Both the position numbers and the translations under genes were made by a program. Positions 1 through 41,703 of a stretch of 41,703 bases of DNA are shown here, piece after piece. Origin of the DNA: Planctomycetia bacterium (GTDB lineage: Bacteria > Planctomycetota > Planctomycetia > Pirellulales > UBA1268); contig JAPLNQ010000267.1 of assembly GCA_026401075.1 (NCBI GenBank), positions 1 through 41,703 of the forward strand, given 5' to 3'. The first letter of the stretch is position 1. Each line of letters opens with the position of its first letter. The notes below the pieces were generated by a model. It made no database searches and was not told the origin of the DNA. It saw nothing but the letters and a program-made list of their open reading frames with translations.

Positions 1-1074
1 GCCCGCGGCACCAGTTTCGAGGTGCTTGAATACTCGCTCGGCGTCGACTTCGCACTGGCCAACAACCCCAGCTACCTCGCCAACTACCTTGCGTGGAAGC
101 AGTTGCCCTACCTGCCAACCATCAGGGCCGGCCACTACTTCGAGCCCTTCTCGCTCGAACGCGTCACACAGAACCGCAACAACTCGTTCATGGAGCGGTC
201 GCTGGTCGACACGTTCGCTCCTGCGCGAAACATGGGGGTGATGACCTACGGCAACACGGAGAACGAACTGGCGACCTGGGCCATCGGCACGTTTCGCACC
301 AACAGCGACAACGTCGGAAACGACTCGTTCGACAGCGGCCAGGCACTGACGATGCGGGGCACGTGGCTGCCCTGGTGGGACGAGGAGAGCGACGGCCGTT
401 TTTACATGCACCTGGGCGCGGCCTACAGCTATCGCAAGGCCTATCAAAACCAAGTCCGCTTCCGGAACACTCCGGAAATCCGCAAGCAGCAGCCGCCCAC
501 CACTTTTGGTCCCGTGGGGCCACCGACCCCCAGCAACTACATCAACGGCGTGCCGGGACCGTTCGCCCCGATTTTCGTCGACACGGGCAACATCAAATCG
601 GACCACTTCCAAATCTTCGACCCCGAGTTCGCGCTGATCCTGGGGCCCCTCTCGCTGCAGTCGGAATACGCATTTGCCATCGTGGACCAGACCAAGGGTG
701 AGCCACTGTTCTTCAATGCCTACATGGCCCAGGTGAGCTACTTCCTCACCGGCGAGCACCGCCCCTATGACCGGAAGCTGGGCATCCACAAGCGGCTCGA
801 GCCCTTCGAAGACTTCTTCCGCGTGCGGACGAGGTCGCAGGGCATTCAGAACGGCCTCGGGGCCTGGGAGGTCGCGGCCCGGTACTCCAACATCGTGCTC
901 AACGACAAGAACGTGCAGGGCAACAACCTGACCGACTTCACCATCGGCCTCAACTGGTATCTCAATCCCTACACGCGTTGGAAGTTCAACTACATCCGCG
1001 CCTTCCTTCAGGACGAGCGCAAGGGAAACAGCCTCACCGATATCTACGGCACCCGGATCGACTTCGACTTTTGA
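1..1074 (+). CDS. Phosphate-selective porin O/P-like outer membrane protein (5' partial)
   Basis: The reading frame is open to the first base of the window, so the true start and signal peptide lie upstream; the GTG at 22 is only the first possible start codon inside the window. The translation has the alternating aromatic/polar pattern of an outer-membrane beta-barrel and ends in DFDF, a terminal aromatic residue typical of barrel proteins recognised by the BAM machinery. Stretches such as RAGHYFEPFSLER, SLVDTFAPARNMGV and FTIGLNWYLNPYTRWKFNY resemble the OprO/OprP porin family (PF07396), which is common in planctomycetes. Family members form outer-membrane channels, some selective for phosphate; the substrate here cannot be told. 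The next gene begins 7 nt after the stop, so the two are probably co-transcribed. Confidence 0.8.
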   Translation, partial: ARGTSFEVLEYSLGVDFALANNPSYLANYLAWKQLPYLPTIRAGHYFEPFSLERVTQNRNNSFMERSLVDTFAPARNMGVMTYGNTENELATWAIGTFRTNSDNVGNDSFDSGQALTMRGTWLPWWDEESDGRFYMHLGAAYSYRKAYQNQVRFRNTPEIRKQQPPTTFGPVGPPTPSNYINGVPGPFAPIFVDTGNIKSDHFQIFDPEFALILGPLSLQSEYAFAIVDQTKGEPLFFNAYMAQVSYFLTGEHRPYDRKLGIHKRLEPFEDFFRVRTRSQGIQNGLGAWEVAARYSNIVLNDKNVQGNNLTDFTIGLNWYLNPYTRWKFNYIRAFLQDERKGNSLTDIYGTRIDFDF

Positions 1075-1081
1075 GGGCACC

Positions 1082-1714
1082 ATGCATTCCTGCACCATTC
1101 TCGCTGCGCTGATTCTGCTGCTGGCAGGCGGCCCCGCGGTCGCGGCCGATGCCGTCGTTGCCACGGTGCCGGAGGCGCTTGTGCCGGTGCACGAGGCCGC
1201 GGCAGGCGACGCCGACAAAAAAGACAAAAAGCAGGACGGCGAGAAGAAGGCGACGGATGGCAAGGACAAAGCCAAAGATGGCAAGGACAAGGAGAAGGGC
1301 AAGGACAAGGAGAAAGAGAAGGCCAAGGAAGAGCCACCTAAGTGCATGCACTGCGGCGCCAAGTGCGGCCTCGAGGCGGTGTGCGTGTGTGAGTGCGGCA
1401 CGAAGAAGAAGCCGAAAACCGAATACGAGGCCAAGTGCGACCCGATCTGTGTGCCCCGCTGCAGCGGCCTACCGTGGCCCTTCTCACGCTGCCGTCACGG
1501 TGGCGGATGCACTGATTGCCAGTCCGACGCATGTCGGGCCTGGGTGCGGTACCGCAAGACGCTCGTCAAGGAGACGAAGGACGAGGAGGTCTCCGTGATC
1601 GAGCGGAAGGTGAAGTACGTCTGCTGCCAGTGTGCAGCCACCGGCAAGACCGGCTGCTGCGGCGGCGAACCGGCCGAGCATGGCGGCTGGTGGCCGCACT
1701 GGCTGCGGTGGTAA
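1082..1714 (+). CDS. Exported Lys/Asp-rich, Cys-rich protein of unknown function
   Basis: This 210-aa protein starts with a clear signal peptide (MHSCTILAALILLLAGGPAVAA, cleavage near residue 22). Residues about 45-85 are a highly charged, nearly repetitive stretch built from KDK, KDGK and KEKEK units. The C-terminal half is unusually rich in cysteine, with several CxxC pairs (CMHCGAKC, CVCECG, CTDCQSDAC, CCQCAATGKTGCCGG). That pattern suggests metal binding or a disulfide-stabilised fold outside the cytoplasm. I recognise no family. It follows the porin gene by 7 nt on the same strand, so an envelope location fits both sequence and context. A role as a cell-surface or periplasmic metal-binding protein is inference only. 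Confidence 0.7.
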   Translation: MHSCTILAALILLLAGGPAVAADAVVATVPEALVPVHEAAAGDADKKDKKQDGEKKATDGKDKAKDGKDKEKGKDKEKEKAKEEPPKCMHCGAKCGLEAVCVCECGTKKKPKTEYEAKCDPICVPRCSGLPWPFSRCRHGGGCTDCQSDACRAWVRYRKTLVKETKDEEVSVIERKVKYVCCQCAATGKTGCCGGEPAEHGGWWPHWLRW

Positions 1715-1755
1715 TGGCCCCAGCCTGCACGGACTCATATGGGAGCGAGGAAGGC

Positions 1756-2196
1756 TCAGTCGAGCGGATTCCAGACTCGGTCGAATCCGACGTCCGTAAA
1801 ATCCTTGACGTTCGCCGTGGCGAATTCCCGGACGCCCTGGTCGATGAGAACCATGGCTGTGCGGAGGTCGATGATCTTGCGCCGAGGAAAGTCATGGTTC
1901 CCGGCTTCCTTCCACAAAGCATCGTGAATCCGCAGCGAACTGCCGGGCCATCCCAAGATCATCCAGCGTGGATGGCTGCGATAGGAAGCGATCAGTCCCG
2001 TGGCCTCGTCAGGATTCAATGGTCGCTTCAGAACCGCAGGATTTCGCACCAGCAGATAGAGTTCAACAAGAATGAACTCGGAGATGGCCACGTCGCTGCG
2101 ATCGACCAAGCCACTGAGAAAGTCTTCGGCCCGACGCTGCTCCGGACAGTCTTCGTTTGCGGCGTAGAGCAGGATGTTGGCGTCGATCGAAATCAT
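1756..2196 (-). CDS. vapC: PIN-domain toxin, VapC-type ribonuclease
   Basis: This 146-aa PIN-domain protein is the predicted toxin of a type II module; VapC enzymes are Mg-dependent RNases that cut specific RNAs such as tRNAs. The acidic residues expected of the active site are visible: the Asp in MISIDANILLY, the Glu in ILVELYLL, the Asp in IIDLRTAM, and the C-terminal ATANVKDF block. The ORF track starts at a GTG (2205), but an ATG at 2196 sits 8 nt after a GGGGAG ribosome-binding site and gives the usual PIN N-terminus, so I use that. The RHH-type antitoxin gene lies just upstream on the same strand with a 36-nt gap, the normal antitoxin-toxin order. Length and motifs are intact, so it is probably functional. 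Confidence 0.85.
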   Translation of the reverse strand: MISIDANILLYAANEDCPEQRRAEDFLSGLVDRSDVAISEFILVELYLLVRNPAVLKRPLNPDEATGLIASYRSHPRWMILGWPGSSLRIHDALWKEAGNHDFPRRKIIDLRTAMVLIDQGVREFATANVKDFTDVGFDRVWNPLD

Positions 2197-2232
2197 CGCG
2201 GCCACTCCCCAGGCGACGGTCTCGAGGGCCGC

Positions 2233-2502
2233 TCACCGAATCGACTTTGTCTCACCACGGGACTGATCAATATCGTCGAGGGTGATCTTGTGGAGGGCCG
2301 ACGCCGACAGCCCCTGCCAGCCGGCAGGACGGATTTTTGGCACTTTCCACGCATTGGGACGTTCCGACGTCGATGGATACCGCTCGAACATCTGTTCGAC
2401 GGCCCGGCGGAACGTTTCCGCCAGCGACCACTCCCGCTGCTCGGCGAATGCCTTCACTCGCCGATAGAGGTCGTCAGGCAGTTGAATCTGCGTCTTGATC
2501 AT
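2233..2502 (-). CDS. vapB: Ribbon-helix-helix antitoxin, VapB-like
   Basis: This 89-aa protein has an N-terminal ribbon-helix-helix DNA-binding segment (MIKTQIQLPDDLYRRVKAFA, then a helix ending RRAVEQMFERY). A less ordered C-terminal half would wrap the VapC toxin encoded immediately downstream. The ORF track extends 12 codons further upstream, but the ATG at 2502 gives the standard RHH start and leaves a perfect inverted repeat just in front of the gene. RHH antitoxins normally repress their own operon, alone or with toxin, by binding such palindromes. Partner identity rests on adjacency and on the PIN domain of the next gene. Confidence 0.8.
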   Translation of the reverse strand: MIKTQIQLPDDLYRRVKAFAEQREWSLAETFRRAVEQMFERYPSTSERPNAWKVPKIRPAGWQGLSASALHKITLDDIDQSRGETKSIR

Positions 2503-2525
2503 GATGGAGATTTTACGTCTCCATC
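2503..2525 (-). promoter_or_regulatory. Candidate VapB autoregulatory operator (inverted repeat)
   Basis: A perfect inverted repeat with 8-bp arms (gatggaga / tctccatc) and a 7-bp spacer ends directly at the proposed antitoxin start codon. Its position in the leader of a ribbon-helix-helix antitoxin gene suits an operator for autorepression. The symmetry is directly visible; the function is inferred. Confidence 0.45.
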
Positions 2526-2596
2526 GTTTTTCCGTCAATAAAACTTCCGGCTGCCAACGGGCCTAACAGGTCATGGTGCCGTTGCCAGCATCCTGT

Positions 2597-2962
2597 TCAG
2601 GCTCGATCAGGGCCGGGCTCGGTCATGCCTGCCTGTTCGTCCGCCCGTCGAAAGAGTTCCGGTAGCGGCACGGAGAAGCCGGGCAGGCGGTCGCCCCAGT
2701 TGCGATGGCTGAACTTGATGAACCGCCGATCTGGTGCCGCCTCGGGACGGGCGGCACAGCGAATGCGGATGATGTACTCGCCGGGCGGCCAGTCGGCCGG
2801 GATATCGAGGTTGAGATGCAAGTTCGAGCCGGGCCCGCGCGGGCCGGCGTGAACAGCGAGGTAGGCCCCGGTGTCGAGGCCCGGCATCGACAAGTAATGC
2901 TCTTCATACGGAATGAACTGTTTCTCCTCGAGAATCGCGGTCAGGAACTGCGGGCTGCAGCG
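2597..2962 (-). pseudogene. Fragment of a DUF1592-type planctomycete cytochrome protein gene
   Basis: The frame is open from 2962 down to the stop at 2597 but has no convincing start. Its translation matches the middle of the intact DUF1592-type protein encoded at 16193-18895: DIPADWPPGEYIIRIR here against [16 protein letters not shown] there, then PDRRFIKF against PDRRFIVC. The preceding EEHYLSMPGLDTGAYLAVH also resembles the segment before that block in related proteins. The haem-binding N-terminus, the PSD domains and the C-terminal cytochrome motif are all missing, and a TGA interrupts the frame at 2965. It is a decayed internal piece of a large gene, left between a toxin-antitoxin pair and a broken ATPase gene. 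It is not a recent copy of the intact paralogue, because identity is only partial. Confidence 0.7.
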
Positions 2963-3080
2963 TCACGTCGAAGCGAGGGTTCGAGACAACACGGAGCCCC
3001 GGGAGCGCGAAAGAGTACCGGAAAAGAATGCGATATGGTGCGCTGGAAATTCGCGAAACGGTTCACTGCAATGCGTTCCT

Positions 3081-4298
3081 ATGAGGGGATCATCCTACAT
3101 TTCAAGGGTTTTAGACGAGGAGCTTCAGGTTCTTCTCAAAGCCGTTCCAGCCCTCGCCCTGGAGGGCCCCAAAGGGGTGGGTAAGACCGAGTCGGCAGCG
3201 CGGCTCGCGGCGACCATTCGCCGGCTCGATGTTCCTGCCGAACTTTCCGTGGTCGCCGCCGACCCGAACCTCGCGCTCGAAGGGCTTCGCCCCGTGCTGA
3301 TCGACGAGTGGCAGCGGTTCACGCCGATCTGGGATGCCATCAAACGAGCCGTTGACGACGGTGCCGAGCCGGGCAGTTACTTGCTCACCGGATCAGCGAC
3401 GCCCGGTGACTCAGCGACCCACTCCGGCGCCGGAAGGATCGTGACCATCCGCATGCGGCCGCTCTCCTTCTTTGAGCGGCAGCGGCAGACGCCCGCGGTC
3501 AGTCTGGCAACGCTGCTTGGTGGCGGACTCCCTGTTATCGGAGGACAAAGCGGCGTCTCGCTCCGCGACTACGTCGACGAGATCGTGCGATCCGGGTTTC
3601 CTGGGCTCCGGACTCTCTCGGGCAGGCCCCTACGAGCGCAACTCGACGGCTATCTCGCACGGATTGTCGATGCCGACTTCGAAGAGATGGGCATGCGGGT
3701 CCGCCGTCCGGAACTCGTCCGCCGCTGGCTCCGGGCCTATGCCGCGGCCACATCCACCACGACGTCGTATGAAACCATTCGCGATGCGGCCACGGGTGGC
3801 GAAGGCACCAAGCCCAGCAAGCGTACGACGATGCCATACCGCGATATCCTCGAACGACTCTGGATTCTCGATCCTGTACCGGCGTGGATTCCGAGCCGAA
3901 ACCCCATCTCTAGGCTGTCGCACTCGCCGAAGCACCAGCTCGCCGATCCGGCGCTGGCAGCGAGGCTCCTCGGGGCGACTGCCGAGACGCTCCTTGCCGG
4001 TGAGGAGACCGAACAGCCGGGCAAAGAGCCGTTGGTTGGGACGCTCTTTGAATCGCTGGCCACGCTGTCCGTCCGTGTGTACGCCCAGGCAGCCGAGGCA
4101 CGCGTTGGGCACCTGCGCACCTTTAGCGGCGAGCGGGAAATCGATCTCATCGTTGAGCGCGGCGCCCGGACGGAGTCGCCGTCATCCCGCTTGCTCTCCT
4201 CGGACCATGAATGCCAGGGATGTGGCCACACCGCTGAACAGATAGACCCGCAGGCACCGATCACGGGCTCGTGTGTGCCTTTCGCCATGCGGCGATGA
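3081..4298 (+). pseudogene. AAA_14/DUF4143 ATPase gene broken by an internal deletion
   Basis: From the ATG at 3081 the product has a Walker A motif (GPKGVGKT), a Walker B-like LIDEWQRF and the long DUF4143 middle region, up to HLRTFSGEREIDLIVERG. Intact relatives then continue with a PD-(D/E)xK-like segment of some tens of residues. Here the frame instead runs into RTESPSSRLLSSDHE, which has no family character. The -1 frame from 4163 to 4210 encodes RPDGVAVIPLALLGP followed by a stop, which is how relatives normally end. The simplest reading is a deletion, not a multiple of three, that removed the nuclease-like segment and put the old tail out of frame. The present ORF runs on to 4298 and overlaps the end of dgoA. 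The 56 codons upstream of 3081 in the ORF track look non-coding. Family members are uncharacterised P-loop ATPases often found in accessory DNA. Confidence 0.75.
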
Positions 4299-4914
4299 AG
4301 GCCTCGGCAGCGCGGCGAACGTCGGGTGGCGTCATGCCGGGCTTGTAGATCGCCGAACCGAGGCCGAAGCCGGCGGCACCGGCGGCCACATACGCCGCCA
4401 TCGAGTCGGGCGTGATGCCCCCAACCGGCACCAGCGGCATGCCCTTGGGCAGCACCGCCCGCCAGGCCTTGACGATCGCCGGCGGTAGTTGCTCGGCGGG
4501 GAAGAGCTTGAGAAAGTCGGCGCCCGCCTCGATCGCCGCGAAGGCCTCCGTCGGCGTGGCAACGCCCGGGCCGCTCATCAGGCCTGCCTGCTTCGTGGCC
4601 CGAATCAGCTGCGGGCTCATGTGGGGAGACACGATCAACCGGCCACCGGCGGCTGCCACCTCGGCCACCTCGGCGGCAGAGCGCACCGTGCCGGCCCCAA
4701 CCGTCGCGCGATCGCCGAGAGCGGCGGCCAGGCGGCGGATGCTCTCGATCGGCTCCGGCGAATTGAGCGGCACCTCGATGACGCGGAAGCCGGTCTCCAC
4801 GAGGGCGAGGCCGATACCGATCGCCTCGTCCGGCGTCACCCCACGGAGGATGGCGATGAGCGGCAGCTCGGCGAAGTCACGGTGTGCGGTGTCAGGTTGA
4901 GCCACGAGATTCAT
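4261..4914 (-). CDS. dgoA: 2-dehydro-3-deoxy-6-phosphogalactonate aldolase
   Basis: This 217-aa class I aldolase of the KDPG/KDPGal family splits 2-dehydro-3-deoxy-6-phosphogalactonate into pyruvate and glyceraldehyde 3-phosphate. Family motifs are present: LPLIAILRGVTPDEA at the start, FRVIEVPLNSPEP with the catalytic Glu, ATVGAGTV, and the Schiff-base Lys in ADFLKLFPAE. VPVGGITPDSM forms the phosphate site. The pairing with the kinase gene dgoK favours the galactonate over the gluconate substrate. The start at 4914 overlaps the 3' end of dgoK by 23 nt, implying translational coupling; an in-frame GTG 9 nt downstream is a possible alternative because AGAGG directly abuts the ATG. The long N-terminal extension in the ORF track is a shadow of dgoK. 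Confidence 0.9.
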   Translation of the reverse strand: MNLVAQPDTAHRDFAELPLIAILRGVTPDEAIGIGLALVETGFRVIEVPLNSPEPIESIRRLAAALGDRATVGAGTVRSAAEVAEVAAAGGRLIVSPHMSPQLIRATKQAGLMSGPGVATPTEAFAAIEAGADFLKLFPAEQLPPAIVKAWRAVLPKGMPLVPVGGITPDSMAAYVAAGAAGFGLGSAIYKPGMTPPDVRRAAEAFIAAWRKAHTSP

Positions 4915-5890
4915 CCTCTTGCATGGTGTCAGGAGCATGTGCCACAAGGCCGGCCGCCTCGCCGATTCGCCACAGGCCCAGCGGGCCCGTCTCGTTGAGA
5001 GCCTGCACGTCATCGATGCCGAATTGAGAGAGGGCCAGTCGGTAGCGGTTGCAGAGTGTGGGGTCGCCCAGGAGCGCGATTGAGGGGCAGACAGCATCTG
5101 CCAGCCCGGCAACCACACTGCGAATCTCCTCGCCGATGAGCAGGCCGGAAAGATAGTCGAGCGTCTGCGGCGCGGCGAGCACGCCGGTGAGGAACAGGCT
5201 CCGGGCCGTGAAGAGCCACGGCGCAATCCCCACGGCACCGCTCTCGTGAGCCGACTTCACCCCACGCGTGAACGCTTCGTGATCGAATTCCAAGCCCGCG
5301 GCCGTCACCCCCATCTCCTTCGCAGGCCTGCCAATGATCGAATGGTCGCGGAGCATCGCGAAGAGTTCGCCGGTGAGATACGTGGTGAACCGCACCACGC
5401 GATCCCGCTCGACGACGGCCCACTTGCAGTGCGTGCCCGGAAGCACCAGGAGCGATCGTTCGGCCAGCGCCGGCTGCATCGCCAGCACCCCGACGATCTG
5501 CATCTCCTCGCCCCGCATCACGTCGGGCAGCGGACCACCCTGCATCAGGCCGGGCACGAGATGGATCGTGCCACAGCCCGAATCAAACGCCACGAGCCCG
5601 CTCGCTATCGAGGCTGGGTCGGCCGGACATTCCACATACGGCACCTCGCGCCAGCCGTTGCGGCTCCCTACCATCCCCGCCGCCAGCACCGGCAGCCCAG
5701 GCCAGCGGTCGAGCCACTCGCCCGCGACACCGCGGAAGGCGGCGGCATAGCCGCCCTCGGGAAGATGCTGGATGCCCCAGCCCTCGGCACGCCGGTCGAT
5801 GAGCGTGCCATTTCCGCCGAGCAGATAGGCCCGCAGCGACGACGTGCCCCAGTCGAGCCCGATCAGGGCGGGGTGCTGTGATCTGTTCAT
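4892..5890 (-). CDS. dgoK: 2-dehydro-3-deoxygalactonokinase
   Basis: This 332-aa protein belongs to the DgoK family, which phosphorylates 2-dehydro-3-deoxygalactonate with ATP and feeds the aldolase encoded next. Visible features are the phosphate-binding N-terminus LIGLDWGTSSLRAYL, the Gly-rich AGMVGSRNGW, the block LPGTHCKWAVV followed by FTTYLTGELF, and a C-terminal adenine-region motif, LNETGPLGLWRIGEAAGL. The length is normal for the family. The ATG at 5890 is preceded by GAGGA at suitable spacing. Together with dgoA it forms the last two steps of the De Ley-Doudoroff route; the transporter and dehydratase are not in this window. A LysR-type regulator is divergently encoded 245 nt away and could control the pair. 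Confidence 0.9.
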   Translation of the reverse strand: MNRSQHPALIGLDWGTSSLRAYLLGGNGTLIDRRAEGWGIQHLPEGGYAAAFRGVAGEWLDRWPGLPVLAAGMVGSRNGWREVPYVECPADPASIASGLVAFDSGCGTIHLVPGLMQGGPLPDVMRGEEMQIVGVLAMQPALAERSLLVLPGTHCKWAVVERDRVVRFTTYLTGELFAMLRDHSIIGRPAKEMGVTAAGLEFDHEAFTRGVKSAHESGAVGIAPWLFTARSLFLTGVLAAPQTLDYLSGLLIGEEIRSVVAGLADAVCPSIALLGDPTLCNRYRLALSQFGIDDVQALNETGPLGLWRIGEAAGLVAHAPDTMQEDESRGST

Positions 5891-6035
5891 GCGAATTCCT
5901 CAGGCGTCAGGTGACCATGGTACGACGCGGTCGAGGATCGCGATCGGCCCCTTCTTTCGAGGGGAATGGCCAGGAGAATACGGCTTCGAGGCGGCTTGAC
6001 GGGTTGCCGCATGCCGCTACGCTGTATTTGTTTTC

Positions 6036-6061
6036 CAAATGATGCAAGGCGGCATCATTTG
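6036..6061. promoter_or_regulatory. Perfect palindrome in the dgoK/lysR divergent intergenic region
   Basis: Two perfect 10-bp arms, caaatgatgc and gcatcatttg, are separated by 6 bp and lie 75 bp before the LysR-type start codon. The position between divergent genes suits an operator. Its symmetry has an even centre and does not fit the usual T-N11-A LysR half-site spacing, so a different regulator is possible. Confidence 0.45.
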
Positions 6062-6135
6062 ATTTCATGATCGGACGGGTGTCAGGGAGGGCACGCACCG
6101 CTTTTTCATTATTTCCGGCTGTTTTCTGGGCATCC

Positions 6136-7083
6136 ATGAACCTCAAGTCCCTGAAAATCTTCTGCGACATCGTGTCTCGCCGCAGTTTTTCCCGCGCGGC
6201 CGAGGATAACGGCATTTCGCAGTCCGGCGCCAGCCAGGTCGTGAGCCAGCTGGAAAACAGGCTCGGAGTGCAGCTGATCGAGCGGTCGAAGCGGCCGCTC
6301 TCGCCCACCCGCGAGGGGCAGGTCTTTCTCGACGGCTGCCGGAAGATCATCGACCGCTACGACGCCCTTGAGGACGAGGTGCGGTCGCTCCACGAACAGG
6401 TGGCAGGCAGGGTGCGGGTGGCCGCAATCTATTCCGTCGGGCTCCACCACATGAGCCGCTACCTGCAGGAATTCATGAGCCAGCATCCGAAGGCGAACGT
6501 CCGCCTCGAATACCTCCACCCGGAGCGGGTGCTCGAAGCGGTGGAGAGCGGTGAGGCCGACATCGGCGTCGTCAGCTATCCGCGGAGCACGCGAACCATC
6601 CATGCGGAGCCGTGGCGTGAGGAGCCGATGGTGCTCGCCTGTGCCCCGGGGCATGCGTTCGCCGGCCGCGAGACGATCCAACTTGCGGACCTCGACGGAC
6701 AGGCGATGGTGAGCTTCGATCCCGACCTCGTCATTCGCCACGAGATCGACCGCGTGTTCGCGGCCCATCATGTCGAGCCAAACGTCGTCATGGAGTTTGA
6801 CAACATCGAGACGATCAAGCGGGCGATCGAGATCGATGCCGGCGTGGCGCTTCTGCCGGAGCCGACCGTGCTCCGCGAGGTGGCGGCCGGCACGCTGGCC
6901 AGCGTGCGGATCGACGACGAAGAACTCGTGCGGCCGCTGGGCATCATCCATGCCCGCGGCAAGCCGCTCGCCCCCACCGTGAGGCGTTTCATCGAACTGC
7001 TCCGCGGCCACGCGCACGACACCGACTCGCCATTCGCCGATGCGGCGGAGCCGGATGCGGTCCACGCCGCCGCCCACTCCTGA
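6136..7083 (+). CDS. LysR-family transcriptional regulator
   Basis: This 315-aa regulator has an N-terminal winged helix-turn-helix (MNLKSLKIFCDIVSRRSFSR, then ISQSGASQVVSQLENRLGVQLIER) and a periplasmic-binding-protein-like effector domain from about residue 90 (RVRVAAIYSVGLHHM, ESGEADIGVV, AIEIDAGVALLPEP). Length and layout are normal for the family. I chose the ATG at 6136 because the HTH begins there; the ORF track's extra 23 residues have no family character. It is divergent from dgoK and lies 97 nt upstream of gltB on the same strand, so both the galactonate genes and glutamate synthase are possible targets. The effector cannot be told from the sequence. Confidence 0.85.
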   Translation: MNLKSLKIFCDIVSRRSFSRAAEDNGISQSGASQVVSQLENRLGVQLIERSKRPLSPTREGQVFLDGCRKIIDRYDALEDEVRSLHEQVAGRVRVAAIYSVGLHHMSRYLQEFMSQHPKANVRLEYLHPERVLEAVESGEADIGVVSYPRSTRTIHAEPWREEPMVLACAPGHAFAGRETIQLADLDGQAMVSFDPDLVIRHEIDRVFAAHHVEPNVVMEFDNIETIKRAIEIDAGVALLPEPTVLREVAAGTLASVRIDDEELVRPLGIIHARGKPLAPTVRRFIELLRGHAHDTDSPFADAAEPDAVHAAAHS

Positions 7084-7180
7084 CACTCCCAACCGCCTTT
7101 TTTCAGTCCCCGGTGTCCTTTCAGACGGTTCTGCATAACGTTCTCCGGTCCTCACAGTTTCCCTTCACTCGAGTTTCGCA

Positions 7181-10100
7181 ATGACGCGTTCCCACGGACT
7201 TCCCCCAGCCCAGGGCCTCTACGATCCCGCCAATGAGCATGACGCCTGCGGCGTGGGGTTCGTCGTCAACCTGCACGGGCGGAAGAGCCACCAGATCGTC
7301 CGGCAGGGGCTCGAGGTGCTCGAAAACCTCACGCATCGCGGCGCCTGCGGCTGCGATCCGCTCACGGGCGATGGCGCCGGCATCCTGATCCAGATGCCGC
7401 AGGAGTTTTTCACGGCAGTGACGCCGCAGGCCGGCATCAAGCTGCCGGCCCCGGGCGACTGGGCCGTGGGCAACGTTTTCCTGCCGCCGTCGGATGGCGA
7501 CCGCGAGGCGGCGGAGATGTTCTTCGAGAAACTCTGCCGGGAAGAGGGCCTCGAGTTCCTCGGCTGGCGGAGCGTGCCCACCGACAACCGCTTCATTGGC
7601 GGCACGGCCCGCGAGGTGGAGCCGGTCGTCCGGCAGGCCTTCGTGGGCCGCGGGAAGAAGACCGCCCGTGATCACTTCGAGTGGAAGCTGTTCGTGCTGC
7701 GGAAGCGGTTCGGGATCGAACTCGGCAAGCTCGGCCTCACCGAGCAGACCTTCGTCTACGTCTGCTCCCTTTCGTCACGGACGATCGTCTACAAGGGCCT
7801 GCTGCTGGCCGATCAGGTCGACAAGTATTACCCCGACCTCTCCGACCCGAAGATGACAAGCGCGATGGCTCTCGTGCACCAGCGGTACAGCACCAACACG
7901 TTTCCGACCTGGGACCTCGCCCATCCCTTCCGCTTCATCGCACACAACGGCGAGATCAACACCGTTCGCGGCAACATCAACGGGATGCACGCACGGGAGA
8001 GCATGCTCGCGCACCCCGTGTATGGGCCCGACCTCGACAAGATCAAGCCTGTGATTCGTGAGGGGGGCAGCGACTCGGCCACCTTCGACAACGTGCTGGA
8101 ACTGCTCGTGCTCGCCGGCCGGCCGATCGAGGAGGCTGTCAGCATGCTCATCCCCGAGCCGTGGAGCGGCCATGAGAGCATGGCCGACGACCTCAAGGCC
8201 TACTATGAATTCCAGGCCTGCTTGGTGGAGCCGTGGGACGGCCCGGCCGCCCTCGCCTTCACCGACGGCACCCGGATCGGCGCCACGCTCGACCGCAACG
8301 GTCTGCGGCCCGGTCGCTGGTGGCAGATGAAGGACGGGCTCGTCGTGATGGCGAGCGAAGCGGGCGTGTTGCAACTGCCCGCCGGCGAAGTGGTCCGCAA
8401 GGGCCGGCTGCGTCCGGGCCGCATGTTCCTGGTCGACACCAAGGAAGGGCGGATCGTCGAAGACGACGAGGTCAAGCGGAAGCTCGCTACCGCGAAGCCG
8501 TGGCGGGAATGGATTGCGGCCGAGCAGGTGCGGCTCGATCAGATTGCCGATCCGGCGAACGTGGCAGACGTGACGAAGTCGCGGGCCGTGCTGCCCGAGG
8601 ACTTGTTGGGAGCTTCGAATGGGAATGGCAACGGCACGAATGCCGCGGCCCATGCCGTCGACTCCTGGCGGGCGGCGGGCGTTGCGGGTGAGCCGTCGAG
8701 CCTGCTCGAACTGCAGCGGGCCCACGGCTACACGCTCGAGGATCTGAAGGTGATCATCGGACCGATGGCCACCGACGGTGCTGAGCCGAGCGGTTCGATG
8801 GGCAACGACACGCCGCTGGCCGTGCTCTCCGACCGGCCGCAGTTGCTCGCCAACTACTTCAAGCAGCTCTTCGCGCAGGTGACGAACCCGCCGCTCGACG
8901 CCATTCGCGAGGAGATCATCACGTCGATGATCACGACGATCGGCAGCGAGGGGAACCTGCTCGACTCGAAGCCCGAGCAGTGTCGGCTCCTGCGGCTGGA
9001 AACGCCGGTGATCACCAACGCCGAATGCGCGCGGATCAAGGCCCTCAATCAGCCGGGAATCGTCGCGAAAACCATCTCGCTGCTCTTTCCGGCTGCGGAA
9101 GCGGCGGCCGGGATGCGGAAGCGGCTCGACGCGATCCGCGACGAAGCCTCCCGGGCCGTTGCAGGCGGCGCGACGATCATCGTGCTCTCCGACCGCGGCA
9201 TCTGCCGGGAAAAGGCCGCCGTGCCGGTGCTGCTCGCGACCGGCGGCGTGCACCACCATCTGGTGGGCGAGGGATCGCGGACGCGGTGCGGCATCGTCGT
9301 CGAGACAGGCGAGGCCCGCGAGGTGCAGCACTTCGCGCTGCTCACGGGCTACGGCGCCGGCGCCGTCAATCCCTATGTCGCCTTCGCCACGATCGACCAG
9401 ATGCAGGCGGAGCGGATGATCTCGGCCGAGTATCCGCGTGAGAAGCTCCACAAGAACTTCGTCAAAGCGGCCACCAAGGGCCTGCTGAAGGTGATGAGCA
9501 AGATGGGCATCTCCACGCAGCAGAGCTACCGCGGAGCGCAGATCTTCGAGGCGGTCGGCCTCGAGCAGGGGCTCGTCAATGAATTCTTCACGCGGACGCC
9601 GAGCCGGATCGGCGGCATCGGCCTCGAGGGCGTGGCCGAGGAGAGCTCCAATCGTCACGAGCATGCCTGGCCCAAGACCAGCGTGCCCCAGACGCTCGAA
9701 CTCGACGTCGGCGGCCGCTACCAGTGGCGGCGGAAGGGGGAGGCGCACATGCTCTCGCCGGACGTCGTGTCGACGCTCCAGCGATCCACCCAGATCAACA
9801 GCCGCGCCGAGTTCAAGAAGTATCAGCAGCTGATCGACGAGCAGCAGACGAAGCTGCTCACGCTCCGTGGCCTGCTCGACTTTCAGTGGGCCGATGCGTC
9901 TTCGGGGGGACAGGGAGCGATTCCGCTCGACGAGGTGGAGCCGGCCAAGGAAATTGTGAAGCGGTTCGCCACCGGCGCGATGTCATATGGGTCGATCTCG
10001 AAGGAGGCCCACGAGACGCTCGCCGTCGCGATGAACAGGCTCGGCGGCCGCAGCAACACCGGCGAGGGGGGCGAAGACCCGGTGCGGTATCAGCTGGAGC

Positions 10101-11899
10101 CGTCTGGTGACAGCAAGAACTCCTCGATCAAGCAGGTGGCCAGCGGCCGCTTCGGCGTGACGAGCCTCTATCTTGTCAACGCGAAGGAGTTGCAGATCAA
10201 GATGGCGCAGGGCGCGAAGCCCGGCGAGGGGGGACAGCTTCCCGGCCACAAGGTCGACCGCGAGATCGCGCGGATTCGCCACAGCACGCCGGGCGTGGGC
10301 CTGATTTCGCCGCCGCCCCACCACGACATCTACTCGATCGAGGATCTCGCGCAGCTGATCCACGACCTCAAGAACGCCAACCACCACGCGCGGATCAGCG
10401 TGAAGCTGGTGGCGGAGGTGGGCGTGGGCACGGTCGCCGCGGGCGTGTCGAAGGGGAAGGCCGACGTGGTGCTCATTTCCGGCCACGACGGTGGCACCGG
10501 TGCGAGCCCGCAGACCTCGATCATGCACTGCGGGCTGCCGTGGGAGCTCGGCCTCGCCGAGGCGCACCAGGTGCTCGTGATGAACGACCTCCGCGGGCGG
10601 ATCGTCGTGCAGACCGACGGCATGATCCGCACGGCCAAGGACGTGGTGATCGCCACCATGCTCGGCGCCGAGGAATTCGGCATCGCCACGGCGTCGCTCG
10701 TCGTGATCGGCTGCATCATGATGCGGAAGTGCCATTTGAACACCTGTCCGGTGGGGGTCGCCACGCAGGATCCGGAGCTGCGGAAGAGGTTCACCGGTCA
10801 GCCGGAGCACGTCGTCAACTTCTTCTTCATGCTGGCCGAGGAGATTCGTGAGCTGATGGCCAAGCTCGGTTTCCGCACGATCGACGAGATGGTGGGCCGG
10901 GTGGACCGGCTCGACACGCGGGCCGCGATCGCCCACTGGAAGGCAAAGGGCCTCGACCTCTCCACGATCCTGCACAAGCCCGTGGTGCCGAAGCACGTGA
11001 AGACGCACCATGAGTCGTCGCAGGATCACGGCATCGAGGAGTCGCTCGACATGACCACGCTGCTCGACCTGTGCAAGCCGGCCCTGGAAGACCGCAAGCC
11101 CGTGAAGCTCGATCTGCCGATCCGCAACATCAACCGCACCGTCGGCACGATCCTCTCCAGCGAGGTGACCCGTCGGCATGGGGCGGCCGGTCTTCCCGAT
11201 GGCACGATCCAGATCACCTTCACCGGCACGGCCGGGCAGAGCATCATGGCGTTTGGCGTGCCCGGCGTGACCGTGACGGTGGAGGGCGACGTCAACGACT
11301 ACTGCGGCAAGGGGCTCTCGGGCGGCCGAGTGATCGTGCGGCCCGCTCGCAACGCCGGCTTCAAGGCGGAGGATAACGTCATCGCCGGCAACGTCGTGGG
11401 CTACGGAGCCACCAGCGGTGAGATCTACATTCGCGGCATCTGCGGTGAGCGGTTCTGCGTGCGAAACTCCGGCGCCGAGGCGGTTGTCGAGGGCACGGGC
11501 GACCACGGCTGCGAATACATGACCGGTGGCCGGGCCGTGATCCTCGGCGAGACGGGCCGCAATTTCGCGGCGGGCATGAGCGGCGGCATCGCGTATGTCT
11601 GGGATGCCAAGGGCACGTTCGGCCAGAAGGTGAACAAGGAGATGGTGGAACTGGAGCCGCTCGATGCGGGCGACCTCGAGTATGTGAAGGGACGGATCGA
11701 GAAGCACGTCGAATACACCGACTCGACCCGCGGCCGCGCGATTCTCGATGGTTGGAAGACGGAGCAGTCACGCTTCGTGAAGGTGATGCCGATCGACTAC
11801 AAGCGGGCTATCGCGGAACTCCGCAAGCTCGCGGAACAGGAACAGCAGGAAGCCAAAAAAGGGGACGCAGCTCTTTTCGAGTCTGCTGCCCGTAGTTGA
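7181..11899 (+). CDS. gltB: Glutamate synthase, large (alpha) subunit
   Basis: This 1572-aa protein has the full GOGAT architecture. The type-II glutamine amidotransferase domain starts at EHDACGVGF, whose Cys becomes the N-terminal nucleophile after propeptide removal. A central domain follows, then the FMN-binding synthase domain (SGHDGGTGASPQTS). The cysteine cluster CIMMRKCHLNTCPVG would hold the 3Fe-4S centre, and a GXGXG beta-helix domain lies at the C-terminus. It transfers the glutamine amide nitrogen to 2-oxoglutarate, making glutamate with electrons from GltD. A small Asn/Gly-rich linker (ASNGNGNGTNAAAH) lies near residue 485. The last 15 codons ([14 protein letters not shown]) come largely from one arm of a 24-bp inverted repeat whose other arm precedes gltD, so the C-terminus appears to have been replaced or extended by an inserted element. 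Confidence 0.97.
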   Translation: MTRSHGLPPAQGLYDPANEHDACGVGFVVNLHGRKSHQIVRQGLEVLENLTHRGACGCDPLTGDGAGILIQMPQEFFTAVTPQAGIKLPAPGDWAVGNVFLPPSDGDREAAEMFFEKLCREEGLEFLGWRSVPTDNRFIGGTAREVEPVVRQAFVGRGKKTARDHFEWKLFVLRKRFGIELGKLGLTEQTFVYVCSLSSRTIVYKGLLLADQVDKYYPDLSDPKMTSAMALVHQRYSTNTFPTWDLAHPFRFIAHNGEINTVRGNINGMHARESMLAHPVYGPDLDKIKPVIREGGSDSATFDNVLELLVLAGRPIEEAVSMLIPEPWSGHESMADDLKAYYEFQACLVEPWDGPAALAFTDGTRIGATLDRNGLRPGRWWQMKDGLVVMASEAGVLQLPAGEVVRKGRLRPGRMFLVDTKEGRIVEDDEVKRKLATAKPWREWIAAEQVRLDQIADPANVADVTKSRAVLPEDLLGASNGNGNGTNAAAHAVDSWRAAGVAGEPSSLLELQRAHGYTLEDLKVIIGPMATDGAEPSGSMGNDTPLAVLSDRPQLLANYFKQLFAQVTNPPLDAIREEIITSMITTIGSEGNLLDSKPEQCRLLRLETPVITNAECARIKALNQPGIVAKTISLLFPAAEAAAGMRKRLDAIRDEASRAVAGGATIIVLSDRGICREKAAVPVLLATGGVHHHLVGEGSRTRCGIVVETGEAREVQHFALLTGYGAGAVNPYVAFATIDQMQAERMISAEYPREKLHKNFVKAATKGLLKVMSKMGISTQQSYRGAQIFEAVGLEQGLVNEFFTRTPSRIGGIGLEGVAEESSNRHEHAWPKTSVPQTLELDVGGRYQWRRKGEAHMLSPDVVSTLQRSTQINSRAEFKKYQQLIDEQQTKLLTLRGLLDFQWADASSGGQGAIPLDEVEPAKEIVKRFATGAMSYGSISKEAHETLAVAMNRLGGRSNTGEGGEDPVRYQLEPSGDSKNSSIKQVASGRFGVTSLYLVNAKELQIKMAQGAKPGEGGQLPGHKVDREIARIRHSTPGVGLISPPPHHDIYSIEDLAQLIHDLKNANHHARISVKLVAEVGVGTVAAGVSKGKADVVLISGHDGGTGASPQTSIMHCGLPWELGLAEAHQVLVMNDLRGRIVVQTDGMIRTAKDVVIATMLGAEEFGIATASLVVIGCIMMRKCHLNTCPVGVATQDPELRKRFTGQPEHVVNFFFMLAEEIRELMAKLGFRTIDEMVGRVDRLDTRAAIAHWKAKGLDLSTILHKPVVPKHVKTHHESSQDHGIEESLDMTTLLDLCKPALEDRKPVKLDLPIRNINRTVGTILSSEVTRRHGAAGLPDGTIQITFTGTAGQSIMAFGVPGVTVTVEGDVNDYCGKGLSGGRVIVRPARNAGFKAEDNVIAGNVVGYGATSGEIYIRGICGERFCVRNSGAEAVVEGTGDHGCEYMTGGRAVILGETGRNFAAGMSGGIAYVWDAKGTFGQKVNKEMVELEPLDAGDLEYVKGRIEKHVEYTDSTRGRAILDGWKTEQSRFVKVMPIDYKRAIAELRKLAEQEQQEAKKGDAALFESAARS

Positions 11900-11942
11900 G
11901 CACGATGGGGAGTGGCAAGAAAAGAGCTGCGTCCCCTTTTTT
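11855..11942. repeat. 24-bp perfect inverted repeat spanning the gltB/gltD junction (REP-like element)
   Basis: The left arm (11855-11878, beginning aaaaaaggggacgcagctc) is the exact reverse complement of the right arm (11919-11942). The 40-nt interval holds the gltB stop. The left arm is translated as the GltB tail; the right arm lies between that stop and the gltD ribosome-binding site. Short elements with a g-rich aaaaggggac core are common REP-type repeats that are mobilised or spread by REP-associated tyrosine transposases in other bacteria. Membership of such a family is inferred from pattern only. Confidence 0.8.
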
Positions 11943-11956
11943 ACGAGGAGAAGCTG

Positions 11957-13450
11957 ATGGGTGAGCCACGCGGATTCATGAAGTACGAGCGGAAGGTGAG
12001 CGGCTACGCGCCGGTTCCCGACAGGCTCAAACACTACAACGAGTTCCTCACGATTCTCCCGCAGGAGGAACTCACGAAGCAGGGCGCCCGCTGCATGGAC
12101 TGCGGCGTTCCCTTCTGCCACACCGGCTGCCCGTTGGGGAACATCATCCCCGACTTCAACGACCTCGTGTACCGCCAGCAGTGGCACGAGGCCAGCCAGC
12201 GGCTGCATGCCACGAACAACTTTCCCGAGTTCACCGGCCGCGTCTGCCCCGCGCCCTGCGAGGCCGCCTGCGTGCTCGGCATCAATGAAGATCCGGTCGC
12301 GATCAAGCAGATCGAAATGACAATCGCCGACCGCGCTTTCGATGAGGGCTGGGTCGTGCCCGAGCCGCCGGCAGTGCGCACCGGCAAGCGGGTGGCGGTG
12401 GTGGGCAGCGGACCGGCGGGGCTGGCCGCGGCACAGCAGCTCAACCGCGCCGGACATCTGGTCACGCTCTTCGAGCGGGCCGATCGGCCGGGCGGCCTGC
12501 TGATGTATGGCATCCCCGATTTCAAGCTCGAGAAGTGGCGGGTTTGGCGGCGGGTCGAGCAGATGCGCGAGGAGGGAGTCGAGTTCCGCTGTGGCGTGAA
12601 CGTCGGCGTGGACGTGAGCACGCAGTCGCTGGCGGATGAATATGATGCCATCCTGCTCACCGGCGGGGCGACGCTTGGCCGCGATCTGCCGATCCCGGGC
12701 CGTGAACTCAAGGGCGTGCACTACGCGATGGAGTTCCTGCCGCAGCAGAACAAGCGAAACGCTGGCGATGAGTTGCAGGGGCAGATCGTGGCCGAGGGCA
12801 AGGACGTGGTCGTGATCGGTGGCGGCGACACCGGCTCCGACTGCGACGGCACGAGCAATCGGCAGGGGGCGAAGAGCCTGACGCAGTTCGAACTGCTCCC
12901 GCAGCCACCGGACCTCGGCAAGTATCCGCGCCGCAGCCAGCGGCCGGAGAACACGCCGTGGCCGCTCTGGCCGGTCATCCTGCGGACGACTTCCTCGCAC
13001 GAAGAGGGCTGTCGGCGCGAGTGGGGCATCCTGTCGAAGGAGTTCCTCGGCGACGACAAGGGCCACGTGCGGGCGGTGAAGACCGTGCGGATCGAATGGT
13101 ATACCGACGAAGCATCGGGCCAGCAGAAGTTTCGCGAGGTGCCGGGCAGTCAGCAGGAGTGGCCCTGCCAGTTGGCGCTCTTGGCCATGGGCTTCATGGG
13201 GCCTGAGAAGCAGGGCCCGATCGCGGACCTTGGGCTCGAACTCGATCCACGTGGCAACGTGAAGACCGGCAGCGATTACAAGACCAGCCGGGACGGTGTG
13301 TTTGCCGCGGGCGACTTGCGGCGCGGGCAATCGCTCGTGGTGTGGGCGATTCACGAGGGCCGCGAGGCGGCCCGTTCGGTCGACCTCTGGCTGATGGGCC
13401 AGACGAACCTGCCGAGCCTGTCAGCGGGCGAGTTTGCCGTGCACGCGTGA
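11957..13450 (+). CDS. gltD: Glutamate synthase, small (beta) subunit
   Basis: This 497-aa subunit takes electrons from NAD(P)H and passes them to GltB. The N-terminal cysteines for the 4Fe-4S clusters are present ([17 protein letters not shown] and CPAPCEAAC), as are two Rossmann motifs for FAD ([17 protein letters not shown]) and NAD(P)H ([13 protein letters not shown]). The C-terminal FAD motif is [20 protein letters not shown]. The ORF track begins at a GTG at 11912, inside the inverted repeat, but the ATG at 11957 has GAGGAG 6 nt upstream and yields the standard [12 protein letters not shown] start, so the extra 15 codons are rejected. The gene follows gltB and ends just before a terminator-like hairpin. 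Confidence 0.96.
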
Positions 13451-13454
13451 GCAT

Positions 13455-13480
13455 CCCCCGGCTCACGCCGGGGGCTTTTA
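13455..13480 (+). terminator. Hairpin after gltD, copy 1 of a recurring palindrome
   Basis: A perfect 8-bp stem (cccccggc / gccggggg) with a 4-nt loop is followed by cttttat, 4 nt after the gltD stop. It has the form of a rho-independent terminator. The same stem and tail recur at 24715-24740, so it is also a dispersed palindromic repeat. Confidence 0.7.
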
Positions 13481-13507
13481 TGCGAACGGACGTTGCCGTC
13501 ATACAAG

Positions 13508-13527
13508 CCCTGAGCGTCAGCGACGGG
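13508..13527. repeat. REP-like intergenic palindrome
   Basis: The sequence ccctgagcgtcagcgacggg contains ctga-gcg-tcag and flanking ccc/ggg. It resembles the short palindromes seen between many planctomycete genes, which create spurious small ORFs. It lies between the gltD terminator and the convergent lipoprotein gene. Confidence 0.35.
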
Positions 13528-13552
13528 ATCACGGCGGGACTATCGCCCGCCC

Positions 13553-13969
13553 TCATTTCGCGGTGAGTGGAAAGTCGAAGACGCCGTTGTTGCGGACGTC
13601 GATCTGCAGCGGCTCTTTGTCATACTTCCGCGGGGTGGCGTTCGGCGTCTCGTCTTCCGGGGCAAGCCCTTCTCGACTGCCCGCGATGGCGAACCTTACG
13701 GTCTTCGGCCCTGGCGAGACCCACGTCTGGTATCGCCCGTTGATGATCACTGCACCGCCCGGAACGTCACCTGTTTTCACGATGTCGAACTGGATCCCAC
13801 CCTCTTGAACCGGCACTCCGTCGAGTGTGACCGCTCCGGAAATCCGGCAGTTGCGCGGCCCTGATTGTCCACAGCCGGTGCAGATGACAGAGGCCAGCAA
13901 CACGGCAACAGCCACGGTCCCACGCCGGGCCAATCGTCCTCCAGCATCACGCTGACAACGGGCTTTCAT
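13553..13969 (-). CDS. Small exported lipoprotein, carboxypeptidase-regulatory-like
   Basis: This 138-aa protein has a basic N-terminus, a hydrophobic segment (TVAVAVLLASVICTGC) and a lipobox ending in Cys, so it is a predicted lipoprotein. The mature part carries ISGAVTLDGVPVQEGGIQF and GRYQTWVSPGPKTVRF, a small beta-sandwich pattern common in planctomycete lipoproteins encoded next to DUF1559 genes. The ORF track's first 25 residues are dropped because the ATG at 13969 has GAGGAG 6 nt upstream. It starts 10 nt after the DUF1559 stop, so the two form an operon. The function is unknown; envelope attachment together with the DUF1559 protein is inferred. Confidence 0.75.
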   Translation of the reverse strand: MKARCQRDAGGRLARRGTVAVAVLLASVICTGCGQSGPRNCRISGAVTLDGVPVQEGGIQFDIVKTGDVPGGAVIINGRYQTWVSPGPKTVRFAIAGSREGLAPEDETPNATPRKYDKEPLQIDVRNNGVFDFPLTAK

Positions 13970-13979
13970 GGAGATCTCC

Positions 13980-14975
13980 TCAGTCGCCAAAGGGTGGTGA
14001 AACTGCCTGGCCGTCGTACCTGCACGCAAGTTTCTGCCAGACACCCATTTTCGTCGGGTCGAGCGTGGTGTTCCACGCGGTCGGCACTCCTCCCACCGCC
14101 CAACTCTCGACCGAATTGGTGACGAATCCCACCGACCCGTCCATCATGGCTACCTGGACGCCACCCAGATGGCGGCTCCGGGCGGCTGTCGACCTCCCAG
14201 TTGAGCTTACCGTTGTGCAGGGCGTCCATTGCTGCCATTCAGAGTCGGAACTGGTCTGGCAATACTGAATGCTGTCGATCGTGCCGGAGTTGGGCTCGTT
14301 CCTCGCGTTGAAACCATACCCGATCAGTTCGGCATCCCAGATGCACCCGCGGGGCTCGTAGTTGCTTCCCAATGAATTGCTCACCAGAGTCTCTGCGATC
14401 ACCATCGTCTTCGACAGCCCGTCGGTGACTTTCTTCATTTGCATCTGCGATTCTTTGTAGAAAATTCCGTCGGTTCCGCTCCCCCAGGCATAGTCGATCG
14501 CCATGGCGCCCACGTTCCCGCTGTAGTTCCCGAAAATCCCGCGAGGCTTCACGTTTCGGGAGTATGGATCCGACGGACACCACACGACAGGGACCGGCGA
14601 CGATGAACAGCTGCTCAAATAGCCTAGGGTTGACCAATTTATTTTCGAGTAGACATCGGCGTACTCGACAAACGGCAGCAGATACACGAACCAACTGGCC
14701 CTTTTGCCGGCAGTCGGCCCTGATGTCGTCTGCCCCGACGGCAGGCATCCTTTGGCGTCGTGATGGTTTTGAAGCCCCAATGCGATTTGCTTCATGTTGT
14801 TGCTGCAGCTCGACCGCCGTGCGCTTTCGCGGGCGGCCTGCACCGCGGGGAGCAACAGCCCCACCAAGGTGCCGATGATGGCAATCACGACGAGGAGTTC
14901 GACGAGTGTGAATCCGCCGCCCCCGGGCAGACGAACTGGCTGCCGTTCTCCCCCGCGCACGAATGATTGAGCCAT
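13980..14975 (-). CDS. DUF1559 protein with type II secretion prepilin-like N-terminus
   Basis: This 331-aa protein has the prepilin cleavage and methylation pattern GGGGFTLVELLVVIAIIGTLVGLLLPAVQAARESARR, with cleavage expected before the Phe. A DUF1559 domain follows (SCSNNMKQIALGLQNHHDAKGCLP), and near the C-terminus is the usual HLGGVQVAMMDGSVGFV block. Such proteins are hugely expanded in planctomycetes and are thought to be exported pseudopilin-like surface proteins. The ATG at 14975 is preceded by a G-rich stretch (ggggggatct) that serves as a ribosome-binding site; the 22 upstream residues in the ORF track are not family-like. It sits 41 nt after the LacI-type gene on the same strand and 10 nt before the lipoprotein gene. 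Confidence 0.9.
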   Translation of the reverse strand: MAQSFVRGGERQPVRLPGGGGFTLVELLVVIAIIGTLVGLLLPAVQAARESARRSSCSNNMKQIALGLQNHHDAKGCLPSGQTTSGPTAGKRASWFVYLLPFVEYADVYSKINWSTLGYLSSCSSSPVPVVWCPSDPYSRNVKPRGIFGNYSGNVGAMAIDYAWGSGTDGIFYKESQMQMKKVTDGLSKTMVIAETLVSNSLGSNYEPRGCIWDAELIGYGFNARNEPNSGTIDSIQYCQTSSDSEWQQWTPCTTVSSTGRSTAARSRHLGGVQVAMMDGSVGFVTNSVESWAVGGVPTAWNTTLDPTKMGVWQKLACRYDGQAVSPPFGD

Positions 14976-15016
14976 AGATCCCCCCAAGAAAAGTAAAAGA
15001 CGATAAATGAAATCGT

Positions 15017-16066
15017 TCAGGTCAACGATACCGACGCGCACGAATCACGGATCACAAATTCAGGCATCAACTGAATCGCTCGCGGCGTATTCGACGAGAC
15101 GCGGGCCTCGAGCCTGTCGAGGAGTAGTCTCGCTGCGTTGGCACCGATCGCGGTCGCGTCCTGCCTGACCGTTGTCAGCCGCGGTCGCAGCCCGTGGGCC
15201 TCGATCAGGTCGGCGAATCCGACGACCGACAGGTCGCTGCCGACTCGCAGCCCAGCCACCTCGGCAGCCGCGTAGACATGAATTGCCATCTTGTCCGATG
15301 CAGCGAAGATTGCCGTCGGCCGGTGTGGACCCGTCAGGATATCGCGGGCGATGGCCTCGCAGTCGCTCTTCGCGCATTCCACGCAACGATAGGCCACGTC
15401 GTTCCGGCCTCGGATGACTTCCTCGAAGCCGCGCCTGCGGTCCACGTAGGTCGAGACCCAGGGTTCTCCGGTGATTTGCGTAATGCGTCGATGGCCGAGG
15501 GACAGCAGATATTCGGCCACCATGCGGCCGCCCGCCGCGTCGTCGGTGCCGCTGAAGTCGGCATTCGTCCGGGCGAGCCGGCGATCGACTGCGACGAGCG
15601 GCAACGCCCGTTCCCAGACCTCTTTGAGGTAGTTCTGCGGCACCGATTCGTCCGACGGGAAGAAGATGAGCCCGTCGACCCGGTGTTCGATGAGGCGGTG
15701 CACGAACTTGAGTTCTTCGTTGTCCCGAAGTGCACCTGGGCCGTTGCCATGGAAATGGACGATGGACAGATAGGCTTGCTCGGAGAGCGTGTCGTGGATG
15801 CCGCGGATGACCTGTGCCTGAAACCACGATCCGATCGGCACCATGACACCGACGGTTCGGGTTCGGCCGCCCATGATCGCCGGCACGAGCCGATTGGGCC
15901 GGTACTTGAGCCGCTGAGCGACTGCCAGGACTCGCTTGCGAGTTGCCTCGGCGACGATCCCCCGGCCGCTGATTGCCCGCGACGCGGTGATCAAAGACAC
16001 GCCAGCCCCCTCAGCAACGAGCCGGATGTTGGGTTTGCGAGCGATTGATCGTTTCAACACCGGCAT
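15017..16066 (-). CDS. LacI-family transcriptional regulator
   Basis: This 349-aa regulator has an N-terminal LacI helix-turn-helix and hinge (IRLVAEGAGVSLITASRAIS, then RKRVLAVAQRLKYRPNRL) and a sugar-binding-protein-like effector domain (RTVGVMVPIGSWFQAQVIRGI, VDGLIFFP, GHRRITQITG, PTAIFAASDKMAI, VGFADLIEAHGLRPRLTTVRQD). Length is normal. Start is the ATG at 16066, preceded directly by an in-frame GTG; GAGG lies a few bases upstream. It is divergent from the DUF1592-DUF1552-ThuA-DUF6797 gene set with a 126-nt intergenic region, the common arrangement for local control. The effector ligand is unknown; a carbohydrate or derivative is the family expectation. Confidence 0.88.
   Translation of the reverse strand: MPVLKRSIARKPNIRLVAEGAGVSLITASRAISGRGIVAEATRKRVLAVAQRLKYRPNRLVPAIMGGRTRTVGVMVPIGSWFQAQVIRGIHDTLSEQAYLSIVHFHGNGPGALRDNEELKFVHRLIEHRVDGLIFFPSDESVPQNYLKEVWERALPLVAVDRRLARTNADFSGTDDAAGGRMVAEYLLSLGHRRITQITGEPWVSTYVDRRRGFEEVIRGRNDVAYRCVECAKSDCEAIARDILTGPHRPTAIFAASDKMAIHVYAAAEVAGLRVGSDLSVVGFADLIEAHGLRPRLTTVRQDATAIGANAARLLLDRLEARVSSNTPRAIQLMPEFVIRDSCASVSLT
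15031..15046 (-). promoter_or_regulatory. 16-bp site matching the tandem repeats upstream of the LytS kinase
   Basis: The sequence ccgacgcgcacgaatc lies 56 bp upstream of the DUF1559 start codon, inside the last codons of the LacI-type gene. It matches 15 of 16 bases of the unit repeated at 32271-32308. It could be a shared regulator-binding site; the coding constraint of the LacI tail is the alternative explanation. Confidence 0.3.
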
Positions 16067-16110
16067 CACGTTGCCTCAGCACAGTACCAATGCACAGCAC
16101 GAATTTCTGT

Positions 16111-16139
16111 TTGGTTGTCCGCCCTCGATCGACTATGGT
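16111..16139 (+). promoter_or_regulatory. Candidate sigma-70-type promoter for the DUF1592 gene set
   Basis: ttggtt and tatggt are separated by exactly 17 bp, predicting transcription from about 16146, upstream of the proposed DUF1592-type start at 16193. This also argues against the earlier start at 16115 in the ORF track. It lies in the divergent region next to the LacI-type gene, where an operator would be expected. Confidence 0.4.
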
Positions 16140-16192
16140 ACATGTGTCATTCCGCGTTGGCAAGTATTCTTTTGTCGAAATTATTCGCGAAC

Positions 16193-18895
16193 ATGGTCAA
16201 GTTCCCGGCCGTCAGCCTGCTCCTCGCGACCCTTGCGGCCACCGCCGCCGGGGCCGCCGAGTCTACGGTCGTGGCCAGGGTCAAGGCCTCGACCCCGCCG
16301 CTTCTGGCCGCCCATTGTGCCGACTGCCACGGCCCCGATGACGCTGGCGGCGGATTTCGAATCGACACGCTCCCGGCGGAGATCGACTCAGCCGGCACGG
16401 CCGACCGCTGGCGGAAGGTGCTCAACGTCTTGAATGCGGGTGAGATGCCGCCGAAAGACGCCGAGCAGCTCACGCCCGCTGCCAAGGCCGACCTGCTGGA
16501 GGATCTCTCCAAGGCGATCGTTGTGGCCGGCAAGGCGCTCGCCGACACCGGCGGCCGCACCACGATGCGACGGCTGAACCGTCGCGAGTATGCCAACACG
16601 CTCCGCGAGCTGCTGGGTGTGCAGCCGCGTCCCGATGGGCTGCCCGCTGATGGCGGCTCGGGCACGTTCGATACCGCGGGCGAAAGACTCTTCATCTCGG
16701 CAGATCAGATCGAGCAGTACCACGAGATCGCCGCGGCCGCGATCCAGGAGTCGTGGCGGCGGTATGGCACGGTGCATCCGTCCCGCACCCATCGGGTCGA
16801 GGCCGAGACAAGCACGCCGGGTGTACGGAGCAGACTGGCCAAGCGGCTGGACGAACGCCGGCGGTTTGTCCTTTGGAAGAATGCCGTGGAGGCTGCCTCC
16901 CGCAAGCCTGAGAATCAGGCCGCCGCCGCCGACATTCGCAAGGCGAATCCCAATCAGCCCGAGCCACTCCTGCACGGCTGGAAGAAGTTGCAGGGGGCCC
17001 CGTCACCGACCGATTTTCAGTTCAATGACTCCGTGCACGCAGTCGAGATGGGCAGCCGCGACTGGAATCTGCGGGTGCCCTACCACACGGCCTATGCGTC
17101 GCATCCGGCCATTGAAAAAGGGGCGTTCCTCGGCGTCAACGACCCCTATGTGAACATCCACCTGCAGTTTCGCGTGCCCGGGGAATGGCCCCCGGGCGCC
17201 TACGTGCTCAGGCTCCGCGTAGCGGCGACCGAGGAGTCGCTCCCCGACCGACGGTTCATCGTCTGTGGCCGCGCAGGGGCCGAGGACGGGCCTGCCGACT
17301 GCTGCGAGGTCACGGGCTCGATGAAGGAGCCGCAGATCGTCGAGATCCCGGTTGAGACTGAAGGTTCGCAGATTTTTGTCTTCAGGGAGAAGGGTAGCTA
17401 CGACAACGACAATCGGGGGCATCGCATCTTCTTCGACGCCTTCAACGCCAACGGCATCGGTCCGCCGCTGGGCATCTGGATCGACTGGATGGAGATCGAG
17501 GGGCCTCTGCCCGCGAAGCAGCAGGCACCGTCGGCGCTCGCCGAACTGCTGACCGTGCCGGCCGCCCCGCAGCCGACCGCGACGCAGCCGACCGCGACGC
17601 AGCCGACCGCGACGCAGCCGACCGCGACGAAGCCCTCCGCCGAGCAGGATATTCGCGGCGTGCTCGAACGGTTTGCCACACAGGCATTCCGCGGCCGCCG
17701 GCCCGAGCCGGCGTTTCTCAACCGTCTTCTCGCGATCTACGAGCGGGAGCGGGCTGCCGGCCAGCCGTTTCGCGAGGCGGCGACGGAATCGCTGGCGACC
17801 ATGCTCTCGTCGCCACACTTTCTTTATCTGGCAGAGCCGACGGAGTCGCAGGAGCGAAGGCCGCTCGACGGGCTCGAACTCGCCAGCCGGCTCTCCTATT
17901 TCCTGTGGAGCGGGCCGCCCGACGACGCCCTGCTCGAGTCCGCCCGTTCGGGCGAGCTTCTGAAGCCGGAAGGACGGGCCGCACAGGTCGAGCGGATGCT
18001 CGACGATCCGCGATCGCGGGAGTTCGTCACGGCGTTCACGCATCAGTGGCTCGGAGTCGAACGCCTCGACTTTTACCAGTTCAAGGACAGCGTGTATCCC
18101 CGCTACGACCCGAAGACCAAAGACGCTTCTCGGCAGGAAATCTACGAGACGGTCGCGATGCTCCTGAAGGAAAATCTGAGCCTCCGCAACCTTCTGAAGA
18201 GCGACTTCGTGGTCGTCAATTCGATGCTGGCGAGGTATTACGGCCTCGATGGGGTCAGCGGCGACGCGTATCGGATGGTGAAGCTGCCGGACGGCTCGCC
18301 TCGGGGCGGGCTCCTCGGCATGGCGGCCGTGGCCGCCATGGGAAGCAATGGCGAACAGACGAGCCCGGTGGAGCGGGGCGCATGGGTGCTACGGAAACTG
18401 CTCCACGACCCGCCGCCTCCCGCCCCACCCAACGTGCCGCAGATCACGAGGCTCGAGGGCCAACTGCTCACCACGCGCGAGCGTCTCCGGATGCATCAGG
18501 AAGAGCCGCAGTGCGCGTCGTGCCACCGAACGATCGACCCGATCGGGTTCGGCCTGGAGAACTTCGATGCCGTCGGCATGTGGCGGTCGAAGGACTCCTA
18601 TCAGAAGACCGGTCTGGGCACGAAGGAATGGGAGATCGACCCGTCCGGGGCGTTTCACAACGGTCCTGCGTTCAAAGATTTCAATGAGCTGCGGGAGATC
18701 GTGGCCTCTCGGCACACCGACTTCGCGACGGGCTTCGCCGAGGCCCTGCTTGCATACGCCCTTGGCCGGCCGGTTGGGTTTTCAGACGACGACCTCGTGA
18801 AGACGATCGTTGACCGGGCCGCTACCAAAGACTTTTCCGTTCGCGAGTTCATTCATGCGGTCGTCCAGAGCCCGGCCTTCTGCACGAAACAATAG
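16193..18895 (+). CDS. DUF1592-family planctomycete cytochrome protein (PSCyt1/PSD domains)
   Basis: This 900-aa exported protein has a signal peptide ([22 protein letters not shown]). A haem c motif, CADCH at residues 42-46, lies in a planctomycete cytochrome domain. The DUF1587 block follows ([20 protein letters not shown]), then the long middle domain with [26 protein letters not shown]. After it come DUF1595/DUF1592 regions ([20 protein letters not shown]), a DUF1588 region with a second haem-like motif, CASCH at 774-778 followed by [17 protein letters not shown], and a terminal DUF1585 region. A four-fold QPTAT repeat forms a linker. These proteins occur with DUF1552 partners, as here, and are thought to act in periplasmic electron transfer or oxidative catabolism; no reaction is established. 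The first 26 codons of the ORF track lie over the promoter region and are excluded. Confidence 0.9.
17570..17629 (+). repeat. Four perfect 15-bp tandem repeats encoding QPTAT
   Basis: Four identical copies of cagccgaccgcgacg lie head to tail within the DUF1592-type gene and are followed by a diverged fifth unit. They encode a Pro/Thr linker between the beta-sandwich-like middle and the PSD domains. Exact identity at the DNA level suggests recent slippage expansion, so copy number may vary between strains. Confidence 0.95.
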
Positions 18896-18934
18896 ACCTG
18901 ACACGCCGCCGCCACACGTTCCGGAGATGCCCCC

Positions 18935-20203
18935 ATGCCCATGCCATCCCGCCGCCGGGTGCTCCAGGCAGCGACTACGCTCCTGGCCCTCCCCTCGCTT
19001 GAATCGCTCGGCTTCCGCAGGTTTGCACGGGCGGCAGCAGCGGCGGCCAGGCCGAAGCGGATGGTCTGTCTTGGCATCGGCTACGGCGTGACCGAGGAGA
19101 CATGGTTTCCGAAGAAAGACGATGTCGGCGCCGGCTACACGCTCACCGATGGGCTCGCGCCGCTCGCCCGGCACAAAGACAGCTTCACGGTCGTGCAGGG
19201 CTGCACGCATGCGTTCGCGGGCGACCCGCACGGCGGCAGCACGGTGTGGCTCACCGGCGCCGGCCCCACAAAATCGCTCTCGATGGACCAGGTCGTGGCC
19301 GGCCAACTCGGCAGCGACACACGGTTTGCGTCGCTTCAACTCAACGGCAGTGAGCCCGGCCTCGACGGTGCTGGACACGGACCTGGCCTGTCCCTGGCCT
19401 GGGATCGCCGCGGGAAGCCGATCGCGGGTTTCAATAGCCCCGTGATCGCCTTCCACAAGCTCTTCTCGGCCGACGACGTGCCGCTCGCACAGCGGCAGCA
19501 GATGCTCGTCAAAAAGCGGAGCGTGCTCGACGCGGTGCTCGAAGACGCGAAGAGCGTGCAGCGCGGGCTCAGTGCCGCCGACACCGACAAGCTCGACGAA
19601 TATTTCCAGGGAGTCCGCGATATCGAGACGCGGCTCGCGAAGGAAGAACGCTGGCTGGGTGCGGCCAAGCCGAAGACGCCGCTCCCGCAACCGGGCGAAG
19701 GCTTGGTCGGCCGAGAGGAGGTCTTGATCATGTACGACCTGCTCGTGGCGGCTCTGCAGACCGACAGCACACGCGTCGTCACCTACCGTCAGCCAATCCA
19801 GCACCTGCTCAAGAGCCTGGGGATTGCGGTGGCCTCCCACGACATGAGCCACTACCACCCCGGCGACCGGATGGCGGCCTCGCAGAAACGCGACCTCGCG
19901 CAGAGCGAGATGCTGGCCACGCTTCTCGACAAGCTGAAGGCCACGAAGGAGACGGATGGGTCGAGCCTGTTTGACCACACGACCGTGGTCTTTGGCAGCA
20001 CGATCCGCTCGATCCACTATCTCGACAACTGCCCCACCCTGATCGCGGGCGGCGGCGCCGGCATCACACTGGGCCACCATGTCGTCCAGCCGAGGAATAC
20101 GCCGCTGTGCAACGTCTGGCTCACGTTGCTCAAGGGCACGGGAGTCGAGACCGACGCCTTCGGTGACAGCACGGGCACCGTGAAAGAACTGACGGTCGGA
20201 TAG
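18935..20203 (+). CDS. DUF1552 exported protein
   Basis: This 422-aa protein begins with a Tat-like signal (SRRRVLQAATTLLALPSLESLG) and continues with DUF1552 features: KRMVCLGIGYGV near the start, HGGSTVWLTGAGP, the LDAVLEDAKSVQRGLSAADTDKLDEYFQGVRDIETRL helix block, SHDMSHYHPGD, and GSTIRSIHYLDNCPTLIAGGG near the end. Tat signals indicate export of a folded protein. DUF1552 genes nearly always follow a DUF1592-type cytochrome gene in planctomycetes, and here the gap is 39 nt, so the two products probably act together outside the cytoplasm. The biochemical role of the family is not established. Confidence 0.9.
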   Translation: MPMPSRRRVLQAATTLLALPSLESLGFRRFARAAAAAARPKRMVCLGIGYGVTEETWFPKKDDVGAGYTLTDGLAPLARHKDSFTVVQGCTHAFAGDPHGGSTVWLTGAGPTKSLSMDQVVAGQLGSDTRFASLQLNGSEPGLDGAGHGPGLSLAWDRRGKPIAGFNSPVIAFHKLFSADDVPLAQRQQMLVKKRSVLDAVLEDAKSVQRGLSAADTDKLDEYFQGVRDIETRLAKEERWLGAAKPKTPLPQPGEGLVGREEVLIMYDLLVAALQTDSTRVVTYRQPIQHLLKSLGIAVASHDMSHYHPGDRMAASQKRDLAQSEMLATLLDKLKATKETDGSSLFDHTTVVFGSTIRSIHYLDNCPTLIAGGGAGITLGHHVVQPRNTPLCNVWLTLLKGTGVETDAFGDSTGTVKELTVG

Positions 20204-20332
20204 GCCGGGGAAGCCCGGCTCACGAACGTGCACGGGAACGTCGTGAAGCGTATTCTCTCCTGACCTTTGGTTCGTGACTGGTCACACCACGACTCACCTC
20301 GACCCCCAACCTCAACGCCTGCACACTCCGCG

Positions 20333-21283
20333 ATGCTGACCATGCGCCTGCTTTCAACGACCGCATGCAAGGCCCTGCTGACGGTGATCGCCTTGGCGAT
20401 CATGCCACGCGACGGCTTGGCCGCCGAGATCGTGCGGGTCGTGGTCTGGGACGAGCAGCAGCCTGCGCAGAAGGAGGCCTACGATAACTTCCTCGGCGAC
20501 TGCATCGCTGATCACCTGAAGAAAGTGCCTGGGCTCGAAGTGAGGTCGGTCAACATCAACGACGGCGAACAGGGGCTCTCCCCCGCGATCGTCGATTTTG
20601 CCGAGGTGCTCGTGTGGTGGGGCCATGTTCGTCAGGCAGAGATCAAACCCGAGACGGGCCGCGACATCGTGGCCCGCGTCAAAGCGGGCCGTCTCACGCT
20701 GGTGGCGGTCCACTCGGCCCACTGGGCGATGCCCTTCATGGAGGCGATGAACGAGCGGGCCCGCGAGGATGTTCGTAGGTCGTTTGCCGACGTACCGGCC
20801 AACATGCTCTCGATCGAAGAGGTGCCCGTGATGGGCCGCAAAGCACCGCTCCGCGAGGCCCGACTGACGCCGGCCAGCGACGTGCAGAAATTTCCCGATG
20901 GCCGCGTACAGGTCCGGCTGCAAATGCCGAACTGCTGCTTTCCGGCCTACCGCAACGACGGGCGACCGAGCCAAGTGAGGGTGCTGATGCCTGGCCATCC
21001 ACTGATGGCGGGCCTTCCGGAGGCGTTCACGTTGCCGCGTACGGAGATGTACGACGAGCCATTTCACGTCCCCGCTCCCGACCTTGTGCTCATGGAGGAA
21101 CGCTGGGAGTCAGGCGAGTGGTTTCGCAGCGTCATGGTCTGGCAGGTGGGCGAGGGACGGGTGATCTACATCCGCCCCGGTCATGAGACGTATCCGATCT
21201 ACAAAGATAGAAATATGCTGCGGCTGGTTGAGAACGCCGCGCGTTGGCATGGCGAATCAGTGGTACCGGCAACACCACAGTGA
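20333..21283 (+). CDS. Exported ThuA-like domain protein
   Basis: This 316-aa protein has a signal peptide (LLSTTACKALLTVIALAIMPRDGLAA). A ThuA-like, glutamine-amidotransferase-fold domain follows: VRVVVWDEQQP, FAEVLVWWGHVRQAEI, GRLTLVAVHSAHWAMPF, MPGHPLMAGLP, and VMVWQVGEGRVIYIRPGHETYPIY near the end. ThuA proteins were first linked to trehalose use, but most members are uncharacterised, and planctomycetes have many exported copies. The ORF track's first 22 residues are not signal-like; ATGs at 20333 and 20342 are both possible starts and neither has a strong ribosome-binding site. The gene lies between the DUF1552 and DUF6797 genes on the same strand and overlaps the latter by about 35 nt if its ATG at 21249 is used. 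Confidence 0.8.
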   Translation: MLTMRLLSTTACKALLTVIALAIMPRDGLAAEIVRVVVWDEQQPAQKEAYDNFLGDCIADHLKKVPGLEVRSVNINDGEQGLSPAIVDFAEVLVWWGHVRQAEIKPETGRDIVARVKAGRLTLVAVHSAHWAMPFMEAMNERAREDVRRSFADVPANMLSIEEVPVMGRKAPLREARLTPASDVQKFPDGRVQVRLQMPNCCFPAYRNDGRPSQVRVLMPGHPLMAGLPEAFTLPRTEMYDEPFHVPAPDLVLMEERWESGEWFRSVMVWQVGEGRVIYIRPGHETYPIYKDRNMLRLVENAARWHGESVVPATPQ

Positions 21284-24200
21284 GAACCCATTGAGATCCG
21301 ATTTCCGCCGCAATCACCTGATTCAACGAAAAAGCTTCGCGACATGCGGCCTGTTCGTCGTCGTATTCGCTACCGCAATCGGTGGAGGGCCGTCTCCGCT
21401 CCCCGCCGCAGAGCCGGCGACGCTGGCCGAGCAGCTCACCCGCGAGGGTATCGCAGCGCTGGCCACTGCCGCCGAGCAATTGGGCGATCCTCGCAAGGGG
21501 GCGGTGCTCTTTCATACGCAGCACCTCAGTTGCACCAAATGCCATGCCGCTGGCACGGGGGCATCGCCGCTGGGCCCGAATCTCGCGGAGGTCCGGAAGG
21601 TTGAAAAAGGTTCGCCGGGAGCAACGCAGCCGGCCAAGGGAGCCACGCCGTCCCTCGTCGAGGACCTCGTGGAGTCATTGCTCGAGCCGTCGAAGACGAT
21701 CCGTCCCGAGTATCGTCCGGTCACGATCCTCACGGAGGAAGGGCAGAGCGTGTCGGGGATCGTCGTCAGCGAGTCTCCAGAGGCGATCGTGCTTCGCGAC
21801 GCCGCGGACCCGGGCCGGGAGATGACGATTCCCCGCACTGACATCGAGTCGCGGACCGAGTCGCCGGTGTCGCTCATGCCCGCGGGCTTGGTCAACCTGC
21901 TGGCCGATCGGCAGCAGTTCCTCGACGTCGTGTGTTACCTCGCCGAGATCGGCCGCGGTGGGCACGACCGGGCGGCCGAGTTGCGACCCGACCCCGCGCT
22001 CCTGGCCCCGCCCACTCCAGCAGCCTATGAACGCGACATCGATCACGCTGGATTCATCGCCGACTGGGACGATCCCGCGAAGGCGGCCGATGCCTTCAAG
22101 CGGGGCGAGAAGATCTACAGCATGGTCTGTGTCAACTGCCATGGCACGAAATCGTCTCCCGGATCGCTTCCCACGGCACCGCGGTTTGCCACTTCGCCGC
22201 TCAAGGCCGGCGCGGATCCCTACGCGATGTACCGAACGCTCACCAACGGCGTGGGGCAGATGGTGGCCCAGACATGGATGGTGCCGAGTCAGAAGTACGA
22301 CGTCATCCACTACATCCGCGAGGCTTATTTCCGAACCGACAAGCCGAACCACTCTGGCGGCGTGACCGGCGACTATCTCGCCGCACTGCCGAAGGGCTCG
22401 AGCCGGGGCCCCGCTCCCACCACCATCGAACGCTGGCGAACCCATGACTATGGGCCATTTCTGTCTGCCAGCATCGAGGTCGGGGACGACGGCACGAACG
22501 TGGCGCGGAAGGGGCTGGCGGTGAGGCTCGATACGGGATCGGGTGGGATCGCCCGCGGTCGGACCTGGATCCTCTACGAACTCGACACGCTGCGGGCGGC
22601 CGCCGTCTGGTCGGGCGACGGCTTCATCGATTGGCACGGGATCAATTTCGACGGGATGCACGGCCGGCATCCGCGGATCGAAGGGCGGCTCCTCGCGTCC
22701 ACGCCCACGCTCCCCGGCTGGGCCGATCCGCAGAGTGGATCGTTCGCTGACCCGCGGCCACTGGGACGGGACGGGCAGCCCTACGGACCGCTGCCAGCAT
22801 CGCGTGGGAGGTTCCATTCGCTGCATCACGCTGGCGATCGCGTCGTTCTGGAATACACGATTGGCGACACGCGGGTGCTGGAGACGGCGAGGCTCGAGCC
22901 GGGAGAGTCCGACGCCGCCGATCCCACGGTGACTCGGATCTGGTGGATTGAGCCGCATGCCCAGCCGCTTGCCGTGCGGGTGGCGAGGGTCGATGCCGGG
23001 AAGGGCACGGTGGCCGCAGCGATCGTCGGGAGGATGCCTACCAGCGACGCGAGCGTGGCGGAACAGGACGGATTCCACGTGCTCACTCTGCCGCCACGAG
23101 CCGCTTCGCTCGTCATCGGCGTGGCCTTGGCAGCAGGCGGACGGCAATCGCTCGCCGAGCAGGTCGCGAAACTGCCGGAACCAGATGATCTGGCGGCCCT
23201 CGTCCAGTTGCCGGCTCGAAACAACTGGAGCACGGCCGTGGAAACAGCCGTCGTGCCGGCCGCGGATCTGGCCACTGATTTGCAACCGTTTGCGACCGAC
23301 GTGCTGACGCCCCCTTCCCCGAACCCCTGGAACGCCCAGGTGCGATTCAGCGGGATCGACTTTCTTGGCAACGACGTCGCGGCGCTGAGCACCTGGGATG
23401 GCGACGTGTGGACCGTCGCCGGGCTGGCGGCAACGAACGGAAAGCTGTCGTGGCGTCGGATCGCGTCGGGGCTGTATCAGCCGCTCGGGCTGAAGGTGCT
23501 TGACGGCGCCATTCATGTCTCCTGCCGCGATCGGATCGTCGTGCTGCGCGATCTCGACGGTGATGGCTGCACCGATCGCTACGACACGTTCAACAGCGAC
23601 CACCAGGTGACGGAGCATTTTCATGAGTTTGCGATGGGCCTTGAGACCGATGCGGAGGGCAATCTTTATTACGCCAAAAGCGCACGTCATGCGCTTCCGG
23701 CGGTCGTGCCGCATCACGGCACGCTATTGAAGGTCGCACGTGATGGCTCATCGACCGAGATCGTCGCGACCGGCTTCCGCGCGGCCAACGGTGTCTGCGT
23801 CGAGCCCGACGGCACGTTCTTTGTGACCGACCAGGAGGGGCACTGGAACCCGAAGAACCGGATCAATCATGTCCGCCGCGGCGGCTTCTACCGCACCATG
23901 TTCGGGTATCACGACGTGACCGACTCGAGCGACTCTGCGATGGAGCCGCCGCTGGCCTGGATCACGAACGCGTTCGACCGCTCGCCCGCGGAACTGCTGC
24001 GGGTGCCGCCGGAAACGTGGCATCCGCTTCAGGGCGGACTGCTCGAACTCTCCTACGGGCAGGGACGCATTCATTTCGTGCTCCCCGAGCAGGTGCCCGC
24101 GGCTCAGCCGGACAGCCGGCAGCTGCTCCAGGGTGGACTGGTGCAGTTGCCACTCGCCGACCTGCCCACTGGCATCATGCGCGGACGCTTTTCCGCCGCC

Positions 24201-24623
24201 GATGGCCAACTCTATGCCTGCGGCCTGTTCGCTTGGGCCGGTAACCGCACTGAACAGGGAGGCTTTTTCAGGATCCGTCGGACCGCCGCGTCGCTGAGGC
24301 TGCCGCTCGAGATGGCCGCCACGGCCAAAGGCCTGCGGCTCACCTTCAGCGATCCGCTCGATGAGGAGCGGGCTGCCACTGCGGAACAATGGACATACAC
24401 GTCGTGGAGTCTCAAGCGGACGGAACGATACGGCTCGGACCACATCGACGAGCGCCGCCATCGAGTGGAGTCCGTGCAGGTGTCGAGCGACGGCCGTAGC
24501 GTGACGATCGGCATCGAGGACTTTTCCCCGACCATGGGCTACGAACTCTCTTGGAACGTGCCCGCAGCCGACGGTAGACCCCTCAGGGGCCGCATCCATG
24601 GCACGGTGCATGCCACGCCGTAG
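21249..24623 (+). CDS. Large exported DUF6797 protein with two haem c motifs
   Basis: This protein of about 1124 aa has a delayed signal segment (SFATCGLFVVVFATAIGGG). A Pirellula/Verrucomicrobium-type haem-binding domain follows (CTKCH at residues 95-99, with SLVEDLVESLLEPSKTIRPEY after it), then a second cytochrome c motif, CVNCH at 294-298. A DUF6797 domain comes next (RWRTHDYGPFLSASIEV, FIDWHGINFDGMHG) and then a C-terminal beta-propeller-like part with DLDGDGCTDRYDTF and FFVTDQEGHWNPKNRINH. The layout suggests a periplasmic dehydrogenase-like or electron-transfer protein acting with the other products of the set. The start is uncertain: the ATG at 21249 overlaps the ThuA gene, while a TTG at 21291 would avoid the overlap and give a better-placed signal peptide. 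A terminator-like hairpin lies 92 nt after the stop. Confidence 0.85.
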   Translation: MANQWYRQHHSENPLRSDFRRNHLIQRKSFATCGLFVVVFATAIGGGPSPLPAAEPATLAEQLTREGIAALATAAEQLGDPRKGAVLFHTQHLSCTKCHAAGTGASPLGPNLAEVRKVEKGSPGATQPAKGATPSLVEDLVESLLEPSKTIRPEYRPVTILTEEGQSVSGIVVSESPEAIVLRDAADPGREMTIPRTDIESRTESPVSLMPAGLVNLLADRQQFLDVVCYLAEIGRGGHDRAAELRPDPALLAPPTPAAYERDIDHAGFIADWDDPAKAADAFKRGEKIYSMVCVNCHGTKSSPGSLPTAPRFATSPLKAGADPYAMYRTLTNGVGQMVAQTWMVPSQKYDVIHYIREAYFRTDKPNHSGGVTGDYLAALPKGSSRGPAPTTIERWRTHDYGPFLSASIEVGDDGTNVARKGLAVRLDTGSGGIARGRTWILYELDTLRAAAVWSGDGFIDWHGINFDGMHGRHPRIEGRLLASTPTLPGWADPQSGSFADPRPLGRDGQPYGPLPASRGRFHSLHHAGDRVVLEYTIGDTRVLETARLEPGESDAADPTVTRIWWIEPHAQPLAVRVARVDAGKGTVAAAIVGRMPTSDASVAEQDGFHVLTLPPRAASLVIGVALAAGGRQSLAEQVAKLPEPDDLAALVQLPARNNWSTAVETAVVPAADLATDLQPFATDVLTPPSPNPWNAQVRFSGIDFLGNDVAALSTWDGDVWTVAGLAATNGKLSWRRIASGLYQPLGLKVLDGAIHVSCRDRIVVLRDLDGDGCTDRYDTFNSDHQVTEHFHEFAMGLETDAEGNLYYAKSARHALPAVVPHHGTLLKVARDGSSTEIVATGFRAANGVCVEPDGTFFVTDQEGHWNPKNRINHVRRGGFYRTMFGYHDVTDSSDSAMEPPLAWITNAFDRSPAELLRVPPETWHPLQGGLLELSYGQGRIHFVLPEQVPAAQPDSRQLLQGGLVQLPLADLPTGIMRGRFSAADGQLYACGLFAWAGNRTEQGGFFRIRRTAASLRLPLEMAATAKGLRLTFSDPLDEERAATAEQWTYTSWSLKRTERYGSDHIDERRHRVESVQVSSDGRSVTIGIEDFSPTMGYELSWNVPAADGRPLRGRIHGTVHATP

Positions 24624-24714
24624 CAGGCACGCCCAATAACTCGCCGCGCGGACCGCTTGAACTCGTCAATCGCCGGTTCCTGATGGCACGTGGGGCAGTG
24701 GTCATTCCCGGAGT

Positions 24715-24740
24715 CCCCCGGCTTCCGCCGGGGGCTTTTA
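24715..24740 (+). terminator. Hairpin after the DUF6797 gene, copy 2 of the recurring palindrome
   Basis: The same 8-bp stem (cccccggc / gccggggg) as at 13455 is present with loop ttcc and tail cttttatt. It lies between convergent genes. On the plus strand it has the form of a rho-independent terminator for the DUF1592-DUF6797 set. Confidence 0.7.
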
Positions 24741-24771
24741 TTCCAGCGATACGCTCCCTCAATCGGTTGCG

Positions 24772-26136
24772 TCACTCAGGTTCGATCTCGACCATGAGTT
24801 GGCCATCGTTGTCGGCCAACTCGCCCGGCGGGTCGTTGAGCTTGCAGAAGACCGTGCCGTCAGTGGCCGCGGTGAACTCGCGGCGCCCACCTTCAGCGAC
24901 CACGACAAACCGCGGGCGGCCGCCGTCGGCTGGGTTCTCCACCCACTGTGCCACGAGCAGCTTGCCGAGCGGCCGTCCGCGATACCACCGCAGTGAGATA
25001 CCATCGGCCTCTGTTTCCAGCCGCAGCGGGGGCTCGGCGGCAGGCCCGGTCAGCGTGCCGATCGTGCAGCGGCCCGTCGCTTGCAGCGAATAGCGTGCCC
25101 CCTTGCGGAGCGACCAGCCGGAGTTCTGCCAGCCGCGGTCCGCGGCGACGCTGATCGTTTGCCGGGAGTCGAGCGGCCGGCCAGAAGCAGAGGTCCAGTC
25201 GATGCCGGAACGGGTGAAGTCGTAGCCGTAGTCGATCTCGGCGGTGAAGGCATCAAAATCTCGTTCGGCCTGATCGCCGTCCCAGCCGGTTGTCCCCATG
25301 AGCCGCTGGTTGAAGTTTCCATCGAGCGGGCCGCGTTCGGCCGCGGCGAAGACGGCCGCGTGCCGCGGATGCAGTGAGAGCAGCGCCACGGCTGCCCAGC
25401 TGCCGGCATAGGCAGAGAGATCGCGGTGGTTCGCTCCCGGCGTCATGAAGATGTCGGCGAGACCGGGACACTCGCCGGCGGCTCGCAATGCCCGGATCTT
25501 TTCGATGCGACCGAGCTGTTCGACATCGGCAGCCCGCTGCGGCAGCGGCGTCGACACGAAGCGACCGATCGTGCCTCCGGGATTGTGATTGTCGTCGTCG
25601 AGACGATGCGTGGCGAGGCACTCGGCGATGCCCTCCGTATACCACGGCGGCGTGTCGAGCGACCGGAGCGTGAGCGTGAGGGCGTGCACGCCCTCGTGCA
25701 GCAGCAGATGACGACGGTAGGCCGGATTCGACTGGTCGGCCATCCAGAATCGATGGCCGTGGCAATGGCCGTTGGCAAAGTCGGGGATCTTCTCAGGGAG
25801 CAGACCGGCCGCACGAAACCGCTCGCGATCGACGACGAGGCAGCCGAAGGCCCGCCACTTTTCATGCGCCGCGGGATCGAGGGCGTAGTGTGCGCACCAA
25901 GCCGCCCACGCCTCGTCGAAGACGCGGGGCAGATCCTCGACGCCGTCGCCGGCGCGGGCCGGTCGATCGGTGACGAGCACGAGGTGGTCGCCCTCCAGCA
26001 CCCGGAGTCCTGCCCGTCGTGCCGACGCCGTGAGGGAATCGACCGAGGGTGCATCGATCGCGTCGGCAGCAGCGCACCACATGCCGGGCAGACAGACAGC
26101 CAGAACCGACACGACGATGAGCGACCAGAACCGCAT
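24772..26136 (-). CDS. Exported HExxH metallopeptidase-like protein
   Basis: This 454-aa protein has a signal peptide (MRFWSLIVVSVLAVCLPGMWCAAA) and a zinc-peptidase motif, HEGVH at residues 147-151. WYTEGIAECLATH follows 17-21 residues later and supplies a candidate third ligand Glu, the gluzincin arrangement seen in planctomycete DUF1570-like proteins. The C-terminal 140 residues look like a beta-sandwich that may bind a ligand or surface. The ORF track runs 157 codons further upstream, but that stretch lacks coding character and the signal peptide begins at the ATG at 26136. It is the last gene before the convergent hairpin. Peptidase activity is inferred from the motif; substrate is unknown. 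Confidence 0.75.
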   Translation of the reverse strand: MRFWSLIVVSVLAVCLPGMWCAAADAIDAPSVDSLTASARRAGLRVLEGDHLVLVTDRPARAGDGVEDLPRVFDEAWAAWCAHYALDPAAHEKWRAFGCLVVDRERFRAAGLLPEKIPDFANGHCHGHRFWMADQSNPAYRRHLLLHEGVHALTLTLRSLDTPPWYTEGIAECLATHRLDDDNHNPGGTIGRFVSTPLPQRAADVEQLGRIEKIRALRAAGECPGLADIFMTPGANHRDLSAYAGSWAAVALLSLHPRHAAVFAAAERGPLDGNFNQRLMGTTGWDGDQAERDFDAFTAEIDYGYDFTRSGIDWTSASGRPLDSRQTISVAADRGWQNSGWSLRKGARYSLQATGRCTIGTLTGPAAEPPLRLETEADGISLRWYRGRPLGKLLVAQWVENPADGGRPRFVVVAEGGRREFTAATDGTVFCKLNDPPGELADNDGQLMVEIEPE

Positions 26137-26390
26137 GGGCGTCGAGTGTAGGCCGCGGATGGAGCAGATTTCCAACCCGATCAAACCCCGCAGCTTGCCA
26201 TGGTTACCTAGTCGATGCCGGCGAGGCAAGGCGTGCCGTGAGCCGCCTACGCATTCCACCGGATTCGTTGGAAAACCCGATGTTTCGTTGCGGCACCCGC
26301 GGCTCCCTGCGCGCGGAGTCATGAAAAGTCCTCTCGGGGCTTGGGGTGGTGGCCTGTTACAACCCTGGCGTTGCCAGGAGGGCGAACAAC

Positions 26391-27737
26391 GTGCGGCATG
26401 GACGCCGACATCGCTGGGGTTCTCTGTTCGTCCGGCTCGTAGCAGTGGGCATCCTCTGCGCGGCCGGCCGTGATGTTTCCGCGCAGACACCGGCCGCCAC
26501 AACGTCGGCCACGCAGGGGGTGAATGCCTGGGCCACCGGCGGCGTGTCGGGCACGGCGGCACCTGCAGGCGGCCCGCATCCCTACTGGCAGGCGCCAGCG
26601 CTTCCATCGACTGTGATCCAGGGCGGCGTCATTCCCACCGGCTGGACGCCGCAGGCCGTTCCCTACCAGGGCGTCGGACCGGATGGCCGCCCGCTGACGA
26701 TGTATTACTCGCCCACATACGTCTTCACGTATCAGATCGGGCCCCCTGTGATCGCCGCTGCGGCGGCGCCCGTGCCCAACACGTCGCAGGTGAATCGGCG
26801 TCAGGCGATGCCGATGGGGGCGCAGCCAGCGTCGATGCAGGGCTGGAACTATCAGACGCAGGGCGCGCCGGCGGCGACCTACACGCTGCCGCCGGCCACC
26901 GTGGCCCGCTATCAGCCGGTGCCATACCAATATCCTCCGGGGTCGAAAGCCCTCAGTGGAACGCCGATCGTGCCGCCGCAGGGAACGCTGCCGGCCACGT
27001 CGCTGGCGTCGGCGCCCCCGAGCTTGCAGCCACCACCGAGCCAGTGGGCAGCCTCAACGGAAGCCGCGCCTCCAGGCCTGATGCCGCAGGCGGCGTCGGC
27101 ATCAGCGCCGCAGAATCCCGGCGGCCAGGCGTTTGCCGCCGCGGCGCCGCCGATGGTGGCAGGCTCGGCGGCCGCCATCGCCGCGGCCACACAGCCGTCG
27201 GCCGCTGCCCAAGCACCAGTTGCGGCCCCCGCCTCGTCGTTCCCCACGCCGATCTCGTCATCGTCGACCCCCGCGCAGCCGGTGAGCTCGTCGCCGATGC
27301 AGTCGTCGGCGAACCGCTCCGTTGGTCCGCATCTCTGGCGGGTGGTGGGCGTGCACGACGGCGACACGGTGACATGCCTCGACGAGTCGAACCAGCAGCA
27401 GAAGGTGCGGCTGGCTGAGATCGACGCGCCGGAGATCGGCCAGGACTACGGCAAGGTGTCTCGCGAGGTGCTGGCGGAGATGGTGTTTGGCAAAACGGTT
27501 GAGGTGACGGAAGACGGCAAGGACCGCTACGGCCGCTGGATCGGCCACCTCTCCTCGAACGGCGTCGACGTCAACCGGCAGATGATCGCCACCGGCAACG
27601 CCTGGCACTACGTCGACTATTCCCGCGACACATCGCTCGCGGCGCTGCAATCGCAGGCCCAGTCGCAGCGGCTCGGCCTGTGGGCCCAGCCCAGCCCGGT
27701 CGCGCCCTGGGACTTCCGCAAGAGCGGCCAGCCGTAG
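26391..27737 (+). CDS. Exported protein with a Pro/Ala/Gln-rich region and a C-terminal SNase nuclease domain
   Basis: This 448-aa protein starts at a GTG preceded by AGGAGG at 9 nt and has a signal peptide (RLVAVGILCAAGRDVSA). About 290 residues of low-complexity Pro/Ala/Gln/Ser sequence follow. From about residue 320 there is a staphylococcal-nuclease fold: HLWRVVGVHDGDTVTC, then VRLAEIDAPEIG and DRYGRWIGHL. The Arg and Glu of RLAEIDAPE and the Arg of DRYGR correspond to the catalytic Arg35, Glu43 and Arg87 of the staphylococcal enzyme, so activity is likely. SNases cut DNA or RNA with Ca2+, here presumably in the envelope or outside the cell, for scavenging or defence. The long linker may hold the nuclease away from the cell wall. 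A hydrophobic segment near residues 105-115 is not a clear membrane span. Confidence 0.85.
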   Translation: MRHGRRHRWGSLFVRLVAVGILCAAGRDVSAQTPAATTSATQGVNAWATGGVSGTAAPAGGPHPYWQAPALPSTVIQGGVIPTGWTPQAVPYQGVGPDGRPLTMYYSPTYVFTYQIGPPVIAAAAAPVPNTSQVNRRQAMPMGAQPASMQGWNYQTQGAPAATYTLPPATVARYQPVPYQYPPGSKALSGTPIVPPQGTLPATSLASAPPSLQPPPSQWAASTEAAPPGLMPQAASASAPQNPGGQAFAAAAPPMVAGSAAAIAAATQPSAAAQAPVAAPASSFPTPISSSSTPAQPVSSSPMQSSANRSVGPHLWRVVGVHDGDTVTCLDESNQQQKVRLAEIDAPEIGQDYGKVSREVLAEMVFGKTVEVTEDGKDRYGRWIGHLSSNGVDVNRQMIATGNAWHYVDYSRDTSLAALQSQAQSQRLGLWAQPSPVAPWDFRKSGQP

Positions 27738-27881
27738 GCGACGCGTCGGGGAAACAGCCGTTGGGCCGTTGAGCCAGTTGTGGCTTATGATAGGAGGGCA
27801 TCGCGTTGAGCGAAATGCTGCCGGCCGATGCTGAATTCATTACCGAGAGGCGCAGGAATCTGTCCTGCGGAGGTTCATCAC

Positions 27882-28124
27882 ATGACCCGAATCACGCTCG
27901 ACGCCGCCGTCTGCCAGCGGCTGGATGAGATCGTCGATCACACGGCCGAGATCTGTGACTCAGAGGGACGGGTCATCGGCTATTTCGTACCCGATGGCCG
28001 GCGGCCAGGGCAGCCTCCCAAGGGGCTGGAGATTCCGCTCTCGACGGAAATGACGGAGCAGCGCCGCGGCAAGCGGACAGGCCGCACGCTCGATGAAATC
28101 CTCCAGGATGTCGACGTCCGATGA
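27882..28124 (+). CDS. Antitoxin-like small protein
   Basis: This 80-aa protein (MTRITLDAAVCQRLDEIVDH...) is encoded directly before a RelE/ParE-like toxin gene, and the two overlap by 4 nt (ATGA). The N-terminal half has the small beta-strand pattern VIGYFVP found in planctomycete proteins paired with toxins; the C-terminal half is charged and probably wraps the toxin (TEMTEQRRGKRTGRTLDEILQDV). The ATG at 27882 is preceded by GGAGG at 8 nt, so the 18 upstream residues in the ORF track are rejected. The role as antitoxin rests on length, order and overlap, not on a recognised family. Confidence 0.65.
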   Translation: MTRITLDAAVCQRLDEIVDHTAEICDSEGRVIGYFVPDGRRPGQPPKGLEIPLSTEMTEQRRGKRTGRTLDEILQDVDVR

Positions 28125-28381
28125 AGCATTTCGTCTTCTGGGCGCCAGAGGCGGACGAGAGGCTGCGGTCGTTGGTTCGTGGCGATGACTCGGACGGCCG
28201 CGTCGTGCGGGCGGTACGGGAGATCGATTTCTGGCTCGCGCGGGGGCCTCTCGACTTTGGCGAGTCCCGGTACGACACGGTGCGAGCGGGATTCGTGGCG
28301 CCGATCGCCGTACAGTTTGACGTGCTCGCCGACCCGCCGACGGTGATCGTGCTCGACATCTGGCGGATCGGAAGGGACTGA
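28121..28381 (+). CDS. RelE/ParE-superfamily toxin-like protein
   Basis: This 86-aa protein fits the RelE/ParE toxin fold in length and pattern: an N-terminal strand (KHFVFWAPEADERL), a helical region, then the strands ESRYDTVRAGFVAPIAVQFDVLADPPTVIVLDIWRIGRD. Superfamily toxins cut mRNA at the ribosome or poison gyrase; the subtype cannot be assigned. Its start overlaps the upstream antitoxin-like gene by ATGA, which ensures coupled translation. No frame damage is seen. Confidence 0.7.
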   Translation: MKHFVFWAPEADERLRSLVRGDDSDGRVVRAVREIDFWLARGPLDFGESRYDTVRAGFVAPIAVQFDVLADPPTVIVLDIWRIGRD

Positions 28382-28425
28382 GGCCCGAGGCGTTAAACCC
28401 GATCCGGTTGAAGGAATAATGCGCA

Positions 28426-29718
28426 ATGCAGGACGCGATGGACGCTGATCTGAAGCACGTCATCCTCTGCGCGATCGGCAGCTCGGGAGACGTGCATCCG
28501 TTCGTCGGACTGGGGCGGGCGTTGCGGCGGCGCGGCTACCGAGTGACTGTCATCACCGCCGGATACTTTCGTAGCCTCGTCGAACAGGCGGGCCTCGAGT
28601 TCGGCGATCCGCTGCCAGAGAGCGACTTCCGGGAGATGATCCGCAACCCACGGATCTGGCATCCGCTGCAAGGCACGCGGACGATCATCGATCTGGCGAT
28701 CCGGCCGCTGCTCGAGCCTGTGTATCGCAGCATCCTCGACCACCAGACACCCGGACAGACGCTCATCTGCGGGTCGAGCCTCGCCTTTGGGGCCCGCGTT
28801 GCCCAGGAAGCGCAGGGCATCCCGCTTGTGAGCGTCCACCTCTCGCCGATGCTCTTTCGCAGCGACTTCGAGGGGCCAAGGCTGCCGGTGCTGCAGGTGC
28901 ACCGCGGGCCGGCCTGGTTTCGCCGACTGCAGTGGCGGCTCATCGATAGTGTCTCCGATCGCGCGATCTGCCCGTGGCTCAATGAGTTTCGAGGCCGCCT
29001 TGGTCTGCCGCCGGTCCGCGGTGTGTTTCGCGATTGGATGCATTCGCCGCTGGGGCTGGTCGCCATGTTTCCCGAGTGGTTCGCGCCGCAGCAGCGAGAC
29101 TGGCCTCCTCAGACGCGGCTCGCCGGCTTTCCGCTCTACAGCGAGGAGGGGGTGGTCGAGCCTGCACGTGATGTCGAGCAATTCATCGACGCAGGCCCGC
29201 CGCCGCTGGTGTTCACGCCCGGCTCGGCGAATGTGTTTGGTCGCGACTTCTTCGTGGCCGCCGCCGAGGCCTGCCAGCGGCTCAGGCACCGAGGCCTCTT
29301 GCTCACGCGGTTTCCCGAACAGGTGCCGACGGCGCTGCCCGACGGCGTGCGGCATGTCGACTTCGTGCCGTTCCGTTGGCTGCTCACGCGATCGGCCCTG
29401 CTCGTGCACCACGGCGGCATCGGCTCCATGTCGCAGGCGCTCGCGGCGGGCGTGCCGCAGGTGATCATGCCGATGGGCTTCGATCAGTGCGACAACGCAG
29501 CCCGCGTCGAACGGCTCGGCGTGGGAAAGAGCCTGCCGCCCAAACGCTTTCGCGGACCGGCCCTCGCCGAGATGATTCGCGGGCTGCTCGACGATTCGGC
29601 CGTGACGACCCGCTGCCGCGATGTCGCCGCCCGACTCGCGGACGCCGATGGCCTCGAACTCGCCTGCGATGAGGTCGAGGCCGCGTGGACTGCGCAGCGG
29701 AGGGCCAGCCACCCGTGA
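28426..29718 (+). CDS. GT1/MGT-family glycosyltransferase
   Basis: This 430-aa enzyme has the two-domain GT-B layout of UDP-glucosyl/glucuronosyltransferase-like enzymes. The N-terminal acceptor domain starts KHVILCAIGSSGDVHPFVGLGRALRRRGYRVTVIT. The C-terminal donor-binding signature LVHHGGIGSMSQALAAGVPQVIMPMGFDQCDNAARVERLG contains the usual HHGG and D/Q pair for nucleotide-sugar binding. Relatives glycosylate sterols, lipids, carotenoids or secondary metabolites. The stop overlaps the next glycosyltransferase-like gene by GTGA, so the two enzymes probably act in one pathway. The carotenoid genes are about 8 kb downstream in another transcription unit, so a link to carotenoid glycosylation is speculative. 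Confidence 0.85.
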   Translation: MQDAMDADLKHVILCAIGSSGDVHPFVGLGRALRRRGYRVTVITAGYFRSLVEQAGLEFGDPLPESDFREMIRNPRIWHPLQGTRTIIDLAIRPLLEPVYRSILDHQTPGQTLICGSSLAFGARVAQEAQGIPLVSVHLSPMLFRSDFEGPRLPVLQVHRGPAWFRRLQWRLIDSVSDRAICPWLNEFRGRLGLPPVRGVFRDWMHSPLGLVAMFPEWFAPQQRDWPPQTRLAGFPLYSEEGVVEPARDVEQFIDAGPPPLVFTPGSANVFGRDFFVAAAEACQRLRHRGLLLTRFPEQVPTALPDGVRHVDFVPFRWLLTRSALLVHHGGIGSMSQALAAGVPQVIMPMGFDQCDNAARVERLGVGKSLPPKRFRGPALAEMIRGLLDDSAVTTRCRDVAARLADADGLELACDEVEAAWTAQRRASHP

Positions 29719-30482
29719 CCAACGCTCATCTGTTGTCGTTTGCTAACCGCCGCTACCGCGGGTCGCTGTCGCGGATCCGCCGCGAGGCGAAGGTGATGAA
29801 TCGATTCGCGTCGATTCACACTGTCGACGAGCGATGGCTTGGGACCGATTACTGGCAGCAGCATGCCGACACCGTGCGGCGGCACCGCCGTGGCTATGGC
29901 CTGTGGACATGGAAGCCACACGCCATCCGCCGCCACCTCGAGCAACTGCCCGCCGGCGACATGCTCGTCTATTGCGATGCCGGTTGCTCGCTCAACGCCG
30001 AGGGACGATCGCGACTGGAGGAGTATGTCGCGCTGGCCGCCGGCCATCCGACGGGCGTGCTCGCCTTCAAGCTTGACGGCCTCGTGGGGCAGTGGACGAA
30101 GCGGGCCACACTCGCCGCTTTCCATGCCGACGATCCTGCGATGCGTGCGCGGGAGATGGTGGCGGCCACGGCACTCGTGTTGCGGGCCGGGCCCGAGACA
30201 TTCGACCTCGTCCGGGAGTGGGAGTCGCGGATGCGGAATGTCTCGCTCATCGACGACTCACCTTCGCCGCAGGGGGAGCACCCGGAGTTTCGCAACCACC
30301 GCCACGACCAAAGCATCTTCACGCTCCTGGCTCACGAGCGGGCGTTACAGCGGATCCCCGATGAAACCTGGTTTGGTGGCGAGTGGGATGGCTTCCGCCA
30401 GTTTCCGATCCACGCCCGCCGCTGGCGTCACTCGCTGCCCTGGAGCCAGGGCTGGATGCGGCGCGGGCTGTGGCGCGTGTAA
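29715..30482 (+). CDS. Glycosyltransferase-like protein
   Basis: This 255-aa protein starts at a GTG that overlaps the stop of the preceding glycosyltransferase gene by 4 nt. The motifs RRHRRGYGLWTWKPHAIRRHLEQLPAGDMLVYCDAGCSLN and RNHRHDQSIFTLLAHE are typical of an uncharacterised GT-A-like family found in polysaccharide and LPS clusters, where the DAG core would be the metal-binding DxD equivalent. No signal peptide or membrane span is seen, so it probably works in the cytoplasm with the GT1 partner. The substrate is unknown. The ten codons before the GTG in the ORF track lie inside the upstream gene. Confidence 0.65.
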   Translation: MTNAHLLSFANRRYRGSLSRIRREAKVMNRFASIHTVDERWLGTDYWQQHADTVRRHRRGYGLWTWKPHAIRRHLEQLPAGDMLVYCDAGCSLNAEGRSRLEEYVALAAGHPTGVLAFKLDGLVGQWTKRATLAAFHADDPAMRAREMVAATALVLRAGPETFDLVREWESRMRNVSLIDDSPSPQGEHPEFRNHRHDQSIFTLLAHERALQRIPDETWFGGEWDGFRQFPIHARRWRHSLPWSQGWMRRGLWRV

Positions 30483-30594
30483 GCAAAAAGCAAAAAGGTG
30501 CCTCTGCCCCGGGTGTCTTCAAGCAGGCAGATGCTTCCCGGCTTGAGATTGCATAGGCTGCCGTCGCTTGCGCGAACAGTGGCTTGTCCGGCGC

Positions 30595-30610
30595 TCCCGT
30601 CCCCGATTTC
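30595..30610. repeat. 16-bp direct repeat, copy 1, flanking a toxin-antitoxin pair
   Basis: tcccgtccccgatttc occurs here, 2 nt before the end of the toxin gene, and again exactly at 31336-31351 beyond the antitoxin. The cccgtccccgattt core resembles REP-type elements common in bacteria. Confidence 0.6.
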
Positions 30611-30611
30611 T

Positions 30612-30881
30612 CTATCGCAGCGACTTCACGAGCGTGTCGTAGTCGGCGTGCGATCCGATCCAAAACCACGTGATCGTGTCATCGTCGACTAAACCGAGAG
30701 CCCTCCAGCCGATCCCGACGCGGACTGACCACACGCCGGTCGAACCTATCTGTTTGAATGCGAGGCTCGGATGCCGGGGATCATCGAGCCAGAGTCGATA
30801 ATTCTTGCGAGCGGTTTGCCTGACGGCATCGGGGAGTCGTTTCAGGCAGGCAAGAAATTCATCTTCCAGCTTCGATTTCAC
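30612..30881 (-). CDS. RelE/ParE-superfamily toxin
   Basis: This 89-aa protein matches the plasmid-maintenance/RelE-like toxin pattern: KSKLEDEFLACLKRLPDAVRQTARKNYRLW, then SLAFKQIGSTGVWSVRVGIGWRALGLVDDDTITWFWIGSHADYDTLV. The conserved WSVRVG strand and terminal WIGSHADYD are typical of a family that usually follows a small antitoxin gene. The start is a GTG at 30881 that overlaps the antitoxin stop by GTGA; the much longer ORF upstream in the track is a shadow of the antitoxin. It probably acts as an mRNA endonuclease, by family analogy only. Confidence 0.75.
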   Translation of the reverse strand: MKSKLEDEFLACLKRLPDAVRQTARKNYRLWLDDPRHPSLAFKQIGSTGVWSVRVGIGWRALGLVDDDTITWFWIGSHADYDTLVKSLR

Positions 30882-31096
30882 AGGTCTTCGATCCGCATGT
30901 CGCGGGTTTGGCCAGAGCGAGTCTTGGCCCGAACCTTTTCGGCGAGCTGCTCGATCTCGGGCTGCGAGGCAGCGAACGCCTCGTCCCAGCGGGTTTCGTC
31001 CGCGAGTTCCTCGAGAATCAAGGCTGCGATGGTGTCCTGCTCGGCGGGACTGCACTTCCGCAGCTGGTCGATCGCTTGTTCAAGAAGCGTTGTCAT
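30878..31096 (-). CDS. Antitoxin of a RelE/ParE-type module
   Basis: This 72-aa protein (MTTLLEQAIDQLRKCSPAEQ...) is a helical, acidic antitoxin of the type that carries the motif AEQDTIAALILEELADETRWDEAFAASQPEIEQLAEKV, widespread in cyanobacteria and planctomycetes next to RelE-like toxins. The ATG at 31096 is the sensible start; the longer ORF in the track enters a REP-like intergenic region. Its stop overlaps the toxin start by 4 nt. Such antitoxins bind and silence the toxin and may repress the operon, although no DNA-binding fold is evident here. Confidence 0.75.
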   Translation of the reverse strand: MTTLLEQAIDQLRKCSPAEQDTIAALILEELADETRWDEAFAASQPEIEQLAEKVRAKTRSGQTRDMRIEDL

Positions 31097-31234
31097 CGGT
31101 CGCGTCTTCGCCGGGGTTCGCATGGGTGAGATCACGCTCACTGATTTTAGCAGCAGGAGAAAAAGGACGGCAGCCATTGTCCCGTCTGTTTCGCAAAAGT
31201 CGTGCCTGTCCGCGGTTTTTCGCGGATTCCTCTC

Positions 31235-31289
31235 GCTTGCGCTTCGGGCTTGCATGAAATCCCTGCTCATCCAAGCCCGCAGCGCAAGC
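31235..31289. repeat. REP-like inverted repeat
   Basis: The 18-bp arms (gcttgcgcttcgggcttg and its complement at 31272-31289) differ at one position and enclose a 19-nt loop. No T-tract follows, so it does not look like a terminator. It resembles dispersed planctomycete intergenic palindromes. Confidence 0.7.
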
Positions 31290-31335
31290 ACGGGAATGCG
31301 GGCCGCCTACGAAACCCGTACCAAACACGTGCCGA

Positions 31336-31351
31336 TCCCGTCCCCGATTTC
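31336..31351. repeat. 16-bp direct repeat, copy 2
   Basis: tcccgtccccgatttc is an exact copy of 30595-30610; the pair brackets the toxin-antitoxin genes and part of the adjoining repeat region. Confidence 0.6.
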
Positions 31352-31356
31352 CCCCC

Positions 31357-31397
31357 AAAATGACGCCGGGCTGGGCATCTTGCGATGCCCAGCCCGG
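31357..31397 (-). terminator. Rho-independent terminator of the PEP-CTERM gene
   Basis: A perfect 14-bp stem (ccgggctgggcatc / gatgcccagcccgg) with a 4-nt loop is followed on the minus strand by gtcatttt. It lies 31 nt beyond the stop of the minus-strand PEP-CTERM gene and is the strongest hairpin in the window. Confidence 0.85.
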
Positions 31398-31428
31398 TTG
31401 TGGATCGTCATTCGACCGACGTGCTCGT

Positions 31429-32073
31429 TCAGGCAGTCAGAGCGGTGGCCTTGCCGCGACGGCGACGCCGCTGCTCGATCATCGCGATCGCACCGCCGAC
31501 GAGCGAGAGGGCGCTGCCACCCGTGGCGGGGTCGATCTCGGGGACACTTGAGGGTGCGGGAGGAGCAGCGTTGGTGCCGATCGTCCACGCCGAGCCTTCC
31601 GTTGGGGAATACGTCGATGAACGAAATTGCGGTCCTCCGCCAGAGGTTGCGGCGAGGTATTCCGAGGCGCCGTAGAGATTGTTTCTCCAGTTGAGCGATC
31701 CCACGTAGGGGCTGGAATACAGTGAAAAAGAGTTTTGATCTGGCAGATTGAGACTCGTCAGGGTCGCGTCCAAATGGGCGGTCCCGATGCCGGAGTTCAG
31801 GCTTGCCAACGACCCATTTCCCGAGCCGCCGAAACTCGTCGTGCCACTCGTTGCGGTCCAAGAGAAGGAAAGAATCTTGTCCTGTGTGATCGTGCCGAGT
31901 TGCGAAACAGTCATCGACCCACTGATGATCCAGCCGCTTTGGCCAGCCGTATAGTTGTTCCAATTGTAGGTGACTGCCTCTGCGAGAACGGCGTGGGCCG
32001 AACCCAACGTGACCGCTATCGCCAACGCAGAAAATTGGGCCGCCGATGCCCACGATCGTCGCACTGCATTCAT
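31429..32073 (-). CDS. PEP-CTERM sorting-domain exported protein
   Basis: This 214-aa protein has a signal peptide (SALAIAVTLGSAHAVLA) and a Ser/Thr/Gly-rich central part with no recognised enzyme motif. The C-terminus is SVPEIDPATGGSALSLVGGAIAMIEQRRRRRG: the VPEIDPA motif, a hydrophobic stretch and an Arg cluster, the planctomycete form of the PEP-CTERM sorting tail. Such proteins are exported and handled by an exosortase, often ending on the surface or in extracellular polymer. The gene is divergent from the LytS-type kinase gene with a 277-nt intergenic region that carries tandem repeats, and it ends in a strong terminator, so it is probably transcribed alone. Confidence 0.88.
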   Translation of the reverse strand: MNAVRRSWASAAQFSALAIAVTLGSAHAVLAEAVTYNWNNYTAGQSGWIISGSMTVSQLGTITQDKILSFSWTATSGTTSFGGSGNGSLASLNSGIGTAHLDATLTSLNLPDQNSFSLYSSPYVGSLNWRNNLYGASEYLAATSGGGPQFRSSTYSPTEGSAWTIGTNAAPPAPSSVPEIDPATGGSALSLVGGAIAMIEQRRRRRGKATALTA

Positions 32074-32250
32074 TGGATTGTCCGTTGTGAAGGATTTAGT
32101 GATTGGGACTGCAAAAGACTATGCGGCACGTTGCGTTTCGCGACGTTCGTGCCACACCGAACCGAGAGGCGCGGGCGTCAAGTGCACGTGAAAGTAGTCC
32201 TTCTCGCCCTCTTCACAAGCGGTCGAAGACCACAAAAGGACGAAACGGGA

Positions 32251-32308
32251 AAAACGCGCACTAATCAACACCGGCGCGCACGAATCAGCACGCCGGCGCG
32301 CACGAATC
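32251..32308. repeat. Tandem direct repeats upstream of the LytS kinase and PEP-CTERM genes
   Basis: Two exact 16-bp copies of ccggcgcgcacgaatc (32271 and 32293) are spaced 22 bp apart, and a weaker copy (aaaacgcgcactaatc, 32251) lies 20 bp before the first. Direct repeats with a spacing of about two helical turns are the usual arrangement for LytTR-type DNA-binding domains, and a LytTR gene lies just downstream. A near-identical site is upstream of the DUF1559 gene (15031). Binding is inferred. Confidence 0.6.
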
Positions 32309-32350
32309 GACACGGGACGATAGTGCGGCTCGCGCTTTGCGGTCATACTG

Positions 32351-33616
32351 ATGGTGCGGACTCGGGTGATCCCCACCCCACGCTCAACAGTGATCACCCC
32401 TCGGCGGCAGGTTCCATGGATTCGACTTCAAACGACCGCGTGCAGGCTGCGAACGTGCCGAGGATCGCGGCGCTTCCTTCGGCGGTCGCTGCCGAGGTGG
32501 CGGAGGCGGATCTTCTGGGCATTCCAGGCCGTGTTCTGGCTGGCAATCGGCGCGGCCGTGCTGGGGATGAGCATGGCTTTAAAGCCTAATGAGCCGATGC
32601 CGTGGCTACCGGTCATGCTGCGGGTGGTCACCGGCTTCGTGGTGTCGAGCCTTGTCTATCAGCTGTTCGAGATGCCACGGCTCAGCGAACTACCGCGGCA
32701 GGTGCGGTGGCCGCTGATGGTGGGCGTGGCGGCGGCAGCGCTCGCAGCATCGATTCTGCTGCTCATCGGCGGCGGCGTGGGCGGGCCCACCAACTGGACC
32801 CGTGAGACGACGCTCGGGCTGCTCGTGCCGCGGCTGATCGCGGCGGGCCTCTGGTGCTTGATCGTCTTCGGGCTGGAGCTGATCGAGGATCTCTACCGGG
32901 CAAAGATTCTGCTCGCGGAGAACGAGGCGACAGCGATGGATCTGGAACTCCGGATGCTCAAGGCGGAGGCGGCAGCCCGAACGTTCGAACTGCGGCAGCT
33001 GCAGGCGCAGATGAATCCCCACTTCCTCTTCAACGCGCTCAACGCCGTGGCGGCCAGCAAGAATGATCCTGAGGCCGTCGAGAGCGTCACCCGCGACCTC
33101 GCCGACTACCTGCGGTTCACGCTCGGAGAGGCCCGCACGTTTGAGCCGCTGTCGCGGGAACTTCAGGCGCTGGAGAAATACCTCGCCGTCCAACAGGCCC
33201 GGTTCGGCGATAACCTCGTCTGCCGTTTCTCCTGCGACAGGGCGGCCCATGCCGTGATCGTGCCGCCGATGCTGATTCAGCCGATCCTCGAAAACGCATT
33301 GCACTATGGTGCCCAGACGAGCAGCATGCCGCTGCGGGTGAGCGTGACGGCCAAGGTGGCCGATGGCTGGCTCGAGGTGGTGGTCGCCAACACCGGCCGA
33401 TGGGTGCCGCCAGACAAGACGCGTTCGCCCTCCACGGGCATTCGTACGCTTCGCAAGCGGCTGGCCCTGCTGGTCGACGAAGCGGCGACCGTCGACACGC
33501 TGATCGACCCGGATCTCGACGGCGGCTGGGTGCGGGTCGTCATCCGGATGCCCGCGACGCTCACCCAGCCCGCGCCGGCCGCCCACGAACCGACCCCAGC
33601 TGCGGAGCTCGTCTGA
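32351..33616 (+). CDS. LytS/YehU-type sensor histidine kinase
   Basis: This 421-aa membrane kinase has about four hydrophobic spans between residues 55 and 180 (FWAFQAVFWLAIGAAVLGMSM, PVMLRVVTGFVVSSLVYQLF, WPLMVGVAAAALAASILLLIGG, LVPRLIAAGLWCLIVFGLEL). A short coiled segment follows, then the His_kinase domain: QAQMNPHFLFNALNAVAASK with the phosphoacceptor His, and the ATP-binding region PMLIQPILENALHYGAQ and TGIRTLRKRLALL. It should phosphorylate the response regulator encoded 1 nt after its stop. The N-terminal 55 residues are Arg-rich and poorly biased; a second frame starting at 32416 looks more gene-like there, so the true N-terminus or a sequencing frameshift is uncertain. No extracellular sensor domain is evident. 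Confidence 0.85.
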   Translation: MVRTRVIPTPRSTVITPRRQVPWIRLQTTACRLRTCRGSRRFLRRSLPRWRRRIFWAFQAVFWLAIGAAVLGMSMALKPNEPMPWLPVMLRVVTGFVVSSLVYQLFEMPRLSELPRQVRWPLMVGVAAAALAASILLLIGGGVGGPTNWTRETTLGLLVPRLIAAGLWCLIVFGLELIEDLYRAKILLAENEATAMDLELRMLKAEAAARTFELRQLQAQMNPHFLFNALNAVAASKNDPEAVESVTRDLADYLRFTLGEARTFEPLSRELQALEKYLAVQQARFGDNLVCRFSCDRAAHAVIVPPMLIQPILENALHYGAQTSSMPLRVSVTAKVADGWLEVVVANTGRWVPPDKTRSPSTGIRTLRKRLALLVDEAATVDTLIDPDLDGGWVRVVIRMPATLTQPAPAAHEPTPAAELV

Positions 33617-33617
33617 C

Positions 33618-34049
33618 ATGCCTTCACCCTCATCAGCCGGCACTCCCCCGGACAGCACGACGATCACGGCCCTGCTCGTGGATGACGAACCTCGTGCCAA
33701 TGAGCGGATGCAGCAACTGCTCGCCGCCCATCCGGAGATCGTCGTCTCCGGCATCGCCGGGAACATCGCTGAGGCCCGGGCCTTTCTCGAAACGCATTCG
33801 CCGGATGTTCTGTTTCTCGACGTGGAAATGCCCGGGGGCAGCGGTCTCGGCCTGCTCAACGACGTGCCCGCCAGCACGCAGGTGGTGTTTGTCACGGCCC
33901 GCGAGAAGTATGCGGTCGAGGCGTTCGCCGTTGCGGCCCTCGACTATCTCGTGAAGCCGGTCGACCCCGAGAGGCTCGCCGACACGGTCGCCCGCATTCA
34001 TCAAAAGCAGACTGCCAGTACGGGGGCCCAGTCGACGGGGGATCGATAG
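33618..34049 (+). CDS. Response regulator receiver domain, ended by an in-frame TAG
   Basis: This 143-aa product is a complete CheY-like receiver: the acidic pocket LLVDDEP, the phosphoacceptor Asp in VLFLDVEMPGGSG, the Thr of VVFVTAREKYAVEAF and the Lys of LDYLVKPVD are all present. It follows the kinase gene by 1 nt, so it is the cognate partner. LytTR response regulators normally continue through a linker into the DNA-binding domain. Here a TAG codon at 34047-34049 ends translation in the linker, but the same frame stays open beyond it (PGTDDLDADEASAV) and runs straight into a LytTR domain. It is either one gene with a nonsense mutation or two separately translated parts. Confidence 0.85.
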   Translation: MPSPSSAGTPPDSTTITALLVDDEPRANERMQQLLAAHPEIVVSGIAGNIAEARAFLETHSPDVLFLDVEMPGGSGLGLLNDVPASTQVVFVTAREKYAVEAFAVAALDYLVKPVDPERLADTVARIHQKQTASTGAQSTGDR

Positions 34050-34088
34050 CCGGGCACCGACGACCTCGACGCCGACGAGGCCTCCGCA

Positions 34089-34454
34089 GTGACGGTCCTG
34101 GGGCTCGGCGACGTGGTGAGCGTGCCACTGGCCGGGAAGACCACGTCGTTGGCGGTGACGGTTGGCGACATCTGCTGGATCGAGTCGCTTCGCAACTACA
34201 CGCGGGTCGCGCTCAAGCCCCCGGCAGGCTTGCTGTTCTTCCGTCGCCGGCTGAGCTACTGGGACAAGGTTGTGCCGACGAGCGCGTTTGCGCGGGTGGG
34301 CCGGTCGTACCTCGTTCAAGTCGCAGCGATCGAGCAGATCGAGTGGGCGTCACGGACCGAGACGGCGGTCACCTTTGGCGAGGGTGTGGAGCCGCTCGCC
34401 CTCGGCCGGCTCCCGGCCATGCGGCTACGGGAGATTCTCGGCGGCCATGCCTGA
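34089..34454 (+). CDS. LytTR DNA-binding domain, separated from its receiver by a stop codon
   Basis: This 121-aa LytTR domain is in the same reading frame as the preceding receiver, 13 sense codons after the TAG. Family features are visible: the ICWIESLRNYTRVAL strand region, LLFFRRRLSYWDKVVPTSAFARVGRSYLVQVAAIEQI and the C-terminal strands. A GTG at 34089 has GAGG 8 nt upstream, so independent initiation is possible and would give a stand-alone DNA-binding protein not directly coupled to phosphorylation. LytTR domains bind direct repeats spaced about two turns apart, like those upstream of the kinase gene. The sequence does not decide between a broken regulator and a split functional one. 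Confidence 0.8.
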   Translation: MTVLGLGDVVSVPLAGKTTSLAVTVGDICWIESLRNYTRVALKPPAGLLFFRRRLSYWDKVVPTSAFARVGRSYLVQVAAIEQIEWASRTETAVTFGEGVEPLALGRLPAMRLREILGGHA

Positions 34455-34545
34455 CCACCGAGACAAGCAGGCGGTGTATCGTAGCGGTAAGATGCATCGA
34501 GAACAGCGGCCCACGCAGTAGATCCAGTGAAGGCTTTGGTAACCC

Positions 34546-35568
34546 ATGTTTCTATCAGTCCGCCATCTTCTCGCCACATTGTTCGATCGGCTGGCGGAAC
34601 ATTCGAAACAAGAGTGGTTCGAAAAAGGTGTCGTGATGGCCGCCACAGGCGGCTTTCTCATGCATCTCCTGCTCATCGCAGCCGTCCGGAATCTGCCCGA
34701 CATGCCGCAGACGATCCTTGAAGGCGTCGACCGCAGCCCGCTTCATGCGGTCTACACGCCGTTTAGTATCATTCTCTTCTACGAGGTCATTCTCCTCGTT
34801 TTCGCGATCGCGAATTCACACACCGGAGAAATCGCCAAGCAGTATCAGATCATGTCGCTCATCATCGTACGCCGTGTCTTTAAAGACATCGGGGGCTTTG
34901 AAGACATCGACAACTGGCTGGCAGAATCTGAAGCGGCCAGCCTGGTGCTGCTCGACATGGTGGGTGCTGTGGCGATGTTCGTGATCGTGACCGTATTCAC
35001 CCTGATTCGCCAGAGGACGCCCAAGATCTCGATTGAGAGAAATCTCGACGGCTTCATCGAGCTGAAAAAAGCCGTTGCCGTGTTGCTGCTCTTCGTCCTG
35101 GTAGGACTCGCCGCACTCAATTTCGCGAGTTGGTTGCGAATCGTGCCGGCGACGGTCATCGGTCAGCCGCATCCGCCACAGAATCTTGACCTGTTCTTCT
35201 TCCCGCTCTTCTTCGAGTTCATGATTTTTTCAGACGTGTTTCTTCTGATCGTGTCACTGGCCTACTACGATCGGTATGAGTATGTCTTTCGGAACGCGGG
35301 GTTCGTCATCTCGACGGTGCTTCTCCGTGTATCCTTGTCGACACCAAAGCCTTACGATCTTGGCGTTGCGCTCGTCGCCATGGTCTATGGTGTCGTGGTT
35401 CTCGGCGTGTTTAGCTGGTTCAGTTCGATCGCCAGGCTGGAACATGGGAAAGTGGCAGGCAATACCCTGTCCGCCTTGAAAAAGAAGGACTCGCACGGTG
35501 AAATCCCGGAACGTGCCCCAATCCCAGAACGTCCCTCAATTCCAGAGCGTCCCTTAGGGGAGTCATGA
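34546..35568 (+). CDS. Polytopic membrane protein of unknown family
   Basis: This 340-aa protein has about seven hydrophobic segments (for example ATGGFLMHLLLIAAV, FSIILFYEVILLVFAIA, LVLLDMVGAVAMFVIVTVFTLI, AVAVLLLFVLVGLAALNFASWL, LFFFPLFFEFMIFSDVFLLIVSLAYY, LGVALVAMVYGVVVLGVFSWF) and a soluble acidic patch between spans two and three (KDIGGFEDIDNWLAESE). The C-terminus ends in three IPERxxIPERxx units. Base composition is more AT-rich and codon choice differs from the surrounding high-GC genes, a sign of acquisition from another lineage. I recognise no family. The CysJ-like diaphorase gene follows after 6 nt, so the two are probably co-expressed and may be functionally paired, for instance as a membrane-linked redox unit; this pairing is inference. 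Confidence 0.75.
   Translation: MFLSVRHLLATLFDRLAEHSKQEWFEKGVVMAATGGFLMHLLLIAAVRNLPDMPQTILEGVDRSPLHAVYTPFSIILFYEVILLVFAIANSHTGEIAKQYQIMSLIIVRRVFKDIGGFEDIDNWLAESEAASLVLLDMVGAVAMFVIVTVFTLIRQRTPKISIERNLDGFIELKKAVAVLLLFVLVGLAALNFASWLRIVPATVIGQPHPPQNLDLFFFPLFFEFMIFSDVFLLIVSLAYYDRYEYVFRNAGFVISTVLLRVSLSTPKPYDLGVALVAMVYGVVVLGVFSWFSSIARLEHGKVAGNTLSALKKKDSHGEIPERAPIPERPSIPERPLGES
35503..35556 (+). repeat. Three 18-bp tandem repeats encoding IPER units
   Basis: Three diverged copies of an 18-bp unit such as atcccagaacgtccctca encode IPERAP, IPERPS and IPERPL at the end of the membrane-protein gene. This proline-rich cytoplasmic or external tail is the last feature before the stop. Confidence 0.85.
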
Positions 35569-35574
35569 TGCACC

Positions 35575-36699
35575 ATGGCCGAATTCCCTACCCCCGCGAC
35601 GGCTTTCGGTCGGCAAAACCCGTTTGCCTCGCGCCTTCGTGAAAATCGCCGACTCAACCGACAAGGTTCGAGCAAAGACACCCGCCACATCGTCGTCGAA
35701 TTAGGGTCCTCGGGTCCGACGTACACCTGTGGCGATGCCCTCGGCGTCTTCCCGCGGAACCCCGAACCTTTGGTCCGTGAATTCATCGAAACGTTGGGCC
35801 TTGAAAACGATGCTGCCCTGCACAAAACCATAGCAACCTCTGCCGTCCTCAACCGTGTCAGGAAAAAGTTTGTTCGAGCTGTGGCGGAAAAAGCTGTGGG
35901 CCCGGCAAAGCAGAGATTCCAGGAAATCGTTGCCGACGACAAAAAGTTCGACCACTATATTTTCGACCGGGATGTGATCGATGTTCTTCGTGATGCTCCG
36001 GGAGTTCATTTTGAGCCCGCGGACATTCCCGGTCTCCTGAACACGATCGCACCGCGACTCTACTCGATCGCATCGTCACCCGATCACCGTCCCGGAGAGG
36101 CTCACATGTGTGTGGTCCTCGTCCAGTACACCTCCCACGGCCGCCAAAAACAGGGACTCGCCTCGGGTTACCTTGCTGATCTGGCCGACCAGTCGTCGGT
36201 TCCCGTTTATGTCCAACCCACCCGCCATTTTCATCTTCCGCCAGCGGACCGCGACATGATCATGGTCGGCCCGGGGACCGGTGTCGCCCCTTTTCGGGCC
36301 TTTCTCCAGCACCGTGCCATCCATGGCCATGCGGGTCGCAATTGGCTCTTTTTCGGAGATCAGCACGAGAAAACCGACTTCCTTTACGGCGATGAATTCC
36401 TGGCTGCCCAGAAATCCCGACTCCTTCACAAACTCTCCACTGCGTTTTCCCGAGATCAGGCCGAAAAAATCTATGTACAGCACCGCATGGAAGAAGAGGG
36501 TGCTGAACTCTGGCGCTGGCTGGACGAGGGTGCGTTCTTCTACGTCTGCGGCGACGCAAAGCGAATGGCCAAAGACGTTCACGCATCCTTGGTGACGATC
36601 GTTGCCAAGCATGGCGGTAAAACGCTTGATCAGGCCGACGAGTGGGTCTCGGAAACCCTCATGAAAAATGAAAAACGCTATTTGAGAGACGTCTACTGA
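35575..36699 (+). CDS. CysJ-like FAD/NADPH diaphorase (sulfite reductase alpha-type) without flavodoxin domain
   Basis: This 374-aa protein matches the C-terminal ferredoxin-NADP-reductase-like part of CysJ. It has the FAD-binding RLYSIASSP and GLASGYLADL, NADPH-binding GPGTGVAPFRAFLQHR, the FFGDQHEKTDFLY block, and YVCGDAKRMAKDVH near the end with a terminal aromatic residue (RYLRDVY). The N-terminus opens with FGRQNPFASRLRENRRLNRQGSSKDTRHIVVEL, as in the stand-alone sulfite reductase alpha proteins of planctomycetes and verrucomicrobia. There is no FMN domain, so electrons must pass directly from FAD to a partner. No sulfite reductase haemoprotein gene is nearby. It follows the membrane-protein gene by 6 nt, shares its atypical composition, and precedes the rhodopsin operon. 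Confidence 0.85.
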   Translation: MAEFPTPATAFGRQNPFASRLRENRRLNRQGSSKDTRHIVVELGSSGPTYTCGDALGVFPRNPEPLVREFIETLGLENDAALHKTIATSAVLNRVRKKFVRAVAEKAVGPAKQRFQEIVADDKKFDHYIFDRDVIDVLRDAPGVHFEPADIPGLLNTIAPRLYSIASSPDHRPGEAHMCVVLVQYTSHGRQKQGLASGYLADLADQSSVPVYVQPTRHFHLPPADRDMIMVGPGTGVAPFRAFLQHRAIHGHAGRNWLFFGDQHEKTDFLYGDEFLAAQKSRLLHKLSTAFSRDQAEKIYVQHRMEEEGAELWRWLDEGAFFYVCGDAKRMAKDVHASLVTIVAKHGGKTLDQADEWVSETLMKNEKRYLRDVY

Positions 36700-36810
36700 G
36701 GCCAGCGGCCCCCCTCCTGCCGAGCCGGGCAAGAGCGTAGCAAAGCCGGTCTGTCCGCTGTTGCTGCGTCGCCGCCGTGGTGCAGATGCCGCTTCTTGGC
36801 CGGCATTCGC

Positions 36811-36839
36811 TTGCCGAGGTACCCCTCACTGGCTATATT
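36811..36839 (+). promoter_or_regulatory. Candidate sigma-70-type promoter of the rhodopsin operon
   Basis: ttgccg and tatatt are separated by exactly 17 bp and lie about 160 nt upstream of the rhodopsin start codon. They predict transcription from about 36846 and a leader of about 150 nt. The 299-nt gap between the diaphorase and rhodopsin genes otherwise holds only a small ORF at 36923. Confidence 0.5.
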
Positions 36840-36922
36840 CTTGGCGACGTTTAAGGAGTCGTGAAGAGTCTCTCGGTGGGGAAATCATCCGTTGCTAGCG
36901 GCCTGCTGGATAAAGCGGGCTG

Positions 36923-36973
36923 ATGGCTCTGATGACCGTTGCCGAGATCGCGAAGCGGCTGAATTTTTTCTAG
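36923..36973 (+). other. Small leader ORF, possible AraC-type HTH remnant
   Basis: ATG at 36923 opens a 16-codon frame (MALMTVAEIAKRLNFF) ending at a TAG 25 nt before the rhodopsin start. MTVAEIAKRLNF looks like the second helix-turn-helix of AraC-family regulators, and the +1 frame continues FSSTTFK, as such a motif would. It may be a decayed gene fragment or a leader peptide; too short to be sure. Confidence 0.3.
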
Positions 36974-36998
36974 CACCACATTCAAAACAGGTGAAGCG

Positions 36999-37856
36999 AT
37001 GATTGAATGCTTCTGTTTGCTCGGGGCGGCGATGCCCGATCTGTCAGTGTTCCAATACAATGCGGTTGACAACATCTTTTCGATGACGGTCGCGACGATG
37101 GGGGCGGCCGCCCTGTTTCTGTACATGTCCCGGTCGCACGTCGATGCGGAATACCGGCCGGCTCTGCTCGTGTCGGGCATCGTGGTTTCGATCGCCTGCT
37201 ACCACTACTTCATGATCCGCCACAGCTGGCACGACGCCTACTCGCTGGTGGGCGCTGCTGGGTACAAGGGTACCGGCGCTGCCTTCAACGACTTCTATCG
37301 GTACGCCGACTGGATCCTGACGGTGCCGCTGCTGATGGTCGAACTCGTGTCCGTCCTCCGACTGCATTCGGCCAAGGCGACGAGCCTGCTGACGCGGCTT
37401 GTGATCGCGGCGGCCTTGATGATCGCGCTCGGCTATCCGGGCGAGGTGATCGCCGACCCGTCGCGGTGGTCTGAGCGAGTTATCTGGGGTGGGCTCTCGT
37501 CGATTCCATTCTTCTACATCCTCTACGTGCTCTGGACGGAACTGACGAATTCGCTCGACAGTCAGCCGCCCGCGGCCCGCAAGCTTCTTGAGGTCGCTCG
37601 GCTGGTGATTCTGCTCACCTGGGCGGTTTACCCGATCGCTTACGCGCTCGGTGGCACGCCCGATGCATTGGCCGCGAAGGCTGGGACCGCGAATGCCGCC
37701 GATGGCGTCGTTGGTGCCAATGGTGTCGTTGGCCTGCAGATTGGTTACGCGATTGCCGACATGACCGCCAAGGCGGGCTTCGGCGTGCTGATCTATCTCA
37801 TCGCCAAGGCCAAGAGCACGAAGACTGCGGCAGCTGAGGCTTACGGCGCCGCCTGA
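36999..37856 (+). CDS. Proton-pumping rhodopsin, xanthorhodopsin-like
   Basis: This 285-aa seven-helix retinal protein carries the outward H+ pump motif in helix C, RYADWILTVPLLMVEL. Asp104 (proton acceptor), Thr108 and Glu115 (donor) match Asp97, Thr101 and Glu108 of proteorhodopsin. Leu112 at the tuning position indicates green absorption. His69 in ACYHYFM matches the acceptor-linked His, and Lys258 in ADMTAKAG is the retinal Schiff-base lysine. In helix E, Gly164 (VIWGGLSSIP) aligns with the xanthorhodopsin glycine that opens a fenestration for a carotenoid antenna. The loop before helix G is long and Gly/Ala-rich. The ATG at 36999 has AGGTGA upstream; Met12 is an alternative. It is the first gene of an operon with blh, crtY, crtE and crtI. 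Confidence 0.95.
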   Translation: MIECFCLLGAAMPDLSVFQYNAVDNIFSMTVATMGAAALFLYMSRSHVDAEYRPALLVSGIVVSIACYHYFMIRHSWHDAYSLVGAAGYKGTGAAFNDFYRYADWILTVPLLMVELVSVLRLHSAKATSLLTRLVIAAALMIALGYPGEVIADPSRWSERVIWGGLSSIPFFYILYVLWTELTNSLDSQPPAARKLLEVARLVILLTWAVYPIAYALGGTPDALAAKAGTANAADGVVGANGVVGLQIGYAIADMTAKAGFGVLIYLIAKAKSTKTAAAEAYGAA

Positions 37857-37891
37857 GCGGCGGGAACCTCTGCGAAAGAACAGCGTTTGAC

Positions 37892-38851
37892 ATGCACGCG
37901 GCCTCGGTAATCTTGCTCTCTTGGGCTATTATCGGGGCCGCGTTCTTTTTTTCTCAGGCCACGGCTGGAATCACCGCCGGCGTTTTGGCGGCTCTCGTCG
38001 CGCTGATCGGCCTGCCGCACGGCGCAGCCGATCATCGCTTTGCCCGGCCGCGGCTCGAACCGGTTCTGGGCATGACGTGGCTGCCGGTGTTTCTGGTCGG
38101 GTATCTGGCGGTTGCGGTGTTGGTCGTGTGCGGCTGGTTCGTGGCGCCGACCGCCACAGTTGTGGCATTTTTTCTGGCTTCAGCCTGGCACTTCGGCCAG
38201 GAGGAGCCACGGCTCCCGGTCGGTCCGCGGGGCATGCGGAAGGTGTTCCGATTCGCACGCGGAGGGCTCGTGATCTGGACGCCGCTGGTGTTTCACGCTG
38301 GGAACGTCGCCACGATCCTCGGCCTGGCCGCGCCAGGGGGCTCGGGCCCAGCCATCGAGCAAGCCATCAGTCTGCTGACGGCTTGCTCGTGGATCATGCT
38401 GCCTGTTGCGGCGGCCGCCTGGGTTCTTCAAGGCCTGGCGGCCAGCAAAAGCACCGGGCGGAGGCGGCGGGTCTTGCTTGCCGACAACGCGTTGGTCGCG
38501 TCACTGGTGGTGCTCTTTGCCGTCACGAGTCCGCTGGTGAGCTTCCCAGTCTATTTCTGTGGCTGGCATTCGGCGCGGGGCCTTGAGCGACTCCGTCGGG
38601 AACTTGGAGAAAGCTGGCCAGAACTCGTCCGAAGCCTCGCGCCCTTGACCGTGGGGGCGATCGCTCTGGTCGGGCTGGCCGCGTGGCTCGTGCTCGGCGG
38701 GGCGGGCTGGAATGGCACGCTCATTCGGGCGACCTTTGTCGGCCTGAGCGCCGTGGCCGTGCCGCATCTGCTCCTGCACGGAGTCGCCCCGCTGTGCGAG
38801 GCGTCAGCCAGGCGGCGGACGCAGTCTCTGCAGTTGGAGGGCCCCGCATGA
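37892..38851 (+). CDS. blh: Brp/Blh-family beta-carotene 15,15'-dioxygenase
   Basis: This 319-aa integral membrane enzyme cleaves beta-carotene into two molecules of all-trans-retinal, the chromophore of the rhodopsin encoded just upstream. The family's iron-binding histidines are in GLPHGAADH, SAWHFGQEE, CGWHSARG and PHLLLHG, each next to a hydrophobic span, and the length is normal. It starts 35 nt after the rhodopsin stop and its own stop overlaps crtY by ATGA. No strong ribosome-binding site is visible before the ATG at 37892. With crtY, crtE and crtI it completes the conversion of isoprenoid precursors to retinal except for phytoene synthase. Confidence 0.95.
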   Translation: MHAASVILLSWAIIGAAFFFSQATAGITAGVLAALVALIGLPHGAADHRFARPRLEPVLGMTWLPVFLVGYLAVAVLVVCGWFVAPTATVVAFFLASAWHFGQEEPRLPVGPRGMRKVFRFARGGLVIWTPLVFHAGNVATILGLAAPGGSGPAIEQAISLLTACSWIMLPVAAAAWVLQGLAASKSTGRRRRVLLADNALVASLVVLFAVTSPLVSFPVYFCGWHSARGLERLRRELGESWPELVRSLAPLTVGAIALVGLAAWLVLGGAGWNGTLIRATFVGLSAVAVPHLLLHGVAPLCEASARRRTQSLQLEGPA

Positions 38852-39930
38852 CATCGGCCGCGGAGTTCGACTATTCTGTCGTGGGCGGCGGCCTTCAAGG
38901 TTGTCTCTTGGCTCATGCTCTCGCCTGGCACCGGCCGGAGGCGACAGTCCTGCTTGTCGAACGGGCCGATGAACTGTGCGGCAATCACACCTGGTCATTT
39001 CACGAGACAGACGTCGCCGAGCAGGCAAGAAGCTGGTTCGACCCGCTGGTCACACACCGTTGGCCCGGCTATCGCGTCAGGTTTTCGACGCTGTCGCGGC
39101 GGGTGAACATCTCCTACGCGACGATCACGTCCGACCGCCTCCGCGAGGCGACGCTGTCGCTGGCAGGCGGAGCGGGTGGCCCGGGTCGCGCCGGACGGCT
39201 CGTCGTTCGCACAGGCGAGTCGTGTGAGATCCTCTCGCCGACCGCGGTAAGACTCGGTGGGACCACCGACGTTTCCTGCCGTGCGGTCCTCGACTGTCGC
39301 GGTCGGGCGGAGGCAGGGTCGCCGGGCGGAGCGGGCTATCAGACCTTCATCGGCCACGAGTATGAGACTGCTCAACGCTGGCCGGCATCGGAACCGACGG
39401 TCATGGATGTCCCGGCAGACCAGGCCGCGGGCTTCGAGTTTCTCTACGAACTCCCGCTCGGCCCCGATCGAGTGCTGCTCGAGTACACCCGGTTCCACGA
39501 GGAGCCGGCGTGTGACGAATCGCGGGCCGTCTCGCTGATCGCGGCTCGGCTGGCCGAGGCCGACGCAGGGTCGGCGAAGCTGATCCGGAGTGAGCGGGGG
39601 TGTCTCCCGATGCCGGAACTCGTCGCCCGGGCATGCCCGGACAGGGTCGCCGCGGAGATCGCCTCAGCAGCCGCGGAGGACCGGCTGCGGCGAGGATTCA
39701 CCCGCTTTCTGAACCGGCTGCTCTTTTGTCTGGTGAGGCCCGAAGACCGCTGGAAGATCTTCCAGCGGTTCTACCGCGTCCTGCCGGAAGAGCGAATCTC
39801 CCGGTTTTATGCCCATCGCTTCACGTTCACCGATGCGGCTCGGATCATGATCGGCTGGCCGCCCATGGGCCTGGCGCCGATTCGTTTTGCAAGGTCGTTT
39901 GTCTCACTCCCGGGGCCACTGCCGACATGA
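38848..39930 (+). CDS. crtY: Lycopene beta-cyclase
   Basis: This 360-aa flavoprotein-like enzyme forms the two beta-rings of beta-carotene from lycopene. It begins with a dinucleotide-binding motif (YSVVGGGLQGCLLAHALAW, followed by VLLVERADELCGNHTWSFH), continues with FEFLYELPLGPDRVLLEYTRF, and ends with the family block RWKIFQRFYRVLPEERISRFYAHRFTFTDAARIMIGWPP, as in CrtY of Proteobacteria rather than the plant-type or CrtYcd enzymes. The ATG at 38848 overlaps the blh stop by 4 nt, so the 55 extra residues in the ORF track are excluded. Its stop overlaps crtE in the same way, showing translational coupling along the operon. Confidence 0.93.
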   Translation: MTSAAEFDYSVVGGGLQGCLLAHALAWHRPEATVLLVERADELCGNHTWSFHETDVAEQARSWFDPLVTHRWPGYRVRFSTLSRRVNISYATITSDRLREATLSLAGGAGGPGRAGRLVVRTGESCEILSPTAVRLGGTTDVSCRAVLDCRGRAEAGSPGGAGYQTFIGHEYETAQRWPASEPTVMDVPADQAAGFEFLYELPLGPDRVLLEYTRFHEEPACDESRAVSLIAARLAEADAGSAKLIRSERGCLPMPELVARACPDRVAAEIASAAAEDRLRRGFTRFLNRLLFCLVRPEDRWKIFQRFYRVLPEERISRFYAHRFTFTDAARIMIGWPPMGLAPIRFARSFVSLPGPLPT

Positions 39931-40925
39931 CAAAAAATCTCCTCGGCTTCGCCGGCGCGATGCACCAGACCGCCCGCACGGGGCACGGCTGGTCCAAGGC
40001 CCTCCAACTCTCCCCCGACCTTTATCCCGGCGTGGGCGGCAAGCGGCTTCGGGCCACCCTGCTCGAGGAGGCCTACGCGTTTGCCGGTGGCCGTTGCGAG
40101 GCTCCCTCGCTGATCGTCGATGCGGTCGAGCTTCTGCACGCCGGGTCGCTCGTGATCGACGACTTCGAAGACGACTCGCTCACCCGTCGCGGCCAACCGG
40201 CGCTCCATCAGGTGATCGGACCGGCCCGCGCCGTCAACGCTGGCAACTGGATGTATTTCCGCGCACTGGAGCTGGTGTCAGTCGCCTTGGACGATCCCGC
40301 CCGGTCGGCGGCGCTCGTGGGCAGGTTTATCGCGGTGGCACGGCAGTGTCACGAGGGTCAGGCGATCGACCTGGCCACGCGGATCGACGAGGTCACGCCG
40401 CGGCAGGCCCAGGTCACGGCGCTGGCGATCTCGCGTTGGAAGACCGGACGCCTCGCGTCACTGGCCGCGTGGTGTGGTGCCCAGGCCGCTGCGGGAGACT
40501 CGCAGACGCTGAAAGCCGTTGCCGCCTTCGGCTGCCGGATCGGCATCTGCCTGCAGATGAAAAACGACCTCGACGAACTCTGCGAACTGCTCGACGGTTC
40601 GGATCGGTGCGACGACCTCCGCAACCGCCGCGTCACCTGGCCCTGGGCCTGGGCCGCGAGCGAGCTTTCGGCCCGGCAGTTCACAGCCTTGCAACGCCGG
40701 CTGCGGCAGCCGGAAGAGCAGCAGGCCGAGTTTCGCCCACTCGCCAAGGATCTGCTCAACGCGACCCACCGCCGGGCGTCGGCTGCGATCAACGCCCGGC
40801 TCGACCGGGCAATCGACAGGCTCACCGCCGCGACGGGAGGAGCTCCTGAAGCCGGCCCGCTGGCCGCGATCTGCGATGCTCTACGGATGGCCATCGAGCC
40901 AACGAGGGCGGAGGCTCTTTCGTAA
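39927..40925 (+). CDS. crtE: Geranylgeranyl diphosphate synthase
   Basis: This 332-aa polyprenyl synthetase makes the C20 precursor of phytoene. The substrate-positioning GGKRLRATLLEEAY, the first Asp-rich motif VIDDFEDDSLTRRGQPALH, and CHEGQAIDLATR are visible. The second Asp-rich motif is changed: QMKNDLDELCE has Asn in place of the first Asp, and the last 90 residues are longer than usual. The ATG at 39927 overlaps the crtY stop (ATGA); the 109 residues upstream in the ORF track belong to crtY in another frame. Catalysis should be preserved because the first motif is complete, but product length cannot be told from sequence alone. It lies 2 nt before crtI. Confidence 0.9.
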   Translation: MTKNLLGFAGAMHQTARTGHGWSKALQLSPDLYPGVGGKRLRATLLEEAYAFAGGRCEAPSLIVDAVELLHAGSLVIDDFEDDSLTRRGQPALHQVIGPARAVNAGNWMYFRALELVSVALDDPARSAALVGRFIAVARQCHEGQAIDLATRIDEVTPRQAQVTALAISRWKTGRLASLAAWCGAQAAAGDSQTLKAVAAFGCRIGICLQMKNDLDELCELLDGSDRCDDLRNRRVTWPWAWAASELSARQFTALQRRLRQPEEQQAEFRPLAKDLLNATHRRASAAINARLDRAIDRLTAATGGAPEAGPLAAICDALRMAIEPTRAEALS

Positions 40926-40927
40926 AT

Positions 40928-41703
<776 letters not shown>

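Follow-up and report, generated by a model that had tools for sequence, protein, structure and literature searches.

A kinase and a regulator gene, each with a lesion

The window analysed here is a stretch of 41,703 nucleotides, the whole of contig C68 of a 4.16-Mb planctomycete metagenome-assembled genome (MAG; G000, 301 contigs, 92.8% complete). The source is a freshwater planctomycete assembled from environmental DNA, and its nearest relatives include freshwater MAGs such as isolate RE-18aug17-209 (Planctomycetaceae). On the forward strand, a gene for a sensor histidine kinase of the LytS/His_kinase type (PF06580; 32351-33616, 421 aa) is followed by a response regulator region (33618-34454). 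The latter is one reading frame with a single internal stop, a TAG at 34047-34049, reached after 143 codons; 13 sense codons separate this stop from a GTG at 34089, and the frame terminates at a TGA at 34454. A receiver and a LytTR domain sharing one frame, with the TAG and the GTG so placed, had been described in a first-pass annotation of this DNA, and translation confirmed it.

Two fragments are thereby delimited, both on the forward strand: a receiver-domain fragment (33618-34049), which ends at the premature TAG, and a LytTR DNA-binding-domain fragment (34089-34454), open from the GTG, where re-initiation is possible. Both domains are essentially complete, because the Pfam profiles were matched over nearly their full length: Response_reg (PF00072) in the first half, with an E-value of 1.4e-20 over profile positions 2-110 of 111, and LytTR (PF04397) in the second half, with an E-value of 1.3e-9 over positions 6-97 of 98. 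The receiver keeps the phospho-acceptor Asp, and the motif LFLDVEMPG is conserved, as in response regulators of the Response_reg-LytTR type (AlgR/AgrA/LytR family). What sets the window apart from its intact homologues is that the two domains are no longer on one polypeptide, the TAG at 34047 lying between them. Their co-linearity is not fortuitous, because the homologue of this frame in relatives is an uninterrupted protein of 275-317 aa. The predicted structure of the orthologue from genome G002 had a mean pLDDT of 47 and was usable for the receiver alone, so that it is no test of the domain boundary.

The kinase matches PF06580 with an E-value of 1.1e-22, and its His_kinase domain has both an H-box and an N-box (motifs MNPHFLFNAL and PILENALHYG). 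The gene had been considered intact; this holds for the catalytic body, which is open and conserved, but not for the 5′ end. In 10 of the 10 relatives examined, the kinase ATG is found exactly 35 codons upstream of a conserved IFW, and the N-terminal sequence is approximately M-x-(A/T)GVAPPHIAALRDSLPRWR-x-RIFW. This ATG is the sole start codon in the stretch before IFW in G056, and no start codon lies upstream of it in G023. Its counterpart in the window, at 32416, is out of frame, in the window only, which leaves the gene with no in-frame start at the family-conserved N-terminus. Read from 32416 on the forward strand (32416-32589), the sequence runs off frame after about 20 codons, meets a stop at 32589, and has its GVAPPHIAALRDSLPRWR-RIFW motif disrupted. 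Compared to G002, 15 bp have been lost from the 5′ end and a second CTTC has been gained, as part of a 4-bp tandem duplication (CTTCCTTC, CTTC-CTTC, forward strand, 32472-32479) where G002 has a single CTTC. The duplication, which shifts the frame, and the 15-bp loss together put the conserved ATG out of frame, and the long kinase frame would not be open but for an upstream ATG that is in phase by chance. From this fortuitous start at 32351, translation may still give a kinase, with a changed N-terminus. Even so, the gene is not intact as the word is usually meant, and the case recalls that an open upstream frame is no proof of an intact gene. The intact kinase had been the main argument for a system still in use, and that claim, deprived of it, becomes doubtful.

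The stop and the operon site in related genomes

In G002 and G001, congeners of the window genome, the orthologous regulator is one open frame of 315-317 codons (80% and 79% identical, respectively). The gene is likewise unbroken in three comparison genomes of the same family (G011, G009 and G023). A search of 72 family genomes with the G002 protein as query (E ≤ 1e-30) gave 83 homologous places, three of which were flagged with stops. Recurrent splitting within the family was considered and rejected, since the flagged TGAs of G067 and G020 are gene ends and do not lie between the domains. A stop between the domains was found in 1 of the 83 homologues, that of the window. Comparison with relatives at 34047, which the first-pass annotation had proposed, gave a sense codon, mostly Glu: Glu in G002, G001, G009, G072 and G071, Asp in G011 and Gln in G023. 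The TAG falls in the linker, which is the least conserved region of the gene, with indels and pairwise dN/dS values of 0.4-0.9. Within the window genome, no close second copy of the operon was found; the only other copy of the regulator is a 55-62% paralogue on C41, itself without interruption. No naturally split LytTR response regulator was reported in the papers searched, and the phage collection searched gave no match.

The operon also lies at a new site. Four loci were compared, namely positions 29690-34480 of the window, contig C206 of the same genome, and contigs C68 and C4 of G002. The congeners carry the operon on C68 in G002 and on C202 in G001. The flanks of this site are found on C206 in the window genome, at 9726-10968 and 13206-15141, and the operon is absent there. 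Conversely, the window's own flanks (up to 29688 and from 34480), which are syntenic with relatives on both sides, are separated in G002 and G001 by 0.9 kb with a fasciclin-like gene and neither kinase nor regulator. A dispersed repeat with a 22-bp tandem unit (CGCGCACGAATC..., forward strand, 32233-32320) marks the operon's 5′ edge, and this edge repeat persists at the vacated C206 site (88 bp, 91% identical). The sole close copy of the operon in this genome has thus moved, and dispersed repeats probably served as the sites of recombination. The downstream neighbours of the operon vary among genera, and kinase and regulator remain paired. Relocation may have changed expression of the operon and relaxed the constraint on it, a link that we infer.

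Several other features of the surroundings were recorded. Dispersed palindromic repeats of about 90 bp (CCTTGCTTGCGC...), of which these genomes have dozens of copies, are present at the edges. A RelE/ParE-like toxin-antitoxin pair appears to occupy the vacated site on C206; the segment inserted upstream of the operon in the window (30612-31291, reverse strand) also has two small adjacent open reading frames resembling a RelE/ParE-like toxin and antitoxin. Also on the reverse strand, the product of 31429-32073 looks secreted, and its C-terminus (VPEIDPATGGSALSLVGGAIAMIEQRRRRR) is similar to a PEP-CTERM sorting signal. The gene following the LytTR fragment (34546-35568) encodes a hydrophobic protein (340 aa) that is conserved and matches no Pfam family; in G001 and G002 its counterpart adjoins the fasciclin-like gene and not a LytTR gene. 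Beside it are a gene for an FNR-like flavin reductase (35575-36699) and a rhodopsin gene, in a block syntenic in G001 and G002. Immediately downstream of the rhodopsin gene (PF01036) is a gene for a beta-carotene dioxygenase of the Blh type (PF15461); the two span 36999-38851 and form a retinal-based light-harvesting pair. Judged by eye, RYADWILTVPLLMVE is consistent with a DTE-type proton pump, and the Leu at its tuning position with green light; freshwater Planctomycetacia have been reported to carry green-light rhodopsins (PMC6461901).

Probable recent decay and the alternatives to it

Lesions were surveyed by comparing the window with G001, G002 and G003 over 29 gene segments (36.3 kb), of which the operon represents 2.0 kb, or 5.6%. 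Two lesions were found within 1.6 kb of this one operon, and none that would disable a gene in the 27 remaining conserved segments (about 34 kb of the 36.3 kb). Seen in two lesions of one assembly, this confinement favours a real loss of constraint, specific to the operon, over errors scattered at random in the consensus. Values of dN/dS were about 0.12 for the kinase relative to G002, 0.19 for the receiver, and 0.52 for LytTR against 0.37 for the sister pair, and no long-term relaxation was seen in any of the three. Substitution counts on the window branch are too few to separate constraint from recent relaxation: an excess of nonsynonymous changes in the receiver had a p value of 0.009 when unpolarised and of 0.10 when polarised with G011. 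Selection was rejected as an arbiter, the branch-specific changes being too few. The overall constraint fits recent decay, and it fits an allele that is polymorphic or erroneous just as well.

We consider it likely, with a probability of about 0.7, that, in this lineage, an ordinary operon of a LytS-type kinase and a LytTR regulator is in recent decay. The regulator is cut by a nonsense substitution in its flexible linker, with a receiver fragment before the stop and a remnant of LytTR after it; independently, the 4-bp tandem duplication, together with the 15-bp loss, has cost the kinase its conserved start. These lesions, their absence from relatives and the new position of the operon are observed; beyond them, ribosomes would stop at the TAG, phosphorylation-dependent gene control would be lost through this termination, and any LytTR half produced by re-initiation would be a by-product. 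Decay would be recent, because both domains and the body of the kinase still look conserved. Recent gene decay had already been named, beside sequencing error, as an alternative in the first-pass annotation, and the restriction of the stop to the window, its position in an unconserved linker, the second lesion in the kinase and the relocation of the operon all support decay. The dN/dS values, in which no long-term relaxation shows, and the kinase frame still open from 32351 count against it.

It is also conceivable, though unlikely, that the lesions come from an error in the MAG consensus or from the allele of a minority strain, and that the regulator of the population is intact. The TAG and the kinase frameshift were both read from a single metagenome-assembled consensus, in a MAG of 301 contigs; a substitution and a short tandem duplication are of the kinds that a consensus or a strain mixture can carry; and the lack of any long-term relaxation of selection would be as expected. 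Random errors, however, rarely cluster as these two lesions do, in a single operon next to some 34 kb of undamaged conserved coding sequence, and the synteny of the window flanks on both sides likewise argues against an artefact.

A functional split, in which termination is followed by re-initiation at GTG 34089 and two proteins are made, with DNA binding uncoupled from phosphorylation, seems to us improbable. Both domains are complete, stand-alone LytTR regulators exist elsewhere (PMC6193735), and the signals proposed for re-initiation are indeed present: a GAGG (forward strand, 34077-34080), possibly Shine-Dalgarno-like, ends 8 nt before the GTG, which is in frame and 39 nt after the stop. 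The site, however, is not special. The GAGG sits inside GACGAGGCC, an ordinary linker coding stretch in several relatives that have no stop; GTG 34089 lacks conservation, and the congeners share with the window other in-frame GTGs farther downstream, so that any stop here would look restartable. Re-initiation at GTG 34089 thus appears possible from the sequence, and nothing points to its having been selected. The rarity of the stop (a single homologue in 83), the broken start of the kinase and the lack of excess constraint on the LytTR half along the window branch also speak against a functional split, and the claim that phosphorylation and DNA binding have been separated onto two proteins finds little in its favour. 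More specifically, the LytTR half, re-initiated at GTG 34089 after the relocation and the linker stop, could be a kinase-independent regulator and an early step towards a stand-alone LytTR protein, which we regard as very improbable. If this half were expressed and used, the locus would capture one way in which a response regulator can give rise to a stand-alone LytTR regulator.

Finally, that some regulator is made at full length, by read-through or with a suppressor tRNA, is hardly credible: the stop is single in an otherwise open frame and the downstream half is still conserved, but no tRNA with a CUA anticodon was found among the tRNA-match loci (ARAGORN, which made no call for a truncated match on C86), no PylS was found over the cut-off (one weak match lay below it, as in most control genomes), absences that are not absolute because the genome is 93% complete, and TAG terminates four normal genes of the window. 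Read-through of the regulator stop at a low level may still occur. Recoding of TAG, by pyrrolysine or by a suppressor, was rejected on these same grounds. Elsewhere in the assembly, the short contig C269 (4875 bases) carries 15 tRNA genes, with HNH-endonuclease-like open reading frames between them; this tRNA array is perhaps of phage origin and perhaps mis-binned.

Comparison with known systems

The operon resembles LytS/LytTR-type systems (AlgR/AgrA/LytR family) in its gene order, in the presence of both domains, and in the pairing of a PF06580 kinase with a Response_reg-LytTR regulator. The phospho-acceptor Asp (FLDVEMPG) and the Thr and Lys motifs of the receiver are found in the window, and the orthologous operon is intact in the congeners. 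It differs from such systems in that its regulator is cut by a TAG in the linker, its kinase start is frameshifted, and it lies at a new site. Stand-alone LytTR regulators are known from the LytTR Regulatory Systems HdrRM and BrsRM (PMC6193735), and the fragment starting at GTG 34089, if re-initiated, would likewise be a LytTR domain without a receiver. In those systems, however, the regulator is paired with a transmembrane inhibitor, whereas the fragment of the window is the remnant of a response regulator beside its own kinase. With pseudogenised two-component systems, the locus shares a lineage-specific stop and frameshift in an operon that is otherwise intact in relatives, and we see no difference of principle. 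It looks less like a split regulator of a new kind than like an ordinary gene in recent breakdown; as such, it would add an example from an uncultured planctomycete to the two-component systems that have lately been broken, and would matter little.
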